Positions 1-64,000 of a stretch of DNA of 64,000 nucleotides are shown piece by piece. The DNA is taken from positions 29,923 to 93,922 of IMG/VR virus record IMGVR_UViG_3300008266_008316. One strand, given 5' to 3'. The position numbers were made by a program, and so were the translations under genes. The DNA is from a virus. The notes below the pieces were generated by a model. The model worked only from the letters and a program-made list of their open reading frames with translations. It was not told the DNA's origin and did not search any database. Position 1 is the first letter of the stretch, and each line of letters opens with the position of its first letter.

Positions 1-693
1 AAGTGGCAATTGGTCACTCTGATAGAAATGTTAGAATGTTTACCGTTGACAATTCTTGCGTTGGATAACGTGGAAGCAGACGATGTGATTGCATATCTTT
101 CACAACTGGTTACACAAGAAGGTGGGAAGAGTATTATCTATTCAACGGATAAAGACTTCTTTCAGCTAGCAAGTGAAAACGTCAAGGTATATAATCCTGT
201 TAAAAAGAAAACATTTGATGTGGATGTTATCTTGGAAGATTATGGTATTCATCCCGCACACTTTCACTTCTTCCGTGCATTAAACGGTGACAAGAGTGAT
301 AACATTGATGGAGTAAAAGGCGTTGGAGAAACTACATTAAAGAAGTATATTCCAGAAATCGCAGATCCATCGGCAACCATCTCTATTGATTTTATTGAAC
401 AAAAATATGCAAATGAAAAGAAAGTACCCAAGATGATACAAAACATTTTAGGTAATAAAGATATAGTTGAACGTAATATAGTATTAATGAACTTGCATGA
501 AGGAATTATGTCAAACGATGCACGTTTAAAAGTTGCGAATATGTTTCATAATCATACTGTTGAGTTGCGTAAATACGACTTGACAAAGTTGATGATGAAG
601 AATAAGTTACTAGGAGGTTTCCAACATTACGACAGTTGGATAGCTCAGAATTTTATACCATTAAATAGGTTCCACAATGACTCCACAGCATGA
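1..693 (+). CDS. 5'-3' exonuclease / RNase H-like flap nuclease (5' end outside window)
   Basis: The reading frame is open to the first base of the window, so the start lies upstream and this is the C-terminal part. Visible motifs are typical of the PIN/FEN superfamily that includes T4 RNase H: EADDVIAY and STDKDFFQL supply metal-binding acids, and GDKSDNIDGVKGVG is the helix-3-turn-helix that grips duplex DNA. In T4 this enzyme removes RNA primers from Okazaki fragments. It overlaps the next gene, the replicative helicase, by 17 bases, which fits a replication operon. Confidence 0.85.
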   Translation, partial: KWQLVTLIEMLECLPLTILALDNVEADDVIAYLSQLVTQEGGKSIIYSTDKDFFQLASENVKVYNPVKKKTFDVDVILEDYGIHPAHFHFFRALNGDKSDNIDGVKGVGETTLKKYIPEIADPSATISIDFIEQKYANEKKVPKMIQNILGNKDIVERNIVLMNLHEGIMSNDARLKVANMFHNHTVELRKYDLTKLMMKNKLLGGFQHYDSWIAQNFIPLNRFHNDSTA

Positions 694-2065
694 TACGAAC
701 GTAGACAATCTAGCAAAGTTTGGTCCTTCATTTCAAGCAAAGGTAATGGCATGTATTTTGTCATCTACTGAATTTTTGCAGCAATCACTTGATGTGTTGA
801 ATCCAAACTTTTTTGAGAATGATGCTGGTAAATGGATTGTCGAAGAAACTATAAATTATTTTGGTAATTACAAGTCCCTTCCAACACTTGAGGTTTTTAA
901 GCTTGAGTTAGAAAAGGAAAAGGATGAAGTTTTGAAGGTTGCTGTAAAAGAGCAACTTCGTACCGCATTCCAAAGAAAGAACGATGATGATTTGGAATAC
1001 GTTAAGGATAGTTTCTTGGACTTTGCAAAGAATCAAGCATTAAAGTCTGCGATTGTAAAATCTGTTGATCTTTTGCAAGTTGGTCAATATGGTGAAATCA
1101 AAAATATTATTGATGGGGCACTCCGAGCAGGACAACCTCGTAATATCGGACATAATTGGAAAGAAGATATTGCGATGCGTCTTGCTGGCGTCTCTCGTAT
1201 TTGTGTACCAACGGGTTGGGACGCTATTGATGCGTTCACGGGTGGTGGATTGGCTGCTGGAGAGCTTGGAGTCATTGCCGCACCTTCTGGTATTGGTAAG
1301 AGTTGGGCGCTTGCTACGATTGGAGCAAATGCTGCTAAAGCTGGAAAACGTGTTGTACACTATACACTTGAATTAAATGAAAATTACGTTGGGCTTCGAT
1401 ATGATACCATCTTTACGGGAATCGAACCTGGTAGTATCACAAGCCATCCAGATAAAGTGCGTGATATGGTAGATAACATACCTGGCGATATTATTATCAA
1501 GTATTATCCTGCACGTAGTGTAACTGTACACACACTTCGAGCACATCTTGAACACTTAATCGGTAATAAGATGAAGCCGGATATTATGTTGATTGACTAC
1601 GCTGATTTGATGCGGTCTGTGGATAGAGCAGATGCCCGTTATCAAGAGTTGGGTGCCATCTATGAAGAAATTCGTGGAATGAGTGGTGAGTTGGGTATTC
1701 CGTGTTGGACGGCCTCACAAACTCAACGTTCTAGTATTCAGGATGACATCATTCAGGCCGATAAGATTTCCGAATCCTACAATAAGATTATGACCGCCGA
1801 CCTCGTAATCTCCCTATCCCGTAAGCTAGAAGATAAAGCCAATCACACAGGTCGTGCACACTTAATGAAGAATCGATTTGGGGCTGACGGTATTACGCTT
1901 CCCGTATACATGAATACTAGCCTCGGTAAGATTGAAATATATGATGAAAACTCCTCAAAGGGTATTTTGTTGAAGAAGCAAATGCAGGCTGGAGAGAGTA
2001 TGTTAAAGAAAACGTTGGCGAAGAAATTTAATGAATTACACAGCGATTTTTCTGACGAAGAGTGA
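677..2065 (+). CDS. Replicative DNA helicase, DnaB / T4 gp41 type
   Basis: 462 residues. An N-terminal helical domain (about 15-75) precedes a RecA-like core with Walker A PSGIGKS at residues 203-209, an LELNE segment typical of DnaB motif H1a, and Walker B DIMLIDYADL near residue 305. The ATPase drives 5'-3' unwinding at the fork. The length matches T4 gp41 (475). The start overlaps the end of the exonuclease gene, so the two are probably translated together. No separate primase or helicase-loader gene is recognisable in the window. Confidence 0.9.
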   Translation: MTPQHDTNVDNLAKFGPSFQAKVMACILSSTEFLQQSLDVLNPNFFENDAGKWIVEETINYFGNYKSLPTLEVFKLELEKEKDEVLKVAVKEQLRTAFQRKNDDDLEYVKDSFLDFAKNQALKSAIVKSVDLLQVGQYGEIKNIIDGALRAGQPRNIGHNWKEDIAMRLAGVSRICVPTGWDAIDAFTGGGLAAGELGVIAAPSGIGKSWALATIGANAAKAGKRVVHYTLELNENYVGLRYDTIFTGIEPGSITSHPDKVRDMVDNIPGDIIIKYYPARSVTVHTLRAHLEHLIGNKMKPDIMLIDYADLMRSVDRADARYQELGAIYEEIRGMSGELGIPCWTASQTQRSSIQDDIIQADKISESYNKIMTADLVISLSRKLEDKANHTGRAHLMKNRFGADGITLPVYMNTSLGKIEIYDENSSKGILLKKQMQAGESMLKKTLAKKFNELHSDFSDEE

Positions 2066-2113
2066 TATACTTATTAGAACCTATAAACTTTAACCGATGT
2101 GGAGAATAGCAAG

Positions 2114-3964
2114 ATGTTGCTAGAATCAAAGATTTTGTCGGAAATCACGACATTTATGAAATACTCAAAATACCTTCCAAATAAGGAACGACGGGAAACG
2201 TGGAAGGAGCTTGTTGATCGAAACAAGAAGATGCATTTAGAAAAGTTCCCAAATTTAGAAAAAGAAATTGAAGAAGCTTACAAATTTGTATATGACAAAA
2301 AGATTCTCCCATCTATGCGTTCACTACAGTTTGCTGGTAAGCCAATTGAAATTAATAACGCTCGGTTGTACAACTGCTGTTTCCTACCAATCGACCACCC
2401 AGATGCATTTAGTGAAGTAATGTTCCTTCTACTTTCTGGTACCGGTGTAGGATATTCCGTACAACGTGCCCACGTAGAGAAGTTGCCAGAAATCAATAAA
2501 CCCACCAAGACTCGTCGTTACCTTGTTGGTGACAGCATCGAAGGATGGGCGGATGCAGTCAAGGTACTTGTCTCCGCATACATGCGTGGTAAGGCAATGC
2601 CTGTTTATGATTTCTCTGACATTCGACCGAAGGGTGCGATGTTGATTACGAGTGGCGGAAAGGCACCTGGTCCAGAACCGCTCAAGGATGCGCTTCATAA
2701 TATTCAAAAGATTTTCGACCGTAAGCAAAACGGTGAACAACTTACCACACTCGAAGTGCATGACATTCTTTGTTATATCGCTGATGCAGTATTGTCGGGT
2801 GGTATTCGTCGTTCCGCAATGATTTCGTTGTTTGATTTAGATGACGATGATATGTTGACCTGTAAGTTTGGTAACTGGTGGGAAACCAATCCACAACGTG
2901 GTCGTTCAAACAACAGTGCGGTTATCGTTCGTCATAAGGTAGAGAAGGAAGTATTCTTGGAACTTTGGAAGAAGATTGAAATGTCTGGTTCTGGTGAACC
3001 TGGCTTCTTCTTCACAAATGACCCATCGTGGGGATTGAATCCGTGTGCAGAAATTTCACTTCGTTCATTCCAATTCTGCAACCTCACTACGATTAATGCT
3101 GGGGACGTTAAAGACCAAGATGATTTTAACGCACGTGCGAAGGCAGCAGCATTCATTGGAACACTTCAAGCATCATATACTAACTTTCACTATTTGAGAG
3201 ATATATGGAAGAGAACAACGGAAAAGGAAGCTCTCATCGGAGTGAGTATGACGGGTATTGCAGCGGGTGCTGTTCTGAACTTGGATATGAAGAGCGCGGC
3301 AAACATCGTGAAGGAGGAAAATGCCCGAGTTGCGGAGCTAATTGGAACGAACCGTGCATCCAGATGTACTACAGTAAAGCCGGAGGGAACTTCGTCGTTA
3401 GTTCTAGGGACATCATCTGGTATTCACGCATGGCATAACGATTTCTACATTCGTCGCATCCGTGTTGGTAAGAATGAAAGTATTTACAACTACTTGATTG
3501 AAAACCATCCAGAGATTCTTGAAGATGAATTCTTTAAGCCAAATCAACAGGCGGTTATCAGTATTCCACAACGTGCTCCAGAAGGCGCGGTAACACGCCA
3601 AGAAACGGCACTTGATCTTTTGAAGCGTGTATCAAAGGTTTGGAAGGAATGGGTGAAGCCTGGTCATCGTGGTGGAGCAAACAAGAATAACGTATCCGTT
3701 ACCGTCACTATTAAGCCAGATGAGTGGGAAGGTGTTGGTGAGTGGATGTGGGAAAATCGTGAAAACTTTACGGCATTAAGTGTCCTCCCATTTGCAGACC
3801 ATACTTATATGCAGGCACCCTTCGAAGATATTAGCGAAGCAGAATATAAAGAATTGGTGTCACATCTCCACAATATCGATTTACGGAAGGTTGTAGAAAC
3901 AGCAGATAACACCAATCTACAAGGTGAAGTTGCTTGTGGTGGTGGTGGATGTGAAGTACAATAA
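2114..3964 (+). CDS. nrdJ: Class II (adenosylcobalamin-dependent) ribonucleotide reductase, monomeric type
   Basis: Reduces ribonucleoside triphosphates to deoxy forms using a B12-generated radical. Key cysteines are visible: LYNCCFLP near residue 88, NPCAEISL (thiyl radical Cys), FQFCNLTTIN (partner Cys) and a C-terminal CGGGGCE redox pair. The glycine-rich KPEGTSSLVLGTSSG segment is typical of the Lactobacillus leichmannii-type enzyme. At 616 residues it is shorter than that 739-residue enzyme. The frame is open from a GTG at 2099, but ATG 2114 has GGAG nine bases upstream and is preferred. No NrdA/NrdB genes are present, so this may be the phage's only reductase, usable with or without oxygen provided cobalamin is available. 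Confidence 0.9.
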   Translation: MLLESKILSEITTFMKYSKYLPNKERRETWKELVDRNKKMHLEKFPNLEKEIEEAYKFVYDKKILPSMRSLQFAGKPIEINNARLYNCCFLPIDHPDAFSEVMFLLLSGTGVGYSVQRAHVEKLPEINKPTKTRRYLVGDSIEGWADAVKVLVSAYMRGKAMPVYDFSDIRPKGAMLITSGGKAPGPEPLKDALHNIQKIFDRKQNGEQLTTLEVHDILCYIADAVLSGGIRRSAMISLFDLDDDDMLTCKFGNWWETNPQRGRSNNSAVIVRHKVEKEVFLELWKKIEMSGSGEPGFFFTNDPSWGLNPCAEISLRSFQFCNLTTINAGDVKDQDDFNARAKAAAFIGTLQASYTNFHYLRDIWKRTTEKEALIGVSMTGIAAGAVLNLDMKSAANIVKEENARVAELIGTNRASRCTTVKPEGTSSLVLGTSSGIHAWHNDFYIRRIRVGKNESIYNYLIENHPEILEDEFFKPNQQAVISIPQRAPEGAVTRQETALDLLKRVSKVWKEWVKPGHRGGANKNNVSVTVTIKPDEWEGVGEWMWENRENFTALSVLPFADHTYMQAPFEDISEAEYKELVSHLHNIDLRKVVETADNTNLQGEVACGGGGCEVQ

Positions 3965-3985
3965 AACAATTTAGAGGTTATGTAT

Positions 3986-6550
3986 ATGGGACATAAGAAA
4001 GTAGTAATTACCGGCGGGTTGGGATATATCGGGTCGGAACTGACAAAGTTATATTCCGGTGAAGCACGATTTAAGAAAATTGTAGTTACCGACAATAGAT
4101 TCGTTTCAGAACGTGTTAAGCAATTACGTGATTGGGGAATCGACTTCGTTCAATGTAGTATTTTGGACGACGAAAAAATGTCTGAAATTTTAAAGGATGC
4201 AGATGTTGTTCACCATCTCGCCGGTATTACTGATGTAGCTTATACGAAAACCGAATCAAATACAGAAAAGGATAACGAGATTCAGCGTACTGCAATTCAG
4301 GGTACGCTGAATATTCTGAAACACATTCCTTCACATTGTAAGATTGTGTTCCCTTCCACACACGTTGTGTTCGAAGGATTCCCCGACGCAAAGTTTGATA
4401 TTGAAGAAACAGAGCAACCTACTCCGGTATTAACATATTCTCGTAGTAAATACCAGAATGAACTTGATATTAAATCATCTGGCAAGGATTATGTTATCTT
4501 ACGATTGGGTTCGGTATATGGATACTCTACGGATACAATGCGTATCGGTATCATGCCAAATCTCTTTTCAAAGATGGCATCGCAAAATGCTACATTGAAA
4601 CTATTCGGCCGCGGCGTACAATTAAAGTCGTTGGTTTGTATTCACGATGTTGTGCGTTCTTTTAAGTTTATGGAAGAACGTAGTGACATCAAGAATGAAA
4701 TCTTCCATCTAACTGATGAGAATATGACAGTTAAGCAGGTAGCAGAAATTGTCAAATCGATTGAACCAGATACCAATCTCATTGAAACGGATGATGAGAT
4801 TCCAAACGTAGGATATACGTTATCAAACAAAAAGTTGCTATCAACGGGATTTACATTCCAAAATAAACTTACATCCGCTATTAAAGAGATGGTAACCAAC
4901 TGGTCGGAACGTGAACAGCCTGAACGATTGGAATATATTCTTCGTGGTGGTGATGAATATGTTGATTCACGCGGAAAGATTAGTAACTACGAATTAACAG
5001 AACCTATTAATTTGATTGGATACATTGAATCAAAGGCAGGATCTGTTCGGGCAAATCACTATCATCCTGTACAAGAGCAGAAGTGCTTACTCATTAAGGG
5101 TCAGTACATTAGTGTCATCAAAGATTTGTCTGTACCAAACGCAAAGATTGAAACACAGGTAATTAATGAAGGTGACTTGTCTGTTATCCGTCCAAATGTT
5201 GCACATACAATGGTGTTTACTAAAGACTCTATCTTTTTAAATCTGGTTCGTGGTGAACGTAAGCATGAAAACTATGGCGTTACACACACGATTCCATACG
5301 TACTGGTAGACGAGAAGTTTAGAGATGAACTGTTACGGGATTACAAGACATCAGATAGAATTACGGGAAACGATAATATCAAGCCGGTATTATCGTTGGG
5401 ACTGTCACCGTTAGCAAACAACCTACTAGACTCATCAGAAGAACCGTGTGAAATGTTTCCACTAGAGTTGATGTATAGTCCAGACAGTCATAACTGTCAG
5501 CTATCATATTCAGTACCATCAGAAAAAATGTTCAAGCATTATCTGTATGTGTCGTCAACATCAAAATCATTTAGAGAACATTTCGTACAAGCAGCCGATT
5601 CATACACGAAGCAGTTTAATTTGACAGAAGAGTCGTTGGTCGTTGATATTGGTTCGAACGATGGTATTGCTTTGAAGCCATTTATGGAAAAGAATGTAAG
5701 AGTTTTGGGTGTAGAACCTGCTGAAAATATTGTAGAGTTGGCACGAAACGCAGGAGTTCCTACAATATGTTCCTTCTTCAATACAGGAGTAGCAAATGAA
5801 ATCGTTAGTACTCACGGTCATGCCGATGTAGTTACTGCATCAAATGTATTTGCTCATGCGAACGACTTGAAGGAAATGGCAAACGCCGCATTTACGTTAC
5901 TTAAGCCAGATGGTTCGTTGATTATTGAAGTACAATACCTATTAAACACAATACAAGATTTGACGTTCGATAACATCTATCACGAACACTTCAATTATTG
6001 GAGTGTGTTGTCACTCAATAACTTCTTTAATATATTGGGTTATAAAGTCTATAAGGTTGAGCACGTGAATACTCACGGTGGTTCTATCCGAGTCTATATC
6101 GCAAAGAATCCAGAGAATGTGGATGCAAGTGTTTCATACTTTTTAGCACAAGAATTGGAATGTGGTCTTGACAAATATGAAACGTATGTTAACTTTGCCA
6201 AGAGAGTGGAATCGGCAAAAAACAACATCGTTAAAAATGTTAAGATGATGAAGAAGAACGGTTTAAAGATTGTTGGATATGGAGCACCAGCGAAAGCAAC
6301 CACAGCTTTAAACTATTTCGGATTGACAAATGAAGAAATTTCTTACATCGTTGAGGACAACACACTAAAGCATGGAAAGTATGTTCCAGGTGTGAAGATT
6401 CCTATCTTCTCAAAGGATAAGATTAACGAGGATAAACCAGATATTATTTTAGTGTTGGCATGGAATTTCTTTGAAGAAATCAAAAAGAACAATCAGTCTT
6501 TAATTGATTCTGGAATTACCTTTGTTAACATAAAAGAATTGATGGGATGA
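3986..6550 (+). CDS. Three-domain sugar enzyme: NAD epimerase/dehydratase + cupin + sugar C-methyltransferase
   Basis: One frame of 854 residues joins three enzymes. Residues 1-305 are a short-chain epimerase/dehydratase (TGGLGYIG Rossmann loop, YSRSK catalytic YxxxK). About 310-450 is a cupin resembling sugar-isomerase/WxcM-type domains (ANHYHPVQEQ metal site). About 460-854 resembles TylC3/NovU-type C-methyltransferases: SAM motif VDIGSNDG, YHEHFNYWS, HGGSIRVY and GYGAPAKATTALNYF. The usual N-terminal Cys pairs of the methyltransferase zinc knuckle are largely gone; only one cysteine remains in SHNCQLSY. Likely role: making a branched, methylated nucleotide sugar. Start at 3986 is favoured over 3980 because GAGG sits eight bases upstream. 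Confidence 0.8.
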   Translation: MGHKKVVITGGLGYIGSELTKLYSGEARFKKIVVTDNRFVSERVKQLRDWGIDFVQCSILDDEKMSEILKDADVVHHLAGITDVAYTKTESNTEKDNEIQRTAIQGTLNILKHIPSHCKIVFPSTHVVFEGFPDAKFDIEETEQPTPVLTYSRSKYQNELDIKSSGKDYVILRLGSVYGYSTDTMRIGIMPNLFSKMASQNATLKLFGRGVQLKSLVCIHDVVRSFKFMEERSDIKNEIFHLTDENMTVKQVAEIVKSIEPDTNLIETDDEIPNVGYTLSNKKLLSTGFTFQNKLTSAIKEMVTNWSEREQPERLEYILRGGDEYVDSRGKISNYELTEPINLIGYIESKAGSVRANHYHPVQEQKCLLIKGQYISVIKDLSVPNAKIETQVINEGDLSVIRPNVAHTMVFTKDSIFLNLVRGERKHENYGVTHTIPYVLVDEKFRDELLRDYKTSDRITGNDNIKPVLSLGLSPLANNLLDSSEEPCEMFPLELMYSPDSHNCQLSYSVPSEKMFKHYLYVSSTSKSFREHFVQAADSYTKQFNLTEESLVVDIGSNDGIALKPFMEKNVRVLGVEPAENIVELARNAGVPTICSFFNTGVANEIVSTHGHADVVTASNVFAHANDLKEMANAAFTLLKPDGSLIIEVQYLLNTIQDLTFDNIYHEHFNYWSVLSLNNFFNILGYKVYKVEHVNTHGGSIRVYIAKNPENVDASVSYFLAQELECGLDKYETYVNFAKRVESAKNNIVKNVKMMKKNGLKIVGYGAPAKATTALNYFGLTNEEISYIVEDNTLKHGKYVPGVKIPIFSKDKINEDKPDIILVLAWNFFEEIKKNNQSLIDSGITFVNIKELMG

Positions 6551-6558
6551 TATTTATA
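6551..6558 (+). promoter_or_regulatory. TATTTATA motif, candidate promoter element
   Basis: TATTTATA lies in the short gap before the thioredoxin gene, 32 bases upstream of its ATG. The same octamer occurs in gaps before other genes (17341, 31144, 45454, and on the minus strand at 29528-29521). It is the reverse complement of the T4 late consensus TATAAATA but always reads TATTTATA on the coding strand. Confidence 0.45.
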
Positions 6559-6590
6559 CACAAGGGATTCAACACAAGGAAATATATTAT

Positions 6591-6908
6591 ATGATTTCTA
6601 GTATTCAGACTATTGATGAGTTAAAGGAAGCGGTTACTGCTGATGATGTAGTGGTGGTAGATTTATACGCTTCTTGGTGTCAACCGTGTCAAGAGATGCT
6701 ACCAGTAATTGAAGAGTTATCGGAAGAGATTCCACTACAATTTTATAAGGTAGACATCGACACGGTGCCGGATGCAAAGACGTTCACAGGAGCAAAGGCG
6801 GTACCTATGTTGTTGGTGTACAAAGATGGACGTAAAAGAGAATTTGCTTTTGGTGTAACTCCAAAAGATAAAATTAAAAGTAAAATTGAACGTGCTATAA
6901 AATTTTGA
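6591..6908 (+). CDS. Thioredoxin
   Basis: 105 residues with the thioredoxin fold. The active site WCQPC is at residues 29-33 (commonly WCGPC), and the cis-proline segment AVPMLLVY follows. It probably re-reduces cysteines of ribonucleotide reductase or other phage enzymes in the cytoplasm. AAGG precedes the ATG. A second thioredoxin-like gene lies 400 bases downstream, with a nuclease gene between them. Confidence 0.88.
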   Translation: MISSIQTIDELKEAVTADDVVVVDLYASWCQPCQEMLPVIEELSEEIPLQFYKVDIDTVPDAKTFTGAKAVPMLLVYKDGRKREFAFGVTPKDKIKSKIERAIKF

Positions 6909-6941
6909 GATACGTCAAATGAATTCTTGTAGAGTTTAACT

Positions 6942-7373
6942 ATGGGCCGAAAGCCCAAACTTAAAAAACAGTCTATTAGTTCTCTCAACAACATAGAAAC
7001 TAAAATTTATAATATGCTAAAAGAGATGAATGTCTCTTTTAAGATTCAAACTTCTATTGACAAATACAATGTTGACTTTTTAGTAGAAGATAAATATATT
7101 ATAGAAGTATATGGAGATTTCTGGCATTGCAATCCACAGAAATACTCATATGATTTTTTCAATAGAGGTAAAAAGAAAACTGCAGCACAAATATGGAAGA
7201 GAGATGAGTGTAGAAAAACTCATTTTGAATCACTAGGGTTTAAGTTTTTATCGTTGTGGGAATCGGAAATAAACGGAAACACCAAATCAGTTAGAAACAA
7301 AATAAAGAAGTTGATAAACAAAAATGGAGACAGTTATGGTTACAGAAATAACAATGAAAGACATGCAGCCTGA
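6942..7373 (+). CDS. Vsr/EDxHD-type endonuclease, probable free-standing homing endonuclease
   Basis: 143 residues. The segment VDFLVEDKYIIEVYGDFWHC (residues about 44-63) carries the acidic residues and the FWH of Vsr-like nucleases, with a preceding Glu (E19) and a later WKRDECRKTHFESLGF stretch. This matches the EDxHD homing-endonuclease and very-short-patch repair fold. Its position between two thioredoxin genes, with the 3' end overlapping the second one, suggests an intruding selfish gene. The gene is AT-rich with many AAA/AAT codons. A mismatch-repair role cannot be excluded. Confidence 0.65.
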   Translation: MGRKPKLKKQSISSLNNIETKIYNMLKEMNVSFKIQTSIDKYNVDFLVEDKYIIEVYGDFWHCNPQKYSYDFFNRGKKKTAAQIWKRDECRKTHFESLGFKFLSLWESEINGNTKSVRNKIKKLINKNGDSYGYRNNNERHAA

Positions 7374-7713
7374 ATCAGGCGTTCCCGCAGATGATGCGAT
7401 GCATGTTCTTATGTTCTTCGGAGCAACATGTGGTCCGTGTAAAGCTACAATGCCTCATTATGAATCAGCTGCGTCGTATTTTGATAAACTTAATGCCAAC
7501 ATAAAGTTTTACAGAATAAATGCATGGGAACCACAAGAACAAAAAGATTATTGCTTAGAAACTTGGGGAGTAAAAGGAGTTCCACATTTCAAAGTGTTCT
7601 ATAAAGGTCAGCAAATACATACAAGAGAAGGTGGTGGTGATGAAACCGCAATGTTAGGTTTTATACAAGAAGCAGTGGACACAGCCTTCAGAAATCATAG
7701 TGAGATTATATAA
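7336..7713 (+). CDS. Thioredoxin-like protein
   Basis: 125 residues. Active site TCGPCKAT with CxxC; the aromatic residue normally before the first Cys is replaced (ATCGPC). KGVPHFKVF holds the cis-proline. ATG 7336 is chosen over 7324 because GGAG at 7326-7329 is correctly spaced, giving a 38-base overlap with the upstream endonuclease gene. The longer N-terminus and looser motif suggest a glutaredoxin- or thioredoxin-type reductant with a different partner from the first thioredoxin. Confidence 0.72.
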   Translation: MVTEITMKDMQPESGVPADDAMHVLMFFGATCGPCKATMPHYESAASYFDKLNANIKFYRINAWEPQEQKDYCLETWGVKGVPHFKVFYKGQQIHTREGGGDETAMLGFIQEAVDTAFRNHSEII

Positions 7714-8045
7714 TGAAAGTAAAAAGGTTATCTAGAACTGCGACACTGCCGCAGAAAGCACATGCTGGTGATTTGGGATATGATTTGTTTTGTGATGAAG
7801 CCACGGCAATATTCCCAGCAGAAACGCGAGTTGTTAAAATTGCAGGAGTTATTGATAATGGATACATCGGTGAAATTTGTATCGCATTATATAATGGGAC
7901 AGAGAGCTTAATCAATCTTACTCCTGGTGAAAAGATTGCACAACTTGTACTAATCCCTACAGTTAATTTTAGTGTAGAAGAAGTTACGGAAGTAATATCA
8001 TCTGACCAACGTGGAGCTGGGGGATTCGGTTCAACGGGAGTGTAA
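7713..8045 (+). CDS. dUTPase-like protein lacking conserved motif 2
   Basis: 110 residues, against roughly 140-150 for trimeric dUTPases. Motif 1 (AGDLGYDL), motif 3 (AGVIDNGYIGEI), motif 4 (GEKIAQLVL) and motif 5 (RGAGGFGSTG) are clear. The stretch that normally holds PRSGLA (motif 2) is absent: residues run straight from ETRVVK into AGVIDN. The gap is in frame with no frameshift. dUTPase hydrolyses dUTP to dUMP; motif 2 contributes phosphate-binding residues, so this protein may be impaired, act on another substrate, or serve as a binding protein. The ATG overlaps the stop-codon region of the upstream gene. Confidence 0.75.
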   Translation: MKVKRLSRTATLPQKAHAGDLGYDLFCDEATAIFPAETRVVKIAGVIDNGYIGEICIALYNGTESLINLTPGEKIAQLVLIPTVNFSVEEVTEVISSDQRGAGGFGSTGV

Positions 8046-8047
8046 CT

Positions 8048-8470
8048 ATGACAACTAGAGCTAAACTAATACTTGTTTTAACTGCTATTATATTAATAGT
8101 ATTAATTGTTATTTTTGGCTCAAAACCATATCCAGAAATTACTCCAGAAGAAAATACTAAACTAGAAGTTATAAGGCGACGGGCTTATAATGATGCCGTG
8201 GAATGTAGTAATACAAAACAGCCTAAACTGAAATATGAAGATATATACTGGGTAGTTATTCCCTCTTCGAAATTACGAGTACAGGCAGTAGATGGTAGTA
8301 TTGATTTGGCAGGATTTTTTAATCCAACTGATTCAGCTATTTATCTTCCTTACCCAAGTCGTAATAAACGCTGGATATTAGTACACGAAAGTTTACACGC
8401 TATTGGATATTTAGGACACCCCGATTTCCCATTCAGACAGCCGTGTGGAGTAATGTCAGACCAAAACTAA
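8048..8470 (+). CDS. Membrane-anchored putative zinc metallopeptidase
   Basis: 140 residues. Residues 7-24 form a hydrophobic helix after a short basic N-terminus, so the protein is probably anchored in the inner membrane with its body in the periplasm. HESLHAIG (His113, Glu114, His117) is an HExxH zinc site followed by GYLGH (His124), and CGVM could be a Met-turn. This is close to, but one residue longer than, the metzincin pattern HExxHxxGxxH. Target unknown. It is the last gene before a terminator. Confidence 0.5.
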   Translation: MTTRAKLILVLTAIILIVLIVIFGSKPYPEITPEENTKLEVIRRRAYNDAVECSNTKQPKLKYEDIYWVVIPSSKLRVQAVDGSIDLAGFFNPTDSAIYLPYPSRNKRWILVHESLHAIGYLGHPDFPFRQPCGVMSDQN

Positions 8471-8497
8471 AACCCTTGACTTCGGTTGAGGGTTTTT
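8469..8497 (+). terminator. Rho-independent terminator with TTCG loop
   Basis: AAAACCCTTGAC and GTTGAGGGTTTT form a 12-bp stem (with G-T pairs) closed by a TTCG tetraloop and followed by a T run. It begins within the stop codon of the membrane metallopeptidase gene. Its left arm also contains the -35 box of the next promoter. Confidence 0.85.
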
Positions 8498-8504
8498 GTA
8501 TATT
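8476..8504 (+). promoter_or_regulatory. Sigma70-type promoter for DNA polymerase gene
   Basis: TTGACT, 17-bp spacer, TATATT. The -35 box lies inside the terminator hairpin and the -10 box just beyond its T tract, so termination of one unit and initiation of the next share the same bases. The polymerase ATG is 28 bases downstream of the -10 box. Confidence 0.75.
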
Positions 8505-8531
8505 TAAGAGTGAAACTTAAAACGAGGTTAT

Positions 8532-11054
8532 ATGGCTTATAAAAACATATATGTTGATATGCACGGTGATGAATCACCTACTGTTTATATTTGGGACGAT
8601 AAACAGGGGTTGATTATTTTGCCGTGGGCAGATTTCAATTATGCATATGTAAAAGACCCGAAGGGCAAGTTTATAAGTATGACGGGTGAACGTTTGAGTA
8701 AGACACGCCGATTTATGCGTGGACACCCAAACGTGTTTGAGAGTGACTTGCCAAAAGAAACACGGGTGTTGACGGATGTTTATCTAGACGAGGATACGCC
8801 GTCCGAAGGGAACATTGTGATGTTTTTCGATATTGAGGTGTCGATGGCAAATGGTATTCCAAATATTCATAAGCCTAATAATGAAATCACTTCAATTGCT
8901 GCATATGATCCAACAACAAACAAATACACGGTGTTCGTACTTGATACAACAAAGTTGTACGACAATAGAATGACGGAAGAAGTGGATACGATATTCTGTC
9001 CTACGGAAGTTGACTTACTCCATAAGTTCATCTCCTTGTACGAAGAAATTCAACCCACAATCATCACCGGTTGGAATAGTAACTATTTCGACGTACCATA
9101 TTTGTATAATCGTATCCGACAAGTCTGCGGTCCCTCTGTTGCCAATCGGCTGTCCCCAATCGGTAAGGTAAAATATTCCGAACGACAGGAAAAATATAGA
9201 ATTGCTGGAGTAAGTTCGCTGGACTATCTTGACCTATACAAGAAGTTTACTTATACACAGCAACCAAACTATCGACTTGATACAATTGGTCGCATTGAAG
9301 TCAATATGGGTAAGATTCCATATGAAGGTTCTCTCGATCAATTGTTTCGAGATGACCTTGATAAGTTTATTGAGTATAACCTACAAGACGTGCGTATCAT
9401 TGTTGAGCTTGACAAGAAGTTGAAGCTCATCGAACTTGTGCGTGGTATTTGTCACATCGGACACGTGCCGTATGAGGACTATCCAATGTCGTCACGATTC
9501 CTCGAAGGCACCATCGTCACTTACCTTCATCGTAAGGGAATTATCGTGACGGATAAACCGCAAGATAGTCGTGAGAAGATGGAAGCACTTGACCGTGGAG
9601 AGGAAGGGTTTATCGGTGCATATGTGAAAGAGCCGGTACCTGGTTTGTATGATTGGGTATATTCTCTCGACTTGCAATCGCTGTATCCATCCATCATTAT
9701 GAGTCTTAACATCAGCCCAGAAACGAAGATTGGATTTGTTCGGAACTGGAATATGGAACAACATTTCCGTAAAGAGATTACTGCTTATGTTGTTGAGGAA
9801 AAGGGTACAGACTCTTCTATGGAAATGGACTACGATACATTTATGGAATTCATTACGGATAATAATCTATCGGTAAGTTCGAATGGTGTACTGTATACGA
9901 ACGATAAGAAGGGTATTATTCCAGAAGTTCTTGATACGTGGTTTAGTCAGCGTGTCGAATATAAGAACACGATGAAGAAGTATGTCAACGAAGGAAACAA
10001 GGAAATGGCAGACTATTATGACCGACGCCAACATATTCAGAAGATTTTCTTGAATTCGTTGTATGGTGTTCTTGGGTTGCCTGTGTTCCGTTTCTATGAC
10101 GTTGACAACGCTGCTGCGGTTACAATTACAGGACAAGACGTTATTAAATCTAGTGCCAAATTAGTAAACAAGCAGTATGAAAAGTTGTTGGGAGAGGCGG
10201 GGGACTATGTAACGTATATCGACACCGACTCCATCTATGCTTCAGCAAAACCTATCCTTCCACCAGACGCTGATGCAAAGCAGTTTACGATTGAAAAAGC
10301 ACGTGAGATGGAAGCATTGTTAAATAAATTTTATGACACGTTCGCAAAACGTGCTTTTAATTGCAATTCGCATCGTTTTTACATCAAGGGTGAATCCGTT
10401 GCATCTACGGGGTTCTGGGTATCAAAGAAGCGATATGCACTTGATAAGGTGTATGATTTGGAAACGAGTCAAGATGTCAGTAAGATGGTGGTTAAGGGAT
10501 TGGATGTAGTTCGTTCAAGTTTCCCGAAAGCATTTGGTGACTTCATGCGTCAGATGTTGAAGGATATTTTGAAGGGTATGCATAAAGAGGAAATGGACAC
10601 TAAAATCTTGGAGTTCAAGGCATCGTTGGATGATAGAAACTATCTAGATATTGCTCGAAATACTGCGGCAAATAACATCTCTGAATATGTAATGGATAAC
10701 GTGGTGGGGTTGAAGGCGGCAAAGAAGTCTACTCCCGCCCACATTAAGTCGGCTATTATCTATAATCGATTGCTGGTACACTTTGGAATCGATGACCGAT
10801 ACGAACCGATTTCAGATGGTGAAAAGATTAAGTATGTTTATCTGAAAAAGAACCCGTTACAGATTGAAGCGGTAGCAGTTAAGGGATATCAAGATCCTCC
10901 ACAAATCACCGACTTTATTCAACAGTATATCGATACCGATGCCTTGTTCGATAATGAATTAAGAAATAAATTGGATGATTTTTATTCCGCACTGAAATGG
11001 GGAAACATTCCCACCGAAGTCAATCAGAATGCGTCGGAGTGGTTTGCGTTTTGA
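8532..11054 (+). CDS. Family B DNA polymerase (T4 gp43-like)
   Basis: 840 residues (T4 gp43 has 898). A 3'-5' exonuclease domain shows FFDIEVS (Asp100, Glu102), GWNSNYFDVPYL and YNLQDVRI. The polymerase domain shows motif A DLQSLYPSII, motif B KIFLNSLYGVLG and motif C YIDTDSIY. It replicates the phage genome with proofreading and should work with the clamp and clamp loader encoded at 19.8-26.9 kb. It has its own promoter and GAGGT ribosome site. Confidence 0.95.
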   Translation: MAYKNIYVDMHGDESPTVYIWDDKQGLIILPWADFNYAYVKDPKGKFISMTGERLSKTRRFMRGHPNVFESDLPKETRVLTDVYLDEDTPSEGNIVMFFDIEVSMANGIPNIHKPNNEITSIAAYDPTTNKYTVFVLDTTKLYDNRMTEEVDTIFCPTEVDLLHKFISLYEEIQPTIITGWNSNYFDVPYLYNRIRQVCGPSVANRLSPIGKVKYSERQEKYRIAGVSSLDYLDLYKKFTYTQQPNYRLDTIGRIEVNMGKIPYEGSLDQLFRDDLDKFIEYNLQDVRIIVELDKKLKLIELVRGICHIGHVPYEDYPMSSRFLEGTIVTYLHRKGIIVTDKPQDSREKMEALDRGEEGFIGAYVKEPVPGLYDWVYSLDLQSLYPSIIMSLNISPETKIGFVRNWNMEQHFRKEITAYVVEEKGTDSSMEMDYDTFMEFITDNNLSVSSNGVLYTNDKKGIIPEVLDTWFSQRVEYKNTMKKYVNEGNKEMADYYDRRQHIQKIFLNSLYGVLGLPVFRFYDVDNAAAVTITGQDVIKSSAKLVNKQYEKLLGEAGDYVTYIDTDSIYASAKPILPPDADAKQFTIEKAREMEALLNKFYDTFAKRAFNCNSHRFYIKGESVASTGFWVSKKRYALDKVYDLETSQDVSKMVVKGLDVVRSSFPKAFGDFMRQMLKDILKGMHKEEMDTKILEFKASLDDRNYLDIARNTAANNISEYVMDNVVGLKAAKKSTPAHIKSAIIYNRLLVHFGIDDRYEPISDGEKIKYVYLKKNPLQIEAVAVKGYQDPPQITDFIQQYIDTDALFDNELRNKLDDFYSALKWGNIPTEVNQNASEWFAF

Positions 11055-11085
11055 TATGTATATAAACACCCCCAATGAGGTGCGT

Positions 11086-11793
11086 ATGAAAGATTTACTG
11101 ACGATTGTTATCCCGTGTAAGAATGAAGAAAACTATATTGTCCCTTTATTGGAAGATTTGCTTCAACAGCACGATATTGGAGATGTCCGCATCATTATCG
11201 CAGATGCCGATAGTACCGATGCTACTGTCCCTCTTATAAACACGTACAAGGGTGACCTCAATATCGAAGTCATCAAAGGTGGAAATGTATCTGTTGGACG
11301 AAACAACGGTGCGAAATTAGTTACTACTCCGTATATACTGTTCTTGGATGCTGATGTCCGATTCTTTCATCCACGAGCGATTAGTGATACCTTATATCAG
11401 ATGCGAACATTCAATCTGGATTTGATGACATTGAACATCAAAAATTATGGAAGTGATTTACGTGCTTCATTCTTTTTCTGGGCATTCAATATTATCAATA
11501 AGATTATGACCAAAAAAACTCCATTTGCGATTGGGGCATTCTTTCTCACTAGACGAGATGCATTTGAGTACTTCGGTGCATTTCCGAACAAGTATGAGAC
11601 ATCAGAAGATTATATATTGAGCAGAGAATATCATGCTAAATATTTTCAAATCGGTGACCACTACTTCGGTCAAGATGAACGTCGATTCAAGAAGTTAGGA
11701 TACTTGGGGATGCTATGGTATATGACCGTCAACTTCTTCAATAGAAATAATCTCAAACACTTTGAAAAAGCCAAAGTAAATTACTGGAACTAG
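11086..11793 (+). CDS. Family 2 glycosyltransferase
   Basis: GT-A fold: the N-terminus LTIVIPCKNEENYIVPLLEDL and the metal site FLDADVRF are diagnostic of GT2. An ED pair in TSEDYILSREY may supply the catalytic base. ATG 11086 is preferred to upstream in-frame starts because GAGGTG precedes it. The C-terminal part (MLWYMTVNFFN) is mildly hydrophobic. The acceptor is unknown; no lipid-carrier genes are near. Confidence 0.75.
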   Translation: MKDLLTIVIPCKNEENYIVPLLEDLLQQHDIGDVRIIIADADSTDATVPLINTYKGDLNIEVIKGGNVSVGRNNGAKLVTTPYILFLDADVRFFHPRAISDTLYQMRTFNLDLMTLNIKNYGSDLRASFFFWAFNIINKIMTKKTPFAIGAFFLTRRDAFEYFGAFPNKYETSEDYILSREYHAKYFQIGDHYFGQDERRFKKLGYLGMLWYMTVNFFNRNNLKHFEKAKVNYWN

Positions 11794-11794
11794 T

Positions 11795-12523
11795 ATGAAA
11801 CACCACAAAGCAATTATCATCTCTGATGTGCATTTAGGGACCGAGGCAAGTAAAGCAGCAGAGTTATTGGAATTCTTAAATGAAAATCACACCGATATCC
11901 TTATTATTAACGGAGACTTTGTTGACGGGTGGGCGTTGGCAAAGGGGTATAAGTGGAGAGCAAAACACACGAAGGTGATCTCAAAGATACTAGACATTTC
12001 CAGAAAGATACCTGTAGTCTGGATACGTGGAAATCACGATGAGTTCTTACACGAATTCATGCATATGCACTTGGGAAAACTCCAAGTAGAAGAAAACTAT
12101 ATCCTTGACTTGGGTGAAGGAAAGAAATACTTTATCTTCCACGGAGACATTCTGGACGTATTCGTTGCCAAGTGGAAGTGGATTGCAAAGATTGGAGCAA
12201 GTGGATATGAACTCGCCCTTCGTATTAATACCTTATATAATAAATGGAGAAAGTGGAGAAAACTTCCGTACTACTCTATTTCCAAGGATATTAAGAATGG
12301 AGTGAAAGCGGCAGTCAACTATATAACCGACTTTGAAGTAAGTGCTATAAAACTCGCTCGCCAGAATAATTGTTCTGGTGTTATATGCGGACATATCCAT
12401 AAACCAGAGAATAGACAAATTGCAGGTGTTCATTATGTAAACTCTGGGGATTGGGTGGAGAATTTAACAGCAGTTATTATTGACCACAATAATAATATTA
12501 TAATAAAAGAATTTCACAAATAA
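11795..12523 (+). CDS. Calcineurin-like metallophosphoesterase (LpxH-like)
   Basis: 242 residues with the full two-metal signature: SDVHLG, NGDFVDGW, RGNHDEF, FHGDILD and CGHIHKP. The spacing resembles UDP-2,3-diacylglucosamine hydrolase (LpxH), which acts in lipid A synthesis, though other pyrophosphatase or nuclease activities are equally possible. It starts two bases after the glycosyltransferase stop, so the pair is probably co-translated and may act together on a sugar-phosphate substrate. Confidence 0.75.
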   Translation: MKHHKAIIISDVHLGTEASKAAELLEFLNENHTDILIINGDFVDGWALAKGYKWRAKHTKVISKILDISRKIPVVWIRGNHDEFLHEFMHMHLGKLQVEENYILDLGEGKKYFIFHGDILDVFVAKWKWIAKIGASGYELALRINTLYNKWRKWRKLPYYSISKDIKNGVKAAVNYITDFEVSAIKLARQNNCSGVICGHIHKPENRQIAGVHYVNSGDWVENLTAVIIDHNNNIIIKEFHK

Positions 12524-12542
12524 TACTTTATAATAGATACAC

Positions 12543-12571
12543 TTGACAAATTGGGGGATGAGTGATATATT
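12543..12571 (+). promoter_or_regulatory. Consensus sigma70 promoter, -10 box is a hairpin loop
   Basis: TTGACA, 17-bp spacer, TATATT. The promoter precedes the lipoprotein and DNA ligase genes. The six -10 bases are exactly the loop of a 12-bp inverted repeat (next entry). Confidence 0.75.
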
Positions 12572-12583
12572 TCATTCATCCCC
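12554..12583 (+). repeat. Inverted repeat enclosing the -10 hexamer
   Basis: Arms GGGGATGAGTGA and TTCATTCATCCCC pair over 12 positions (one G-T) around the 6-base loop TATATT. As RNA from upstream it could act as a terminator; as DNA it could be an operator or cruciform. Confidence 0.8.
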
Positions 12584-12600
12584 TATTCTTTGGAGTATGC

Positions 12601-12822
12601 ATGAAAAAGTTACTAACATCAATGTTACTGTTGGTGTCGTGTGTAGACCCAGATGCAGAAAAAACATATGTCGTTACTTGTAGATTCCCCCAAGAAACAT
12701 TTACGGATACGATAGTAACCGGAGCTAATGTGTGGCATTTAAAAGAATCGTATCGTATCGACAACGCATATTATCCCACATCCTTTTGTACTATGAGGTT
12801 TACTATCAATGAACAACGTTAA
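12601..12822 (+). CDS. Small predicted lipoprotein
   Basis: 73 residues. MKKLLTSMLLLVSC is a lipoprotein signal peptide ending in the lipobox LVSC, so the mature protein would be lipidated at Cys14 and exposed in the periplasm or on the outer membrane. ATG 12601 has GGAG upstream; an earlier in-frame start would bury the signal. The mature part is short and soluble with two further cysteines. Superinfection exclusion or lysis control are possible roles, but nothing in the sequence decides. It overlaps the ligase start by 14 bases. Confidence 0.6.
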   Translation: MKKLLTSMLLLVSCVDPDAEKTYVVTCRFPQETFTDTIVTGANVWHLKESYRIDNAYYPTSFCTMRFTINEQR

Positions 12823-13909
12823 ATCTAGTGAGTGGCTGATTTCTGAAAACAAGAATGGTGGTGAGAAGTTCTGGCGTCTCCATGTCGTTCGGGACGGTGA
12901 TGAGTATTATACACAAACCGAATGGTATCAAATTAGCAAGACGGGTCGTGAGACAAAGCGCCAGTTCTCTGATCCATATTTCGCAGCTCCTACTAACGTT
13001 GGTCGTGCGAATGAGCGCAACTCACGGGAGCAGGCTGACTTCGAGTTCGATGCTATTATTAAGAAGCAGCGTGACAAGGGATTTCGTGCCAAGGGTGAAC
13101 GGAAGAACGTTCGTCCGATGCCGATGCTCGCCCACAAGTTCGCTGACCACAAGGGTAAGATGGATTTTCCCGTTTACGTCCAACCCAAGTTGAATGGTAT
13201 GCGGATGCTGTTTGACGGGGAGAATGGATGGAGTCGTGGAAACAAGGAAGTCATTCCCGAAGTGATTGAACACTTGAAGTTTGATACGATGGGATACGTC
13301 TTGGACGGTGAATTGATGTTGCCCGATAATGTTCTCCTTCAAGAGAGCATGAAGGCTATCAAGAAGTATCGTCCAGACTTGTCTCCAAAACTTCTCTATC
13401 ACGTTTATGACATTGTGGAACCAGACCTTCCGTATGGTGCCCGTAAGGAAATTCTAGACAGTCTACTTCAGAATGTGCCAGAGAATGTGGTTCGGGTCAA
13501 GACTGTGAAGGTAGATGATGAGTCACAGGTGATGCACTTACACAATCTGTTCGTGCACGATGGGTTTGAGGGTACGATGGTGCGTGATCCTGGTATGAAT
13601 TATGAAATTAATAAGCGGTCTTATTCACTTCTTAAACTTAAGGATTTTACAGATGCAGAGTATCGTATTGTTGATGTTGTTGACGGCGATGGTAGTGATT
13701 CCGGCCTCGCAATTTTTGAACTGGAAACTGATTCGGGTGCTCGTTTCAATTGCCGCCCAGAGGGTTCGCAGGAAAATCGTAGTGAACTTTATAAGAACCG
13801 CAAGAAGCTTATCGGCAAATACTTGACCGTTCGCTATTTTGAATTGAGCAAGGATGGAATTCCGATTTTCCCTGTTGGCGTGTCGGTGCGTGAACGAGGA
13901 GAATTCTGA
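12809..13909 (+). CDS. ATP-dependent DNA ligase with N-terminal WGR-like domain
   Basis: 366 residues. Residues about 20-95 resemble a WGR domain (WRLHVVRDG through FDAIIKKQRDKGF), seen in PARPs and some ligases. The nucleotidyltransferase core has motif I KLNGMR (Lys127 adenylated; Asn replaces the usual Asp), VLDGELML, FEGTMVRDP and LLKLKDF, followed by an OB fold. It seals nicks in lagging-strand DNA. Codon use is richer in C-ending and AAG codons than neighbouring genes, as for the sliding clamp, suggesting high expression. Confidence 0.9.
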   Translation: MNNVKSSEWLISENKNGGEKFWRLHVVRDGDEYYTQTEWYQISKTGRETKRQFSDPYFAAPTNVGRANERNSREQADFEFDAIIKKQRDKGFRAKGERKNVRPMPMLAHKFADHKGKMDFPVYVQPKLNGMRMLFDGENGWSRGNKEVIPEVIEHLKFDTMGYVLDGELMLPDNVLLQESMKAIKKYRPDLSPKLLYHVYDIVEPDLPYGARKEILDSLLQNVPENVVRVKTVKVDDESQVMHLHNLFVHDGFEGTMVRDPGMNYEINKRSYSLLKLKDFTDAEYRIVDVVDGDGSDSGLAIFELETDSGARFNCRPEGSQENRSELYKNRKKLIGKYLTVRYFELSKDGIPIFPVGVSVRERGEF

Positions 13910-13910
13910 T

Positions 13911-14285
13911 GTGACAGATGAATATAAAAATCCTAATGCTTTAACGTATGGAACTACACCCAACACTCCAGCATCTCTGAAACCAGTAGAGATTGATAAG
14001 TGGAAGGCTGATGTAAGTCCTACGTTTAAGCATTATTATACCGAACGATATAATGAGTTAGTACGTCAGTTTCAAGAACTAGTTTCAGATTATGACATCA
14101 ATCAGATGTGTTATGAAGCATCGATTGGGTTTAAACCGATTATGGGTCAATCATATCATCTTTATGAGAAACCCAATGGAACTAGATTCTTTTCATTAGT
14201 CCCACCACAGTCTGCCTTTTGGGGTGGATACGTTGGAATGTTTAAACTTAACGCACAGTATGCATGGGAACGAATAGATGAATAA
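13911..14285 (+). CDS. DUF2452-like phage protein
   Basis: Begins at GTG 13911, two bases after the ligase stop, with GAGGAG upstream; the open frame extends further into the ligase but has no ribosome site there. The N-terminal PNALTYGTTPNTP, the central IGFKPIMGQSYHLYEKPNG and the C-terminal FKLNAQYAWERI match my memory of the DUF2452 family, small proteins found in bacteria and phages without known function. 124 residues, no membrane segment. Confidence 0.6.
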   Translation: MTDEYKNPNALTYGTTPNTPASLKPVEIDKWKADVSPTFKHYYTERYNELVRQFQELVSDYDINQMCYEASIGFKPIMGQSYHLYEKPNGTRFFSLVPPQSAFWGGYVGMFKLNAQYAWERIDE

Positions 14286-14538
14286 CATTTGTCATCACGA
14301 CGAACTTTGGTACGCCTGTAAAAAGTGTTATACTGAACTTCTTGTGTGGGAAGCGTATGATAAGGTGAAAGAAGAGTTGGCAGATGAACGTAGTAAACGC
14401 AAACAGATTGAAGAGTTGTATGATAATTTGAAAGCTGATGTTGCTCCACTCATTAAAGCCGCAAAGGAACTCAATGTTGCGGGAAACGATGACACTCGCA
14501 CCATTCATAACATTCGGAGAGCGGTAAAGTATTTATGA
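14278..14538 (+). CDS. Hypothetical protein with Cys/His N-terminus and coiled coil
   Basis: 86 residues. The N-terminus CHHDELWYACKKC could bind one zinc. Residues 25-65 are a charged helix with coiled-coil character (EAYDKVKEELADERSKRKQI). It overlaps both neighbours by a few bases, consistent with translational coupling. No recognised family. Confidence 0.55.
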   Translation: MNNICHHDELWYACKKCYTELLVWEAYDKVKEELADERSKRKQIEELYDNLKADVAPLIKAAKELNVAGNDDTRTIHNIRRAVKYL

Positions 14539-14915
14539 AACTAGATAATTTTGTTCATGAAATGGATGAATACTTTGACGAAGATGGGTATCCTACTGAA
14601 CATGCACTTGACATGATTGCCAAATGGGATTGGCGTCATACGGATGAATGTTTTGAATTCGTTCGTCAGATGTGGCGGTGGAATGATATGTTGTGGACAC
14701 AGACAGATGACGGAGAAAAGATTACCTACGACTTCAGTACAGGTGGGTGGAGTGGGAATGAGAGTTTGATTGCCGCGTTGCAAGAGAACCATATGATTTG
14801 GATTTTTACTTGGGTACAGTCTCAGCGGGGTGGGCATTACGTCTTTGAGTTACCATACAAACGTCAACCATCTATGGTGGGAAAGGAAAATGAAAACACG
14901 AACATTAACACTTAA
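14535..14915 (+). CDS. Hypothetical acidic protein
   Basis: 126 residues, rich in Trp, Asp and Glu (for example AKWDWRHTDECFEFVRQMWRW). The ATG overlaps the upstream stop. It has no signal peptide and no known motif. Its 3' end overlaps the next gene by 26 bases. Confidence 0.5.
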   Translation: MKLDNFVHEMDEYFDEDGYPTEHALDMIAKWDWRHTDECFEFVRQMWRWNDMLWTQTDDGEKITYDFSTGGWSGNESLIAALQENHMIWIFTWVQSQRGGHYVFELPYKRQPSMVGKENENTNINT

Positions 14916-15339
14916 TCTCAAAGTTCCCCGCTGGATTCCTACTGGATATCAATGGAGAGCGTGGAAGAAGAAGGTTAAACTCTTTGTCTTTCCTCCCCGT
15001 TGTGGTTCGTGTGAATGTAAACTCCCTGTGGAATATCCTGTGTATTACAAATATCGCACGGGACATCACATGGGGTATGCAAATGTACGGAGTGATTTCG
15101 CAATTAATACGTCTCGTAAACAGCTGTGTACATCATGCCTAAAACAGTATATTCACCAACTGGATTTGAAAAAGGGAACCTGTGAATTGTGTCAAACGAA
15201 AGACACTAAAGTTATCGGGTACTCTTTCAGCAAAGAGATGACGATTACGTTCTTGTGGCAATGGTGGAATGGTCGAGACTTTTGTTTACCGTGTGTAGAT
15301 GACCTATTGGATACCGGTAAAGCGCGTAATGCATTTTAG
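14890..15339 (+). CDS. Hypothetical zinc-finger protein
   Basis: 150 residues from ATG 14890 (GAAAGG upstream). Four Cys pairs are evenly spread: CGSCEC, CTSCL, CELCQ and CLPC. This suggests two zinc-binding knuckles of a treble-clef or LIM-like sort. The basic N-terminus (KVPRWIPTGYQWRAWKKKVK) could contact nucleic acid. Function unknown. Confidence 0.55.
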   Translation: MKTRTLTLNLKVPRWIPTGYQWRAWKKKVKLFVFPPRCGSCECKLPVEYPVYYKYRTGHHMGYANVRSDFAINTSRKQLCTSCLKQYIHQLDLKKGTCELCQTKDTKVIGYSFSKEMTITFLWQWWNGRDFCLPCVDDLLDTGKARNAF

Positions 15340-15349
15340 AGGAGAAACT

Positions 15350-16033
15350 ATGAAAGAACATAAAATTATTACTAAACTCCGTAGACCGCTTGAGAACTTT
15401 TCGTCATATGACCTTGACGAACTGATTCAGGCGTATGATGAAGTGCGGGCCGAATGTAATCGGGTGAAGGAAGATGTATCTATTGCACTACGGCAACCGT
15501 ATTGGATGAACCCTCGTCAAGAGTGGGATTGTCCGAAGTGTGGGAAGTTAAACTATGGTACTGCATCATTGTGTGACTGTATGGTTACTACTACCAAGAA
15601 TTTCAAGTTGTGTATGATTGATAGGCACGGGTTTGCCTACTTCACTACTAAAGAGCTTAGCAAGCAATGGGGTGATGATTGGAATGATGCTCCATATGAA
15701 CACAATGCTGGAACGCCATACGAACCGACTATCTTCTACTATTCAGATGGACGTAGGGAAAAAGACCCGAGGGATTGGAACGAAGATGGTACTCCGAAGT
15801 GGGAAATCTATAAGGTTGCTTATGACTATTGTGGAGCAGAAACGCCTGGTGATATGGGACCAAATAGCCGATACTCTGTAGAAATGATTAACAATAAGTT
15901 GACTCCGTGGTTGATGAAGTATCCTGATAAGGCGTTGTTTGCTGGTGCAAGTGTTGATGAGTTTGTTACTTTTATTGAAGAGTGTGGTGGTACCGTTTAT
16001 TTACCAAAGGAGAAGTATCATGCAGAAACGTGA
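15350..16033 (+). CDS. Hypothetical protein with zinc ribbon
   Basis: 227 residues; ATG 15350 follows GGAG with ideal spacing. After an N-terminal helix comes WDCPKCGKLNYGTASLCDC, a four-Cys ribbon. The rest is Asp/Trp/Tyr-rich without a recognisable fold. It overlaps the following gene by 14 bases, as part of the same run of small genes. Confidence 0.5.
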   Translation: MKEHKIITKLRRPLENFSSYDLDELIQAYDEVRAECNRVKEDVSIALRQPYWMNPRQEWDCPKCGKLNYGTASLCDCMVTTTKNFKLCMIDRHGFAYFTTKELSKQWGDDWNDAPYEHNAGTPYEPTIFYYSDGRREKDPRDWNEDGTPKWEIYKVAYDYCGAETPGDMGPNSRYSVEMINNKLTPWLMKYPDKALFAGASVDEFVTFIEECGGTVYLPKEKYHAET

Positions 16034-16298
16034 CCGATTTTTATTTGAAGAGATGATTATGCAGTGTTGGCATGTAACCGATGATGTGGATACCATCGCT
16101 AGTTATGTTGCGGATAGTGAGATCCCAGCAAAGCATCAAGATGAGATTATGAATATGTTGTTTGGAATCAAATCTATTTATAATCAGAGGTTCAATGATA
16201 CGATGAACCTGTTTAACGAACTGGTCGAGAATGGACAGTTTAGAGGAACAGAGAAATTGTATGAAACGCACATGCGAATGATTGATGATCTAAAATAA
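16020..16298 (+). CDS. Small hypothetical protein
   Basis: 92 residues from ATG 16020 (AAGGAG upstream). Predicted all-helical and acidic, without Cys pairs or membrane segments. It is the last gene before a tRNA-like sequence. Confidence 0.5.
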   Translation: MQKRDRFLFEEMIMQCWHVTDDVDTIASYVADSEIPAKHQDEIMNMLFGIKSIYNQRFNDTMNLFNELVENGQFRGTEKLYETHMRMIDDLK

Positions 16299-16305
16299 TA
16301 AAAAA

Positions 16306-16410
16306 TGGCGGCGCAGTCGGTCGGGACGACGGTAGTAAATTGGGCTCGCTACTTGTTATATCCTTTACTACGCTAGGCCAAGGAATAGGAGTTCGAATCT
16401 CCCGCCGCCA
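16306..16410 (+). tRNA. tRNA-like gene, isotype not assignable, unusually long
   Basis: About 104 bases. TGGCGGCG and CGCCGCCA pair as an acceptor stem of 7-8 bp. GTCG/CGAC closes a D-like arm at the correct distance, and GGAG-TTCGAAT-CTCC is a good T arm (4 bp). Between them lie about 60 bases instead of a normal anticodon arm: GGTAG can pair with CTACT around a 13-base loop, or GTAGTAAA with TTTACTAC around a 24-base loop. It could be a tRNA with a very long variable arm, an intron-bearing tRNA, or a degenerate tRNA-like RNA. No genomic CCA. Confidence 0.5.
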
Positions 16411-16422
16411 CTAGGAGAAGAT

Positions 16423-16968
16423 ATGTTTGTATACACACTACTTTTATTTTTTCAACTAACAGTTCCTACAGTATTGAATAGGCCGCTACCAATACGGCAC
16501 TTGACAATTCGAGATACAACGGTTAACTATATAGTATTACACAATGATGGTGGGACCGCTGGTTATAATACAGCACGGCGTACTTTGATTAAACGTCGAT
16601 TGAGTTATCATTATTATATTCAAGCAAATGGTACGATTGTCAAACTATTAGATCCAAAATATGAGGCGTCTCACGTTGGGTTGTCATATTGGAATGGAAT
16701 GCTTCGTATTAATCGATATAGTATCGGGATATGTTTGGAAAACGGTATTAGTGGGCCATATACATTGAATCAGTATAATAGTTTAACGTGGTTGATTCTA
16801 TCGTTACAAGAACGATTTCCCGATAGTACATCAAGAACAATCATAGGGCATTCGGATGTGGCAACGCCTTTAGGACGTAAACGTGACCCAGGTCCGCTTT
16901 TTGATTATCAACTTCTGAATAGGATGTTACGAAATGAAAGTCTACATAGGCAGATATCCAAAGAATAG
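16423..16968 (+). CDS. N-acetylmuramoyl-L-alanine amidase (Amidase_2/PGRP) with signal sequence
   Basis: 181 residues. A hydrophobic N-terminus (residues 1-18) looks like a signal peptide or signal anchor, then a PGRP-type amidase: VLHNDGG (His40), IIGHSDVA (His143) and KRDPGPLF (Asp155) supply the usual zinc ligands. It would cut the peptide stem from peptidoglycan. With its own export signal it could reach the periplasm without a holin, or be a SAR-type endolysin. No holin or spanin genes are recognised beside it. Confidence 0.8.
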   Translation: MFVYTLLLFFQLTVPTVLNRPLPIRHLTIRDTTVNYIVLHNDGGTAGYNTARRTLIKRRLSYHYYIQANGTIVKLLDPKYEASHVGLSYWNGMLRINRYSIGICLENGISGPYTLNQYNSLTWLILSLQERFPDSTSRTIIGHSDVATPLGRKRDPGPLFDYQLLNRMLRNESLHRQISKE

Positions 16969-17335
16969 CAAAAAAGAACGGAAGATTTCTGTGAAGATTG
17001 ATCCGTGGGATACTTGGAGCATGGACCATACGTTGGCCTATATCGTTGCTCCTATGCTGAAACAGTTGAGAGAAACCAAACATGGTGCTCCATTTACAGA
17101 CGATGCAGATGTTCCTGAACACCTTCGTACATCAGCAGCACCACCTACCGAAAATGAATGGGATACAGACGATAACCATTTCAAGCGGTGGGATTGGATA
17201 ATGGATGAAATGATTTTTGCGTTTGAAAGTAAATTAATAGATGATGTTGATTGGGAACATCGTGAAGCACATCACGAACGTATTGCCAATGGATTTCGAT
17301 TGTTTGGAAAGTATTACGAACATTTGTGGGATTAA
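16934..17335 (+). CDS. Conserved phage hypothetical protein
   Basis: 133 residues. The N-terminus MKVYIGRYPKNSKKERKISV and the segment LRETKHGAPFTDDADVPEHL resemble a family common in large marine phages, with no known role as far as I recall. Many Asp/Trp/His residues follow (DWIMDEMIFAFESKL). It overlaps the amidase gene by 35 bases. Confidence 0.6.
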   Translation: MKVYIGRYPKNSKKERKISVKIDPWDTWSMDHTLAYIVAPMLKQLRETKHGAPFTDDADVPEHLRTSAAPPTENEWDTDDNHFKRWDWIMDEMIFAFESKLIDDVDWEHREAHHERIANGFRLFGKYYEHLWD

Positions 17336-17340
17336 AATAA

Positions 17341-17348
17341 TATTTATA
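17341..17348 (+). promoter_or_regulatory. TATTTATA motif, candidate promoter element
   Basis: TATTTATAGATACAC sits in the gap before the gene at 17368, 19 bases from its ATG. The extension GATAC is shared with the copy at 31144. Confidence 0.45.
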
Positions 17349-17367
17349 GATACACATCCAACTGATA

Positions 17368-17628
17368 ATGTTTATGGGCTTAGATGATAATATTCTATGG
17401 GAAATGTCTTTGCCTGGTGTTGGATGTGGACACGCTTTTAAGATAAAATCAAAACAAGAAGGACATTATTTTGTGTCGAGTAGTGGAGAACTATACAGAG
17501 AAATATCTGGAAGTTATCAGCACTTGAAAAACTTTACAGGTGATATTACATTTTATGATGAGCGAACCGATTTGTTCACCGCTAATTTTAAAAACGGTAT
17601 AGCTAGAATGGTTCACTTTAAATCATAA
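17368..17628 (+). CDS. Small hypothetical protein, distant paralogue of the gene at 19427
   Basis: 86 residues; ATG 17374 is an alternative start. The C-terminal half (GELYRE, TGDITFY, FTANFKNGIARM) lines up with GHLYRE, HGDIIFY and YTARFTEGRLARI of the protein at 19427, suggesting a duplicated small beta-rich domain. Function unknown. Confidence 0.55.
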   Translation: MFMGLDDNILWEMSLPGVGCGHAFKIKSKQEGHYFVSSSGELYREISGSYQHLKNFTGDITFYDERTDLFTANFKNGIARMVHFKS

Positions 17629-17641
17629 TAACGGGGTACAA

Positions 17642-18547
17642 ATGACTAAACGGTTATATAAACAAACACTTCCATTTTATGAAGATGCAAAGGTAGCGGA
17701 CCAATTTGGTTGGCTACCATTGTCTATTATAGAACCAACGCGGGAAAGTAAAGCAAAATGGGATGTGGCATATATTGATCAAATTGATGAAGAAAAGCGT
17801 AGAAGTGATACGTCGGAATATTTGCCTGGATTGGGATTTAGTGAATTTCACGCAGGTCTATGCGAAAACATTGTTAAATACTGGAGCCTACCCGGCTCAC
17901 ATATCGTTGACCCATTTATGGGACGTGCCACACGTGCCGTAGTTTCTACTACATTAAACCGTACATATGAAGGGTACGAAATTTCTCCTAGTACCCATAA
18001 ACGTGTAACGGAGCATATGAAAGAAATTGGATTGTCGGCAAGTTTACATCTTGACGATGGGACACAATTGAAACACACGGCTGACGCTACTGTTGATTTA
18101 GTGATGACTTGTCCTCCATACTGGAACATTGAAAAGTATGAGGATGTAGATGCACAACTTTCCAGTACAGAGTCTTATGATGAGTTCATGCAGATGATTA
18201 CTGTATGTGGAAAGAATATTGCACGTGTTCTAAAACCCGGTGCGTTTTGTGTGTGGGTCTGTGCTGACTTCAGAGATTGGAGTGGGAAGAACAAATTCTA
18301 TCCATTCCATTCAGATACTATTAATACATTTACAAAAGACGCTGGACTACTGTTTCACGATATTGTAATTATCAAAAACAATTCTCCGTTTGCCGCACTT
18401 CAAGCCGGAAAGGTTGCGGCAAAACGATACACCAGTAAAGTTCACGAATATGTGTTGGTTTTTAGAAAAGAAGGAGAATATGTTGTACCTGAACATTGTA
18501 CGTTAAACCCTATAAATGAGAACGCTGAAAAGTTCTTTGAGTTTTGA
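17642..18547 (+). CDS. SAM-dependent DNA methyltransferase, N4/N6 amino type
   Basis: 301 residues. DPFMGRATRAV (near 89) is the FxGxG SAM-binding motif, YEGYEISP follows as the acidic ribose loop, and TCPPYWNIEKY (near 156) is the catalytic (S/D/N)PPY motif with Cys in the first position. Motif order I then IV and the PPYW form suggest an adenine-N6 or cytosine-N4 methylase. A TRM11-like RNA methylase is less likely. No cognate restriction enzyme lies beside it, so it probably protects or marks phage DNA. Confidence 0.75.
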   Translation: MTKRLYKQTLPFYEDAKVADQFGWLPLSIIEPTRESKAKWDVAYIDQIDEEKRRSDTSEYLPGLGFSEFHAGLCENIVKYWSLPGSHIVDPFMGRATRAVVSTTLNRTYEGYEISPSTHKRVTEHMKEIGLSASLHLDDGTQLKHTADATVDLVMTCPPYWNIEKYEDVDAQLSSTESYDEFMQMITVCGKNIARVLKPGAFCVWVCADFRDWSGKNKFYPFHSDTINTFTKDAGLLFHDIVIIKNNSPFAALQAGKVAAKRYTSKVHEYVLVFRKEGEYVVPEHCTLNPINENAEKFFEF

Positions 18548-18550
18548 TAT

Positions 18551-19423
18551 ATGATACCGTCTAAAGTTGAAATAGGAGTTGTGGGATTGGGATATGTTGG
18601 TAGTGCCGTATTGAATGCGTACAAACTTGCTGGATATAACGTTCATACATTTGACATAGATCAATCTAAAAATCCATCGTGTCAATCATTTGAGGAATTC
18701 TTAAATACAGCAAATGTTATATATGTCGCTGTACCAACGCCTATGTTAGAAACTGGTGAGTGTGATACAAGAATAGTAGAAAGTGTTGTTCACGATTTAT
18801 GTATGACGGAAGATAAAAAAATAATCGTCATAAAATCCACAGTTCCTCCTGGTACAACAGAACGACTACAAAACTTATATAATAATCAAACCATTCTGTT
18901 TAATCCAGAATTTCTCACGGAGGCTAACTATTTAGACGACTATCTAAATCAAGAAGTTATGTTAATAGGAAAACCTTCGTTGGCTTCCCAAGAGACATCG
19001 CAGTGGGTATTGGAGAATCAATCCAAAGTACTTAAAACCTTGCGATTAGGAAAAGTAGTTTCTGCCACAACAGCAGAGTTATTCAAATACACAGCCAATC
19101 TGTTTCTAGCCACAAAAGTTTCATTTGCTAATGAGATGTCAGATATCGCAAATAATGCTGGTGTTGAATGGAAGGAAATAGAACGGTTGTTAGTTGAAGA
19201 TAGTAGGTTAGGAAAAACGCACTGGAAGGTGCCTGGTCCAGATGGACATAAAGGATTTGGTGGAACCTGTTTTCCCAAAGATTTATCCGCATTAATTTCC
19301 TATGCTAAAAACAACAACACACCTACACCACTACTACGTGCGGTATGGGGTCGTAATGTTTTAGTAGATAGACCAGAACGTGATTGGGAACAATTAAAAG
19401 GAAGAGCAATTTCTGGAGAATAA
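18551..19423 (+). CDS. UDP-glucose/GDP-mannose dehydrogenase family protein, shortened
   Basis: 290 residues; typical family members have 390-450. The N-terminal NAD domain (GVVGLGYVGSAV) and the central domain are intact. KSTVPPGT, FNPEFLTEA and GGTCFPKD (catalytic Cys240) are present. The C-terminal nucleotide-sugar-binding domain is mostly missing. The enzyme oxidises the C6 alcohol of a nucleotide sugar to a uronic acid. The truncation implies altered substrate binding or a smaller substrate. Confidence 0.8.
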   Translation: MIPSKVEIGVVGLGYVGSAVLNAYKLAGYNVHTFDIDQSKNPSCQSFEEFLNTANVIYVAVPTPMLETGECDTRIVESVVHDLCMTEDKKIIVIKSTVPPGTTERLQNLYNNQTILFNPEFLTEANYLDDYLNQEVMLIGKPSLASQETSQWVLENQSKVLKTLRLGKVVSATTAELFKYTANLFLATKVSFANEMSDIANNAGVEWKEIERLLVEDSRLGKTHWKVPGPDGHKGFGGTCFPKDLSALISYAKNNNTPTPLLRAVWGRNVLVDRPERDWEQLKGRAISGE

Positions 19424-19426
19424 GTT

Positions 19427-19789
19427 ATGGGAATGTTTGACTATCTTGAAGTACAACAAAAAATACCTGGATACGCAGGTATTCCTGACGAAGAGTTTCA
19501 AACAAAATCATTTGAAAACTTAATGGATAAATATATTATAACTGTTAAAGGTCATTTATACAGAGAGAGATGGCAATACGAGTGGGTGGAAGAACCAGAG
19601 CATTTCTTAAAAGGATATATTAGAAAAATAGAAGGTTCACTTACAAGAGAGTACTTGACAGACTTCCACGGCGATATTATATTTTATACAAGTAAACCTA
19701 TTACAGAGAACCGTGTTTGGAGAGATTATACCGCTAGGTTCACCGAAGGTAGGCTCGCTCGTATTTGGTACGAAGATAAACAATATTAA
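19427..19789 (+). CDS. Hypothetical protein, MGMFDYL family
   Basis: 120 residues. The opening MGMFDYLEV and the segment DEEFQTKSFENLMDKY match a recurring small phage protein type known only as hypothetical. Beta-rich, no Cys pairs. It resembles the protein at 17368 in its C-terminal half. GGAG precedes the start; it is followed by the sliding clamp. Confidence 0.6.
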   Translation: MGMFDYLEVQQKIPGYAGIPDEEFQTKSFENLMDKYIITVKGHLYRERWQYEWVEEPEHFLKGYIRKIEGSLTREYLTDFHGDIIFYTSKPITENRVWRDYTARFTEGRLARIWYEDKQY

Positions 19790-19810
19790 ACAATCAAGAG
19801 GTTAAAGGTT

Positions 19811-20536
19811 ATGGAAAAGTCAAAGTTTGAAAAGTTCATTGGAAAATATAATCTGGGTGGTTCGTGTGAGAGTGTTCTTTATAACGTAGAGAACTCTTCT
19901 ATCACGACACGTGCTATTTCCGATGACAAGAATGTACTCTGTGAAGTAATTGCCCCGTCGATGGGATTGAAGGATGGTAACTATGCCGTCTATGAAACCG
20001 CCAAGCTCCGTTCACTCCTTGGGGTTCTTGGTGAGACGCTTTCTGTGAACGTAAAGAAGTCTGGTGATAAGGCTGTTGGTATGACGTTTGATGATACGAA
20101 TACGGAAGTCACGTTTGTTCTCGCTGACGCTACCGTAATTCCAGCTGTTCCCGATCTAAAGAAGCTTCCGCCATTTGAGATGACAATTGAGATGGATGAA
20201 CAGTTTATCAACACGTTCGTTAAGGCTAAGGGTGCTCTTGCCGATGTTGATACATTCGCTGTAATGAGTGAGGGTGAGGATGAAACGGCAAACGTTGTTC
20301 TTGGGTTCTCGTCGCTTAATACCAATCGTGTGAAGCTCAAGGCTAAGACGACTGAAGCTACGGAACTGAAGCCCACTTCGTTCTCCGCCAAGTATCTCCG
20401 TGAAATCCTCGTTGCCAATAAGGACGCGAAGGGTGGTAAGCTGGAAATATCTTCAAAGGGATTGGCTCGTACCTCGTTCAACGTAGACAATATCAAGTCT
20501 ACCTATTATCTCGTACAGATTGATACGAAGGAATAA
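19811..20536 (+). CDS. Sliding clamp (T4 gp45-like)
   Basis: 241 residues, close to T4 gp45 (228). Two repeated clamp-type domains are suggested by the pattern, including IPAVPDLKKLPPFEMTIEMD at the linker and FNVDNIKSTYYLVQID at the C-terminus. A trimer would ring DNA and tether the family B polymerase; in T4 it also couples replication to late transcription. Codon use is biased to AAG, CTC and GTT/GCT, indicating strong expression. GAGGT/AAGGT precedes the ATG. Confidence 0.85.
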   Translation: MEKSKFEKFIGKYNLGGSCESVLYNVENSSITTRAISDDKNVLCEVIAPSMGLKDGNYAVYETAKLRSLLGVLGETLSVNVKKSGDKAVGMTFDDTNTEVTFVLADATVIPAVPDLKKLPPFEMTIEMDEQFINTFVKAKGALADVDTFAVMSEGEDETANVVLGFSSLNTNRVKLKAKTTEATELKPTSFSAKYLREILVANKDAKGGKLEISSKGLARTSFNVDNIKSTYYLVQIDTKE

Positions 20537-20655
20537 TGACAACCGAACAGAATGACATCGACCAGTATTGGGGATTGTTCGTGTTTGGATTTGGATTGTT
20601 CGTGATGGGTATGCACAAACTTCTTAAAAAACTTTTTGGAAATAATAATGACTAA
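20536..20655 (+). CDS. 39-residue single-span membrane protein
   Basis: The ATG overlaps the clamp stop codon (TAATG) and the gene overlaps the next start. A polar N-terminus, a hydrophobic span (YWGLFVFGFGLFVMGM) and a basic tail (HKLLKKLFG) make a plausible small inner-membrane protein oriented with the tail in the cytoplasm. Function unknown. Confidence 0.55.
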   Translation: MTTEQNDIDQYWGLFVFGFGLFVMGMHKLLKKLFGNNND

Positions 20656-21829
20656 ATTCGCTGAATTCTTTGATGTACCAGAAATTTCTATTGACGATGC
20701 GAAGAAACGCTTCGTTGATAATATGGACATGCTTAAAACCATGCCCGTGCAGGAACAGACGCTCTACAAGAAGTGGAAGGAAGTCAAAGGATATTATGCG
20801 AATAAGGTGGACCCGTCCAGAATTGTGAAAGCAAAAATCTGGACGCCCACCGACATTATGAATAAAGAACAGACCGTGGCTGAAATCAACGCTCTTCAGC
20901 CACGGATTCGTTACGTTGTACCCAAGAGCAATGATGAAGTAGATTGGTTGATGCTTCGAGTGTTTTCACATACAATGGAGTTCGACCAGAACCCCGGTCG
21001 TTTCTTGAAGTTTCTTGTTTATGATGAACCTACTGGAAAGTATCTTGGTGCTGTCTCGTTGGGTAGTGATGTTATTGCGATTACGTGCCGTGACAGCTGG
21101 ATTGGTTGGGACAAGGACACCAAGCTGAAGGGAAAGTTGAATAACTCTGCTATTGGCACGTGTATTATGGCAACCCAGCCATTCGGATATAACTTCTTGG
21201 GTGGGAAGCTTGTTGCATCAATGTTGACTACAAAAGTTGTTGCTGATGTATGGGAAAAACTGTACAATAATAAACTGGCGGGACTCACCACAACGTCTTT
21301 GTATGGTGGTCACAGTATGTACCAACGTATTCCGTTCTGGAAGGAGATGGGTTTGAGTAAGGGAGCAATCGCTATCAAACCCGATGATGATGTATACGAT
21401 GAATGGCACCAATGGATTAAGGAGAATATGGCAGATGAATACGATAAAAAGATTCGTTCGAAAGATACGGCTCACGGCCCTGTTACTGGAATTAAACAGC
21501 AAATCCTTTCTATCATCTTTAAGGCTGTGGGAATAAGTCAGTCCAAGTATAAGCATGGATTTGAACGTGGAGTGTATTATGCTCCGTTGTATGAGAATAC
21601 ACGGGAGTTCTTGAAGGGAGAGATTACAGAGGAACAATTGGTACCGCTGAAGAAACTTGAAAAGGATGTGGACGCTGTGTTAGATTGGTGGAGGCCGAAG
21701 GCCATTCAGCGGTATCTTAATCTCTATGAGCAGGGACGTATCAAGCCAGAGATTTTGTATTATAATAATTTGATTAATCTGTCGTGGGATGAGGCAAAAG
21801 AAACTTATCTAGGAGATGTCGGACGATGA
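20648..21829 (+). CDS. DUF4338/DruA-like protein
   Basis: 393 residues from ATG 20648. The central segment (GKYLGAVSLGSDVIAITCRD, then WIGWD, NNSAIGTCIMATQPFGYNFLGG, TTSLYGGHSMY) resembles DUF4338, a GNAT-like domain known from the Druantia defence protein DruA and from many phage proteins. The C-terminal part is helical. In bacteria DUF4338 proteins belong to a defence system. In a phage it might modify DNA or counter defence, which I infer only. It sits between clamp and clamp-loader genes. Confidence 0.5.
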   Translation: MTKFAEFFDVPEISIDDAKKRFVDNMDMLKTMPVQEQTLYKKWKEVKGYYANKVDPSRIVKAKIWTPTDIMNKEQTVAEINALQPRIRYVVPKSNDEVDWLMLRVFSHTMEFDQNPGRFLKFLVYDEPTGKYLGAVSLGSDVIAITCRDSWIGWDKDTKLKGKLNNSAIGTCIMATQPFGYNFLGGKLVASMLTTKVVADVWEKLYNNKLAGLTTTSLYGGHSMYQRIPFWKEMGLSKGAIAIKPDDDVYDEWHQWIKENMADEYDKKIRSKDTAHGPVTGIKQQILSIIFKAVGISQSKYKHGFERGVYYAPLYENTREFLKGEITEEQLVPLKKLEKDVDAVLDWWRPKAIQRYLNLYEQGRIKPEILYYNNLINLSWDEAKETYLGDVGR

Positions 21830-22077
21830 TTACTGTTACTACTATGGGATTTATTATTGGTCTTGCAGCATATTTCGCATTTGGTTTTCTGTTTATGATT
21901 ATCTGTGCTAAAATGGGATTGATTGGAAAGTATGAACCGTCGTTGTTCTACTGGATTTTTTGGCCGGTTGCTATTTTTATGAAGATACTGGATGGGATAC
22001 TTTTGTATCTTGCACAGATTTCATATCGGATTGAAACATTCGTTGATACACTAAAGCCACAAACAAAAGGCGACTAA
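21826..22077 (+). CDS. Small two-span membrane protein
   Basis: 83 residues with hydrophobic segments at about 4-26 and 36-60 and a polar C-terminal tail. The ATG overlaps the upstream stop and its own stop overlaps the next start (TAATGG). No recognised family. Confidence 0.6.
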   Translation: MITVTTMGFIIGLAAYFAFGFLFMIICAKMGLIGKYEPSLFYWIFWPVAIFMKILDGILLYLAQISYRIETFVDTLKPQTKGD

Positions 22078-23402
22078 TGGATATTACAAACTTTTTAGAA
22101 TCAACATACGATGCTCATCAGCAGTATGATTATCGTGTGTTGATTTATGGTAACTACACCGATATTGAAAACCTTGAACGAGATAGTTTTGTTCAAGTAT
22201 TGAAACCCGTGCTTACCAATATGGATGACCGGCATAAAATTCATTATACGTTGCTGACCCCATCCACGATTAAAAGTTTGAACAAGCCCAACGTCAAGCA
22301 AGTCATTTACAAGTTGCCCACGTATCCCAATCTGATGCGGACACACTTTGATGCAACGGAGTTCTTGAAGGTAATTGATTGGAGACACAATGACTATGAT
22401 ATTATTTATAGTCATCTCCCAGAACATACCTCACAGATTGCGAACGTCATTCATAACAGCACACATCTCATGCCAAAGATTATCGGATATTGTCATTGGT
22501 TTGAAGTAGCGGAGAACGCTCCCTACGCCAAGACAATGTTCCTTAACAACATTTTGGGCATACTGGAAATGGAAGAATGTGGGGTAAATAGTAAGTGGTT
22601 GAAGAACTTTGTGATTGAATATGCAAAAGAACATTTCAACGACAATGTGATTGCACAGCTTGACAAGATTATTCAGCCACATTACTTGGGCGTAGATAGA
22701 AGTGAAGTACGAGATGTCAGTAACATTATTCCCAAGTCGGTTATCTTCAATCATCGTGCGAATGACTACACGGGCTGGAATTGGTTTGTGAAAGCAATGG
22801 ATGATCTCTGGCAGAAGCGTCAAGACTTTACCGTCTATACGACCTATGCCAAGATTGACCGTCCGTGGAATAAGCAGATTGATGAACCAACGCGTGAAGG
22901 ATATATGGCACAGATGCAACGGATGCAGTTTGGGGTTGCGTGCTTTGAAGGATATTCGGCATGGAGTATCAGCACCACCGATGGGTTGTCAATGAACGTT
23001 CCATACTTGCTCCCGAAGAAACTCTGCTATCCCGAAATGGTTCCCGCTGATTATCCATACTTCTATAAGAACCGAGCGGAATTCGTAGAGAAGTTTGAAG
23101 AAATGCTAGATAACCCATTAACCTATAATACTAAAGAACTGTCATATAATATGTTATGGGGTATTAGAATTGACCAATGGTTTGATAAGTGGGATAAAGT
23201 ATTTACGTTTAAGAAGATGTTAAACTCAAAAGCAATTGATAACATCATTGACATTATCCATACTCGGAAGTATATTTCAAAGTATGACTTATTGAATGAA
23301 CTCGGATGGGGTGTTCAAATTAAATGGAGCCCGTATCGAAATACGTTACGAGAACACCCAAACATTAAACTAACGGCGGATGGTTATGAGTGGAAAGACT
23401 GA
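22077..23402 (+). CDS. GT-B glycosyltransferase with extra C-terminal winged-helix-like domain
   Basis: 441 residues. The layout suggests a GT-B enzyme: an N-terminal Rossmann-like half with IIYSHLPEHTSQIAN, and a C-terminal half with FNHRANDYTGWNWFVKAM, ACFEGYSAW and ISTTDGLSMNVPYLLP. Residues about 385-441 (RKYISKYDLLNELGWGVQIK onward) look like a small winged helix. With clamp and clamp-loader genes on either side, the tail could bind DNA and the enzyme could glycosylate modified bases, as T4 glucosyltransferases do. That is an inference; a protein or surface acceptor is also possible. Confidence 0.6.
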   Translation: MDITNFLESTYDAHQQYDYRVLIYGNYTDIENLERDSFVQVLKPVLTNMDDRHKIHYTLLTPSTIKSLNKPNVKQVIYKLPTYPNLMRTHFDATEFLKVIDWRHNDYDIIYSHLPEHTSQIANVIHNSTHLMPKIIGYCHWFEVAENAPYAKTMFLNNILGILEMEECGVNSKWLKNFVIEYAKEHFNDNVIAQLDKIIQPHYLGVDRSEVRDVSNIIPKSVIFNHRANDYTGWNWFVKAMDDLWQKRQDFTVYTTYAKIDRPWNKQIDEPTREGYMAQMQRMQFGVACFEGYSAWSISTTDGLSMNVPYLLPKKLCYPEMVPADYPYFYKNRAEFVEKFEEMLDNPLTYNTKELSYNMLWGIRIDQWFDKWDKVFTFKKMLNSKAIDNIIDIIHTRKYISKYDLLNELGWGVQIKWSPYRNTLREHPNIKLTADGYEWKD

Positions 23403-24306
23403 ACATACGATTTGGGTTGAACGATATCGACCTGATACATTAGAAGGATATGTTGGTAACGATGCTGTCAAGGCAAAGCTTGCACAGTATATTGAAACAC
23501 AGGATATTCCTCATCTGTTGTTTTATGGAACGGCCGGAACGGGAAAGACAACTGCGGCAAAGCTCTTGGTGAAAAATATTGAGTGTGATTATATGTTTAT
23601 CAATGCTTCAGACGAACGTGGTATCGATACAGTTCGTGACAAGATTAAGGGATTTGCTTCTACGATTGGATTTAAACCGTTGAAGATTGTGGTGTTGGAT
23701 GAAGCAGACTTTTTGGGTCGAGAAGCACAACCCGCTCTTCGTAACTTGATGGAAGCGTATTCGGCTACGACCCGATTCATCTTGACGGCAAACTATATCG
23801 AACGGATTATTGACCCACTTGTTTCACGAACGCAGGTCTATAAGTTGACTCCGCCCAGTAAGAAAGATGCGGCATTGAAACTTACCGAGATACTTAAGAA
23901 TGAAGGCGTTGAATATGATAAACAGACTGTCGTACAGATCGTCAACGCGTATTATCCCGACCTTCGGAAGATTATCAATACCGCACAACTCCAAACCCGT
24001 GACGGAAATCTGCATGTCAGCGTTGAGGAACTGATTGGCCAGGATATGAAACTGAAAGTGGTGGATGTGCTTACCAACTCAATTCCACTAAAGGAAAAAA
24101 TCAATCAGATTCGACAGATTGTTGCAGACCAACAAATTCAAGATTTTACGGAACTGTATCAACTATTATATCAATATGTAGAAACATACGCTCCGAATAA
24201 AGTACCAGAAGCAGTAATAGCTATCGCTGAAGGATTGTATAGAGATGGTCAAGTCCCCGATAGAGAAATTAATTTCGTAGCAACTTTGTATACAATTTTA
24301 AATTAA
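23386..24306 (+). CDS. Clamp loader large subunit (T4 gp44/RFC-like AAA+)
   Basis: 306 residues. WVERYRPDTLEGYVG is the typical RFC N-terminus; Walker A is GTAGTGKTT, Walker B VVLDEADFL, sensor 1 ILTANY, and SRTQVYKL carries the SRC-like arginine finger. It loads the sliding clamp at primer ends using ATP. ATG 23386 is preferred to 23380 because of the upstream GGATGGTT. It overlaps the glycosyltransferase gene by 17 bases. Confidence 0.9.
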   Translation: MSGKTEHTIWVERYRPDTLEGYVGNDAVKAKLAQYIETQDIPHLLFYGTAGTGKTTAAKLLVKNIECDYMFINASDERGIDTVRDKIKGFASTIGFKPLKIVVLDEADFLGREAQPALRNLMEAYSATTRFILTANYIERIIDPLVSRTQVYKLTPPSKKDAALKLTEILKNEGVEYDKQTVVQIVNAYYPDLRKIINTAQLQTRDGNLHVSVEELIGQDMKLKVVDVLTNSIPLKEKINQIRQIVADQQIQDFTELYQLLYQYVETYAPNKVPEAVIAIAEGLYRDGQVPDREINFVATLYTILN

Positions 24307-24315
24307 GAGGATTAT

Positions 24316-24597
24316 ATGTCACAACAGCAACCACCGATGAATTTGGATTTAACTAATGCACAAGATATCACGTGCGATAACTGCGGAAACTATACTTTCC
24401 AAGAAGTTGCACTGATGAAGCGTATTTCCGCTCTTGTTTCTCCAACTGGTAAGGAAGCAATTGTTCCGATTCCTACATTTGCATGTAACGCGTGTGGATT
24501 TATCAACAAGCAATTCCTACCTGTTCGTATTCGTGAAGAAGAACTCGCGGCAAATGAACATGCGACCAGCAAGCCGTCTCTTACTTTAGAGAAGTAA
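24316..24597 (+). CDS. Zinc-ribbon protein
   Basis: 93 residues. ITCDNCGNYTF and FACNACGFINKQFL form a four-Cys zinc ribbon separated by about 35 residues. Short zinc-ribbon proteins of this form occur beside clamp-loader or late-transcription genes of large phages. AGAGG precedes the ATG. Possible nucleic-acid or protein adaptor; function unproven. Confidence 0.6.
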   Translation: MSQQQPPMNLDLTNAQDITCDNCGNYTFQEVALMKRISALVSPTGKEAIVPIPTFACNACGFINKQFLPVRIREEELAANEHATSKPSLTLEK

Positions 24598-24598
24598 A

Positions 24599-25177
24599 AT
24601 GAATAATGAGGATATGCAGGGATATGGAATTCCCGACATGCGTTCCAGTTCACTAACAGATAAAGGTATTTATTATTTTGCTGGGGAATTCAACCAAGGT
24701 AGTGTGAAGGATTGTATTACTTGGATTCTTGACGCAAACTTTCAAGACAAGACACAATATGAAGCACTTACGCTTATTATCAGTAGTTATGGCGGCGATT
24801 TGTTTTCAGCATTTGCTCTCATTGATGTAATGCGTGGAAGTGCAATTCCAGTTCGCACAATTGGATTGGGTATTATCGCAAGTGCAGGATTGATGACCTT
24901 TATTGCAGGAGAAAAGGGACATCGAATTATTACACCAAATACCAGTATCCTTTCTCACCAATGGTCTGCTGGTACTTACGGAAAGGAACACGAACTAATG
25001 GCAAGTCAGAAGCAGTTTGATTTAACCACCAAGCGTATGATTTCACATTATAAGAAGTGTACGGGTCTAACTGACAAGCAAATTAGAGCAAAGTTACTTC
25101 CAGCACAAGATGTCTGGTTGAGTGGAGAGGAAGCTAAGGAGTATGGTCTAGCTGATCAAGTTAGAAGCTTGAGGTAA
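24599..25177 (+). CDS. clpP: ClpP-family serine protease
   Basis: 192 residues. The catalytic triad is visible: Ser95 in GIIASAGLM, His120 in ILSHQ and Asp171 in PAQDVWLSGEEA; YGGDLFSAFALIDVM is the typical oligomer helix. No AAA+ unfoldase gene lies beside it, so it may work with a host Clp ATPase or alone, for example in turnover of host factors or processing of virion proteins. In many phages ClpP-like enzymes are prohead proteases, but the context here is replication rather than head genes. Confidence 0.85.
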   Translation: MNNEDMQGYGIPDMRSSSLTDKGIYYFAGEFNQGSVKDCITWILDANFQDKTQYEALTLIISSYGGDLFSAFALIDVMRGSAIPVRTIGLGIIASAGLMTFIAGEKGHRIITPNTSILSHQWSAGTYGKEHELMASQKQFDLTTKRMISHYKKCTGLTDKQIRAKLLPAQDVWLSGEEAKEYGLADQVRSLR

Positions 25178-25179
25178 AT

Positions 25180-25998
25180 ATGGAAGAAGGTTACGTCAAT
25201 ACTGGTAAAACGATTGTCCGCCATATCAACAAAGATGTGGCGGCGTCGTTTATCATTAAACATCATTACACGCATAAGTCGTCTAGTTGTCGATATGCGT
25301 TAGGGCTCTATCATATCGAAGAATCACATTCATTCTTTGAAGGACAGAGTGAAAAGCTTATTGGCGTAATGACATATGGACATCCCGTAAGTAATCGCAC
25401 AGTAGCTTCTATTACAAAAACTCATCCGTTAGAACTGGATGAGGTGTTGGAACTTACTCGGTTAGTGTGTTTGGATGGATATGGGAAGAACTTGGAAAGT
25501 CATTTTCTTGGGGAATCCTTTCGGTGGTTAAAGTACAACGCGCCAGAAGTGAAAGTCTTGGTGAGTTACGCTGACCCAGAACAAGAACACACGGGAACTA
25601 TCTATCGGGCAACGAATTGGTTATATCAAGGATGTGGTGTATCGAAGCTGATGCCTGATTATTCCATCAGATTGTTTGAACATAGTGATTGGATTCATAG
25701 TCGTACAGTAGGGGAGCGATACGGAAATAAAAACGTAGAGAACCTTGCCAGTACGATTGGACATACATTCTGGCGTAAAGAAGAAACGGCAAAACATCGA
25801 TACATCTATTTCCTCTGTAATAAGAAAGAGAAGAAACGGATACTAAACGATTTGAAGATTCCTATTATGTCGTATAAGGATATTAAAGAATACACACAAC
25901 TTATCCAGAAGGTGTATGTAAAAGATGGGAAGATGGACAAGATAGAAGTGCTACAAGGTGTGGATAACGGCTGGGCAAACAAACAACAGGTTATGTAA
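25180..25998 (+). CDS. Mom-like DNA base modification protein (GNAT fold)
   Basis: 272 residues. Motifs match the phage Mu Mom family: HHYTHKSSS (28-36), GVMTYGHPVS, LELTRLVCLDGYGKN and SYADPEQEHTGTIYRATNW (129-147). Mom converts adenine in DNA to N6-carbamoylmethyladenine and protects DNA from restriction. The C-terminal 60 residues are lysine-rich and extra compared with the core. The gene follows ClpP with a two-base gap and lies within the replication region. Confidence 0.75.
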   Translation: MEEGYVNTGKTIVRHINKDVAASFIIKHHYTHKSSSCRYALGLYHIEESHSFFEGQSEKLIGVMTYGHPVSNRTVASITKTHPLELDEVLELTRLVCLDGYGKNLESHFLGESFRWLKYNAPEVKVLVSYADPEQEHTGTIYRATNWLYQGCGVSKLMPDYSIRLFEHSDWIHSRTVGERYGNKNVENLASTIGHTFWRKEETAKHRYIYFLCNKKEKKRILNDLKIPIMSYKDIKEYTQLIQKVYVKDGKMDKIEVLQGVDNGWANKQQVM

Positions 25999-25999
25999 T

Positions 26000-26548
26000 A
26001 TGTTCGACAAACTTATAGATTTCATTATTAAAATTGGTAAAGACGCTCTTCCATATGTTATTGTGGAGCAGTGGAACGGTGCCGTACAAACTCGTTTCGG
26101 GAAATTCTATAAGGACTTGAAGCCGGGTATTCATCTAAAGCTACCATTCTTCGATGGGATATTTGAAACTACCGTGATTACACAATCGGTCAGTCTACCA
26201 GCACAGACCTTGACAACACAAGACGAACAAACTATTGTTCTTAAAGCAATCATCAGATACCACGTTTCTGATGTTAAAAAGTATTTAACAGAAGTGGAAC
26301 ACGCTAACGTTGTATTGGTTGATACCACACAAGGAATGATTCGTGATATTGTCGAGGTTACTGATTGGGTAAATCTCGTTGACGTTAACAATACTATTAC
26401 CAAAAAGGTAAAAACATTTGTAAAACGATGGGGAATTTCTATTGAACGTATAACGATTACTGATTTGGGTATCGTTAAAACCTATCGTATCCTTGGCGAT
26501 GGTACAGGTACAAAAGTGTTACCTACAGAAGAAGAGAGATTTAACTAA
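26000..26548 (+). CDS. SPFH/band 7 (stomatin-like) protein
   Basis: 182 residues from ATG 26000. YVIVEQWNGAVQTRFGKFYK and LKPGIHLKLPFFDGI are the classic SPFH opening, followed by SLPAQTLTTQDEQTIVLKAI. There is no clear N-terminal membrane span, only an amphipathic helix (DKLIDFIIKIGK). Such proteins scaffold membrane microdomains or modulate proteases such as FtsH; in phages they may help resist host proteolysis or organise replication at the membrane. Confidence 0.78.
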   Translation: MFDKLIDFIIKIGKDALPYVIVEQWNGAVQTRFGKFYKDLKPGIHLKLPFFDGIFETTVITQSVSLPAQTLTTQDEQTIVLKAIIRYHVSDVKKYLTEVEHANVVLVDTTQGMIRDIVEVTDWVNLVDVNNTITKKVKTFVKRWGISIERITITDLGIVKTYRILGDGTGTKVLPTEEERFN

Positions 26549-26709
26549 TGCCACCAAAGAAGAAAACACAAACGGATGCACCAAAGGGAAAAGAACTCTT
26601 TGACTTCATCAATATGATATATCAAGATCAGCGTATGGAATCTTTTGATGAGATGACTACCAGAACGTGTACACTATATGTTTTTAACTTCTATGTTACC
26701 GAAGGGTAG
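26548..26709 (+). CDS. N-terminal part of split clamp loader small subunit (gp62-like)
   Basis: 53 codons ending in TAG. FDFINMIYQDQRMESFDEMT resembles the N-terminus of short gp62 proteins of T4-like marine phages. The C-terminal part continues in the +1 frame and overlaps this frame for 32 bases. Either the gene is broken, or a +1 frameshift around CTATATG at 26674-26680 makes a full-length protein of about 120 residues, or two peptides form the subunit. Confidence 0.45.
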   Translation: MPPKKKTQTDAPKGKELFDFINMIYQDQRMESFDEMTTRTCTLYVFNFYVTEG

Positions 26710-26914
26710 ACAGTTTAATAAGTACATCAAAGGACAGAAAGAAGATACCTATGAGTCGTGGCTTGTGGAATTGGTTTCTAAATATTTTAATGTCTCTACG
26801 GTAGAAGCAACAACATATCTTGACATTTATTATGAACACAATAGAGGCGCTCTTCGGATTTTATGTGAACTCCACGGTATCGATTCCAAGCAACTTAAGA
26901 AGGCAAAACTATGA
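26678..26914 (+). CDS. C-terminal part of split clamp loader small subunit (gp62-like)
   Basis: 78 residues if started at ATG 26678. LPKGRQFNKYIKG, LVSKYFNVSTVEATTYLDI and LCELHGIDSKQLKKAKL follow the gp62 C-terminal pattern of a short basic stretch then two helices. In T4, gp62 joins four gp44 subunits to make the clamp loader. No good Shine-Dalgarno precedes ATG 26678, which supports frameshifting or a lesion rather than an independent start. Confidence 0.5.
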   Translation: MFLTSMLPKGRQFNKYIKGQKEDTYESWLVELVSKYFNVSTVEATTYLDIYYEHNRGALRILCELHGIDSKQLKKAKL

Positions 26915-27357
26915 ACTGGCAAACATATTTTAGAACTATAGTTCGCACGATAAAGTTAAAGTCAAAAGATAAATACACACAGATTGGTGCGTTAGTTGTT
27001 GGAAAGAATAACGAAATCGTTTCAACTGGATACAATTCCTTTCCACGGGGTATAGATGACTCACACTCTGAACGACAAGAACGACCGGAAAAATATTATT
27101 GGTTTGAACATGCCGAAAGAAATGCTATCTACAATGCGGCACGTATTGGTGTCTCTACTGAAGGTTGTACGATGTACCTTACTTGTGGTATACCCTGTGC
27201 TGATTGCGCTCGCGGTATTATCAATGCTGGTATTACCAAGGTAGTTTGTGAGATTGATCCATCATTCGGTGCACATGGGAGTATTTGGGAAGAGCATGCA
27301 AAACGTAGTCTGATTATGTTTGAAGAAGCTGGAGTGGAGGTTGAATACTATGAGTAG
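26911..27357 (+). CDS. dCMP deaminase
   Basis: 148 residues. HAERNAIY (His67, Glu69) and PCADCARGI (Cys96, Cys99) form the zinc active site of the deoxycytidylate deaminase family, and GYNSFPRGIDD is the substrate loop. It turns dCMP into dUMP, the substrate for the ThyX encoded at 52.6 kb. Its start overlaps the end of the gp62-like frame. Confidence 0.92.
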   Translation: MNWQTYFRTIVRTIKLKSKDKYTQIGALVVGKNNEIVSTGYNSFPRGIDDSHSERQERPEKYYWFEHAERNAIYNAARIGVSTEGCTMYLTCGIPCADCARGIINAGITKVVCEIDPSFGAHGSIWEEHAKRSLIMFEEAGVEVEYYE

Positions 27358-27565
27358 TAATGGAAAAGGTGACAATCCTCGCCCGCTTAGCATAAGCGTG
27401 GAGGAATATGCAAATAATTTTGAACGTACATTCGGGTCGAAGAAAACAAAAATGGAGCAACGTATTCAAGAGTTACAAAACGATATTAATGCAGTCCGAG
27501 AAAAATTAGATAATTGCGAGTATAGCGGACTACCTGCTACCTCATCATACAACGAAGGAGAATAA
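27350..27565 (+). CDS. Small conserved phage protein (GKGDxxRP type)
   Basis: 71 residues from ATG 27350, with GAGGTTG upstream. The opening SSNGKGDNPRPLSI and the segment EEYANNFERTFGSKK match a short protein type common in phages; the C-terminal half is a coiled-coil helix. No known function. Confidence 0.6.
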   Translation: MSSNGKGDNPRPLSISVEEYANNFERTFGSKKTKMEQRIQELQNDINAVREKLDNCEYSGLPATSSYNEGE

Positions 27566-27566
27566 T

Positions 27567-27695
27567 ATGGTACATCCAAATGAAGTCAGAGTTACAGAGT
27601 CTAATCGGGATATGTTATTCGCTCTTGCAGAATCGCTTGGTGACAAATATGTACAAGCATTGAAGGAGCAAATCGCCCGACAAGAAGGTAAGTAA
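27567..27695 (+). CDS. 42-residue hypothetical protein
   Basis: ATG 27567 follows GGAG with good spacing, and the stop overlaps the next ATG (TAATG). The peptide is a charged helix (SNRDMLFALAESLGDKYVQA). Supported mainly by spacing and coupling. Confidence 0.5.
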   Translation: MVHPNEVRVTESNRDMLFALAESLGDKYVQALKEQIARQEGK

Positions 27696-27919
27696 TGCAT
27701 CAACTGTATACTGGTAAAGAGTCAGGGAAAACGACAATGGGGAATCACTATGCAATATTGCAGGATTCCCCAGTATCGTTTCATATAACGGTTGCCGTTG
27801 GTGACAATTTAATTTACGAACACCTCGAACGTCCAAGTAGTATAGACGAGGTTCGAAACAAAATAAATGAGCTGGAACTAGAATTAATTAATAAGAACCA
27901 GACACAAAATAACACATAA
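27695..27919 (+). CDS. Small hypothetical protein
   Basis: 74 residues. KESGKTTMGNHY superficially resembles a P-loop but lacks the full GxxxxGK[ST] pattern. The C-terminus is a helix rich in Glu and Asn. The last 32 bases overlap the 3' end of the convergent minus-strand gene at 27888. Confidence 0.5.
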   Translation: MHQLYTGKESGKTTMGNHYAILQDSPVSFHITVAVGDNLIYEHLERPSSIDEVRNKINELELELINKNQTQNNT

Positions 27920-28091
27920 CAGTACCACCACCTTCACCGTTGATAGGTGACATAGGAATTACATTTACAAGGTTCCAGCTACCGGTCGGTGCACCTGTAA
28001 AAGAATGTGATACATTTGAACCTACATTGTTCAACCACGTTCTGTTCATAGACCCAGATGGCATTTGTGCTACATAATATTGAAATGGCAT
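27888..28091 (-). CDS. Small probable virion protein
   Basis: 67 residues, beta-rich, with many Gly, Ser and Asn (MPSGSMNRTWLNNVGS, NGEGGGTVMCYF), in the style of structural add-on or fibre-associated proteins. It is 19 bases downstream of the larger minus-strand virion gene, so both should share a transcript. Function not assigned. Confidence 0.5.
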   Translation of the reverse strand: MPFQYYVAQMPSGSMNRTWLNNVGSNVSHSFTGAPTGSWNLVNVIPMSPINGEGGGTVMCYFVSGSY

Positions 28092-28110
28092 ATTTTATAC
28101 TCTACAAGGG

Positions 28111-29478
28111 TTAATAAATTTCGGACCATAACATCGTTCCACCAACATTTGTTGAGTCGGCAGTCATATTCTTTGCGATTAATACATAGATTTCACTATC
28201 TGTACTATCGTAATTTTGTGCGATAAAGTTTTGTTTGTTGGTAACACCGGATTGATTTTGTACTAATGGATTTGCTTGATTGATATTCAACGAGTTTGCT
28301 CCAACAAATCCGGTCAATAAAGTTTTTCCATCACTATATCCTGTAGCGCTTACATTATATTCCACAACAGAAGTATTGTTATCTACCGATACCCATGCAC
28401 TACTAGTGGTTAACATTGACCCACTTGGTAGTTTCGTTAAGGTGTATCGTATCGTTTGTTGGTCCGTAAACACTGCCGCTTCTTGAATACGAATAAATGC
28501 ACGATTTGGTAATCCGTTCACCGAGTTCTTTAATCGGATTGCAAGTACGGGTAATGTGGAACCACTTGATAAGGTACGGAATGATTCGTTAGATATGGAG
28601 TATGCTTTACCTGCTTCACTATACCCACCTTCACTTGCGACCGTAGAACAGATTTGTTCCATGTATGATGCGGTAGTCACCGAGTTTCTAATTTCACACC
28701 GAACGGGAAGATTGGGATTCTGCATATATGCCACATTTAAAATATTCGTGTGGTCAAATACGTGAGTAAGAACTGTAATACCCTTGTGTACGAACCCACA
28801 ACGAACGCGGCCGACTGCTAACCATTGGAAATCAACGTAGAATAATTGCGTCTTGGTTACATCTAATGTGAAGTCACCATCCAATAACGTATTCACATTC
28901 CAGTTTTCTTGTTTGACACGTTGTTCTGTTACCGACCCCGTGCCGTTGGTAGCAGAACGAATAACGATTTGTAAACTACCGGTTGCGTCTTGTTCCAAGA
29001 AAATACCATTGTAGTCGTCAAAATATCCTGTACGTTTGGTGGACCCACTTACTGGTGAACCAAATATGAAACTGGAAAGAATCAATTGACTCTTGCCAGG
29101 CATATAATGGTGATACATTTTAGTTTGATGAATAGCGTAACTTGTACTACTTGTTGCGGCAATCGTGACGGATGACCGATTAATATTATTGGTCACAGAA
29201 CCATCACCGTTTAATTTATTGAGGAATACATCTTCAATTCCATAGGTGTGTTTATAATCACCCAACGTAAATGGTTCCGACATACGGGTACGTCCGAACG
29301 CATCAACGGCTGCATTCAGAGAACCGCTAGATATAGACCCTACTGCGGTAGACTTTAGATATGCGTGTTGGTTATATAGATGGACTAATTCCCATCCTTC
29401 CTTACCAACATCATTTAAATACCCCTCTACATCTGGCAATACCCAATCTGGTATCTTGACTATCTTGTGCTGGGACAT
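28111..29478 (-). CDS. Virion structural protein, probably fibre or decoration protein
   Basis: 455 residues. The N-terminal 45 residues (LPDVEGYLNDVGKEGWELVH) resemble a small DUF4177-like domain. The rest follows a pattern seen in large structural proteins of marine and environmental phages: DAFGRTRMSEPFTLGDYKH, PGKSQLILSSFIFG, ENWNVNTLLDGDFTLDVTKT and WLAVGRVRCGFV. It is likely a surface or tail-fibre component. With its small partner it forms a minus-strand island among plus-strand genes. AAGG precedes the ATG and a TATTTATA motif lies 42 bases upstream on its strand. Confidence 0.65.
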   Translation of the reverse strand: MSQHKIVKIPDWVLPDVEGYLNDVGKEGWELVHLYNQHAYLKSTAVGSISSGSLNAAVDAFGRTRMSEPFTLGDYKHTYGIEDVFLNKLNGDGSVTNNINRSSVTIAATSSTSYAIHQTKMYHHYMPGKSQLILSSFIFGSPVSGSTKRTGYFDDYNGIFLEQDATGSLQIVIRSATNGTGSVTEQRVKQENWNVNTLLDGDFTLDVTKTQLFYVDFQWLAVGRVRCGFVHKGITVLTHVFDHTNILNVAYMQNPNLPVRCEIRNSVTTASYMEQICSTVASEGGYSEAGKAYSISNESFRTLSSGSTLPVLAIRLKNSVNGLPNRAFIRIQEAAVFTDQQTIRYTLTKLPSGSMLTTSSAWVSVDNNTSVVEYNVSATGYSDGKTLLTGFVGANSLNINQANPLVQNQSGVTNKQNFIAQNYDSTDSEIYVLIAKNMTADSTNVGGTMLWSEIY

Positions 29479-29520
29479 TTTATTACCTTATTAATATGAA
29501 AATACAAGATTAACTCCTAG

Positions 29521-29528
29521 TATAAATA
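29521..29528 (-). promoter_or_regulatory. TATTTATA motif on minus strand, candidate promoter
   Basis: Reads TATTTATA on the strand of the virion gene starting at 29478. On the plus strand it reads TATAAATA, the T4 late consensus, facing the gene at 29600, so it could in principle serve either direction. Confidence 0.45.
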
Positions 29529-29599
29529 TCAAATAGTTCGACTTGACTTCTAAATTACTAGATGTTATATTTCAAAATACCACAGATATGAGGATTTTT

Positions 29600-30007
29600 A
29601 TGAGTAAAGAACCTAGACTTCCTGGTTTTGTAATTTACGAAGATGGCGGATACGACCGTGACCTTGCCAAACGTAGTGTTGGTACGGGGTGGGTTGGTTT
29701 GATTGACGAAATCTTTGACAAGAAGGAAAAGCTACAGCTGAACACCGTCAAGATTGTTCAGGTCAAAGAGAAGTATGGTGGACTCCGTGTATATATTGAT
29801 GGCTATGAGATGGATGAAAACCATCCTGTTTATAAGTTTGAAAAATTTCTACATGAAGTTGAGAATCGTAGTTTTAAGATTTGTGAAGCCTGCGGAAAGC
29901 CTGGTGCTGTTCGTGGTCGGCATTGGTATTATACTTCTTGCGACGAACACGCTAAAAACGGTGACCTTCCCCTAAAGGACGATAACGATGCCAAAGAAGA
30001 AAACTAA
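29600..30007 (+). CDS. Conserved hypothetical protein with C-terminal zinc site
   Basis: 135 residues from ATG 29600 (GAGG upstream). GTGWVGLIDEIF, VKIVQVKEKYGGLRVYIDGY and ICEACGKPGAVRG with later SCDEH match a widespread family of unknown function: QVKEK(F/Y)G-LR followed by a Cys2-CysHis zinc knuckle. Confidence 0.6.
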   Translation: MSKEPRLPGFVIYEDGGYDRDLAKRSVGTGWVGLIDEIFDKKEKLQLNTVKIVQVKEKYGGLRVYIDGYEMDENHPVYKFEKFLHEVENRSFKICEACGKPGAVRGRHWYYTSCDEHAKNGDLPLKDDNDAKEEN

Positions 30008-30221
30008 ACCAGAAGAGTTCCACTTGAAGTTTACGGGCAAGATGAGTATCCTTATTGAACTGGAAGGTCATGGTCCGTTGGAATTTCGAGTCAATGATTT
30101 ACAAGTGGTGAAGGATGCTGTACAAATTATACTAGACCACACAAATAATAAAACACCCGTAAATTCATACGGCAAGCGTGAACAGAAAACGATGCAGAAA
30201 ATACTGGATGGTATCGAATGA
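29988..30221 (+). CDS. Small hypothetical protein
   Basis: 77 residues with a lysine-rich start (MPKKKTKPEEF) and a beta-strand then helix pattern (MSILIELEGHGPLEFRVNDL). It overlaps both neighbours by a few bases. No recognised motif. Confidence 0.5.
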   Translation: MPKKKTKPEEFHLKFTGKMSILIELEGHGPLEFRVNDLQVVKDAVQIILDHTNNKTPVNSYGKREQKTMQKILDGIE

Positions 30222-31093
30222 ACAAGATTAGTTATAGTCAATATACAATGTGGGCGAATTGTCCCCAAGCGTGGAAGTTGAAGTATATTGATGGACACAA
30301 GTTTGATGATACGTCTATCAATACCATCTTCGGTACAGCTATTCACGAAGTGGTGCAAGAGTGGCTAGACACATTGTATAACAAGAGTGAGACTGTTGCC
30401 AAGTCCGTGTATTTACATGACACGTTCAAAGATAAGCTCATTACCTTGTTTAAGGAAAATGTAATTATTGATGCTAATGGGGAGAAAACCTTTCTGTCCG
30501 ATAAGAAAACGTTGATGGAGTATTACGAACAAGGCTGTCAGATTATTACTTACATCCAACAGAACTATAAGAAAATCTTTCCTACGTCTAATACGCGGCT
30601 CTTTGGTATCGAATACGAACTTCATGCCGAAATCAAACCTGGCGTAAACTATATCGGATACATTGACATCGTGACGTATAACGAACTGACGGGCAAGTAT
30701 GTTCTATATGATTTGAAAACGTCACGGGCTGGCTGGGACCAAAAAACAAAGACTGACCCGTATAAGGTTGGACAGTTGCTTCTATACAAGACGTTCTTCG
30801 CACAACAAGAGGGAGTCGATATTGACAGTATTTCGGTAGAGTTTATTATTCTCAAGCGTACGATTTTCGAGAACTCTCCATATCCAATCCCACGCGTCAG
30901 TAAGTTTGAACCACCCAACAAGACGCCTTCGCTAAACAAGAATTGGGATCGATTCCAGCAATTCGTAGACACGGCTTTCGACGAGGAGGGTAACTACATC
31001 ACGGAACAGAAAGCAACCCCGAGTAAAGAGGCATGTCGGTGGTGTGTATATCGGGATAAGAAAGAATTGTGTTCCGTTGGGGTGAAAAAGTAG
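30218..31093 (+). CDS. PD-(D/E)XK nuclease, RecB/Cas4-like, with possible Fe-S cluster
   Basis: 291 residues. SYSQYTMWANCPQAWKLKY at the N-terminus, GTAIHEVVQEWL (GxxxH), GYIDIV and YDLKT give the RecB-family nuclease motifs. Cys15 and C-terminal ACRWCVYRDKKELC supply four cysteines in the arrangement of AddB/Cas4 4Fe-4S nucleases. Likely a DNA-end-processing exonuclease for recombination. No CRISPR array or cas genes are present, so Cas4 function is not implied. Confidence 0.8.
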   Translation: MNKISYSQYTMWANCPQAWKLKYIDGHKFDDTSINTIFGTAIHEVVQEWLDTLYNKSETVAKSVYLHDTFKDKLITLFKENVIIDANGEKTFLSDKKTLMEYYEQGCQIITYIQQNYKKIFPTSNTRLFGIEYELHAEIKPGVNYIGYIDIVTYNELTGKYVLYDLKTSRAGWDQKTKTDPYKVGQLLLYKTFFAQQEGVDIDSISVEFIILKRTIFENSPYPIPRVSKFEPPNKTPSLNKNWDRFQQFVDTAFDEEGNYITEQKATPSKEACRWCVYRDKKELCSVGVKK

Positions 31094-31129
31094 ATTAAGA
31101 AAATATAATAAACATAGTATAGGACTAGA

Positions 31130-31145
31130 TAGTAATACATTACTA
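31130..31145 (+). repeat. Short palindrome touching a TATTTATA motif
   Basis: TAGTAAT-AC-ATTACTA is a 7-bp inverted repeat whose right arm overlaps the first bases of the TATTTATA motif, so it could be an operator. Confidence 0.5.
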
Positions 31146-31151
31146 TTTATA
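31144..31151 (+). promoter_or_regulatory. TATTTATA motif, candidate promoter element
   Basis: TATTTATAGATAC lies 43 bases before the ATG of the lipoprotein at 31195, the first gene of the exported-protein trio. Confidence 0.45.
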
Positions 31152-31194
31152 GATACTAATGGTTATTTCCACAAAATGACCAGAGGTTTATTGT

Positions 31195-31857
31195 ATGACT
31201 CGCAACGGAGTTTCTGCAAAGCTCAAAGGTATTCTTTTTATTGCAATTACGGTTCTGTATGCGTGTTCAGACTCATCAACACAAGCGGTAGACCCAGTAA
31301 TACCGCCGGATGACGCTGGAGTATCATTTTCGATGTTGTCTAGTATCATCACCGCCACGGACACGAACATCAATATTCGTGTTTCGTGGAAAGCTCCAAA
31401 TGACCCATTTGGTGCACCAGAATTTTACAGACACACGATGGTATCATCAAAAGTCGTAACAGACTCTACTACTGGAAATTTACCTACACTTAAGCAGGTA
31501 AATGGATTGGCCGATACTGTTCGTATTTCCCTAAAAAAGATAAACGATACGGTTACACTTACGTCGAACGTGTGGTCAGTTCGTCGTAGTTTACAATCCA
31601 CAACGCCTGGAATTGGAAAGCTCTTTGTAAGAAGAGGCGACCGAGCACCGTTACCACCTGACTCTATTAAGGTGGATACCATTGTAATACCAGCTGCGCC
31701 CGTAATAGGAAGTATGTCATCTGTCCTATTTCAAAATAATGCAAATACAAGATTGATAAATGAACAATCGTACAACTCTATGTTTGGAAGTTACAAAAAT
31801 GGAGTTAGTATATACAAACTAGGAAACACCACCTACTTAACGATTATTCCACAATAG
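31195..31857 (+). CDS. Predicted lipoprotein, Ser/Thr-rich
   Basis: 220 residues. A basic start (TRNGVSAKLK), a hydrophobic stretch and the lipobox LYAC give a signal peptide cut before Cys24. The mature region is rich in Thr, Ser, Val and Asp, likely beta-sandwich (INIRVSWKAPNDPFG). GAGGT precedes the ATG. It begins a trio of exported proteins and could coat the cell surface during infection or form part of the virion. No close family recognised. Confidence 0.6.
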   Translation: MTRNGVSAKLKGILFIAITVLYACSDSSTQAVDPVIPPDDAGVSFSMLSSIITATDTNINIRVSWKAPNDPFGAPEFYRHTMVSSKVVTDSTTGNLPTLKQVNGLADTVRISLKKINDTVTLTSNVWSVRRSLQSTTPGIGKLFVRRGDRAPLPPDSIKVDTIVIPAAPVIGSMSSVLFQNNANTRLINEQSYNSMFGSYKNGVSIYKLGNTTYLTIIPQ

Positions 31858-31873
31858 TATTTACGAGGTTACT

Positions 31874-32491
31874 ATGAAATGGTTATCTAGTATTCTTGCA
31901 ACATTAGTGATTTCCACTACAGCATATGCACAACCAACCCGACCGGTCGCATCGGTCAGTATGTTAACCGCCTCTCGACAAATTGCATTTCAATTGACTT
32001 GGACACAACGAGAGGCGGTTGATAGTACGATGGTAGCAGTCTTTCTGTCGAGTGATACGGTTCCAATCTTATACAGACGAACACAGTCACCAGACACTAT
32101 TCGATTTACTATTCCAACCGACACAACCACATACAGATTCTTGTTGGTAAACGTCCGTAGAAATATTGTAAGTCCGCCGGCAAATGTGAATTTCTATTTC
32201 GACGCAGATGCATACTATGTACCCAGCGGATTGTCGGTGTATCCTAAAACAGTCACTATTGATTCAACGAGCGTCACTCGTCAAGTACAGTTTTGCGCCT
32301 TCATTAAGTTTGCAGATGGTACTACAGTAATGCGAGATAGAGATTTGGTTATTCCAAAGTGTATTGAATACTACAATACAATTCCCGTGGACCAACGTTC
32401 TACTGGTGGAGCAAAGCAACGAGTGGCAAATAAAATGTGTTTGTCGTGGACAACTACGGGCGGAACGATTGAGAACGAAGTGTGTTCATAA
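31874..32491 (+). CDS. Predicted secreted beta-rich protein
   Basis: 205 residues with a Sec signal peptide (MKWLSSILATLVISTTAYAQ, cleavage after AYA). The mature part resembles the preceding lipoprotein in composition (ASVSMLTASRQIAFQLTWTQ against the neighbour's VSWKAP region), so the two may share a fold. Three cysteines near the C-terminus could form disulfides. Function unknown. Confidence 0.55.
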   Translation: MKWLSSILATLVISTTAYAQPTRPVASVSMLTASRQIAFQLTWTQREAVDSTMVAVFLSSDTVPILYRRTQSPDTIRFTIPTDTTTYRFLLVNVRRNIVSPPANVNFYFDADAYYVPSGLSVYPKTVTIDSTSVTRQVQFCAFIKFADGTTVMRDRDLVIPKCIEYYNTIPVDQRSTGGAKQRVANKMCLSWTTTGGTIENEVCS

Positions 32492-32808
32492 AAGCTATAA
32501 CGTTTAGTCTCGCTCTACAGACAAGTCAAATTAAAGTCGTTTATTCCTACGACAGAAAAACATATGATAGTTTGGAAGTCATTGTCAACAAAAATCAAAA
32601 AACGATTTACCACAAAAATCATACGTTATTCGCCGATATTGATTCAACTGATATTGGGTATGCTAGAAAAGCTGATACGGTTGAAGTAATCCTACGGGGC
32701 TATAAAAAAGATTTATATTGTTTCCCCCTTATAGACAGACTAATATATCCTTATTATAGGATTTCGTATGGGCTAAACTTTGAATGTACCAAATTAAATG
32801 GTATTTAA
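32482..32808 (+). CDS. Hypothetical exported protein
   Basis: 108 residues starting at GTG 32482, overlapping the upstream stop by 10 bases. The first 15 residues are hydrophobic (FIKAITFSLALQTSQ), signal-like but without a clear cleavage site. The body is a run of beta strands with two cysteines (LYCFPLID, FECTKL). It closes the exported trio. Confidence 0.4.
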   Translation: MFIKAITFSLALQTSQIKVVYSYDRKTYDSLEVIVNKNQKTIYHKNHTLFADIDSTDIGYARKADTVEVILRGYKKDLYCFPLIDRLIYPYYRISYGLNFECTKLNGI

Positions 32809-32813
32809 TAGAC

Positions 32814-32842
32814 TTGACAAGTGGCCTCGCAGATGGTATATT
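32814..32842 (+). promoter_or_regulatory. Consensus sigma70 promoter for SpoU methyltransferase gene
   Basis: TTGACA, 17-bp spacer, TATATT. The -10 box lies within the loop of an 11-bp inverted repeat whose right arm contains the GAGG ribosome site of the following gene. Confidence 0.78.
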
Positions 32843-32864
32843 TAGAGTATACTTCTGCGAGGTC
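32823..32864 (+). repeat. Inverted repeat spanning promoter and ribosome site
   Basis: GGCCTCGCAGA and TCTGCGAGGTC pair over 11 positions (one G-T), loop 32834-32853. In a read-through RNA the hairpin would hide GAGG (32859-32862). An RNA started at the internal promoter would lack the left arm and leave it free. Confidence 0.8.
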
Positions 32865-32870
32865 ATTTCT

Positions 32871-33482
32871 ATGAAAGAAAATCCAATGGTGAACTATAGT
32901 AAGATTATTGCCGATACGGCTAGTAATCATTACAACGTTCGTGATGAGTATAAGACGAATACCTACGAACAGAATGTCGCTATCACGATGAGTGAACAGC
33001 GTCGGTTCTCCGTGGCGTGTATCAACATTACGGGTGAACTCAATATCGGAATGATGATTCGGTCTGCGTGTCTATTGGGTGCAGAGAACTTTTATATCTT
33101 TGGACGAAAGAAATTCGATAAGCGGTCCACAGTAGGGGCTGAGAAATACATTAATATCGTCCAGTATACGTTTGATGACCCGATACACGCGGATACCGAA
33201 ATCAACGAACGATTGGAGTATTTGCTGAAGTGGAATAGCGTGGTCTTGTGTGAACATGGTGGTGTTGAAATTGGTTCATATATGTCCACGCCGATGTATA
33301 AGGAATTGAAGAATCCGTTGTTCGTGTTCGGTTCGGAGAGTCACGGGCTACCAGAAGTAGTAATAAACAATCCACACTTCTATAAGTTGAGTATTCCGCA
33401 ACGTGGAGTCCTTCGTTCGTTTAACGTCAGTGCGGCAATGAATATTATGTGTTGGGATTATATTAAGGAGACGCATCTGTGA
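32871..33482 (+). CDS. SpoU/TrmH-family RNA 2'-O-methyltransferase
   Basis: 203 residues. The knotted SPOUT fold is indicated by LNIGMMIRSA (Asn58, Arg64), FGSESHGLPE and IPQRGVLRSFNVSAAMNI, the three SpoU motifs. It transfers a methyl group from SAM to a ribose in tRNA or rRNA. ATG 32871 follows the promoter and GAGGT described above; upstream in-frame codons are not used. Its target might be host tRNA/rRNA or the phage tRNAs at the right end. Confidence 0.85.
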   Translation: MKENPMVNYSKIIADTASNHYNVRDEYKTNTYEQNVAITMSEQRRFSVACINITGELNIGMMIRSACLLGAENFYIFGRKKFDKRSTVGAEKYINIVQYTFDDPIHADTEINERLEYLLKWNSVVLCEHGGVEIGSYMSTPMYKELKNPLFVFGSESHGLPEVVINNPHFYKLSIPQRGVLRSFNVSAAMNIMCWDYIKETHL

Positions 33483-34843
33483 TTAAGTTAGTTATATTTG
33501 ATTTGGACGGGGTGTTGGTAGAGGCCAAAGAGATTCATTATCAATCCCTCAACAACGCAATACTTGAAGTCACAAATAATCCCAAGTGGGTGATTGGATG
33601 GGAAGAACATCTGTCGGTATATGATGGTCGTAAAACCAATGAAAAGTTGGAAATACTTACAGCAAATAAAGGATTGCCAGAGGGATTCCACGAACCAATT
33701 TGGAAATGTAAACAGAGTAAAACGTTAGAAGCGTTAGGTGGTCTTACGATTGATACACGATTGCAACTGCTGTTCAAAAGATTGATCAGTGAAAAATATA
33801 AGATTGCATGTTGTTCTAATTCCATCCGCCGGACTGTATTGACAGTCTTGGCTAAGATGGGATTAATTGAGTATATGGACTTGATTATTTCAAATGAAGA
33901 TGTAAAGAACAGTAAACCCCATCCTGAAATGTACTGGAAAGCAATGAGTACGATGGGGGTTTTGCCGGAAGAAACATTAATTGTCGAAGATAGTCCGCCG
34001 GGATTGTTGGCAGCTGCACGTAGTCGAGCTAATGTACTACGTGTCAATAATCCAAAAGATTTGACGGAAGAAAAGATATACGAAAAATTAAATCAAACAA
34101 GTATAATGGTGATGCCAAAGTGGCAAGGTGATAAGATGAACGTATTGATACCGATGGCTGGTGCGGGAAGTCGCTTCCAGCAAGCAGGATATACTTTCCC
34201 AAAACCATTGATTGATGTACGGGGAAAGCCAATGATTCAGGTTGTTGCGGAAAACTTGAACGTTGAGGCAACTTTCATTTATGTCGTACAGAAAGAACAT
34301 CGTACCAAGTATAACCTTGATACGCTGTTGAATCTTATCACGCCTAACTGTAAGATTGTGGAGGTCGATGGAATTACCGAGGGTGCGGCATGTACTACAC
34401 TATTGGCAAGAGAACATATTAATACCGACGCACCATTGTTGATGGCTAATTCTGACCAGTATGTTGAATGGGATAGCAATGAGTTTATGTATAAGATGGT
34501 TGAACAGAACCTTGATGGTGGGATTGTGACATTCAAATCAACCCATCCAAAGTGGTCGTTTGCTAGGATTAACGAACATGGATTTGTCACCGAAGTTGCA
34601 GAGAAGAATCCTATCTCCGATATTGCGACCGTGGGTATCTATTACTGGAAGCATGGAAGCGATTATGTTCGGTTCGCAGAACAAATGATTGAAAAGAATA
34701 TTCGGGTTAATAACGAGTTTTATGTGTGTCCTGTATTCAATGAAGCGATTGGTGCTGGAAAGAAGATCAAGACATTCGATGTCCCTGTGATGTGGGGATT
34801 GGGAACGCCGGAAGATTTGAAGTTCTTTATGGAAAATAATTAA
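33479..34843 (+). CDS. HAD phosphatase fused to sugar nucleotidyltransferase
   Basis: 454 residues, GTG start overlapping the upstream stop. Residues 1-205 are a HAD hydrolase (FDLDGVLVE with Asp8/Asp10, SNSIRR, KPHPEMYW, VEDSPPG), like beta-phosphoglucomutase or sugar phosphatases. Residues 220-454 are a nucleotidyltransferase (NVLIPMAGAGSRF, FPKPLIDVRGKPM, LLMANSDQYVEW). Together they could isomerise or dephosphorylate a sugar phosphate and then activate it to an NDP-sugar. A Met at 220 (ATG 34136, AAGG upstream) might allow separate production of the second half. Confidence 0.8.
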   Translation: MIKLVIFDLDGVLVEAKEIHYQSLNNAILEVTNNPKWVIGWEEHLSVYDGRKTNEKLEILTANKGLPEGFHEPIWKCKQSKTLEALGGLTIDTRLQLLFKRLISEKYKIACCSNSIRRTVLTVLAKMGLIEYMDLIISNEDVKNSKPHPEMYWKAMSTMGVLPEETLIVEDSPPGLLAAARSRANVLRVNNPKDLTEEKIYEKLNQTSIMVMPKWQGDKMNVLIPMAGAGSRFQQAGYTFPKPLIDVRGKPMIQVVAENLNVEATFIYVVQKEHRTKYNLDTLLNLITPNCKIVEVDGITEGAACTTLLAREHINTDAPLLMANSDQYVEWDSNEFMYKMVEQNLDGGIVTFKSTHPKWSFARINEHGFVTEVAEKNPISDIATVGIYYWKHGSDYVRFAEQMIEKNIRVNNEFYVCPVFNEAIGAGKKIKTFDVPVMWGLGTPEDLKFFMENN

Positions 34844-34853
34844 GAGGTTATTT

Positions 34854-35270
34854 ATGAAATTAGTATATCGTAGAATGATAGATACTCGCCGTCTTTATAA
34901 GTTAGAAGGTGACATGTATTGTGACCGGCGATATAGTAATATCACCAAGCAACGTCCGTATAAGTTTTTGTTGAGTCTGGCGAAGAAAATTTGGAAGAAA
35001 GAAAACATCAAATCCGACATGCCACAAATCCGATTTGGCATTGGCACTCCTCACGGTGGTGTAAGATATAGTTGGTGTGATGGTGAAACAATTGAGTTAG
35101 TAAAAACCCAAAGGGATATTCTAACATTGATTCACGAACTAGTACACGGCATGGGATTCGACTACCACGATAAAAAGTTTGTCAGAAAAGAAATGGAACT
35201 ATTAAACAAATATACAGATATTAATGAAGAACTTATAATTGAGGCGTTTGAATCGTATGATTATCACTAA
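34854..35270 (+). CDS. SprT-like zinc metallopeptidase
   Basis: 138 residues. IHELVHGMGFDYHDKKFV carries HExxH (His94, Glu95, His98) and a downstream His105 in SprT/WSS1-like arrangement. SprT-type proteases can cut DNA-protein crosslinks, which would suit a replicating phage, though substrate is unknown. GAGGT precedes the ATG. Confidence 0.6.
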   Translation: MKLVYRRMIDTRRLYKLEGDMYCDRRYSNITKQRPYKFLLSLAKKIWKKENIKSDMPQIRFGIGTPHGGVRYSWCDGETIELVKTQRDILTLIHELVHGMGFDYHDKKFVRKEMELLNKYTDINEELIIEAFESYDYH

Positions 35271-35529
35271 ACTAAAAGAAGCGGGAATCCTATTTGTAAT
35301 TCAGGTCTTGAATTATGCAATCTGGTGTATTAACTTTCGTGCTGTAGCAGATACACACTATCACACCGCAGCAATGAGTGATTTCATGTTAGCGTCTATT
35401 CAATTCTTTGTTATTCGTCGTATTGCTCATGGTCAAGATAATTTTCACCAATGGGCTGGTTATGCTATGGGTAGTGTCGTGGGGAGTTATGTAGGTATCT
35501 GGATTTCAGCAACATTTTTGGGGGTATAA
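35257..35529 (+). CDS. Small membrane protein
   Basis: 90 residues from ATG 35257 (GAGG upstream). Three hydrophobic stretches: AGILFVIQVLNYAIWCI, MLASIQFFVIRRI and YAMGSVVGSYVGIWISATF. It overlaps the upstream gene by 14 bases. No family recognised. Confidence 0.6.
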   Translation: MIITKLKEAGILFVIQVLNYAIWCINFRAVADTHYHTAAMSDFMLASIQFFVIRRIAHGQDNFHQWAGYAMGSVVGSYVGIWISATFLGV

Positions 35530-35889
35530 ATGCAAGTTAAATTTGTAGAAAAGCCGTGGGGTTCCGAAACAATTTGGGCCCATACAGAACATTATGTGGG
35601 AAAGATTTTGAAGGTCAATTGTGGGGAAGCATTGAGTATTCAGTATCATCACCACAAGGATGAAACGATGTATGTATTGTCGGGTAAGGGATATATTCGT
35701 TTCTATAAATTGGAAGATGCACGTCCTGTGGTCACCAAGGAAATGATTGTATCGGAAGGTGATGCGGTGCATATTCCTCCCACACAAATTCATAACGTAG
35801 AAGCAATTACGGATATGGAAATTTTAGAAGCATCAACGAACCATCTGGATGATTTGGTTCGAGTACGAGATAGATACAGTAGAGGGTGA
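35530..35889 (+). CDS. Mannose-6-phosphate isomerase-type cupin
   Basis: 119 residues, a single cupin: VEKPWGSETIW, LSIQYHHHKDETMYVLSG (metal His/Glu) and VHIPPTQIHNVEA. It matches the type II phosphomannose isomerase domain found at the end of ManC proteins. It would convert fructose-6-P to mannose-6-P, feeding the GDP-mannose used by the Gmd at 38.9 kb. Confidence 0.8.
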   Translation: MQVKFVEKPWGSETIWAHTEHYVGKILKVNCGEALSIQYHHHKDETMYVLSGKGYIRFYKLEDARPVVTKEMIVSEGDAVHIPPTQIHNVEAITDMEILEASTNHLDDLVRVRDRYSRG

Positions 35890-35890
35890 T

Positions 35891-36916
35891 ATGGGATTAG
35901 TATACGCAGATGTAATCGTAGACCTTCAGTACGGAGATACTGGTAAAGGGAAAGTAGCACATGCATTAGCATCATCAGATGATTATAATATAGTGCTACG
36001 ATACAATGGTGGAGCAAACGCTGGGCACACGGTGTACCACAACGGACAAAAGGTTGTGACGCATCAGGTGCCTGTTGGTGTGCTCTACGGTAAAAAAAGT
36101 GTGATTGGGCCTGGTTGTGTTGTAAATATACCCAAGCTAGAATCAGAAATTAAAGAACTAAACGATGCCGGATTTAAAACAGATGGATTGATATTCGTTG
36201 ATAAACGCGCTCACCTAGTGTTAGATAAACATCTTGAAGAGGATGGTTCTGATGTAAAGATTGGTACAACACGCCAAGGTATCGGTCCTGCGTATCGTGA
36301 CAAGTACGGTCGTAGTGGTGTTCGTATGGGAGATTTACAGGTTAGACCATCTGAATTATTTCAAGTTATCGATGTTTATAAATTACTCCACGAAGATTTT
36401 CACAAGTATCGTGTGTTGTGTGAGGGTGCGCAAGGATTTCATCTTGATATTGATTGGGGTGATTATCCATACGTCACCAGTTCACATTGTACAGTTGGGT
36501 CATCTGTTCTAAATGGTATACCACCTCGTCGTATTCGAAAAGTAATTGGTACGATGAAAGCATATGAAACATATGTCGGAAACAGAACTGACTATACAAA
36601 CGAAGCTGACCCTATCTTCCAAGAAATTCAACGCGTCGGTGCTGAGTTCGGAGCAACTACAGGCCGCCCACGTAAAGTAAATTGGATGAATCTTGACCGA
36701 GTGATAATGGCTGCTAATATCAATGGCGTTACACAAGTCATTATCAACAAAGCAGATGTATTGAAACAGGTAGGACATTTTGGTATCATTCTTGACGGGA
36801 AACTGGAGAAGTTTTCCAGCTTCGATAACTTTAGAAATTTTGTTAATGGTATATTAACAGAAACGTGTACAAGTGGATTTACTATTGTTTGGTCAGAAAC
36901 TCCAAATGGAATTTGA
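35891..36916 (+). CDS. Short adenylosuccinate synthetase (PurA/PurZ-like)
   Basis: 341 residues; bacterial PurA has about 430, phage PurZ about 340-360. YGDTGKGKVAH holds the GTP/IMP loop with Asp16 kept at the PurA catalytic position (Ser in phage VC8-type PurZ). NAGHT (His46), GTTRQGIGPAYRDKYGR, EGAQGFHLDIDWGDYPYVTS and GATTGRPRK are also present. PurA makes adenylosuccinate from IMP. PurZ makes the precursor of 2-aminoadenine from dGMP. The short length favours the phage clade; the retained Asp leaves the substrate open. ATG 35891 is the start. Confidence 0.85.
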   Translation: MGLVYADVIVDLQYGDTGKGKVAHALASSDDYNIVLRYNGGANAGHTVYHNGQKVVTHQVPVGVLYGKKSVIGPGCVVNIPKLESEIKELNDAGFKTDGLIFVDKRAHLVLDKHLEEDGSDVKIGTTRQGIGPAYRDKYGRSGVRMGDLQVRPSELFQVIDVYKLLHEDFHKYRVLCEGAQGFHLDIDWGDYPYVTSSHCTVGSSVLNGIPPRRIRKVIGTMKAYETYVGNRTDYTNEADPIFQEIQRVGAEFGATTGRPRKVNWMNLDRVIMAANINGVTQVIINKADVLKQVGHFGIILDGKLEKFSSFDNFRNFVNGILTETCTSGFTIVWSETPNGI

Positions 36917-36943
36917 TGTTTGGTGACTTTGAATGATACTTAT

Positions 36944-36963
36944 CTATAGAACTCTATAGAACG
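36944..36963 (+). repeat. Tandem 10-base repeat
   Basis: CTATAGAACT is followed directly by CTATAGAACG, 12 bases upstream of a small gene that resembles a ribbon-helix-helix repressor. Candidate operator half-sites. Confidence 0.5.
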
Positions 36964-36974
36964 TAGAGAATATT

Positions 36975-37142
36975 ATGGCTAAGAAAAATAAAAAACAATA
37001 TACTACAATTCAAATTCGTAAAGATATTAATGAGTATGTTCGCACAATTTGTGACCAGAACGGATGGGTTGCTGCGACTATTACCGAAAAATATTGGTTG
37101 GGTCTAATATCGGCGAGTATGAGTGGTAGTGTTATCCTATAA
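36975..37142 (+). CDS. 55-residue ribbon-helix-helix-like protein
   Basis: YTTIQIRKDINEYVRTICDQ resembles the beta strand and first helix of Arc/CopG-type DNA-binding proteins, and the second helix follows (AATITEKYWLGLISA). The lysine-rich N-terminus (AKKNKKQ) fits DNA binding. A tandem repeat just upstream could be its own operator. Inferred from pattern only. Confidence 0.5.
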   Translation: MAKKNKKQYTTIQIRKDINEYVRTICDQNGWVAATITEKYWLGLISASMSGSVIL

Positions 37143-37151
37143 GGAGAAATT

Positions 37152-37445
37152 ATGTCTAGTACTTTAAAGAGTGACATTCTAGGAGCAGGTACGCTAGAAC
37201 AAAGAATCTTTACAGCGATTAACTGGTATGGATGTGCTGAAGGATATGAGCAATCCACAGATCCATGTCAAGCACAAAAAGATTTTGCTCAAAGATTAGC
37301 AGACGCAATATCAGAGGGAGTAGCAAAAGGTGTCCAGAAATATCTAAATGAGACAGTGAAAACCATAACTCAACCAACGCTGAATTCAGGTGGACTTGTC
37401 CACGTACATGAGAACGTACCAAAATTTGATTTAAACGCACCATAA
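37152..37445 (+). CDS. Hypothetical protein
   Basis: 97 residues; AGGAG precedes the ATG. A helical middle (AQKDFAQRLADAISEGVAKG) and a polar C-terminus without Cys clusters. Possibly a small structural or head-completion protein, but no family is recognised. Confidence 0.5.
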   Translation: MSSTLKSDILGAGTLEQRIFTAINWYGCAEGYEQSTDPCQAQKDFAQRLADAISEGVAKGVQKYLNETVKTITQPTLNSGGLVHVHENVPKFDLNAP

Positions 37446-37460
37446 TAGAGGATTATATAC

Positions 37461-38867
37461 ATGAAGCAATGGTTACCTAAAGAACAAAGAAAGAAAATAC
37501 TTTTACTCTCGGATGACTTACGAGTTCATTCTGGTATCGGAGTAATGTCAAGGGAAATCGTAGAACAGACTGCGGGAATTTTTAATTGGGTGCAGGTTGG
37601 TGCGGCTATCAACCATCCAGAAGAAGGAAAAGTTGCAGACATAAGCGAACAAGTATCAGAACAAACTGGTATTCAAGACGCGTCTGTAAAGATTTATGCA
37701 CAGAATGGATATGGCAACAGTATGTTAATTCGGTATCTTATGGATACGGAAAAGCCAGATGCCATTCTTCATTTTACCGATCCTCGTTATTGGATTTGGC
37801 TTTATCAAATTGAGCACGAAATTCGTCAGAAGATTCCGATGATGTTTTATGCTATTTGGGATGATCTCCCATATCCATATTACAACGAAAACTTTTATAG
37901 ATCAGATGACGGAATCTTCTGTATCAGTAAGCAAACATACAATATTGTTAAACACGTATCTCGTAAAGAACCGAGAAAGCCGTGGTCGTTGACATATCTT
38001 CCACATGGAATTGATCATAAAAAGAAATACTATCCAATTCAGAACGATGACACCGTGGGTCAAGAATTATTGACCAATACAAAAAATGAATTGTTCCGTG
38101 GTGAGGATGTAGATTTCGTAGTGTTCTATAATGCACGCAATCTTCGTCGTAAGATGACTTCGGATGTACTACTTGCGTATAACCATTTCTTAAAACAGTT
38201 GACAAAAGAAGAACAAGAAAAGTGTCGTATCGTATTACATACACAACCCGTTGACGAAAACGGTACGGACCTCCCAGCAGTTATTCGTGATGTTACACCC
38301 GATATCAAAGCAGTATTCTCTAACACAAGAGTTGATGCGTTGGTCCTCAATGCGATGTATAATATTGCTGACGTTACTATCAATCTCGCTAGTAATGAAG
38401 GATTTGGATTGGGAACGTGTGAAAGTATGTTAGCGGGTACACCTATCGTTGTAAACGTCACAGGTGGATTACAAGACCAATGTGGATTTATGGACGAAGA
38501 AGGAAACTATCTCGATCCAGAAAAGCATTTCACCTACGAATGGGGTAGTAACCACGATGGTCGCTATAATAGACATGGTGAATGGGCATTCCCGTGCTTC
38601 CCAACCTCACGGTCACTGCAAGGTTCTCCGTTGACTCCATATATTTTTGACGACCGTTGTTCGTGGGAAGAGGCTGGAGATAGATTGTTGGAGTTATATA
38701 AGATGGGTCGTGAAGAACGGAAACGCCGTGGAATGCTTGGTCGTGAATATGCAATGGGGCCGGGAATGTTTACCGCTGAAAAGATGGGAGAGCTATTTAT
38801 TGAACACATTAATACCCTATTGGAGAATTGGACTCCACGGGAACGTTATACTTTGGTGAGGGCATAA
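37461..38867 (+). CDS. GT-B glycosyltransferase (GT4-like)
   Basis: 468 residues. ILLLSDDLRVHSGIGVMSRE is the N-terminal Rossmann start. The donor half shows LPHGIDHKK, VFYNARNLRRKM, LASNEGFGLGTCESMLAGTP (EGFGL with catalytic-site Glu) and VNVTGGLQDQCG. It is the first of a long set of glycosyltransferases. AGAGG precedes the ATG and the stop overlaps the gmd start. Confidence 0.8.
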   Translation: MKQWLPKEQRKKILLLSDDLRVHSGIGVMSREIVEQTAGIFNWVQVGAAINHPEEGKVADISEQVSEQTGIQDASVKIYAQNGYGNSMLIRYLMDTEKPDAILHFTDPRYWIWLYQIEHEIRQKIPMMFYAIWDDLPYPYYNENFYRSDDGIFCISKQTYNIVKHVSRKEPRKPWSLTYLPHGIDHKKKYYPIQNDDTVGQELLTNTKNELFRGEDVDFVVFYNARNLRRKMTSDVLLAYNHFLKQLTKEEQEKCRIVLHTQPVDENGTDLPAVIRDVTPDIKAVFSNTRVDALVLNAMYNIADVTINLASNEGFGLGTCESMLAGTPIVVNVTGGLQDQCGFMDEEGNYLDPEKHFTYEWGSNHDGRYNRHGEWAFPCFPTSRSLQGSPLTPYIFDDRCSWEEAGDRLLELYKMGREERKRRGMLGREYAMGPGMFTAEKMGELFIEHINTLLENWTPRERYTLVRA

Positions 38868-39829
38868 TGAAGCGTAGAGCATTGATTACTGGTATTACTG
38901 GCCAAGATGGTCACTATCTTACCAAGTTACTTTTAGAAAAAGACTATGAAGTGTTCGGTGTCATTCGTAGACACAACCGAGTAGAGAATGAATTGGGTAC
39001 AGTCAAAGAATTCGAATCGATGGTAAGTTTTGATTACGGTGATTTGACTGATGCATCTTCTATGGAAGCAATAGTTCATAGAGTAAAGCCAACGGAAATT
39101 TATAATCTGGCGGCACAATCTCACGTTAAAGTAAGTTTCGACTCTCCAGTATACACTGCGCAAGCAAATGCTATCGGAGTTGCACAGTTGTTAGATGCAG
39201 TTCGTCGTATTACTCCATACGCACGATTCTATCAAGCATCAACGTCTGAAATGTACGGTAACAGCGTTGACCTCGACGGGTTTCAACGTGAAACTACTAC
39301 GATGCGTCCAGTAAGTCCGTATGGTGTAGCAAAGTTATATGCTCACCAAATGGTAAACGTGTATAGAGTACAATATGGAATGTTTGCATGTGCTGGTATC
39401 CTGTTTAATCACGAATCACCAATGCGTGGAGATCTATTCGTTACCAAAAAGATTACTAATTTCGTAAAGGCAATGAAAGAATTGAATTGGAACCATTACA
39501 CCAAGAAGAAATTAAAGTTGGGTAATTTGGATGCTCGTCGTGATTGGGGACACGCCGAAGATTATGTGCATGGCATGTGGTTGATGTTACAGCATAATAC
39601 ACCAGATGATTATGTACTCGCAACGGGTATGACTTATAGCATTAAAGACTTTTTAACTGCTGCGTTTGGTGATAGAGATTGGCGTGAGTGGGTAGAAGTT
39701 GATCAAAAGTTCATGCGGCCGGAAGATGTTCATCACTTAAAAGGTGATTCAAACAAAGCCCGTCAAGTTTTAGGATGGGAGCCAAAGCATGATTTAAATT
39801 CCCTTGTCAATTCAATGTTAACGGAGTAA
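38867..39829 (+). CDS. gmd: GDP-mannose 4,6-dehydratase
   Basis: 320 residues. ALITGITGQDGHYL (NADP site), NLAAQSHVKVSF, STSEMYGN and SPYGVAKLYAH (YxxxK) are hallmark Gmd motifs, with LFNHESPMRG and RRDWGHAEDYV completing the signature. It makes GDP-4-keto-6-deoxymannose, precursor of GDP-rhamnose, fucose or perosamine. No GMER/fucose synthase or RMD follows directly, so a host enzyme or one of the other epimerases here must finish the sugar. Confidence 0.92.
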   Translation: MKRRALITGITGQDGHYLTKLLLEKDYEVFGVIRRHNRVENELGTVKEFESMVSFDYGDLTDASSMEAIVHRVKPTEIYNLAAQSHVKVSFDSPVYTAQANAIGVAQLLDAVRRITPYARFYQASTSEMYGNSVDLDGFQRETTTMRPVSPYGVAKLYAHQMVNVYRVQYGMFACAGILFNHESPMRGDLFVTKKITNFVKAMKELNWNHYTKKKLKLGNLDARRDWGHAEDYVHGMWLMLQHNTPDDYVLATGMTYSIKDFLTAAFGDRDWREWVEVDQKFMRPEDVHHLKGDSNKARQVLGWEPKHDLNSLVNSMLTE

Positions 39830-39832
39830 AAT

Positions 39833-41158
39833 ATGTCACAAGAAATTAAACCGTTGTGTATTGTTCGAGCACCATGTGCCACACGTTCAGGATACGGTGA
39901 TATGAGCCGTGATATCATTCGTCACTTAATAGAATATGATAAGTACGATGTACGCGTTCATAGTGTACCGTGGGGTGATACTCCAATGAACGCGTTGGAT
40001 GAAAACAATCCAAAAGATAAAATGATTTTGGATAGAATTCTAACTAGTACAGTAAACAAGCAACCAGAATTATTCGTTGTAGTTTCCGTACCGAACGAAT
40101 TTCAACGTATTGGAAAGTATAATATCGGTATCACTGCAGGTATAGAAACAACCGCAGTCTCTCCACCGTGGGTAAAGGGATGTAATGAGATGGATGTGGT
40201 GTTTACAATCTCTGAACACTCGAAGCGTATATTTGAAAACAGTAAGTATGGATTTAAGAATCCAGACGGAACGGAAGGATTGTTAGAGCTGACTAAACCT
40301 ATCGAAGTTCTGCATAATTGTATTGATACGACAATATTTGGAAAGAACGCTCCGACTGAACCATCTATGGTAAAAGCACTAGACGCTATCCCAGAATCAT
40401 TCTGTTATCTATTTGTGGGACATTGGTTACAAGGTGCTCTTGGGGAGGATCGAAAGAATGTTGGGTTCCTTGTTAAAATGTTTTTAGAAACGTTTAAACA
40501 GATACAGACAAAAAATCCACCAGCACTTATTCTTAAGACAAGTAATGCGGGATTCTCTATTCTAGACCGAGAAGAAATATTGAATCGTATAGAACAGATA
40601 CGTTCTACGGTTACGTTGGAGCATGGACAGTCATTACCAAACATCTATCTGCTCCACGGAGAGTTAACAGAAAAAGAAATGAATACTATATACAATCACC
40701 CGAAGGTAAAGGCACATATCAGTTTGACAAAGGGTGAAGGTTTTGGTAGACCTTTACTAGAAGCATCTGTGAGTGGGAAGCCTGTTATTGCTTCTGGTTG
40801 GAGCGGACATTTGGATTTTCTTGATAAGGAAACCGCTTTGTTAATTGGTGGTGAGTTGAAGAATGTTCATCCAACTGCGGCATGGGAAAACGTAATTATG
40901 AAGGAAGCAAGTTGGTTTGCACCAGACCCGAATCAAACTGCTAACGGAATAGCAGCGGTATTTATGGATTACAAACAATTTAAAGATAGAGCATACGATT
41001 TGGCTGTTAAAAATAGAAAGCAATTTTCGTATGAGAATATACAAAAGAAAACGTTTGAATTGTTGGATAAGTATGTACCGGAATTCCCGAAACAAGTGGC
41101 TGTAGTGTTACCTAAATTAAAGAAAGTTGAATTACCGTCTTTGAAGAGTGATGCATGA
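39833..41158 (+). CDS. GT-B glycosyltransferase (GT4-like)
   Basis: 441 residues. APCATRSGYGDMSRDIIRHL is the N-terminal glycine loop, HNCIDTTIFG precedes the donor half, and LTKGEGFGRPLLEASVSGKP is the GT4 EGFGRP signature. It starts three bases after gmd, suggesting use of a GDP-sugar. A helical tail of about 30 residues follows. Confidence 0.8.
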   Translation: MSQEIKPLCIVRAPCATRSGYGDMSRDIIRHLIEYDKYDVRVHSVPWGDTPMNALDENNPKDKMILDRILTSTVNKQPELFVVVSVPNEFQRIGKYNIGITAGIETTAVSPPWVKGCNEMDVVFTISEHSKRIFENSKYGFKNPDGTEGLLELTKPIEVLHNCIDTTIFGKNAPTEPSMVKALDAIPESFCYLFVGHWLQGALGEDRKNVGFLVKMFLETFKQIQTKNPPALILKTSNAGFSILDREEILNRIEQIRSTVTLEHGQSLPNIYLLHGELTEKEMNTIYNHPKVKAHISLTKGEGFGRPLLEASVSGKPVIASGWSGHLDFLDKETALLIGGELKNVHPTAAWENVIMKEASWFAPDPNQTANGIAAVFMDYKQFKDRAYDLAVKNRKQFSYENIQKKTFELLDKYVPEFPKQVAVVLPKLKKVELPSLKSDA

Positions 41159-41577
41159 GATATATAGATTCCAATCCAGAAACGTATATAGTAGAACCTG
41201 TAGCATCGATTTCAGAAGTGGAAGTCGGTTCTGTTGTAGAATTTATTTACGATGGTAAACAGAAACACGCAATTGTTTTAAATCCTGAATGGAATGGAAA
41301 GTTACATGCGTTAAGATTACGGAACATTGCTACACAAACTCTTCAACAATTGTTGCGATTGATTGGCGACAATAATGATGAGAAGAAGATTTTAGCAGAG
41401 TATAAAGAAAGTAGATACGTCAAGGATCGACCGTATCGTACATATACTATAGATAAAATTTCCAACATTCGTAAGGTGTATCTCACACTACCGCCGGTAA
41501 AACCAAAACCAACACCGAAAGTAAAGAAGGAAGAGAAGAAGGAAGAAATTAAAAAGTACAAAATGTATGAGGAATAA
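41155..41577 (+). CDS. Hypothetical protein with lysine/glutamate-rich tail
   Basis: 140 residues. The first half looks like a small beta barrel (VGSVVEFIYDGKQKHAIVLN). The C-terminal tail is low-complexity (KPKPTPKVKKEEKKEEIKKY). Conserved-looking in style with T4-like marine phage proteins, function unknown. Overlaps the glycosyltransferase stop. Confidence 0.5.
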   Translation: MRYIDSNPETYIVEPVASISEVEVGSVVEFIYDGKQKHAIVLNPEWNGKLHALRLRNIATQTLQQLLRLIGDNNDEKKILAEYKESRYVKDRPYRTYTIDKISNIRKVYLTLPPVKPKPTPKVKKEEKKEEIKKYKMYEE

Positions 41578-41580
41578 TGT

Positions 41581-41904
41581 ATGACTAAAGACCCGTTTGG
41601 CGTATGTGCAGAACCGGAGTGTAATGATGAAGTCGAACCACCCAAGAACATGCCATCAGCTTATAATCAATTAAAAGGATTTTTAAGTAGTGCTAAAGAT
41701 ATAGTCGGTGGCGTTATGGCTGGAGAAGGTGCATTTGTAACTGAAGATATTCGTAATGACCGACTCAAAGAATGTCATAGTTGTGAGTTTTTTGATAATA
41801 GGTCCGAACGTTGTTCGCAGTGTGGGTGCTTTATGAATACGAAATCTATGTTCAAGAAAACGTATTGTCCTGTTGGTAAATGGCATGAGGTGATTGATGG
41901 GTAA
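41581..41904 (+). CDS. Cys-rich zinc-knuckle protein
   Basis: 107 residues. ECHSCEFFDNRSERCSQCGC followed by KTYCPVGKWH gives at least five ligands for one or two zinc ions, a pattern seen in short phage proteins beside glycan genes. The N-terminus is acidic. No function assigned. Confidence 0.55.
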   Translation: MTKDPFGVCAEPECNDEVEPPKNMPSAYNQLKGFLSSAKDIVGGVMAGEGAFVTEDIRNDRLKECHSCEFFDNRSERCSQCGCFMNTKSMFKKTYCPVGKWHEVIDG

Positions 41905-42649
41905 AACATTAGCGGTTATTTTAAATCACAATAGACGTGAATATACCGATCGTGTTTATAGAATGGTTGCACCATATGCTAAAGATCAATATGATGTGGT
42001 AGTTCTAGATAATGGTAGTACCGATACATCCGAAGTATCGCAATACACCATGTATCAGTCGGAAACAAATTGTTATTTTGGTGGTGGATTTAATCTAGCC
42101 ATGCAGTTAATGCAACAAAACGAGCAGTATGATTCTATGTTGTTTATGAGTAATGATATTATCTTACACGGATACAATTATATCTCAAAGTTGCGTAGTA
42201 TAATGTTTGATGAAGATTATGCAGTAGTAGCATCTTCCGTCACACAACCAGAAGAAGGACAATGTTTCTGGAAGCAAATGCACAATTGGGGTGCTTCTAA
42301 AACCAGAACGGTGAAATGGGTAGACTTCATGTGTCCATTAATACGCCGTGATGTACTGGATACTATTGGACAATATGATATGGATTTAGTATACGGATGG
42401 GGTTTGGATATATACACAGGCGTTGTGTGTGAAGATAAAGGATGGAAAACTGGTGTGACGGATACGTTAAGCCTAATACATTTTTCAGCACAAACCGTGA
42501 AAGATAATAAAGCAAATCTTACTATGTCCGATTATGCAAGAAACGCGGAGTCTGGAATGTATGGTTTCTTTGGTAAAATTAATAGAATGAATGATCTGGA
42601 ACGGATGCGACATTTTGGAATGACCTATCAATACACGGGTAGTATATGA
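41897..42649 (+). CDS. Family 2 glycosyltransferase
   Basis: 250 residues from ATG 41897 (GAGG upstream). LAVILNHNRREYTDRVY, VVVLDNGSTDTSEV and the metal site FMSNDI are GT2-type, with the rhamnosyltransferase-like shape. The gene overlaps the upstream zinc-knuckle stop and starts four tightly packed transferase genes. Confidence 0.78.
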   Translation: MGKTLAVILNHNRREYTDRVYRMVAPYAKDQYDVVVLDNGSTDTSEVSQYTMYQSETNCYFGGGFNLAMQLMQQNEQYDSMLFMSNDIILHGYNYISKLRSIMFDEDYAVVASSVTQPEEGQCFWKQMHNWGASKTRTVKWVDFMCPLIRRDVLDTIGQYDMDLVYGWGLDIYTGVVCEDKGWKTGVTDTLSLIHFSAQTVKDNKANLTMSDYARNAESGMYGFFGKINRMNDLERMRHFGMTYQYTGSI

Positions 42650-43329
42650 GAAACTTCTACAGAATTTCCGAACATTCAAACAATAAACAAAGATTTCCTT
42701 TTGCAACAAAAGAAAACTGCTTGAACAATTTTCTACGGCATTTTCCAAAAGAGGAAACTATTATCTGGGCTGATAATGTCTCTGATGAATTTTTTGACTG
42801 GCTTAAATCGTTTGGTTGTGAGTTAAGGAGAACCGCACTAGGAAACGCTGCTGGATTTAAAGCTATTCTAAATGAAGTACTGACTCTATCGGATGACGAG
42901 GTAGTATACTTTGTAGAAGATGATTACATTCACAGAGAAGATTCTAGAAAGATTTTGTTAGAAGGATTGACTCGAGCGCATTATGTATCTTTATATGACC
43001 ACATTGACAAGTATTTGTTACCAGAACAAGGAGCAAATCCTCTCATAGAAAAAGATGGTTCGGAAATAACAAAAGTATTCTTAACTAAAAGTTCGCACTG
43101 GAAACTTACCAACAGTACAACATATACATTTGCTACATTAGTTGGTACAATTAGACAAGACGCAGATGTTTTCATAGGACACTCGCAACACGGATTGTCA
43201 AATGATTTCGCAACATTTACGGATTTGTTGAAAAGAGGAAGAGCATTAGCAACACCGATACCTTCGAGAAATACGCACTGTGAACCTTATTGGGCAGCAC
43301 CTCTGGTAGATTGGAGTAACGAGGTATAG
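42646..43329 (+). CDS. Putative GT-A-type glycosyltransferase
   Basis: 227 residues. YFVEDDYIHRED contains a DxD-like acidic site after hydrophobic strands, as in GT-A enzymes, and TALGNAAGFKAILNEV precedes it. The C-terminus (HSQHGLSNDFATFTDL) may hold acceptor residues. Its place among three other transferases supports the assignment. Confidence 0.6.
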   Translation: MRNFYRISEHSNNKQRFPFATKENCLNNFLRHFPKEETIIWADNVSDEFFDWLKSFGCELRRTALGNAAGFKAILNEVLTLSDDEVVYFVEDDYIHREDSRKILLEGLTRAHYVSLYDHIDKYLLPEQGANPLIEKDGSEITKVFLTKSSHWKLTNSTTYTFATLVGTIRQDADVFIGHSQHGLSNDFATFTDLLKRGRALATPIPSRNTHCEPYWAAPLVDWSNEV

Positions 43330-43330
43330 T

Positions 43331-44194
43331 ATGTCACACATATTGTTTCAAATGCATATTATGTGGTATGAGTCTCGTATGATATATGAAACGCTTACTT
43401 CTGTAGAACGTGCACTAAAACATAGCAAGTTGCCGGTTAAGCTTCAGTTTTGTTTAAACGCACAAACGTTTATAGAATCTCCCGAAATGGGCGAACCAGA
43501 AGAAATGTTTAATATGTTTCTACATCACAATCTATTAAAAGATGCGGAACTGATATATAAAACAAACGATGATGGGTTCTATAATGCAACTGATTGGCGT
43601 AGAGATGTATATGACCCTAACGCAAAGTATACTGTGTGGGGTGAATCAGACTGTTTGATGCCTGAAGATTATTTTTACATACTATCGGAAGTTGACTTCA
43701 AGAATCCTCACGCTCTTACACTATCTTCTAGGAAGATGTGGGATAGCACGTGGGATGTTGTGGAGCACAAAGACATTGTGAAATATCAGAGAACACGGGA
43801 ACAGATATACACTGCCCCGTATCCTCTCAATTCTTCTGATATCATCAATCTAGAGCAACTTAATACGTTCAACAATCAATATGATATAGAAATCATACAG
43901 CTTCCAGTTTGTAAGTTTGATGGTTCGTTACTCGCATTGTCGGGCGGTATAAACGAAAAGTTCATACCAGAAAATTTACATTTCATATATGATGATACTA
44001 GTGCCGAGAGATTCTTTGAATCAAAAGGATGGCCACAATATCTTGTGAGTACAAGAATAAAAGGACACAACTACGGTCATCCTAATAAAAGAACAAACAC
44101 ATCGTCAACTCGACATGATGATGTGTACAAGAAATACGCACAAGAGTCGTTAGAAATATTCACCAAGTTTGTAATGGATTTACAAAGGAATTAG
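43331..44194 (+). CDS. Putative GT-A-type glycosyltransferase
   Basis: 287 residues. KLQFCLNAQTFIE and TVWGESDCLMPEDYFYIL look like the nucleotide-binding strand and a metal-binding acidic motif of a divergent GT-A enzyme. Trp, Tyr and Asp are abundant. GAGGT precedes the ATG. No closer family is recognised. Confidence 0.55.
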   Translation: MSHILFQMHIMWYESRMIYETLTSVERALKHSKLPVKLQFCLNAQTFIESPEMGEPEEMFNMFLHHNLLKDAELIYKTNDDGFYNATDWRRDVYDPNAKYTVWGESDCLMPEDYFYILSEVDFKNPHALTLSSRKMWDSTWDVVEHKDIVKYQRTREQIYTAPYPLNSSDIINLEQLNTFNNQYDIEIIQLPVCKFDGSLLALSGGINEKFIPENLHFIYDDTSAERFFESKGWPQYLVSTRIKGHNYGHPNKRTNTSSTRHDDVYKKYAQESLEIFTKFVMDLQRN

Positions 44195-44197
44195 TTT

Positions 44198-45055
44198 ATG
44201 ATTACAACATGCATAGGATCAAATAACAATCTACCATATCTAAAGTTGGCGATTGAATCTATCAAGAAGAATCATCACTTCAAAGATACGAAGATTATTG
44301 TAGCAGCAGAAAATTGTACGGATGGTACAAACGAATGGCTAGAAGAGAATAAGGAAAGACTGAACATCCAGCCTATCATTATCGATTGTCCAGATGACAC
44401 CTGTGGTATCGGTTATGGTATGAATGAAATGGCAAAGGTTGTAGAAACTGAATTTATACATTTCTTACACGCCGATATGTACGTTGCTCCTGATCAAGAT
44501 TTAGCACTCTTGAAACTATTTGATAAGTATCCAAATGAAAAATTGGTTGTAACATCACATCGTGTAGAACCAAACGTCTTTGTTGGTACATCATCTCGAC
44601 CTGGAGTTATCATAACTCCTAATAATGAATTTGGTGCGTTTCACCACGATTTCCGACAGGACGTATTTGATGAATGGGCAACCGAGTTTACCAAAGAAAA
44701 CGAAGAGTATGAAATTCCTTTGGCATGGGGGTGTTCATTTATGATCCGCAAGTCAGATTGGGATGAATCAGGTGGAAACGATCCACAGTATAATCCTGCT
44801 GCGTTTGAGGACCACGATTTGTTCTTGACAATGCGACATAAAGGGTTTAAATTTGTACTCACGGGTTCGTCTATGGTGTATCATTTTGCTAGTAGAAGTT
44901 TTAATAGTAATTTTCCAAATGATGTAATGACTCGTTCTAATAGATTATTAGCATTTGAAAATAGAAACGCTGGACTATTCATCAAGAAATGGGGCGGATT
45001 GCCGATGTTTGATGAATACGGAATGATTTGTGGCGTTCGGCCAATATCAACATAA
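44198..45055 (+). CDS. Family 2 glycosyltransferase
   Basis: 285 residues. TCIGSNNNLPYLKLAIESIK, IIVAAENCTDGTNEWL and FLHADMYVAPD (DxD-like HAD) are GT2 motifs; AFEDHDLFLTMRHKGFKFVL supplies the catalytic ED pair. Last of the transferase array that starts at 41897. Confidence 0.78.
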   Translation: MITTCIGSNNNLPYLKLAIESIKKNHHFKDTKIIVAAENCTDGTNEWLEENKERLNIQPIIIDCPDDTCGIGYGMNEMAKVVETEFIHFLHADMYVAPDQDLALLKLFDKYPNEKLVVTSHRVEPNVFVGTSSRPGVIITPNNEFGAFHHDFRQDVFDEWATEFTKENEEYEIPLAWGCSFMIRKSDWDESGGNDPQYNPAAFEDHDLFLTMRHKGFKFVLTGSSMVYHFASRSFNSNFPNDVMTRSNRLLAFENRNAGLFIKKWGGLPMFDEYGMICGVRPIST

Positions 45056-45067
45056 TAAGAGGTGTAT

Positions 45068-45442
45068 ATGAAAAAGGTTATTACAGTAGAATTTGAAGCA
45101 CGAAACAACGCAGCAATAGAGCAGATTGAGAACGAATATCCGGGAATGACTGCGGAGTTCTTAAAGATTTGTATGGAACAGTACGACACATTTTGTTCCA
45201 AGCAATTAAACTACGGACCATCCAACATTTCAGTAGGTACTTCGTTACAGACTGAAGATGATATTAAATTGTCTTTAACTGGACTCTGGTTCCGTATGAA
45301 TGATAAGATTCAACGATTAAAGCAAATGGTTGTGTTGGGTAAGCCGGATGCTGTTGGTGAAAGCGTAGATGATACGTTCCAAGACTTGTCGGTTTACGGT
45401 ATTATTTGCCAGTTAGTTACTCGTAGAAAGTGGGCAAAGTGA
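45068..45442 (+). CDS. DUF1599 / nucleotide modification associated domain 1 (Nmad1)-like protein
   Basis: 124 residues from ATG 45068. FCSKQLNYGPSNI, GLWFRMNDKIQRLKQMV and ESVDDTFQDLSVYGIICQLV follow the DUF1599/Nmad1 pattern: K-x-YG, R-x-DK-x-RL, then a DT-x-DL helix, related to MazG-like all-helical pyrophosphatases. These proteins have been linked to modified nucleotides in phages, which fits the other DNA-modification candidates here. Confidence 0.65.
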   Translation: MKKVITVEFEARNNAAIEQIENEYPGMTAEFLKICMEQYDTFCSKQLNYGPSNISVGTSLQTEDDIKLSLTGLWFRMNDKIQRLKQMVVLGKPDAVGESVDDTFQDLSVYGIICQLVTRRKWAK

Positions 45443-45453
45443 GTTTGTGGTAA

Positions 45454-45461
45454 TATTTATA
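45454..45461 (+). promoter_or_regulatory. TATTTATA motif, candidate promoter element
   Basis: Lies in the 44-base gap before the large gene at 45487, 25 bases from its ATG. Confidence 0.45.
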
Positions 45462-45486
45462 TAAGTCCAATAGCTAGAGATAACAT

Positions 45487-47421
45487 ATGAAAGAATTACT
45501 TGTGGAGTTTTTTGCATCAATCCTAAATGAAGATGAAGAACTCGATAAACAAATTATTAAATATAAGGATGCCAAGGGGAAGGAAGGTGAGGCAACCGTA
45601 AAAACCATTCGAACCAAGGGTGAAAAACATCCAGCGTGGAATCAATATCAGGCATTACTTAAGTCACGACAAGCAAAGGCACCGAAAAAAACCACAGCAA
45701 AGGCTGCCAAAGTTAAACCAGCAGAACAACCATCGAAAACATCAACATCCGCTGAACCAAAAAAGCGTCGTGGTACTCCAAAGAAAAAGGATTTGGATCA
45801 GAAAGTAAAAACTACAGAACAGTTCAATACCGATAGTAGATTTGCTAAAGACGGCGTAAGTGATGCGGATTTCAGAAAGAATCCAAAAGTAAAACCTACA
45901 AGTAAATCAATTAAACCGCAAGAAATAGAAGCATTCTTTTTAGATAAAAACGGAAAAACGCGGTTCCCTCGTAAGTATGTCAAAGTACTATCCAGACTAT
46001 TAAGTACGAAGCCTGGTGCGCTTACCATCACGGATTTTACTGATGCTTCTGGAGCAGGTACATTATCATCGACTACGGGTGAATTGTTGACTATGATGGC
46101 ATTGACTATTAAAGATGAAAAGAAAGCTACGGAATTTTTTCAGTTGGTTTCATCTCACGTTAAGGCAATGGAAAAAGGAAAGGAAAGTATCATCGATTCG
46201 GCCTGGGTCAAGTCGGCTCAACGAGTAAGAACTGCAATGTTCAAGAGATATGATCAAAAATATGGGAAGGGCAATTGGGAATTAGATAATATGGCCTGGG
46301 ACATTAAGGATGAGGTCGAAGGACTCGGTTTAGCAGACTATAAAAATAATAAGGGATTCTCTACAGACGTATACGCAAAAGTAAAAGTTGGGGGAAAGAC
46401 AGTTCTTGACGAAATTTCTTTGAAAAAGGAATTGAGAGCAAATCTTCTTAATGCAACTTCGGGTCGCGTTGCCGACATTATGGTATATGGTAGAGCGAGT
46501 CAAGAAGATATTGAAGTTTACGAAGATTTGAACGCTCGTATAGATGCTCTTGGCAGAGAACCAACTGCACAAAACAAACGTGAACGTGCTGTTTTGGTTA
46601 AGCAACGTGATGAGATGGTTAAAAAGTATAACGCAGATGTTCCAGATGATGTAAAGGTTGAAAAGGCAATTCAAAGACAACAAAAGTTGTACGATGATTT
46701 TCTAAATGACCAAGGTGCTATGAAGGAAGTTAAATCCTTTATGGGTAGGTGGGCAAAGGCTAGTGTAAAAGAAAAAGCCACAATCGCAGCAGAGATTGCG
46801 AAAAGTCTAAATCAAAAAGAAGCATATGCTAAACAAATAGCAGACCGTCTGAATAAGTTGTCCAAACAATCATTTAAGAATGGTGATGAATTTAAAGCGG
46901 CGCTTACAAGTGTCGTTGGTGGAAACACTGCCGACCAGAACAAAACTATGTTGTCAATCATGCGTGGTATCGGTAAGAATACAGAAAGTGGTAGATATGC
47001 TGACAAGCTAGTGGCTAACTCACATAAACATTCTAGAGCAGTTCGTGACTTCTTATTGACAGATAAACAAGCGCGTACTGGACTTTTAAAGTCTATTCGT
47101 GATGCATTTCCTCTGCGTGCTTTATTCGAGGGTGAAGAAAGTATGGCACTAGGTGATACTATCGCAGACAGAACTATTCTGAAGAAAGTATTCGGTACAG
47201 ATAATTTCGACGAGATTGAACAGAAATTAACTATTCGTGATGAACCACCTCCTCCGTCTATTGTGTATCAAGCAAAGACAGGAGGATCGGCAATACCTAT
47301 AGCAGAAATTGTATCCAGACCGGACGGTATTGCATATGGTTCAACGTGGAAATTAATTATGGCAGTACACGATGACTTCGCTAAATTACTACAACAAGCT
47401 AACAGAGATATTCTAGGATAA
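45487..47421 (+). CDS. Large hypothetical protein, probably virion-associated, with nuclease-like motif
   Basis: 644 residues. The N-terminal 120 residues are basic and low-complexity (KKTTAKAAKVKPAEQ), as in DNA-associated virion proteins. A central segment (FSTDVYAKVKVGGKTVLDEI, then SLKKE) has a D...ExSLK pattern reminiscent of PD-(D/E)XK nucleases. Coiled coils follow, and DEPPPPSIVY precedes a C-terminal domain. A candidate promoter motif stands directly upstream. I infer an internal head or injected protein; no family is certain. Confidence 0.5.
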   Translation: MKELLVEFFASILNEDEELDKQIIKYKDAKGKEGEATVKTIRTKGEKHPAWNQYQALLKSRQAKAPKKTTAKAAKVKPAEQPSKTSTSAEPKKRRGTPKKKDLDQKVKTTEQFNTDSRFAKDGVSDADFRKNPKVKPTSKSIKPQEIEAFFLDKNGKTRFPRKYVKVLSRLLSTKPGALTITDFTDASGAGTLSSTTGELLTMMALTIKDEKKATEFFQLVSSHVKAMEKGKESIIDSAWVKSAQRVRTAMFKRYDQKYGKGNWELDNMAWDIKDEVEGLGLADYKNNKGFSTDVYAKVKVGGKTVLDEISLKKELRANLLNATSGRVADIMVYGRASQEDIEVYEDLNARIDALGREPTAQNKRERAVLVKQRDEMVKKYNADVPDDVKVEKAIQRQQKLYDDFLNDQGAMKEVKSFMGRWAKASVKEKATIAAEIAKSLNQKEAYAKQIADRLNKLSKQSFKNGDEFKAALTSVVGGNTADQNKTMLSIMRGIGKNTESGRYADKLVANSHKHSRAVRDFLLTDKQARTGLLKSIRDAFPLRALFEGEESMALGDTIADRTILKKVFGTDNFDEIEQKLTIRDEPPPPSIVYQAKTGGSAIPIAEIVSRPDGIAYGSTWKLIMAVHDDFAKLLQQANRDILG

Positions 47422-47424
47422 GTT

Positions 47425-47676
47425 ATGGAAGTAAAAAAACCAATATTTAAACGAGTCCCGCCTGGTGATAGATGGATGGAGTTAGATGATCGTGAACAAC
47501 CGATTGGAACGCGGGTGTTTCCAAGTCTCACAGAATCATTAGAACATTATTTTCAAAAGACGGGCAATCGTCAGTATTATATCGATGCCGCTCAAGGTAC
47601 GATATTTAAAGTAGTGGAAGAAGCGGATCCAGTTATTCCGCCGAAGCAGTTCTCTATCTATGGTGATGGTTATTGA
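47425..47676 (+). CDS. Small hypothetical protein
   Basis: 83 residues; the ATG follows the large gene by three bases. Pro-rich, with PIFKRVPPGDRWMELDDREQ at the N-terminus. No motif recognised. It may be a partner of the preceding protein. Confidence 0.5.
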   Translation: MEVKKPIFKRVPPGDRWMELDDREQPIGTRVFPSLTESLEHYFQKTGNRQYYIDAAQGTIFKVVEEADPVIPPKQFSIYGDGY

Positions 47677-47685
47677 GGAGTAGTT

Positions 47686-48543
47686 ATGAAAAGTGTATTG
47701 GTTACGGGCGGTGTTGGTTTTGTCGGTACTAACTTAATTCGTAGATTATTGAACGAAGGATGTCAAGTAATATCAGTAGACAATTACGAAGTTGGTACGG
47801 TTGAAAATGAACACGACGGTGCGACATACCTACAGTTTGATGTACGGGATGATTTATTTACGGCGTTACAACCATATGATATAGACGTAGTGTATCATCT
47901 AGCGGCATTATCTAGAATACAACCATCGTTTGAAAATCCAACTGAAACTGTCGAAGTAAATACAAATGGTACTCTTTCCGTATTAGAATGGGCACGTTCT
48001 AGAAATATAAAGGTGATATATGCCGGCTCTTCGTCCAGATGGCACAACCCGTTTATATCTCCATATGCTTTATCTAAACATATGGGTGAGGAGTTGTGTA
48101 AGACGTATCGTACAATCTATAATATGGAAATAGAAATAACCAGATTCTACAATGTGTATGGACCGCGTGAGATTACAGAAGGTGATTGGGCGGCAGTTAT
48201 TGGTAAATGGAGAGGACAAGTAGAACGAGGTGAATTAATTACTATTGTCGGAGACGGGGAACAACGTAGAGATTTCACACATATTGACGATATAGTAGAT
48301 GGATTGATTCGAATCGGACAATCAAATGAACGTCACCACGATGCGTGGGAACTTGGAACGGGAAATAACTATTCACTAAATGAAGTGTATCATATGTTCC
48401 GCGATAAATTCAAAGTCGGATTCATAAGACTTCCAGACCAACAAGGAAACTATAAGGAAACGCGTCGAGAGAATAATGATGCAGTAGATAGACTAGGTTG
48501 GGTACCAAACGATAGGTTACGGGAGTATATCAATAATTTATGA
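47686..48543 (+). CDS. NAD-dependent nucleotide-sugar epimerase
   Basis: 285 residues, extended short-chain dehydrogenase. VLVTGGVGFVGTNL, YHLAALSRIQPS, SPYALSKHMGEEL (YxxxK) and GDGEQRRDFTHIDDIVDG are typical of UDP-glucose 4-epimerase-like enzymes. The region usually holding the catalytic Ser reads AGSSSRW. It opens the nucleotide-sugar operon with GAGG upstream of its ATG and a 4-base overlap with rmlB. Confidence 0.82.
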   Translation: MKSVLVTGGVGFVGTNLIRRLLNEGCQVISVDNYEVGTVENEHDGATYLQFDVRDDLFTALQPYDIDVVYHLAALSRIQPSFENPTETVEVNTNGTLSVLEWARSRNIKVIYAGSSSRWHNPFISPYALSKHMGEELCKTYRTIYNMEIEITRFYNVYGPREITEGDWAAVIGKWRGQVERGELITIVGDGEQRRDFTHIDDIVDGLIRIGQSNERHHDAWELGTGNNYSLNEVYHMFRDKFKVGFIRLPDQQGNYKETRRENNDAVDRLGWVPNDRLREYINNL

Positions 48544-49514
48544 AAATACTAGTTACGGGTGGTTGTGGGTTTATCGGTAGCAACTTCATAGAGTTTCTAC
48601 TGACACATACTGATTATTATATTATCAATGTCGATGCGTTGACATACGCAGGCGTGACCTCTCATCCAAAGAGTTCACGGTATCTCTTCTATCAAGCAGA
48701 CATCGGTGACCCAGTTATCATCGATACGATTATATTGAACCATAAACCAGATTTCATCATCAACTTTGCTGCTGAAACACACGTTGATCGTTCCATCGCT
48801 GACCCCGATGCGTTTGTCAAAACGAATCTGATGGGCACTTATAACTTCCTCTGTGCTCTTCGACGATATAACGAAACTGGAGCACGGTTTAGATTCATTC
48901 ATATCTCAACCGATGAAGTGTACGGACATTTATCAACTGATGACCCTCCGTTTACAGAATCCACACCATACGCACCGAATAGTCCATACTCCGCTACGAA
49001 AGCAGGTGGGGATCATTTAGTCAGAGCATTCAACAAGACATTCAATCTACCAGCTATCATCACCCATTGCACCAACAACTATGGACCACGACAATATCCA
49101 GAGAAGCTGATACCGACTGTGATTCGAAAGGCAATGAAGAATGAACGTATTCCGGTGTATGGCACGGGAATGAATATACGAGATTGGTTACACGTTGATG
49201 ATCATTGTAGAGCTCTATATCGTGTATTGTTGGATGGGAAGATTGGTTCGGTATACAACATTGGTGGCAATTCTGAACGGGCAAACATCGATGTAGTCAA
49301 ATTGATTCTTCATATAATGAACAGAGATGAATCCTTGATTGAATATGTCGAGGATAGAAAGGGACATGACTTTAGATATGCGATGTCCATAGAAAAGATA
49401 GAAAAAGAATTAGGATGGAAACCTTCCGTGTCATTCGAGGAAGGGTTATATAAAACTGTCGAATGGTATCTTTCAAATGTTACTTGGATGGAACAATGCG
49501 AACTCTCGGTATAA
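48540..49514 (+). CDS. rmlB: dTDP-glucose 4,6-dehydratase
   Basis: 324 residues. ILVTGGCGFIGSNFIEFL, ETHVDRSI, HISTDEVYG and YSATKAGGDHLVRAF (YxxxK), then TNNYGPRQYPEKLIPT and GTGMNIRDWLHVDDHC are diagnostic of RmlB. It makes dTDP-4-keto-6-deoxyglucose from dTDP-glucose, the branch point for many deoxysugars. The next gene, rmlA, starts inside its last codons. Confidence 0.93.
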   Translation: MKILVTGGCGFIGSNFIEFLLTHTDYYIINVDALTYAGVTSHPKSSRYLFYQADIGDPVIIDTIILNHKPDFIINFAAETHVDRSIADPDAFVKTNLMGTYNFLCALRRYNETGARFRFIHISTDEVYGHLSTDDPPFTESTPYAPNSPYSATKAGGDHLVRAFNKTFNLPAIITHCTNNYGPRQYPEKLIPTVIRKAMKNERIPVYGTGMNIRDWLHVDDHCRALYRVLLDGKIGSVYNIGGNSERANIDVVKLILHIMNRDESLIEYVEDRKGHDFRYAMSIEKIEKELGWKPSVSFEEGLYKTVEWYLSNVTWMEQCELSV

Positions 49515-50398
49515 TATTAGCTGGTGGAAAGTCAACACGTTTGTATCCTTCTACGTTAGTTGCCACCAAACAACTACTTCCGGTATACGATAAACCCCTT
49601 ATCTATTATCCACTCTCGACATTGATGTTGGCAGGTGTTCGAGATTTTATAATCATCAGCTCTCCAGGCGAATTAGATAGTTTCAATAAGTTGTTTGCTA
49701 ACGCAAAAGAAGAGTTAGGAATTTCTGTACGATGTCTAGTACAACCAGTTCCTCTCGGTATAGCTGATGCATTCAATATCGTACACAATACTATTCAAAA
49801 TGAAATTTTCGAATATGATGCACATGCATTAATTCTTGGAGATAATATTTTTTATGGTTCTGGATTGCGGGGATTGTTAGATGAGGTGAATAAAGAAGGA
49901 ATCAGAAAGAAAGCAGAAGTGTTCCTATACCCTGTCAGAGATCCAGAGTTGTTTGGTGTTGCTGAAGTAATGAATAATAAAGTTATATCGATTGAAGAAA
50001 AGCCTACAAAACCAAAAAGTAATTTAGCAGTTACCGGCCTTTACTTTTATCCCACAAGCGTGTATCTTTATACTACGATGTTGTCACCGTCCAAACGTGG
50101 TGAACTTGAAATCACCGATTTAAACAAGTATTATCTTGATAGAGGAGAGATGGAAGCTGTACAATTGTCGAGAGGTATGGTGTGGTTTGATACGGGAAAT
50201 GCTGAAGCAATGTTAGAAGCAGCAAATTTCATTCACAATGTACAGAAACATCAAAACTATCTTGTTGGTAGTCCGCACGAAATTGCAATTACAAAGAAAT
50301 GGGTAACAAGAGAAGGTGTCACGCCATTTATTGAACTATGCAGTAAGACAGAATATGGGAAGTATCTCAAAACGGTTTTAGATAGAGAGGAATTATGA
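49496..50398 (+). CDS. rmlA: Glucose-1-phosphate thymidylyltransferase
   Basis: 300 residues from ATG 49496. GIILAGGKSTRLYPSTLVAT, KQLLPVYDKPLIYYPL, ILGDNIFYG and GLYFYP match RmlA closely. It joins dTTP and glucose-1-phosphate to give dTDP-glucose. The family is inhibited by dTDP-rhamnose in bacteria. The next gene overlaps its stop (ATGA). Confidence 0.93.
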   Translation: MRTLGIILAGGKSTRLYPSTLVATKQLLPVYDKPLIYYPLSTLMLAGVRDFIIISSPGELDSFNKLFANAKEELGISVRCLVQPVPLGIADAFNIVHNTIQNEIFEYDAHALILGDNIFYGSGLRGLLDEVNKEGIRKKAEVFLYPVRDPELFGVAEVMNNKVISIEEKPTKPKSNLAVTGLYFYPTSVYLYTTMLSPSKRGELEITDLNKYYLDRGEMEAVQLSRGMVWFDTGNAEAMLEAANFIHNVQKHQNYLVGSPHEIAITKKWVTREGVTPFIELCSKTEYGKYLKTVLDREEL

Positions 50399-51696
50399 CA
50401 GACGATAAACGTATAGAGCTGCTTATAGATGAATTGACAAAAGCAGTCCAACCGAAGTGGGCGTATAATAGTAAGGACTTTGTGCCGGGTAAATCACCCG
50501 TCTATTATTCTGGTCCATTCTTTGATGACAATGAAATCCGTATGGCATTGACTGCATTCCTTACGGGGAAGTGGTTAGTGTCTGGTGAATACGTCAACAA
50601 GTTTCAAGTACGATTTGCTGAATTATTCAAGGTAAGGTTTGCCCATATGGTAAATTCTGGCTCTTCGGCAAATCTTGTACTAGTTGCTGCAGTCAAGAAG
50701 TATTTAGGTTGGGAAGATGGTGATGAGGTTATTGTGTCACCCGTTGGATTCCCTACGACGATAGCCCCGCTCGTTCAGAATGGATTGAAGCCGGTATTCG
50801 TCGATATCGAAATAGATACGCTAAACTTTGATTTGATGGAGATTGTCAAAAAGATTACTCCACGCACCAAAGCCATTTTCGTTTCTCCCGTACTCGGTAA
50901 TCCGCCTAATATGGATATACTGAAAGGTATCTGTGAATCACACAACCTGATTCTACTCGGGGACAATTGCGATAGTCTGGGTTCACATTGGAACGATAAA
51001 CTTATCAACGAATACTACTACGCGTGGTCGTGTTCGTTCTATCCAGCACATCATATTACGACAGGTGAAGGTGGTATGGTGTGTTCTAATGATGAAAAAT
51101 TGATTGACCTTGCTCGAAGTATTTCGTGGTGGGGCCGTGATTGTTATTGTGTCGGAGCAGCAAACCTTCTTGCATGCGGAACGTGTGGGAAACGATTTGA
51201 TACGTGGCTCGAAGGATATAATGGCGTCGTGGACCACAAGTATGTATTCACACAGATGGGATACAATCTCAAGCCGCTTGACCTTCAAGGCGCAATCGGT
51301 ATGGCACAGTTAGAAAAGTTTGATACGATTCATAGTGGGCGTCGAAACAGTAAGCAACGTATTCACGAAAGTATTATGAAACACATCAAGGGCGTCCGTG
51401 TGGTTGAAGAAAGTGAACTCGCCGAAACTTCGTGGTTTGGTGTTCCGATTTATGTTGAAGATTCGCAAATGAAAACGAAACTCCAACAGCACTTCGAGGA
51501 TAACAAAATCCAGACTCGAAACTATTTCGCTGGTAACATCTTACTACACCCAGGGTATTCACACTTGGGTAATTACAAGGAGTATCCCCTTGCCAATCTA
51601 GCATTGAGTAACGTGTTCTTTTTGGGATGTCCACCACATTATACGGAAGAAGTATTGAACTATATTGATGAAGTGTGTGCGAAATGGAATCAATAA
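50395..51696 (+). CDS. RfbH/E1-type PLP-dependent hexulose 3-dehydrase
   Basis: 433 residues of the DegT/DnrJ aminotransferase fold. The PLP-binding Lys is replaced by His220 in SFYPAHHITTGEGG, the hallmark of E1 dehydrases. Cys192, Cys250, Cys252 and Cys261 (GRDCYC, LLACGTCGKR) match the 2Fe-2S ligands of that enzyme. It would remove the C3 hydroxyl of a 4-keto-6-deoxy sugar, giving 3,6-dideoxy sugars (abequose or paratose type). Partner genes here are dTDP-type, so a SpnQ-like use of dTDP-sugars is possible. No E3 reductase is seen; host reductases may serve. Confidence 0.85.
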   Translation: MTDDKRIELLIDELTKAVQPKWAYNSKDFVPGKSPVYYSGPFFDDNEIRMALTAFLTGKWLVSGEYVNKFQVRFAELFKVRFAHMVNSGSSANLVLVAAVKKYLGWEDGDEVIVSPVGFPTTIAPLVQNGLKPVFVDIEIDTLNFDLMEIVKKITPRTKAIFVSPVLGNPPNMDILKGICESHNLILLGDNCDSLGSHWNDKLINEYYYAWSCSFYPAHHITTGEGGMVCSNDEKLIDLARSISWWGRDCYCVGAANLLACGTCGKRFDTWLEGYNGVVDHKYVFTQMGYNLKPLDLQGAIGMAQLEKFDTIHSGRRNSKQRIHESIMKHIKGVRVVEESELAETSWFGVPIYVEDSQMKTKLQQHFEDNKIQTRNYFAGNILLHPGYSHLGNYKEYPLANLALSNVFFLGCPPHYTEEVLNYIDEVCAKWNQ

Positions 51697-52514
51697 ACGT
51701 TTTTGGTGGGAAGGGATTTGTCGGTTCACGTTATGTTGAACTATATCCGAATTGTGTTGTAAACCAACGAAACGATTATTCACCGAAAACAAACAACATT
51801 CTGTATTTCATTTCTACGGTAGATAACTACAATGTATTCTATGACCCGTTTATTGATATAAACACGAATCTAACTACGTTGATCACCGTACTTCAAAACA
51901 TACAAGATAGAGAAAATACCGTATTCAATTTCATATCGTCGTGGTTCGTATACGGAGACACGGATTTACCGGCAAAAGAAACGTCTTATTGTAATCCGAA
52001 GGGGTTCTATTCAATCACGAAACGTACAGCGGAACAGATGCTCATATCGTATTGTCAAACGTTTGGGATAAAATATCGTATACTTCGATTGGCAAACGTA
52101 GTAGGACTGTCAGATAGAAAAGCATCTACAAAGAAAAATGCAATCGTACATATGATAAAGTCTTTACACAAAAATGAACCAGTACCTTTATATGATGGTG
52201 GACAGTTGTATAGAGACATTATTGATTTAGATGATTGTGTCCGAGCTATTGATATGGTATTGACAAGGGGTGAAGTGAATGAGATCTACAATATAGGAAA
52301 CGGTAAAGCTGTTTCACTATATGATATTGTTATGGACGCACGTAGAATGCTAGGTTCAACGAGCGAGATTACATATGTAGATGCACCCAACTTTCATAAA
52401 ATCGTACAAGTAAAATCGATGTATATGGACAATAGTAAATTGCAATCACTTGGATATACGCCTGAATATGATACACGGGATATAATTCAACGAGTGATTG
52501 ACAAATGTGAATGA
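51684..52514 (+). CDS. NAD-dependent sugar reductase/epimerase
   Basis: 276 residues from ATG 51684, overlapping the dehydrase gene. VFGGKGFVGSRYVEL is a shortened Rossmann loop, FISSWFVYGDTDLPAKE and FYSITKRTAEQML (YxxxK) give the catalytic centre, and DGGQLYRDIIDLDDCV the substrate loop. By position it likely reduces the 4-keto group after 3-deoxygenation, as paratose/abequose synthases do. Confidence 0.78.
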   Translation: MESINVFGGKGFVGSRYVELYPNCVVNQRNDYSPKTNNILYFISTVDNYNVFYDPFIDINTNLTTLITVLQNIQDRENTVFNFISSWFVYGDTDLPAKETSYCNPKGFYSITKRTAEQMLISYCQTFGIKYRILRLANVVGLSDRKASTKKNAIVHMIKSLHKNEPVPLYDGGQLYRDIIDLDDCVRAIDMVLTRGEVNEIYNIGNGKAVSLYDIVMDARRMLGSTSEITYVDAPNFHKIVQVKSMYMDNSKLQSLGYTPEYDTRDIIQRVIDKCE

Positions 52515-52565
52515 TGTGAGTAGATTACATAGTATTGTTATCTTTCAAGACTAAACGGAGTTATA

Positions 52566-53378
52566 ATGCGTATTATTACAGAACCAAAAGTTACACTAAT
52601 TGCTAAACAAGTATTTCTCGGACACCCAGACTATGATATTCCATCTGACGGCAACGATGCTGTCAAGATTGGTGCATTCGCAGCAAAGGGATGTTATGAT
52701 AGTTTCGGTGCTGATGGTAGGGCAAACATTAAAAATCAAGAAGCAATCCTCGAACATCAGCACGGTTCTGTACTGGAGCACGTGACATTTACTTTGTTTG
52801 TGGAAGGAATCACCCGTGGACTTTCACTTGAAAGCAATCGGCATCGCCAGTTAGCAGTGTCCCAACGTTCTACCAGATATACAGCTGAAGAAGATGCAGC
52901 AATTGTATTAGAGCCATTTTATGCGAAGCTATATCAAAAGTATGAACCGTGGTTGGTTGACCCGAACAAGGATGACATTACAGAAGATTTTAAGTTAGAT
53001 GAATTGAATTTTATCGCCTCGCATCTAGCATCACTGCAAATGGGTATCGATGCATACCAACGTGATGTGAATTGGCTCATGCATATGAATCCGCTGATGT
53101 TGACGGGATTCGATTTGCGCAAGTGGGCCCGAGGAAAAGCTCGTAATCTTTTACCACATGCACTTGAAACGCGTATTACTTATACTGGTAATGTTAGAGC
53201 GTGGCGTTGGTTCATCGAATCACGTTCTGATAAACACGCCGAACCAGAGATTCGACGGTTGGCTGAAAAGATTCTTGAAATTTTAAAGGTCGAGGCGCCT
53301 GTGTATTTCAACGATTTCTATGTGTCGGAAGTATATGATGGTATGAGAGTATGGAAGCCATTACATAGGAAAGTATGA
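52566..53378 (+). CDS. thyX: Flavin-dependent thymidylate synthase
   Basis: 270 residues. NRHRQLAVSQRSTRY (from residue 91) is the ThyX motif RHRxxSxNxxSxR with Ala97 and Ser99 replacing the usual Ser and Asn; the last Ser102 and Arg104 are kept. ThyX methylates dUMP to dTMP using FAD and methylene-tetrahydrofolate. dUMP can come from the dCMP deaminase at 26.9 kb. GGAGT precedes the ATG. Confidence 0.92.
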   Translation: MRIITEPKVTLIAKQVFLGHPDYDIPSDGNDAVKIGAFAAKGCYDSFGADGRANIKNQEAILEHQHGSVLEHVTFTLFVEGITRGLSLESNRHRQLAVSQRSTRYTAEEDAAIVLEPFYAKLYQKYEPWLVDPNKDDITEDFKLDELNFIASHLASLQMGIDAYQRDVNWLMHMNPLMLTGFDLRKWARGKARNLLPHALETRITYTGNVRAWRWFIESRSDKHAEPEIRRLAEKILEILKVEAPVYFNDFYVSEVYDGMRVWKPLHRKV

Positions 53379-53542
53379 TTGAACTACTTAAACGTATATT
53401 ACTCTGGACGATATTCTGTATTATAGCAGGTGTAATACTATTTATCACAGTAGTATCATCTATTATAATAATACTATATAATACATTAATACGTTATAAT
53501 AAACGTCGAATAGTACTAATACAGACGGAAATCAGAGACTAA
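53375..53542 (+). CDS. 55-residue membrane protein
   Basis: The ATG overlaps the thyX stop. One long hydrophobic span (LLWTIFCIIAGVILFITVVS and onward) is flanked by Lys/Arg at both ends (LIRYNKRRIV). Single-span topology is likely. It might be a holin-like or antiholin-like protein, but no evidence beyond topology exists. Confidence 0.5.
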   Translation: MIELLKRILLWTIFCIIAGVILFITVVSSIIIILYNTLIRYNKRRIVLIQTEIRD

Positions 53543-53552
53543 ATGCGTAGGG

Positions 53553-53595
53553 AAGGGAGCGTAAGGCATTACAGGACAAAGCCTTACGCTCCCTT
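53553..53595 (+). repeat. Palindrome of the palindrome-promoter cassette, copy 1
   Basis: 15-bp perfect stem AAGGGAGCGTAAGGC / GCCTTACGCTCCCTT with a 13-base loop ATTACAGGACAAA. The right arm runs into the -35 box TTGACT. No T tract follows, so it is not a standard terminator. Copy 2 at 55935 shares loop and arm ends. Confidence 0.85.
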
Positions 53596-53622
53596 GACTT
53601 TGGGGTAGTTTGTAGGTACATT
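53594..53622 (+). promoter_or_regulatory. Sigma70-type promoter for vWA gene
   Basis: TTGACT, 17-bp spacer, TACATT, directly attached to the palindrome. TTTGGGG (53599-53605) and CCCCAAA (53632-53638) form a second inverted repeat around the -10 box. Confidence 0.7.
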
Positions 53623-53656
53623 TCAACGTATCCCCAAAACCCCTTCATATAGGACT

Positions 53657-55927
53657 ATGACGAAAAACACCTCTCATTCTAACTACTGGCTGGACTCTGA
53701 CCTCTTCGACGATGAGAACGAACTGCAGGATGGTGTCGAGGAGACAGAGGAAATTGCCAATCTGGCACGGGTCGCTCGGCTCAGTGCCGCTCGTCGTGCC
53801 ACTGCGAACTTTGTCAACATTCTGACAGGTCGTAATGATATTCCGGTTCGGTATTCGTCGGGCAAGGATAGTTACACCGATGGTAAGGAAGTTATCATCG
53901 CCGCTGACGACAATCCCAATCATTTCGATTCTATGGTCGGCCTCGCTCTCCACGAAGGTAGTCACGTTCTTCTGAGCGACTTTGAATTTGTTTCCGCTGT
54001 AGCTGAAGTTGCCAAGCAGATTGACACCGATTGGGGTATCGATACCCGATGGGGCAATCGCGTTCTCCCACAGCAGAATCACGGCTATGATGAACAAATT
54101 GAAGTGAGTACTGTCCTTAAGAAGATTCTCCATCCGTCTCTTGCGGCACTACTCCCACCTGCGATGACCAATGCCCGTCATTCGGACAATGTGACATTGT
54201 ATGCACGTGTTGCTCGTCAGTATGTTCACGACCTGCAGATGATTATGAACATCCTTGAAGATCGTCGTATCGACAAGTATGTGTATCAGAATTGCGGTGG
54301 ATATCGTCCTTACTACGATAGCCTGTATGAAAGGTACTTTTTTACTACGGAGATTGAACGTAATCTTCGCTGGAATCCGAGCTGGCGTGAACTGACTGTT
54401 GAGAACTACATCAATCGTCTATTGTTTGTTATTCACCCGGCATCGAATCCGACTGCGCTTCCCGGCTTGGATACTCTTATCAAGATGATGGACCTTCGAA
54501 ACATTGAGCGTATCGCTCCGACCGATAAGGTGTGGAAGGATATTATTTCGTATGACCACATGCCTGCTATTTGGCAGACGGCCAACGAACTTTACGCTTA
54601 CATTCTTCGTTTCGTCGCTCGTAGTATGGAAGATGCGAATAAGGGCAATGAAGGCGTTCCTACCTATAACAATCAGCCGATGGATGGATTTCCTTCGGCA
54701 CAGTCTGTGATTGATTCTACTAACAATCTTCCGAATCTGGACATTCCTCGGGGTCAGATGGTTCCTACGGAAGTCGAAGAGGCTGATAAGACGAAGGCTG
54801 GTAAGGAGAAGCCCCGTAACTTCAACGACAAGCGTGGTAAGTCACAGGTCGAGAAGGCCAAGGATGTTGTCAATGGTGAGCTGAAGAAGCGGAAGGCTAA
54901 GAAGGCGGAACTTCTCGCCGCTGATGCACTGGAGAATGCGCAGGCTAAGATGGTTGACCTTAAGGGTGATGGTATTCCCGGCGGTGAGTGTATGGTGACG
55001 CGAAAGATGTCAGAGGCTATGTTTACGCAGGACTGGTTCATCTTCCGTAGTTGGTCATCGTGGGATGGTAGCCGTGAGAACGATCTTCGTAAGAAGGCTA
55101 TTGCCGCCGGTAAGCGCATGGGTCAGATTATGGTACATCGTCTCCAGGTTCGAAATGACCCCGTGATGACGAAGAACACTCGCCTTCAGCACGGTGGTCT
55201 TGACCGCCGACTGTTGGCTCAGCTGGGTATGGATATTACCAGCGTGTTCCAGAAGTCACGCATCGATACCTTCAAGCCGGCGATGTTGCACTTGACGCTT
55301 GACGCTTCGGGTTCAATGAGTGGCCGAAAGTGGGAGAAGGTATTGACGGTCGCTACCGCTCTTGCGTATGTTGGTAACAAGATGCGCAATATTGATACGG
55401 TGATTACGATTCGCGGTGGTAACGATATTCCCGTGGTGTGTGTTGTGTTCGATAGTCGTAAGGACCAGTTCACTTCGTGGCTCAAGTGGGCTCCTCGTTT
55501 GTCACCCGCTGGTTCGACTCCCGAGGGTCTGTGTTTCAAGGCGACGATGGAACTGATTACGGAATGTGCTTCTACTCACGATGTGTACTTCATCAATTTC
55601 TCTGATGGTGAGCCGGGTTTCTCTCTGGACCTTCGCTCTATGTTGAAGAAGAAGCGTGGTCGCCGGACGTATTGGGGTGACGATGCTACGGTGTGTAGTT
55701 ATCAGGGTGAGATGGCATTCAAGCACACTCGCCAGATGGTTCAGAATATGAAGGACCACGGCATCAAGGTATTGTCGTATTTCATTACCGAATCCAGTTA
55801 TGGTATGACACGTTCTATGGATGTGTTCCGCCGGATGTATGGTGAGGATGCAGTGGCGGTCAACGTCGAAAACGCTTCTGACGTAATCCGTACCCTCAAC
55901 AAAGCACTGACCAATCGGGGTGTGTAA
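53657..55927 (+). CDS. CobT-like von Willebrand A protein with HExxH N-terminal motif
   Basis: 756 residues. ALHEGSHVLL (His99, Glu100, His103) is a zinc-peptidase HExxH as in vWA proteins of the DUF2201 kind. A basic/acidic linker follows (about 370-440). The C-terminal vWA domain starts with LDASGSMSG (MIDAS, near residue 548) and contains FSDGEPGFSL. The partner is the AAA+ gene at 56056, as in CobS/CobT cobaltochelatase and MoxR-vWA systems. Function may be metal insertion into a corrin ring or chaperoning of a target. Codons strongly favour AAG and CGT with C/G endings. Confidence 0.75.
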   Translation: MTKNTSHSNYWLDSDLFDDENELQDGVEETEEIANLARVARLSAARRATANFVNILTGRNDIPVRYSSGKDSYTDGKEVIIAADDNPNHFDSMVGLALHEGSHVLLSDFEFVSAVAEVAKQIDTDWGIDTRWGNRVLPQQNHGYDEQIEVSTVLKKILHPSLAALLPPAMTNARHSDNVTLYARVARQYVHDLQMIMNILEDRRIDKYVYQNCGGYRPYYDSLYERYFFTTEIERNLRWNPSWRELTVENYINRLLFVIHPASNPTALPGLDTLIKMMDLRNIERIAPTDKVWKDIISYDHMPAIWQTANELYAYILRFVARSMEDANKGNEGVPTYNNQPMDGFPSAQSVIDSTNNLPNLDIPRGQMVPTEVEEADKTKAGKEKPRNFNDKRGKSQVEKAKDVVNGELKKRKAKKAELLAADALENAQAKMVDLKGDGIPGGECMVTRKMSEAMFTQDWFIFRSWSSWDGSRENDLRKKAIAAGKRMGQIMVHRLQVRNDPVMTKNTRLQHGGLDRRLLAQLGMDITSVFQKSRIDTFKPAMLHLTLDASGSMSGRKWEKVLTVATALAYVGNKMRNIDTVITIRGGNDIPVVCVVFDSRKDQFTSWLKWAPRLSPAGSTPEGLCFKATMELITECASTHDVYFINFSDGEPGFSLDLRSMLKKKRGRRTYWGDDATVCSYQGEMAFKHTRQMVQNMKDHGIKVLSYFITESSYGMTRSMDVFRRMYGEDAVAVNVENASDVIRTLNKALTNRGV

Positions 55928-55934
55928 AGGTCAG

Positions 55935-55973
55935 AGGGACGTAAGGCATTACAGGTCAAAGCCTTACGTCCCT
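55935..55973 (+). repeat. Palindrome of the palindrome-promoter cassette, copy 2
   Basis: 13-bp stem AGGGACGTAAGGC / GCCTTACGTCCCT with loop ATTACAGGTCAAA. Relative to copy 1 one base pair is missing from the stem on both arms together, so the structure is preserved. Confidence 0.85.
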
Positions 55974-56001
55974 TGACACCCCATAGAAAGTCTGTTAGAT
56001 T
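55973..56001 (+). promoter_or_regulatory. Sigma70-type promoter for AAA+ gene
   Basis: TTGACA, 17-bp spacer, TAGATT. The -35 box starts at the last base of the palindrome, exactly as in copy 1. Confidence 0.72.
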
Positions 56002-56055
56002 TATAGAAGGTTCGAGAAGTACCAATTTCCCTATTTCATTTTGGAGAGTATAAAC

Positions 56056-57291
56056 GTGGCTAAGCGTAAGATGGTTCGGAAGGTTTCGAAGAATGTGGTA
56101 AAGAAGTCGGTTGAGCAGATTGTGGTTCGTCTGACTGACGCCGGTACGGTGATTGACCAGAACGGCCGTGATGTTACGAAGCGTATTCCGAAGAACAAGA
56201 TCCGTGTGATGGATCGTGACGGCGTGTGTCTCCGCCTTGTTCATACCAAGACGGGTGGTGAGCAGTGGCGTTCGGCGGATATGTCGCTGTATGATTCGCT
56301 GAGCAAGACCGCTGCCCCGCTCGACGCGGTGGATAACCGTAGTGATGAGCAGCATGGTGATGTTGAGCAGTATATCAAGGATAGTATTTCGCTCCGTCCG
56401 ACTAACCTTATCCTCAGCGACTTGAAGTGGAAGTATCTGATGCGTTCCGTTGTTCGTGGTAAGAACATTATGATGACCGGCCCTTCGGGTTGTGGTAAGA
56501 CTCTCGCTGTTCAGAGTGTCGCTAAGGCACTCAATGGTCGCCCGTATTACTACTTCAACCTCGGCGCTACTACGGACCCGCGTTCTACCCTTATCGGTAA
56601 TACGCATTACAATAAGGAGAAGGGTACCTATGTGGCTGACGCTCTCTTCGCTCAGGCTATTCAGAAGGAGAACGCCATCATTCTGATGGACGAGTTGACC
56701 CGAGCCACGCCGGACGCGTGGAACATCCTTATCACCGTGCTCGACGAGAATCAGCGGTACCTGCGTACCGACGAAAAGCCGGACACGCCGACTATCAAGG
56801 TTGCCAAGGGTGTGACCTTTATCGCTACGGCGAATATCGGTGCGGAGTATACGTCCACTCGCGTTCTTGACCGAGCGATGCTTGACCGTTTCTCGGCTAT
56901 CGTAGAGATGGAACCGCTGTCGAAGGATGAAGAGGTTCGTCTCCTGTCGATGACCTATCCGAATCTCGCTGAGAAGGACATCACGGCAATCGCCGAAATC
57001 GCCGCTCATACTCGAGCGCAGGTCAAGTCCGATGATGCCCGTGTCACTACGTCTATCTCGAGCCGTCTGACGGTAGAGATGGCTGGGCTGATGTACGATG
57101 GATTCAATCTCGCGGAGGCCGCTGAGGTGTGTATCTATCCGTTCTTCTCGGAGGCTGGTGGTGTTGACTCCGAGCGTACCTATATGAAGCAGCTGGTCCA
57201 GAAGTATCTCCCGGCTGTCTCGGCTGGTACGAACAATCCGTGGGAACACGTTTCCAACGGGACCGACACTAATTATGCGATGAACGTGTAA
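56056..57291 (+). CDS. CobS/MoxR-like AAA+ ATPase
   Basis: 411 residues from GTG 56056 (GGAGAG upstream). Residues 1-110 are a basic N-terminal domain. The AAA+ core has Walker A MTGPSGCGKTL, the RSTLIGNTHY pore or insert region, Walker B ILMDELTRA, sensor 1 FIATANIG and arginine-finger region RVLDRAMLDRFSA. The sequence order is that of MoxR/CobS ATPases, which act with a vWA partner; that partner is directly upstream. Codon bias is the strongest in the window, suggesting high expression. Confidence 0.85.
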   Translation: MAKRKMVRKVSKNVVKKSVEQIVVRLTDAGTVIDQNGRDVTKRIPKNKIRVMDRDGVCLRLVHTKTGGEQWRSADMSLYDSLSKTAAPLDAVDNRSDEQHGDVEQYIKDSISLRPTNLILSDLKWKYLMRSVVRGKNIMMTGPSGCGKTLAVQSVAKALNGRPYYYFNLGATTDPRSTLIGNTHYNKEKGTYVADALFAQAIQKENAIILMDELTRATPDAWNILITVLDENQRYLRTDEKPDTPTIKVAKGVTFIATANIGAEYTSTRVLDRAMLDRFSAIVEMEPLSKDEEVRLLSMTYPNLAEKDITAIAEIAAHTRAQVKSDDARVTTSISSRLTVEMAGLMYDGFNLAEAAEVCIYPFFSEAGGVDSERTYMKQLVQKYLPAVSAGTNNPWEHVSNGTDTNYAMNV

Positions 57292-57334
57292 TCGTTCACA
57301 CACTTTAACTTTATATAAGAGGACCAAAAGAACA

Positions 57335-57514
57335 ATGGGTAAGACGTTTAAGGACCAGCGGAAGTATGACAAGAAGCACCGTGACCGTGAGGATTCTGGA
57401 ATGAGTAAGACGCCACGTAAGAACCGAACGGCTCGCTACGAGGAAATCATTCCCGATGAGGATGAGATGGATCGGTATGAATACCTCGACTACGATTACG
57501 ACGACGAACGCTAA
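57335..57514 (+). CDS. Small highly charged protein
   Basis: 59 residues. A basic first half (KTFKDQRKYDKKHRDRE) and a very acidic, Tyr-rich second half (DRYEYLDYDYDDER). AGAGG lies upstream. Same codon bias as the AAA+ gene. It might be an adaptor or nucleic-acid mimic; unproven. Confidence 0.55.
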   Translation: MGKTFKDQRKYDKKHRDREDSGMSKTPRKNRTARYEEIIPDEDEMDRYEYLDYDYDDER

Positions 57515-57537
57515 TCACAATATAAACGGTTATATAA

Positions 57538-57723
57538 ATGACATACAATATCGGTGAGTACGTTCAAATCGTCAATCACGCTGAGTCCGAATGTAATGGG
57601 CAGTATGGGTATATCAAAGAGATTCAAATCGGTTATGATGGCATGACCCGATTCTATACGGTCGAACTTGAAGATACCTACACCAAATGTACTTGTATCG
57701 ACGATGAAATGATGGAAGGATAA
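57538..57723 (+). CDS. Small hypothetical protein (SH3/KOW-like)
   Basis: 61 residues. YNIGEYVQIVNHAESECNGQ and YGYIKEIQIG resemble a short KOW/SH3 barrel of the type that controls protein or RNA contact. Three cysteines. No function known. Confidence 0.5.
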   Translation: MTYNIGEYVQIVNHAESECNGQYGYIKEIQIGYDGMTRFYTVELEDTYTKCTCIDDEMMEG

Positions 57724-57724
57724 A

Positions 57725-57793
57725 ATGCAAGCAGCAGGTACATTACTACTCATTGTTCTCGCCCTCGCGTATATCGCTTCGGCAGACGAATGA
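57725..57793 (+). CDS. 22-residue hydrophobic peptide
   Basis: ATG 57725 follows the previous stop closely; the peptide AAGTLLLIVLALAYIASADE is a single membrane span with an acidic end. The tight spacing and the terminator eight bases later support it, but it is very short. Confidence 0.35.
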   Translation: MQAAGTLLLIVLALAYIASADE

Positions 57794-57800
57794 TACAAGG

Positions 57801-57839
57801 AAAGGGGGCCCGAAATCAAACGGGCTCCCTTTTCATTTT
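57801..57839 (+). terminator. Rho-independent terminator
   Basis: AAAGGGGGCCCG and CGGGCTCCCTTT form a 12-bp stem (one G-T) around AAATCAAA, then TTTTCATTTT. It ends the vWA/AAA+ unit. Confidence 0.88.
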
Positions 57840-57924
57840 GTACCGATAATCTTTTGAAAGTTATCGATGGTGGTTTAGTATTTATTATTAGATAGATATG
57901 ACTTTTCAAACCTAATAAGTCGAT

Positions 57925-58689
57925 ATGAAACGAATAGCAATATGCCTAGCAGGTAATCTTCGTAAATACGAACAGTTTCAAATAGAATGGATGAAGATCT
58001 CCTCGAATACAAATACTGATATTTTTTTGAGTACATGGGACTTTACCGGAAAAAAATTAGGGGTCACCGATCCTTCGCACAAATCCTACCACGATTACAA
58101 CTATAACGACACCATCCCATATAGTATAGATTTTTTAAAGACTAGAGGATTCATTGACGTAGAAATAGAACCGTTTTACCCAACATTTTATGAAAGGTTT
58201 GCAGAACAAATTCAACCGTTATGGTCCTATTATCGATTATCGACTCCATACGATCCATATGTCGAAAGTATGAAGGGGATGCATCGTGAACATATGATTG
58301 CTTTTCTTTCGATGTGGTATAAACGATGGAAGGTATTTGACTTGTGTAATCTATATGCACGAACCCATAATATTACTTATGATATAGTGATGATGGGTAG
58401 ACCTGATATTGTTCCACGACATATTGAGTATGAATCAATAGTCGAAGACGCGATAAATGTTCGAGCTGGATATGACCAAGAGCAAGACTTTGATGACCAT
58501 CTCGCTGTCGGTTCGTTTGACTTGATACGAGAATATTCACTACTATATCCACGATTTGAATACGCTTGTCGTTACTGGCCGGTGCGTGTTGCTGAAAACC
58601 TTCACCAACCAACGGGGTACCTTCGAATCTATCTTGAACAACTCAACATCCCGATACATCTACATTCACCCTCAACTCTCAACTATTAG
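57925..58689 (+). CDS. Putative glycosyltransferase-like protein
   Basis: 254 residues. KRIAICLAGNLRKYEQF, DIFLSTWDFTGKK and IVMMGRPDIV follow a pattern shared by a family of bacterial and phage proteins annotated as putative glycosyltransferases (ICLSGQLR, TWD, RxD). A TATTTATT element, one base off the window's recurrent motif, is 38 bases upstream. It stands alone, separated from the main array. Confidence 0.5.
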   Translation: MKRIAICLAGNLRKYEQFQIEWMKISSNTNTDIFLSTWDFTGKKLGVTDPSHKSYHDYNYNDTIPYSIDFLKTRGFIDVEIEPFYPTFYERFAEQIQPLWSYYRLSTPYDPYVESMKGMHREHMIAFLSMWYKRWKVFDLCNLYARTHNITYDIVMMGRPDIVPRHIEYESIVEDAINVRAGYDQEQDFDDHLAVGSFDLIREYSLLYPRFEYACRYWPVRVAENLHQPTGYLRIYLEQLNIPIHLHSPSTLNY

Positions 58690-58835
58690 ATCGTATTTTG
58701 TCGGGCAACCTTAATACATATATAAACAAGTATACACCAATATTCACCAGGCGTTTTTAAAAAATTTTTGACCCCACGAATTTCAAGCGTGTTGCTCATA
58801 TACCGCTTGATCGTACCCTATGGAAAGAACCAGTT

Positions 58836-59399
58836 ATGACGATTAAGAATCCCAATGCCCCAACCGGTGGACGCCCACCTGCGAAACCGATTCTCCGTGC
58901 CGAAATCGAAGAAGCACAACGGCACACGAAGAGTAATAGCCAAGCCGCCAAGTATCTCAATGTCCCGTATAAACGCTATAAACAATATGCGGAGTTATAC
59001 GGGTTGTTCGCCGGGCACTTGAACGTGCGGGGCGTCGGGATTGATAAAGGGTTTGGCAAGAAGCCGACGAGTATCCCGCTCCGTGATATCTTGTCGGGCA
59101 AACATCCTACCTATAGTCTCAGCAAACTGAAGAATAGACTGGATGGCAACCGTAGTCATATGCAACTGGACAACCTGGAACTCCGCTGTTATAACTGTAT
59201 GTTCCTCACTACTGGAGCACCAAGTGTCGTGTACAGGGGATATATGGAACGTTCACTCCGTGCGGATCTCCCACCATATACTCGACACTATGATACCGAC
59301 CCCATCCCGGCCGATGCGATTGACCCCTCCGACGATCTCCCGACTTCCGATGTCACCCTCACGCCCGAGGAATTGGAAGCCCTCTATAATCCCGATTGA
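58836..59399 (+). CDS. Putative helix-turn-helix DNA-binding protein
   Basis: 187 residues. SQAAKYLNVPYKRYKQYAEL resembles a helix-turn-helix where a residue series chooses DNA bases. LRCYNCMFLT is a lone CxxC. The C-terminal 50 residues are Asp/Pro-rich. GC content is higher than in the left part of the window. Perhaps a regulator or an endonuclease relative; no catalytic motif seen. Confidence 0.45.
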   Translation: MTIKNPNAPTGGRPPAKPILRAEIEEAQRHTKSNSQAAKYLNVPYKRYKQYAELYGLFAGHLNVRGVGIDKGFGKKPTSIPLRDILSGKHPTYSLSKLKNRLDGNRSHMQLDNLELRCYNCMFLTTGAPSVVYRGYMERSLRADLPPYTRHYDTDPIPADAIDPSDDLPTSDVTLTPEELEALYNPD

Positions 59400-59424
59400 C
59401 CCCTTACCCTAATGGACCCCACGA

Positions 59425-59622
59425 ATGGATGAACACACACTACTCCGATATCAAGAAGCGCAAGGCATGGATCTCTATGACTTTTTCCATGATGAACCTA
59501 CGGATACCCCATCACATACAATCTCATTAGACTATGTGACGGAGCAGGTTCAACAGCTGACGGAACGCTTGCTTACCCATAGTCAAAACCTCGATGGCAC
59601 TAGCCTCCCCATCGCGGAGTAA
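59425..59622 (+). CDS. Small hypothetical protein
   Basis: 65 residues, acidic, with a helical second half (YVTEQVQQLTERLLTHSQN). Upstream GGACCCCACGAAT is repeated at 58770 before the previous gene. No family recognised. Confidence 0.4.
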   Translation: MDEHTLLRYQEAQGMDLYDFFHDEPTDTPSHTISLDYVTEQVQQLTERLLTHSQNLDGTSLPIAE

Positions 59623-59759
59623 GCACTTTTTCCTAGAGAGACGCCTAGCCCTATAGGCGCTCGACTGCGCCCCCTTCTACGAGCGGTTCCCAACGTTCCA
59701 CACGCTGGGAGCCGTTGTTCGTGCCGGCCCACCACACGCCACACCACGTTACACGGCGT

Positions 59760-59790
59760 CCCACACGCTACACAACGTGGGGCGTGTGGG
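59760..59790. repeat. Nested inverted repeats CCCACACGC / GCGTGTGGG
   Basis: Perfect 9-bp arms (59760-59768, 59782-59790). A second pair CCACGTT (59744-59750) / AACGTGG (59774-59780) interlocks with it, so only one of the two hairpins can form at a time. Confidence 0.75.
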
Positions 59791-59812
59791 GAACGTGGGG
59801 GCGGAGAGGGCT

Positions 59813-59999
59813 ATGTTTTATCATCGTTGTGGTATGGTGTGGCGTGGTACATATGGGGTGCGTGATGTATACGTGCTGGTGTAATGGCTGAAGGATGATT
59901 ATATACATGTGTGGTAGTAAGGGTGCCCGCAAACGATGACGATATACATACGAAAGGCTATACACATATGACTATATAGGAATATGTTTTATCATCGTT
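59813..59999. repeat. Direct repeat ATGTTTTATCATCGTT
   Basis: Exact 16-base copies at 59813-59828 and 59984-59999, with a partial third (GTTTTATCACG) at 60010. Spacing about 171 bases. Confidence 0.8.
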
Positions 60000-60034
60000 C
60001 GAGGGTAGCGTTTTATCACGCCGCCGGCAGGCAA

Positions 60035-60069
60035 GAAAAAACCCCACCTGGCGGAAGTGCCAGATGGGG
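60035..60069 (-). terminator. Rho-independent terminator of the minus-strand cluster
   Basis: On the minus strand CCCCATCTGGC-ACTTCC-GCCAGGTGGGG is an 11-bp stem (one T-G) followed by six T. It closes the transcription unit that runs leftward from the window's right end. Confidence 0.88.
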
Positions 60070-60077
60070 TTGATTGA

Positions 60078-60182
60078 TTACCGGCCGTATGTGGTGCGGT
60101 ATCGTTGGGTGAGGAGACGCACCAGCGTGACGAGCGGGTGCGTGAACCCCCTGCGGGGATTATATCGGATATACATGGTCAT
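60078..60182 (-). CDS. 34-residue basic protein
   Basis: ATG 60182 lies one base after the stop of the upstream gene (TAATATG), which suggests coupling. Arg-rich sequence (YIRYNPRRGF, RLLTQRYRTTYGR). It is the last gene before the terminator. Supported by position only. Confidence 0.4.
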   Translation of the reverse strand: MTMYIRYNPRRGFTHPLVTLVRLLTQRYRTTYGR

Positions 60183-60183
60183 A

Positions 60184-60528
60184 TTAAAAGGGAAGATCTT
60201 CACCCAGATCGTTGTCCACGGCGTTACGGGCCTCGACCAGCCCGAGATTGAATGCGGCACGGACAATCTTGATCTTGTCCAATCGGGAGAGATTGGTATT
60301 GCGGAGGGTGCCAATCAACGTCTGGAGATTGGAAACGTCCGACTTCGGGGCCGGCGTGTGGAGGAGTGTAGCACGGAGTGACAGCACTTCCTGTTCGAGG
60401 AGCTCCATATATCGCTCGTTGATGAGCTGATCCATCTTGATGCGGATGTCGTCGGAGGCCTGATTGCGCAACTGCCAAAGGAGATCGTAATTCATGTTGG
60501 GTACCGTATTAGGAGTGACTTGAACCAT
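60184..60528 (-). CDS. Hypothetical protein with L7/L12-like C-terminus
   Basis: 114 residues, or 103 if ATG 60495 is used. A helical N-terminal half is followed by LSRLDKIKIVRAAFNLGLVE, which matches the signature helix-turn of the ribosomal L7/L12 C-terminal domain (KIxxIKxVRxxTGLGLxEA). This fold recurs in phage proteins of unknown role; mimicry of the ribosomal stalk is conceivable. Confidence 0.5.
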   Translation of the reverse strand: MVQVTPNTVPNMNYDLLWQLRNQASDDIRIKMDQLINERYMELLEQEVLSLRATLLHTPAPKSDVSNLQTLIGTLRNTNLSRLDKIKIVRAAFNLGLVEARNAVDNDLGEDLPF

Positions 60529-60718
60529 CGGGGAGAACAGCGATTACCATACTGCCAACGTCAATGAGAAACTCATCGGGAAAGCCCAGCGGGGAGCTGA
60601 CGGTAATGGTATGAGGAAGATTAAAACGATGAGCGATATCGCAGGCTTTCTCGAACTGCGGGACGGTCATATGTGCGGGGTATCCCGTGCGATACTGAAA
60701 GCGATGAACAGGCATCAT
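60509..60718 (-). CDS. Small hypothetical protein
   Basis: 69 residues from ATG 60718, which overlaps the upstream stop region and has GGAG nearby. YRTGYPAHMTVPQFEKACDI and IDVGSMVIAVLPDG suggest a compact alpha/beta fold. Unknown function. Confidence 0.5.
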   Translation of the reverse strand: MMPVHRFQYRTGYPAHMTVPQFEKACDIAHRFNLPHTITVSSPLGFPDEFLIDVGSMVIAVLPDGSSHS

Positions 60719-60719
60719 A

Positions 60720-60986
60720 TTAGGGCTCCATGTTGGAGATGAGAGTAATAAAGGCTGCCACATCACCAGTAGTGCAGTAGCCCTTCACGGTGTCACCATC
60801 TTCGAACTTGTACCAGTTCCGTGCCGCGTCCCAGGCGGCAATCTCAGCGGAATTGGCCTTCTCACACTTCGTTCCAATCAGTTGACCGTAGTTGGACGAA
60901 TACGTGCAGGCACCCCACTGGACACTGACCGTCCAACCATTGCCGAACGTCATCTGAAACCCCGAACCACGGGTAATCTTAAACAT
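60720..60986 (-). CDS. Conserved phage protein (GFQMTFGNGWTVSVQWG family)
   Basis: 88 residues. GSGFQMTFGNGWTVSVQWG at the N-terminus is a widely seen opening in small phage proteins of unknown role; SAEIAAWDA and VKGYCTTGDVAAFI complete the pattern. An excellent GGAGGAG lies upstream. Confidence 0.65.
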   Translation of the reverse strand: MFKITRGSGFQMTFGNGWTVSVQWGACTYSSNYGQLIGTKCEKANSAEIAAWDAARNWYKFEDGDTVKGYCTTGDVAAFITLISNMEP

Positions 60987-61017
60987 CTTCTAGCTCCTCC
61001 AGGAGTTGATTGTCATT

Positions 61018-61560
61018 TTATCGTACCGCCCACTTGCTCGGACGGGAACCGAACGCGAAGGTCGGATCGTCCTCTGATGGGGTAATGGTGACCGTCATCG
61101 TGATGGTGTTGCCCTTCTGAGCGTTGGACCCATTCGGGAGACTCACCCAGAGCTTCATCCCTTCGGGCGTCTGACCCAGAATCTTGGGACCGAACATCCG
61201 CTCCTTGATGGCGAGAATCTCGAGCGTGACCTGCCGGCGTTCCTTGGTCCAGATGTAGTTATTCTGGATCAGGTGCTGCTTCTGACTCTCTCGAGCCTCC
61301 CACCGCTGACGACCGGAGATCGTGGCTTCGGTGAACTTCCGACGAGCGAACTCATACTGCTTCGGCGTCAGCCCACCCCACTGGCGGAGACTGTCCGTGA
61401 TGAACCGCGGTGGGGTGCCGTACCACTTGAAGAAGTTAGTACGTTCCGTCTCGTCCTGAATAGACTCGACGAAATCGACCCCCAGCCACACACGGAACAG
61501 AAGGTCACCCTTGGTCTGGGCGTCAAACTCGTTACGGCGACGAAGAAAAGCCTTGGTCAT
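61018..61560 (-). CDS. Hypothetical protein
   Basis: 180 residues; AAGGA precedes the ATG. A helical N-terminal two-thirds, including WGGLTPKQYEFARRKF, resembles a short domain in zinc- or RNA-related phage proteins. A beta-rich C-terminus follows (MKLWVSLPNGSNAQ, ITMTVTITPSEDD). No assigned function. Confidence 0.5.
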   Translation of the reverse strand: MTKAFLRRRNEFDAQTKGDLLFRVWLGVDFVESIQDETERTNFFKWYGTPPRFITDSLRQWGGLTPKQYEFARRKFTEATISGRQRWEARESQKQHLIQNNYIWTKERRQVTLEILAIKERMFGPKILGQTPEGMKLWVSLPNGSNAQKGNTITMTVTITPSEDDPTFAFGSRPSKWAVR

Positions 61561-61593
61561 ATATCCTTTTGGAAGAAGTGATGTAAAGTGAAG

Positions 61594-61665
61594 TGCACCG
61601 CCTGGGACTCGAACCCAGAACCTAGAGGTTAAAAGCCACTTGCTCTACCATTGAGCTAACGGTGC
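61594..61665 (-). tRNA. tRNA-Lys (TTT)
   Basis: 72 bases. Acceptor GCACCGT/GCGGTGC (last pair T-G), D arm GCTC/GAGC, anticodon loop CTTTTAA with TTT, T arm CTGGG-TTCGAGT-CCCAG, discriminator A. The anticodon stem has one T-T mismatch. CCA is not encoded. Confidence 0.93.
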
Positions 61666-61714
61666 GTGTACCCCTAATATTTAGCGAGGTCTAGGGATAA
61701 TCCTCGTCGTACCA

Positions 61715-61891
61715 TTATCCTAACATTAGATCTACATCGTCAATACCCCATCCATCGCCGGCCGGGTCATACTCTCGAGCGGGTTCTGGGGTTGGGTTCC
61801 GTACATCATTCATTACATTTGCCGATTCATTCAACCAACTGTCATACACTTCCTCACATTGCACCTGCGTGTCGAAATCATCGATGTCCAT
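61715..61891 (-). CDS. 58-residue acidic protein
   Basis: The ATG overlaps the upstream stop (TAATG). Very acidic (MDIDDFDTQVQCEEVYDSWL) with a PEPAREYDPAGDGWG stretch. It is the last gene before tRNA-Lys. No family recognised. Confidence 0.5.
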   Translation of the reverse strand: MDIDDFDTQVQCEEVYDSWLNESANVMNDVRNPTPEPAREYDPAGDGWGIDDVDLMLG

Positions 61892-62037
61892 TACTTGCCT
61901 CGGGACTTAAGGGTGGCTTTCCGAATCTTGAGTGCTGCCTTCTTCACACGAGCCCGCTCCTTCTTGTTCTCTTTCAGCCAATCGTTGAACTCTTTCTTGG
62001 CTTCCTTCATAATCTGCTTGTATTCAGCGTTGGTCAT
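61891..62037 (-). CDS. 48-residue basic helical protein
   Basis: MTNAEYKQIMKEAKKEFNDW followed by KERARVKKAALKIRK is a single long basic helix. ATG overlaps the upstream stop and its stop overlaps the next start. Possibly nucleic-acid-binding. Confidence 0.5.
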   Translation of the reverse strand: MTNAEYKQIMKEAKKEFNDWLKENKKERARVKKAALKIRKATLKSRGK

Positions 62038-62357
62038 CGGATGGTAATCTTGTAGAGGTAAGAACCATAGGGGTCAATCCGATTCTGGAGCTCGTCCATA
62101 TCAGAGAGAAGGTTAAATCGAACGCCCTTAGCGGGAGCCTTCCAACTGGCGGCCTTCAAGAGATTGCCCGTCTTATTCTCAATGAAGGAGTGAACCGACC
62201 GGTTACTGTCACCAGCGACAACGACCTTCGTGTACTTCGAACCACGTTGGAGCTCTACACGCTCATCGAAGTTGTGATTCATCTGTCGGTCACGCTCTCG
62301 AAGAGTGTTCTGGAGAAGCGTGGCGTAGTTCGTGATGGCGGTTTCGATGGTGTTCAT
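62034..62357 (-). CDS. Conserved phage hypothetical protein
   Basis: 107 residues from ATG 62357. SKYTKVVVAGDSNRSVHSFI and TGNLLKAASWKAPAKGVRFN follow a recurring pattern (SVHxFx..TGxxxKAASWKAPAK) in small phage proteins with no known role. Ends with YGSYLYKI. Confidence 0.65.
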   Translation of the reverse strand: MNTIETAITNYATLLQNTLRERDRQMNHNFDERVELQRGSKYTKVVVAGDSNRSVHSFIENKTGNLLKAASWKAPAKGVRFNLLSDMDELQNRIDPYGSYLYKITIR

Positions 62358-62358
62358 A

Positions 62359-62460
62359 TTATCGGCCCAGAACACCGTCGATAAGGGACCGCTTCTCCTC
62401 GTAGGAGAGATCCTCACGGCGGAGGATGTCGTTGATGCGCTCTTCGATAGTCTTGGTCAT
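62359..62460 (-). CDS. 33-residue hypothetical protein
   Basis: GGAG precedes ATG 62460; the stop is one base from the next ATG. Acidic/basic helix (TIEERINDILRREDLSYEEK). Supported by ribosome site and coupling. Confidence 0.5.
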   Translation of the reverse strand: MTKTIEERINDILRREDLSYEEKRSLIDGVLGR

Positions 62461-62482
62461 GCTGTTCTCCGTGTTGGTTTGG

Positions 62483-62692
62483 TTAGACTTGAGCGGTCGG
62501 GTGGAGCACCATCAGGAGCTCCTCAGCCCCGTACACTTTGGGAAGGTCACACTCTTCACACTCGTAGCGTCGAGCGTCCGGCTCAATCCCGTAGTGCTCA
62601 GCACCACAGGCGATACAGAACCCCATGTCCTCGCCGGACTCTACAGCCTCGATGAGCTGGTCGAACGTGATAGTCGAATGAATACGAGCCAT
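62483..62692 (-). CDS. Small zinc-ribbon protein
   Basis: 69 residues. GFCIACGAEHYGIEPDARRY with ECEECDLPKVYGAEEL gives a CxxC...CxxC ribbon, as in short conserved phage proteins. GAGG lies upstream. Function unknown. Confidence 0.6.
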   Translation of the reverse strand: MARIHSTITFDQLIEAVESGEDMGFCIACGAEHYGIEPDARRYECEECDLPKVYGAEELLMVLHPTAQV

Positions 62693-62706
62693 TGTGTTGT
62701 TTCCTC

Positions 62707-63114
62707 TTACTTGGTGATGGTGTAGGGCGTCTGCCAGTTACCAACGTTAACGTGGTAGTAGTAGGCGGTGTCGAAGTAGTCAATCTGAGCGTCACTATTG
62801 TCGTACCAATCGCCCGACTTGAGAGCGGTGATGACTTCCTTTAGGAAGTGATAACTCTCACCATTGTAGTGCTCTTGGAACCAGTAGGGATTGACATCAA
62901 GCGAATAGTGCTTTCGGAGTTCATCCTTGGAGAGAGCCATACGATTAGGACGGTCAGTATTCAAATCACCGATGAAGTCAATCGGACCAGACTTGATGGT
63001 TAGCGTGATGCTGAGTCGGTCAGTCTTGAGCGACCCCTTGACGCCGTACTTCTTGAGAATCGGCTTCACCTTCTCAGCGATCTTCTTCTTTCGGTCCTGA
63101 TTCATATACGCCAT
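62707..63114 (-). CDS. LPD29-like phage protein
   Basis: 135 residues. A basic start (MNQDRKKKIAEKVKPILKKY) then SITLTIKSGPIDFIGD and VNPYWFQEHYNGESYHFL resemble the polyvalent-protein domain LPD29 family found in mobile elements and phages. Role unknown; possibly a nucleic-acid or anti-defence factor. Confidence 0.55.
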   Translation of the reverse strand: MAYMNQDRKKKIAEKVKPILKKYGVKGSLKTDRLSITLTIKSGPIDFIGDLNTDRPNRMALSKDELRKHYSLDVNPYWFQEHYNGESYHFLKEVITALKSGDWYDNSDAQIDYFDTAYYYHVNVGNWQTPYTITK

Positions 63115-63115
63115 C

Positions 63116-63247
63116 TTACTTGGTTTCCTTTGAGAGAATGTCCACTGCGTTCATCATCGCATCAGCGAGATGTTTGTCGTACTGTCCTATCTCCTTGATT
63201 GCCTTGCGGAGTTCACGGAGATTTTTCATTTGAGCCGTCTTACTCAT
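63116..63247 (-). CDS. 43-residue hypothetical protein
   Basis: Helical, basic N-terminus (SKTAQMKNLRELRKAIKEIG). Its stop lies one base before the next ATG. Weak ribosome site. Confidence 0.45.
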   Translation of the reverse strand: MSKTAQMKNLRELRKAIKEIGQYDKHLADAMMNAVDILSKETK

Positions 63248-63292
63248 CGGCTTCGGTTTACGTTTGAATTGTCGGATTGTAGAAGAGTGCCA

Positions 63293-63487
63293 TTAGTAGA
63301 GATTGACATTAGAAGGATTTTCATTCACCCAAGCCATCCAACCCATTAAGATTGCCTTGGCCTCTTTTCTACCGATATCGAAATCCTCTTCGAGATAGGG
63401 AGTCGCACCGAACATATTGGTGACGCCAGACTCACGAAGGTTATTGAGATAGATGTACTCTAGACGATGTTTCTGAAAGTTACTCAT
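63293..63487 (-). CDS. Conserved small phage protein
   Basis: 64 residues. FQKHRLEYIYLNNLRESGVT and YLEEDFDIGRKEAKAILMGW match a family of small phage proteins (NLRESGxTNMFGA..YL) that recurs in early regions. No known role. The start overlaps the upstream stop. Confidence 0.65.
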   Translation of the reverse strand: MSNFQKHRLEYIYLNNLRESGVTNMFGATPYLEEDFDIGRKEAKAILMGWMAWVNENPSNVNLY

Positions 63488-63741
63488 TAGACTCGCTCAA
63501 TGAGGAAGTGATTGCGGAACTTCTTGAACTCACTACGGGTGATAGCGAAGCCCTGCGTACGAAGGGTTCGAAGGTTCTTGACCGAACCGAACGTCTTAAG
63601 AGCGGACTCCTTGTTCTTCTTACCGTAGAAGTACTGCGTCATACGGTCAACGGTGATTTCCTTACCACCATGCTTCCCCATCTTCATCTCACGGGGAATC
63701 TCGAGCGTAACCTTGTAGTTGAACTTAGCGGTCTTAGCCAT
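63487..63741 (-). CDS. Small basic hypothetical protein
   Basis: 84 residues, rich in Lys/Arg (MKMGKHGGKEITVDRM, KKNKESALKTFGSVKNL). AAGG precedes the ATG. First gene of the cluster after tRNA-Glu. No family recognised. Confidence 0.5.
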   Translation of the reverse strand: MAKTAKFNYKVTLEIPREMKMGKHGGKEITVDRMTQYFYGKKNKESALKTFGSVKNLRTLRTQGFAITRSEFKKFRNHFLIERV

Positions 63742-63782
63742 TGTGTTGTCCTTGTGTTGTGTTGTGGTGTTGCGTTGGTGAA

Positions 63783-63855
63783 TAGCCCTAACGGGAATCG
63801 AACCCGTCTCTTGACCTTGAAAGGGTCATGTCCTAAACCGATAGACGATAGGGCC
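63783..63855 (-). tRNA. tRNA-Glu (TTC)
   Basis: 73 bases. Acceptor GGCCCTA/TAGGGCT (first pair G-T), anticodon stem TGACC/GGTCA with loop CTTTCAA (anticodon TTC), T arm ACGGG-TTCGATT-CCCGT, discriminator A. CCA is not encoded. Confidence 0.92.
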
Positions 63856-63870
63856 GTGGTTTTACGTCAT

Positions 63871-63907
63871 CACTAGAGACCGGAATGTCACATCGGAAGG
63901 TCTAGTG
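63871..63907. repeat. Inverted repeat upstream of tRNA-Glu
   Basis: CACTAGA (63871-63877) and TCTAGTG (63901-63907) plus ACC/GGT inside form a stem around a 17-base loop in the leader of the minus-strand cluster. Could be a processing or attenuator structure. Confidence 0.5.
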
Positions 63908-63933
63908 TGTGTCGTCAGTCAGTTTTCAATCAG

Positions 63934-63953
63934 CCGGCCCCCTCTGGGACCGG
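63934..63953. repeat. GC-rich hairpin near the right end
   Basis: CCGGCCCC and GGGACCGG pair (one mismatch) around a CTCT loop. A TCAGC flank repeats on both sides. Terminator-like shape but with only a short T run (TTTT) on the plus strand. Confidence 0.45.
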
Positions 63954-64000
63954 GTCAGCTTTTGGCGTGGCTGACTCTTACCCTTAATAATACCTAATTA

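Follow-up and report, generated by a model that had tools for sequence, protein, structure and literature searches.

The DNA analysed here, called the window, is a 64,000-nucleotide stretch of a 94-kb virus record from a freshwater phage, and it includes a gene for a SpoU-family methyltransferase (Table 1). The SpoU frame is open in the 5' direction through a hairpin as far as an in-frame ATG at 32784 that lacks a clear Shine-Dalgarno (SD) sequence. Because related proteins begin at an ENPMVNY motif, sequence comparison favours the ATG at 32871 as the likely start, and use of the ATG at 32784 is unsupported by relatives. Upstream of the gene are a cassette of three genes and a PD-(D/E)XK nuclease gene, and a predicted promoter is placed in the interval between the cassette and SpoU.

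Table 1 Features of the SpoU locus, related elements in the window and hairpin early promoters of T4. Positions are those of the window unless an accession is given.
Feature	Position	Strand	Basis or remark
PD-(D/E)XK nuclease gene	30218-31093	+	domain match, relatives; in relatives often immediately 5' of SpoU
Three-gene cassette, lipoprotein-like and secreted-like proteins	31195-32808	+	ORFs, relatives; last gene stops 6 nt 5' of the -35
-35 element TTGACA	32814-32819	+	sequence, sigma70 scan
Left arm AAGTGGCCTCGCAGA, within promoter spacer, bears anti-SD CCTC	32819-32833	+	folding, inverted-repeat search
-10 element TATATT, extended, TGG just 5'	32837-32842	+	sigma70 scan
Expected transcription start region	32849-32851	+	inferred from -10 position
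Right arm TCTGCGAGGTCATTT, SD inside	32854-32868	+	folding, inverted-repeat search
Shine-Dalgarno GAGG	32859-32862	+	sequence
SpoU-family methyltransferase gene (PF00588)	32871-33482	+	domain match; start backed by relatives
Sister element TTGACA-17-TATATT, -10 inside GGGGATGAGTGATAT/ATTTCATTCATCCCC	12543-12583	+	SD (12592-12595) outside hairpin
Related boundary, 18-bp hairpin into TTGACT (53594-53599), -10 TACATT	53553-53638	+	TTTGGGG/CCCCAAA around -10
T4 hairpin early promoters, -10 inside (AF158101)	20611, 53942, 57989, 62796, 65412, 65798, 123092, 130309, 136335, 166806	-	

The sequence TTGACA-17-TATATT named in the preliminary description is present at 32814-32842, with an extended -10, and is sigma70-type by consensus. 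It is not of the phage late promoter type (TATAAATA). A sigma70 scan of the window found no overall enrichment (19 sites against 19.5 expected), and sites with 11 of 12 matches are few. Across the phage group, CTTGACAA is the most strand-biased word 5' of genes, occurring 39 times in the forward and 3 times in the reverse orientation. A candidate for a T4-like late promoter motif, TATTTATA, is also frequent in the group, but shows no clear directional bias.

The promoter is interleaved with an inverted repeat whose two arms form, as RNA, a 15-bp helix of 13 Watson-Crick and 2 G-U pairs. The location of the SD in the right arm was correctly described beforehand, and this GAGG stands 8 nt from the ATG. 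The accompanying statement that the -10 occupies the loop of an 11-bp repeat holds only in that the hairpin does enclose the -10; the perfect core is 9 bp, and the -10 is itself paired within an apical 8-bp stem (GGUAUAUU/AGUAUACU) rather than lying in an open loop. The left arm is 5' of any start compatible with this -10, so RNA from the SpoU promoter itself lacks that arm. Among the 20 close inverted repeats of the window the SpoU arms rank fifth. Rfam covariance models gave no match at the hairpin, and within the window only two tRNAs reached the gathering score. No nucleotide match was found in known phages.

Folding predictions distinguish sharply between the two transcripts. The segment 32800-32900 has a minimum free energy of -31.8 kcal/mol (z = -4.1), and none of 200 shuffled sequences was as low. 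The preliminary description had called for both RNAs to be folded; using the window alone, opening the stretch from SD to AUG is predicted to cost 16.1 kcal/mol in read-through RNA and 4.4 kcal/mol in RNA from the internal promoter. The exact start matters little here, as any own-promoter start within 32845-32855 gives an opening cost of 3.9-5.3 kcal/mol. When upstream sequence was swapped between promoters as a control, the SpoU site showed +13.1 kcal/mol of read-through hiding, the third largest value among 128 sites.

We looked for this arrangement in relatives of the gene. In about 45 related phage contigs SpoU adjoins or overlaps the preceding gene, often the PD-(D/E)XK nuclease, and there is no hairpin; in the window the three-gene cassette stands between SpoU and its usual upstream gene. 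Conservation of the hairpin 5' of SpoU was considered and rejected, as every non-identical relative whose upstream sequence could be read lacked it. Judged from these comparisons, the hairpin is not ancestral to SpoU. No divergent orthologue of the SpoU hairpin turned up in the collections, all other copies being 100% identical, so the SpoU locus provides no covariation.

The cassette is found at other places in two related contigs, L033 and L034, and is absent between the nuclease and SpoU genes of other relatives. Its copies (window 31195-32808; L033:3830-5441; L034:428-2050; L161 at about 1357-2972) differ in their place of insertion, and hairpins are also present in the 5' leader of the lipoprotein-like cassette. 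At the downstream boundary of the cassette there are hairpin promoters of different sequence in L033 and, after one further gene, in L034, and only a weak one in L161. The sequence evidence that the hairpin might travel with the cassette is therefore mixed.

The finding that relatives manage SpoU without a hairpin, together with the lack of a divergent orthologue, would suit a good promoter lying beside an accidental and functionless hairpin. We surveyed 1.18 Mb of related phage DNA, listing its sigma70-like sites and scoring for each the best helix that its spacer can form with its leader; the null was the spacer of one site paired with the leader of another (permuted arms). Identical sites were removed, although the contigs are related and the site counts thus not fully independent. 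Sites that match the consensus at 11 or more of its 12 positions were taken as the best promoters (n = 132), and for this count a strong hairpin is one scoring 25 or more. The -10 lies inside a strong hairpin, an arrangement we call class A, in 13 of the 132 best promoters, where 0.15 would be expected, and a score of 25 or more was reached by 0 of the 223 weakest sigma70-like sites. The margin over permuted arms is wide and grows with promoter quality, and the SpoU element is among the strongest, which makes a chance origin very improbable.

The genes 3' of hairpin promoters include those for SSB (gp32-like), DNA ligase, a primase-like protein, a UvdE-like endonuclease and a peptidase family. 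The genes 5' of them are codirectional, and most end no more than 40 nt from the -35. In a second class the -35 lies in the loop (8 of 132, with 0.19 expected). Members with TTGACA in the hairpin loop include L128:1450(-), L128:18228(-), L107:3708(-), L097:13859, L138:2868 and L098:19896(-), and several hairpins of this kind have T-rich sequence before the -10 and appear to be fused terminator-promoters. Further hairpins sit just 5' of the -35 in the phage group. Those built on GTAAGGC/GCCTTAC variants (window 53553-53595 and 55935-55973; L089:1275; L121:19451) have a right arm that directly abuts the -35 (CCCTTGAC), and resemble a terminator module that recurs ahead of promoters.

An inverted repeat does exist at the SpoU promoter, and inverted repeats around the -10 are a common operator layout, so the repeat might instead be an operator bound by a protein, or form a cruciform in the DNA. 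The pairing itself bears on this. In choosing helices for the tally, G-U and A-C were alike scored as mismatches; class A helices nonetheless contain 29 G-U against 1 A-C, where permuted helices contain 988 against 984. With homologous sites tallied once, the ratio is about 22 to 1. Such a bias indicates selection on the sense-strand RNA and would not be given by a DNA-level function. The arms also differ wholly between sister sites, orthologous genes included. For one gene the hairpin persists among orthologues from different phages, with the arms GGCTTATCGGGTGCTAG/CTAGTATCCGATAAGCC, AAGGACGCCCTAGCAATTAT/ATAGCTGCTAGGGTTTTCTT and ACCTCAGGTGTTAT/ATAGCATCTGAGGT, and other orthologous genes give comparable pairs, in which pairing is kept with unrelated arm sequences. 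An operator or cruciform is accordingly extremely improbable. Since the left arm is missing from the RNA of the promoter itself, the structure under selection must be that of the read-through RNA. In two primase-like orthologues (L123:3758 and L130:2432(-)) it is the start codon, not the SD, that pairs with the promoter spacer, and a compensatory change from T-A to C-G is seen between them.

Hiding of the ribosome site recurs in the group. The SD or start codon is overlapped in 7 of 17 strong hairpins and in 14 of 244 weak ones (score below 18), and at 7 of 128 sites read-through is predicted to raise the cost of opening the SD-to-AUG stretch by at least 8 kcal/mol, where the swapped-upstream control gives 0.17 expected. 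The earlier proposal that read-through RNA folds over the SD and that internal RNA, lacking the left arm, does not is thus backed by modelled folding, the swapped-upstream control, recurrence and the asymmetry of G-U and A-C pairs. As an account of function, hiding of the ribosome site fits SpoU by predicted folding but is not the whole story, since many sister hairpins leave the SD outside. Some hairpin families leave it free altogether, for example those at window 12543 and L121:17067, as does the element at L131:8552, which suggests that the common element is a hairpin formable only by read-through RNA and that SD hiding is one use of it. Sister hairpins with the SD outside may act by terminating transcription, and at some sister sites SD hiding may be a by-product.

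This raises the question of whether the SpoU hairpin, too, is mainly a terminator for upstream RNA, fused with the following promoter for compactness, with SD hiding secondary. The enrichment of the -35-in-loop class, whose right arms lead into T-rich tracts (T 0.53 vs 0.36), speaks for this, as do a mild T excess in class A (0.36 vs 0.27), the resemblance of some class A members to good terminators (e.g. L131 CTAGGGTTTTCTTC) and the record of phage T5, which annotates terminators overlapping the next promoter at operon boundaries. At SpoU, however, the strong stem is followed by a weak tract only (ATTTCTAT; stem to ATG, GAGGTCATTTCTATG), and the site is absent from the list produced by a terminator scan. 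The SD or start codon also falls in an arm far more often than it does in weak helices. We regard a mainly terminating role as unlikely, and prefer the reading in which the SpoU hairpin silences translation of read-through RNA.

Known phage systems provide a close comparison. Passages in two T4 reviews describe an RNA helix that hides the SD and/or AUG of longer transcripts of e, soc, 49 and I-TevI, and late promoters just upstream of e and I-TevI that yield RNA without the 5' arm (PMC3014915, PMC2988022). Our hairpin-promoter scan recovers T4 e (67018) and I-TevII (45638). The SpoU element is like the e, soc, 49 and I-TevI leaders in the helix over SD or AUG on the longer RNA; those genes have phage late promoters and delayed expression, whereas the SpoU promoter is sigma70-type. 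The preliminary description took this to be a contrast with T4 itself, and here it fails, for T4 sigma70 early promoters have the same layout. Among 66 candidate early sites, picked by a sequence pattern of our own rather than by mapped starts, 10 reach a score of at least 25, where 0.4 would be expected; of 31 early sites whose SD is clear, 9 are predicted to conceal it by at least 8 kcal/mol (0.82 expected).

The T4 early hairpin promoters include those of regB, rnlA, denV, nrdC.8 and 30.8; in some the right arm contains the SD, and in the others the SD follows the hairpin. That of regB is called a typical early promoter in a passage of PMC3014915. Its SD-hiding hairpin shows compensatory changes between Tequatrovirus, Mosigvirus and Dhakavirus, the arms having changed and the pairing having been kept; two Gaprivervirus genomes showed no such hairpin, though in one of them the aligned start is perhaps misplaced. 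The searched passages of three T4 reviews, including the early-transcription review PMC2988021, hold no description of hairpins at early promoters and mention late promoters alone for the layout that hides the ribosome-binding site (RBS), older subscription literature lying outside that search. The T4 early sites resemble the SpoU element in having the -10 in a hairpin, with the SD in the right arm at some, and depart from the late type in the same way; they differ in belonging to another phage group and in a -35 consensus of TTTACA.

T5 shares with the window group the overlap of terminators and promoters at operon boundaries and has one SD-hiding promoter, at AY543070 26776(-) in the annotated promoter region 26722-26796, where the spacer AAACCTCTC pairs with GAGGGAGGTTT at the SD of the gene. 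Across its first 100 kb, however, hairpins enclosing the -10 are not in overall excess, nor are they in 50 kb of SPO1.

Insertion sequences offer a second parallel. External RNA entering IS10 folds and hides the RBS of the transposase. IS200 has one terminator stem-loop and one stem-loop that occludes the RBS (PMC3196728). The likeness to the SpoU element is that incoming RNA folds over an RBS; the difference is that IS10 and IS200 guard transposase genes of mobile elements, whereas the gene guarded here is an ordinary phage gene for a methyltransferase, with no transposase, which places it outside that group. On the best reading of the modelled structures, the SpoU element would work like the T4 e and I-TevI leaders and the IS10/IS200 guards, yet stand outside the late-promoter class. 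The RBS-hiding design itself is known from phages and insertion sequences, and the version with a sigma70 promoter is a variant of it.

Overall, on computational evidence throughout, we think it probable that the SpoU element is an insulated, read-through-proof promoter that keeps read-through RNA silent. This is supported by its anatomy, the folding contrast, recurrence, covariation within the class and the G-U asymmetry; promoter activity, translational silencing and timing at SpoU are inferred. Host-type RNA polymerase would initiate at about 32849 and make an mRNA with the right arm alone, on which the GAGG would be open and SpoU translated. RNA arriving from the upstream cassette would have both arms, which would form co-transcriptionally a helix of about 15 bp with its apical stem, hiding the SD and leaving SpoU silent on the long RNA. 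Ribosomes finishing the upstream gene would halt at 32808, some 10 nt 5' of the left arm, and the core should stay unmelted. The output of SpoU would thereby be tied to its own promoter despite the codirectional gene block. Sister elements with a free SD would probably reach the same end partly through termination of read-through RNA.

Phage genomes have codirectional genes, little space and frequent polymerase read-through. It is a roughly even call whether phages in general embed sigma70 promoters in hairpins, as is seen in phages as unrelated as those of the freshwater group and T4 (at its early promoters), and so deafen operons to the read-through of their neighbours, via RBS hiding or termination, without a dedicated regulator. 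A promoter that erases read-through translation would give each gene its own on-switch at the cost of no extra protein. As the layout occurs at many early promoters of T4, the best-studied phage, laboratory strains already allow a test of the idea. For annotation, it would mean that a co-transcribed gene need not be co-expressed.

Follow-up and report, generated by a model that had tools for sequence, protein, structure and literature searches.

The paired hairpin-promoters that precede the vWA and AAA+ genes in the window, a 64,000-nucleotide stretch of viral DNA (IMG/VR record IMGVR_UViG_3300008266_008316, positions 29,923 to 93,922), are members of a family of composite elements in which a GC-rich stem-loop runs into the -35 box of a sigma70-type promoter. 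The elements stand between a co-directional gene and the transcription unit that follows it. Core and promoter, ordinarily handled as a single cassette, come apart here: the core varies by genome and the promoter mostly by locus, and the two appear to have had distinct evolutionary histories. Our best reading, to which we assign a probability of roughly 45%, is that an insulating stem is coupled to a sigma70 promoter and that the elements are spread by recombination. These results extend promoter-plus-stem-loop modules, known from T4-type phages, to environmental phages, and the separation of core and promoter makes it testable whether recombination by itself spreads the cores or whether a partner molecule keeps them in step.

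Two hairpin-promoter copies in the window

Stem-loop A (53553-53595, plus strand; dG -28.5, z -7.8) has perfect 15-bp arms (53553-53567 and 53581-53595) enclosing the 13-nt loop ATTACAGGACAAA (53568-53580), and its core, GTAAG-N17-CTTAC, occupies positions 53561-53587. A co-directional 55-aa ORF (53375-53542, plus strand) ends 10 nt upstream of the stem, the last two bases of which lie inside the promoter of the following gene (53594-53622, plus strand; TTGACT-17-TACATT). This gene (53657-55927, plus strand, 756 aa) owes the name vWA to the first-pass annotation; its product matched nothing in Pfam or PHROG at 1e-3, its translation shows a MIDAS-like DASGSMS stretch, and its matches among 50,697 records were one cultured phage, Microcystis phage Mel-JY01 (27% identity), and one uncultured phage. 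Stem-loop B (55935-55973, plus strand; dG -27.4, z -7.3) starts 7 nt past the vWA stop codon, with perfect 13-bp arms (55935-55947 and 55961-55973), the 13-nt loop ATTACAGGTCAAA and its core at 55941-55967. Its last base falls inside the promoter (55973-56001, plus strand; TTGACA-17-TAGATT) of an AAA+ (AAA_5/MoxR-like) ATPase gene (56056-57291, plus strand), for which a GTG start was chosen by eye, the ORF list having TTG at 56041.

Re-measurement bore out what the first-pass annotation had described: two copies with perfect stems of 13-15 bp, loops differing at a single base, a TTGAC box that begins at the end of the right arm (T or TT), and a G-C pair missing from both arms of copy B with pairing kept (GGGAGCG/CGCTCCC in A vs GGGACG/CGTCCC in B), copy A having in addition one extra outer A-T pair. 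As it had also stated, no T tract follows either stem. Each copy immediately precedes a good sigma70-type promoter for its gene. The two-copy observation is confirmed as real and far beyond chance: none of 200 shuffles was as stable as either fold, and the 29-mer shared by A and B (up to 3 mismatches) had two matches in the window and none in 100 shuffles. The motif TTGAC-N18-TANNNT occurred 16 times in the window (shuffle mean 3.3; 0 of 100 shuffles at 16), and a looser sigma70 scan of 44001-64000 gave no clear excess (50 vs 42.7 +/- 5.9 in shuffles).

A search of positions 50000-60000 against Rfam, with E values up to 0.5 allowed, yielded nothing. A consensus scan for T-tract terminators over 44001-64000 found 25 sites against 15.0 in shuffles; stems A and B are not listed in it, but it takes loops of 3-8 nt only. 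One of these terminator-like sites, with 14 pairs, lies past the vWA/AAA+ unit (57799-57834, plus strand) and contrasts with the T-less stems A and B, and another, with 13 pairs, lies past the oncoming minus-strand island unit (60040-60071, minus strand).

The opening T or TT of TTGAC lies within each stem, and the predicted fold of copy B pairs the entire -35 box, with one bulge. A cruciform or single-strand hairpin could mask or present the -35 at the DNA level, and these promoters would then respond to supercoiling or replication. The C-run/G-run repeats found around the -35 of several promoters would fit such a structure. However, the -10 lies outside the stem and 13-nt loops make cruciform extrusion unfavourable, so that we consider this explanation very improbable.

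Copies along a GC-rich island and in relatives

Relatives were drawn from a search with the AAA+ protein (17 loci). G001 and G003 to G008 were read whole and G009 and G010 over 40 kb each, while G002 (the same virus) and G011 were pattern-searched and are otherwise known from single loci. G001, a near-identical longer record of 166.6 kb, contains five element sites, upstream of vWA (A, 77970, minus strand), AAA+ (B, 75591, minus), a GP88-family gene (C, 61275, plus) and a tRNA-Glu/small-ORF unit (D, 67472, plus), together with a degenerate one (E, 65106, plus). All five are within or at the edges of a GC-rich stretch of small ORFs at 61.3-78.0 kb. Base composition profiles covered the window, G001 (40-100 kb in detail), G003 to G006 and G008. 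Each carries TTGAC-17-TANNNT with the core 5-8 nt upstream, behind a co-directional ORF whose stop codon lies 31-161 nt before the -35. Stems A to D are strong (z -5.1 to -7.8) and E is weak; as with A and B, no T-run follows C or D. The outer arms of A, B and C pair with the C-run before their own -35 (GGGAG/CTCCC, GGGA/TCCC and GGGGGA/TCCCCC, respectively), and that of D matches its own C-run with a bulge.

Records G000 and G001 share about 99.9% identity over 93.9 kb, save for the copy D unit and four short indels. The diverged unit takes up positions 63401-64000 of the window (minus strand), with its first ORF at 63487-63741, the tRNA-Glu at 63783-63855 and the -10 region at the window end; the D stem-loop (about 67427-67472 of the G001 contig) would fall beyond the end of the record and is therefore not represented in the window. 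A search with this first ORF returned this virus only (2 loci).

In G003, the closest relative, a distinct form of the element occupies four matching loci; the stems at its gp88 and E3 sites are weak, as is that of E in G001. At E and E3 the GTAAG dyad is intact, and neither genome has an outer stem there; the equivalence of these two sites is based on a downstream ORF block, from which E3 is separated by a 140-aa ORF in G003. The first-pass annotation had regarded the two copies as matched operators that place vWA and AAA+ under the same control, and had pointed to the rest of the genome and to relatives as the place to look for others. More than two copies were indeed found (five sites in G001, four loci in G003), and none in G004 to G008. 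Related phages with both genes and without the cassette, which it had named as evidence against itself, exist in part, G004 to G008 lacking the dyad and G003 having its own version. Operators private to vWA and AAA+ were rejected, since the core also precedes GP88 and the tRNA-Glu unit and is missing from relatives that possess both genes.

G001 contains four exact GTAAG-N17-CTTAC dyads against an expected 0.16, and G003 contains two against an expected 0.02. All six sites lie 5-8 nt upstream of TTGAC, and a further seven records, of which two were covered in part, have none. Pairs of GTAAG and CTTAC with spacers of 15 or 18 were found at three places in G001, none at a TTGAC, and variable-gap searches with GGC/GCC arms found the 13-nt spacing only. 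This pattern resembles the operator of a DNA-binding regulator, with conserved half-sites at a fixed spacing before several promoters, and suggests a candidate operator on which a putative phage or host protein would bind two GTAAG(GC) half-sites 22 bp apart and co-control the island units. Relative to the presumed start, the middle of the dyad would lie near -55, and the long stem would be a by-product of palindrome correction. The lack of a U-tract, the dyads kept without an outer stem at E and E3, and the indifference to core orientation (C and D are flipped) also favour this reading, which we hold as a tentative alternative with a real chance of being right. Against it, the outer arms of A to C pair over their whole site-specific length, more than a fixed operator needs, and the -35 is near consensus already. 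Moreover, a comparison of 20 island ORFs with Pfam picked out no regulator and no clear DNA-binding family, the sole regulator hint being a DksA/TraR-type zinc finger match just below cutoff. The Ogr activator sites of P2-type late promoters likewise are dyads near -55, one per unit, but their half-sites, TGT-N12-ACA, differ from those found here, as does the near-consensus -35.

More distant records bear on both the sequence and the structure of the element. G004 to G008, which possess both vWA and AAA+, contain no GTAAG-N17-CTTAC. These relatives retain the promoters, and unrelated hairpins occur at or around the vWA -35 in four of the five records, with none at the vWA promoter of G008; unrelated hairpins at the orthologous vWA promoters of G004 to G007 speak against a fixed operator. 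Overall, a vWA hairpin with z -2.5 or lower (quoting the better of two folding windows per site) was present in six of seven records with at least three unrelated sequences, indicating that the structure recurs where the sequence does not. At AAA+, hairpins among G004 to G008 were clear in G004 and G005 only, where they sit in the vWA coding end and may be incidental, and weak in G006 (z -1.0) and G007 (z -2.1). Among 131 promoter candidates from the seven records, one of them (G004 13955) a false promoter that lies within a hairpin, upstream z fell below -3 in 10, compared with 3 of 131 control windows; nine of these 10 belong to the 51 candidates with GC-rich downstream sequence. The -10 criteria differ slightly among the promoter lists used in this analysis.

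A GP88 search returned 80 loci, 15 of which were scanned for promoters. Under the criteria applied, four of these have a promoter ahead of GP88, namely L113 (this virus), L116 (G003), L118 and L131. In L118, a more distant relative, CTAAG-N17-CTTAG stands 6 nt upstream of the -35, which supports the operator, and L131 has no hairpin of note. By eye and by folding, the TAAG/CTTA dyad was absent before GP88 in L115 (78% identical) and L117 (76%), which argues against it; the folds there were -3.3 and -12.7, respectively, without shuffle control.

That the element is widespread in phages or hosts was rejected, as matches beyond this virus and G003 were few or chance-like. The 16-mer CGTAAGGCATTACAGG occurred in 28 stretches of viral_contigs, with the right arm and TTGAC only in L023, L026 and L030 (this virus). 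The dyad-plus-TTGAC pattern matched seven viral stretches, five from this virus and two contigs sharing one other sequence in which no -10 was seen; matches in eight genome contigs were judged by eye to be chance matches or ordinary stems. A looser dyad pattern matched eight viral stretches, seven from this virus or G003 and the eighth in L110, with no promoter under the criteria applied. No DNA-level relatives were found in annotated phages, nor was the hairpin-promoter element found in the literature searched, which included the accessible parts of PMC4503421, PMC3950731, PMC5348500, PMC5931544 and PMC4177764.

Core and promoter histories

Nine cores, picked or typed at 27 nt and thus of equal length partly by construction, were more alike within a genome than between genomes (21.9/27 vs 17.7/27), and only one of the 126 possible labellings, the observed one, was as extreme; copy counts are small, five in G001 and four in G003. 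Promoter likeness followed the locus in three of the four orthologous pairs between G001 and G003, with a mean of 26.5 identities over 40 positions vs 19.5 in the other between-genome pairs; the AAA+ pair (15/40) showed no promoter likeness. Cores A and B agree at 26/27 and their promoters at 13/40, whereas C and E have the reverse relation (promoters 34/40, cores 17/27). These values rule out that hairpin and promoter were copied recently as one block. Orthologous cores of the two genomes share 17-18/27 (random mean 15.3, 95th percentile 18), their inner sequences being nearly as unlike as random ones, which favours the operator. C and D contain a near-identical 27-mer (26/27) in opposite orientation. 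The order of orthologous units differs between G001 and G003, and no breakpoint was resolved inside a core.

Separate histories and a flipped copy would also be produced by a functionless, selfish or neutral palindromic repeat, inserted or copied beside promoters and kept alike by gene conversion. Yet every match to the GTAAGGC/GCCTTAC-type core in the 166.6 kb of G001 is upstream of a TTGAC promoter, the loci of G003 are matched, and the outer stems are fitted site by site, which makes this explanation improbable. A further proposal, rather unlikely in our estimate, is a genome-specific regulatory code in which the dyad core of the island undergoes concerted evolution in each phage, independently of the adjoining promoters, because it must match a fast-changing trans-acting partner (a phage regulator or an RNA-end factor). 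If so, each phage lineage would have its own lock for one shared promoter set.

A proposed insulating stem and comparison with known systems

In the preferred reading, the stem would act on RNA arriving from the upstream gene, either stopping it or fixing its 3' end following Rho-type termination and trimming, and each unit of the GC-rich island would be insulated and driven by its own promoter. Recombination between copies could exchange units and hold the cores within one genome alike, as the common core precedes several units. In favour of this reading are the position of every G001 site behind a co-directional ORF, the stability of stems A to D, the outer arms fitted to each site's own C-run, the recurrence of hairpins at vWA with unrelated sequences, the stable upstream folds at promoters with GC-rich downstream sequence, the reordered units of G001 and G003, the diverged unit of two near-clonal records, and the separate patterns of likeness in core and promoter. 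Several observations count against it. No U-tract accompanies stems A to D, in a region where T-tract terminator-like sites do occur at both ends of the unit, and a dyad without an outer stem, as in E and E3, is more readily explained by a sequence-specific site than by a terminator. Hairpins are weak or absent at several sites (gp88 and E3 of G003, E of G001, AAA+ of G006 and G007, vWA of G008), the dyad is absent before GP88 in L115 and L117, and the AAA+ promoter pair is unlike.

Intrinsic terminators of T4 consist of a stem-loop with a U-rich region (PMC5931544). The elements described here share with Rho-independent terminators a GC-rich stem soon past the stop codon, and the U-tract is missing. 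In the archaeal virus HGTV-1, an inverted repeat and a TATA-like motif stand before many ORFs (PMC3950731). The likeness, an inverted repeat and promoter-like motif repeated before ORFs, is one of description, sequences not having been compared, and the HGTV-1 promoter is archaeal.

A close parallel in arrangement is with the promoter-early stem-loops (PeSLs) of T4-type phages, reportedly described by Arbiol in 2010 and Comeau in 2014. PeSLs are said to consist of a stem-loop followed by a strong sigma70-type promoter, to be repeated among small plastic ORFs, to be linked to unit reshuffling and to work much as the preferred reading supposes, with unit exchange by recombination between copies. 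Like them, the five G001 sites have a strong sigma70-like promoter with a stem-loop directly upstream, and they occur in several copies in a plastic small-ORF region. On the minus strand of RB49 (63 kb), we found seven stem-promoter matches, three of which combine a loop of 3-4 nt with 6-7 T among the 8 nt that follow the stem and a gap of 16-32 nt before TTGACA; we take these three to be published PeSLs. Unlike them, the elements described here have 13-nt loops, no T-run, a stem that overlaps the -35, and separate histories of core and promoter. Because the stems lack a U-tract and abut the -35, we did not file the elements as PeSLs. The other four RB49 matches are not built like those three, the one at 57297 having no gap and 3 T in 8.

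Copies of the element in the virus genome

The first-pass annotation described a matched pair of palindromes with promoters, one before the vWA gene (site A, 53553-53622) and one before the AAA+ gene (site B, 55935-56001), and both lie where it placed them, with perfect arms of 15 bp and 13 bp; in each copy the right arm enters the TTGAC box, and the two 13-nt loops are the same but for a single base. As it also held, the two stems carry no T tract, unlike the T-tract terminator-like sites nearby (57799-57834, plus strand; 60071-60040, minus strand), which stand near the ends of two oncoming units and are the two longest of 25 matches to a terminator consensus (15.0 expected from shuffles). 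A chance origin of the pair is ruled out, since none of 100 shuffles contained the 29-mer with three or fewer mismatches and none of 200 reached the stability of either fold. At A and B a 17-bp spacer separates the -35 box from TACATT and TAGATT, respectively; the window has 16 matches to the strict promoter pattern, an enrichment over the 3.3 expected, and a looser sigma70 scan of its last 20 kb gave no clear excess (50 vs 42.7).

The pair is real, but there are more than two copies. The window forms the final part of a 93.9 kb record (G000), and a longer record of the same virus (G001, 166.6 kb) is almost identical to it in reversed orientation. Pattern searches of G001 found a TAAGGC/GCCTTA-type core at four sites: A and B (-35 at 77970 and 75591, minus strand), C (-35 at 61275, plus) before a GP88-family gene (PF17338, 1.2e-48), and D (-35 at 67472, plus) before tRNA-Glu and a small ORF, where the core is flipped and the outer stem bulged. 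A fifth site, E (65106, plus), is degenerate. At all five sites a TTGAC-17-TANNNT promoter follows 5-8 nt downstream. GTAAG-N17-CTTAC occurs four times in G001 (0.16 expected), always at these promoters, while variants with a spacer of 15 or 18 occur at three places, none of them at TTGAC.

The sites lie at the edges of, or within, a GC-rich stretch of G001 (61.3-78.0 kb, mostly 0.45-0.57) with a single AT-rich gap (73-74 kb, 0.38-0.39); the remaining profiled sequence is mostly about 0.33-0.45, except for a tRNA-rich patch near 48-50 kb (up to 0.50). C and A, the outermost, sit on its borders and point inward. Small ORFs are numerous in this island, and two of 20 exceeded the curated Pfam cutoff (GP88 and DUF7717). 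ORFs upstream of the sites are co-directional and stop 31-161 nt from the -35.

One island ORF (L062, 3192-3413), kept in the relatives G003 and G004, resembles a DksA/TraR-type zinc finger just below cutoff (5.4e-5; 23.5 vs 24.9 bits), and its product is possibly an RNA polymerase regulator. G001 also encodes a tmRNA (L060, 18245-18582; tag GNYNLALAA) and 31 tRNAs (L060, L061, L062). The vWA protein (53657-55927) had no Pfam match; an HEGSH (HExxH) motif spotted by eye in its N-terminal part suggests a metallopeptidase-like domain.

Sites and hairpins in relatives

Relatives came from 17 loci encoding AAA+ relatives. The closest other virus, G003 (AAA+ 77%, vWA 63% identical), carries this kind of site at four promoters, whose loci correspond to B, C, D and E, the last loosely because an additional 140-aa ORF follows its site (E3). 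Their inner sequence differs from that of G001 (GTAAGTTGTTGATTTATAAGGACTTAC and variants); two keep GTAAG/CTTAC exactly and two are altered at the right end. The G003 vWA promoter has a hairpin around the -35 in place of the core site. Control private to the vWA and AAA+ genes, as first proposed, is not supported: the core also precedes other genes, and five further relatives (G004-G008) lack it, yet retain a promoter ahead of each of the two.

Six of seven records (G001, G003-G007) have a hairpin at or around the vWA -35, with a folding z of at most -2.5 when the better of two windows is taken; these hairpins represent at least three unrelated sequences, and G008 has none. The AAA+ promoters gave z of -7.3 (G001), -4.8 (G003), -4.3 (G004) and -3.5 (G005), and weaker values of -1.0, -2.1 and -2.2 in G006-G008; as G004/G005 and G006/G007 are related pairs, the independent cases number fewer than seven. 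Across these records, upstream z fell below -3 at 10 of 131 promoter candidates (control window, 3/131), 9/51 with GC-rich sequence downstream vs 1/80 of the others.

Among GP88 relatives, L118 (65%) carries CTAAG-N17-CTTAG 6 nt ahead of the -35; a dyad of this type is missing from L115 (78%) and L117 (76%). In L118, a T-less stem of ~11 bp and unrelated sequence (~3690-3735), just past the GP88 match, abuts a TTGAC promoter.

Separate histories of core and promoter

By sequence comparison, core and promoter show separate histories. Cores, compared at a fixed 27 nt, averaged 21.9/27 identities within genomes (16 pairs) and 17.7/27 between them (20 pairs), and the observed labelling was the only one of 126 this extreme, in a small sample of five G001 and four G003 copies with E an outlier in G001. 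The four orthologous core pairs (17-18/27) were not closer than other between-genome pairs. The adjoining promoter halves showed the opposite pattern, as orthologous pairs shared 29, 28, 34 and 15 of 40 positions (mean 26.5; the outlier, 15, is AAA+), vs 19.5 for other between-genome and 20.1 for within-genome pairs. A and B agree at 26/27 core and 13/40 promoter positions, C and E at 17/27 and 34/40.

Matched units differ in order and orientation between G001 and G003. G000 and G001 are ~99.9% identical save for four short indels and the unit behind D (70-88% identity; 49 of 78 residues in its first ORF), and the second border of that exchange is out of view because the G000 record stops inside the D promoter. 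G001 segments of ~87, ~110 and ~96 nt are absent from the window record at 7839/7840, 26657/26658 and 59140/59141.

Possible function and nearest known kind

We favour, at a probability of roughly 0.45, the reading that the element combines an insulating stem with a promoter. The unrelated sequences of the vWA-promoter hairpins, together with outer arms matched site by site, speak for a structural role, and the structure would most simply form in RNA arriving from the upstream gene. Ordinary intrinsic termination is unsupported, as there is no U-tract. After Rho-type termination, 3' ends can be trimmed back to a stable stem, and such a course may apply here. Alternatively, the dyad could be a putative operator serving the whole island: it is retained at E and E3 though the outer stem is absent, and a variant is present in L118, which points to a sequence-specific site and leaves this reading a real chance, well short of even.

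The nearest known kind is the promoter-early stem-loop (PeSL) of T4-type phages, described in a section of PMC4503421; a section of PMC3950731 describes a similar archaeal motif. A scan of 63 kb of the RB49 minus strand gave seven matches, three with a short-loop stem, a T-run and then a 16-32 nt gap to TTGACA, taken to be PeSLs; among the other four, one (57297) had no gap. In plan, copy number and setting the elements described here agree with PeSLs, but they lack the U-tract and are thus called PeSL-like rather than PeSLs. They are real, and on a known plan their form is new: the stem has no T tract and is fused to the -35, and its core varies by genome and not by gene served.

CCC immediately precedes TTGAC at 42 of 131 promoter candidates vs 62 of all 1419 TTGAC (G001, G003-G008), and may be an extended -35. 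C-run/G-run repeats such as CCC-TTGACTTT-GGGG flank the -35 of several promoters (53590-53606; G003 and G006 vWA), so that the C-run could pair either upstream or downstream.
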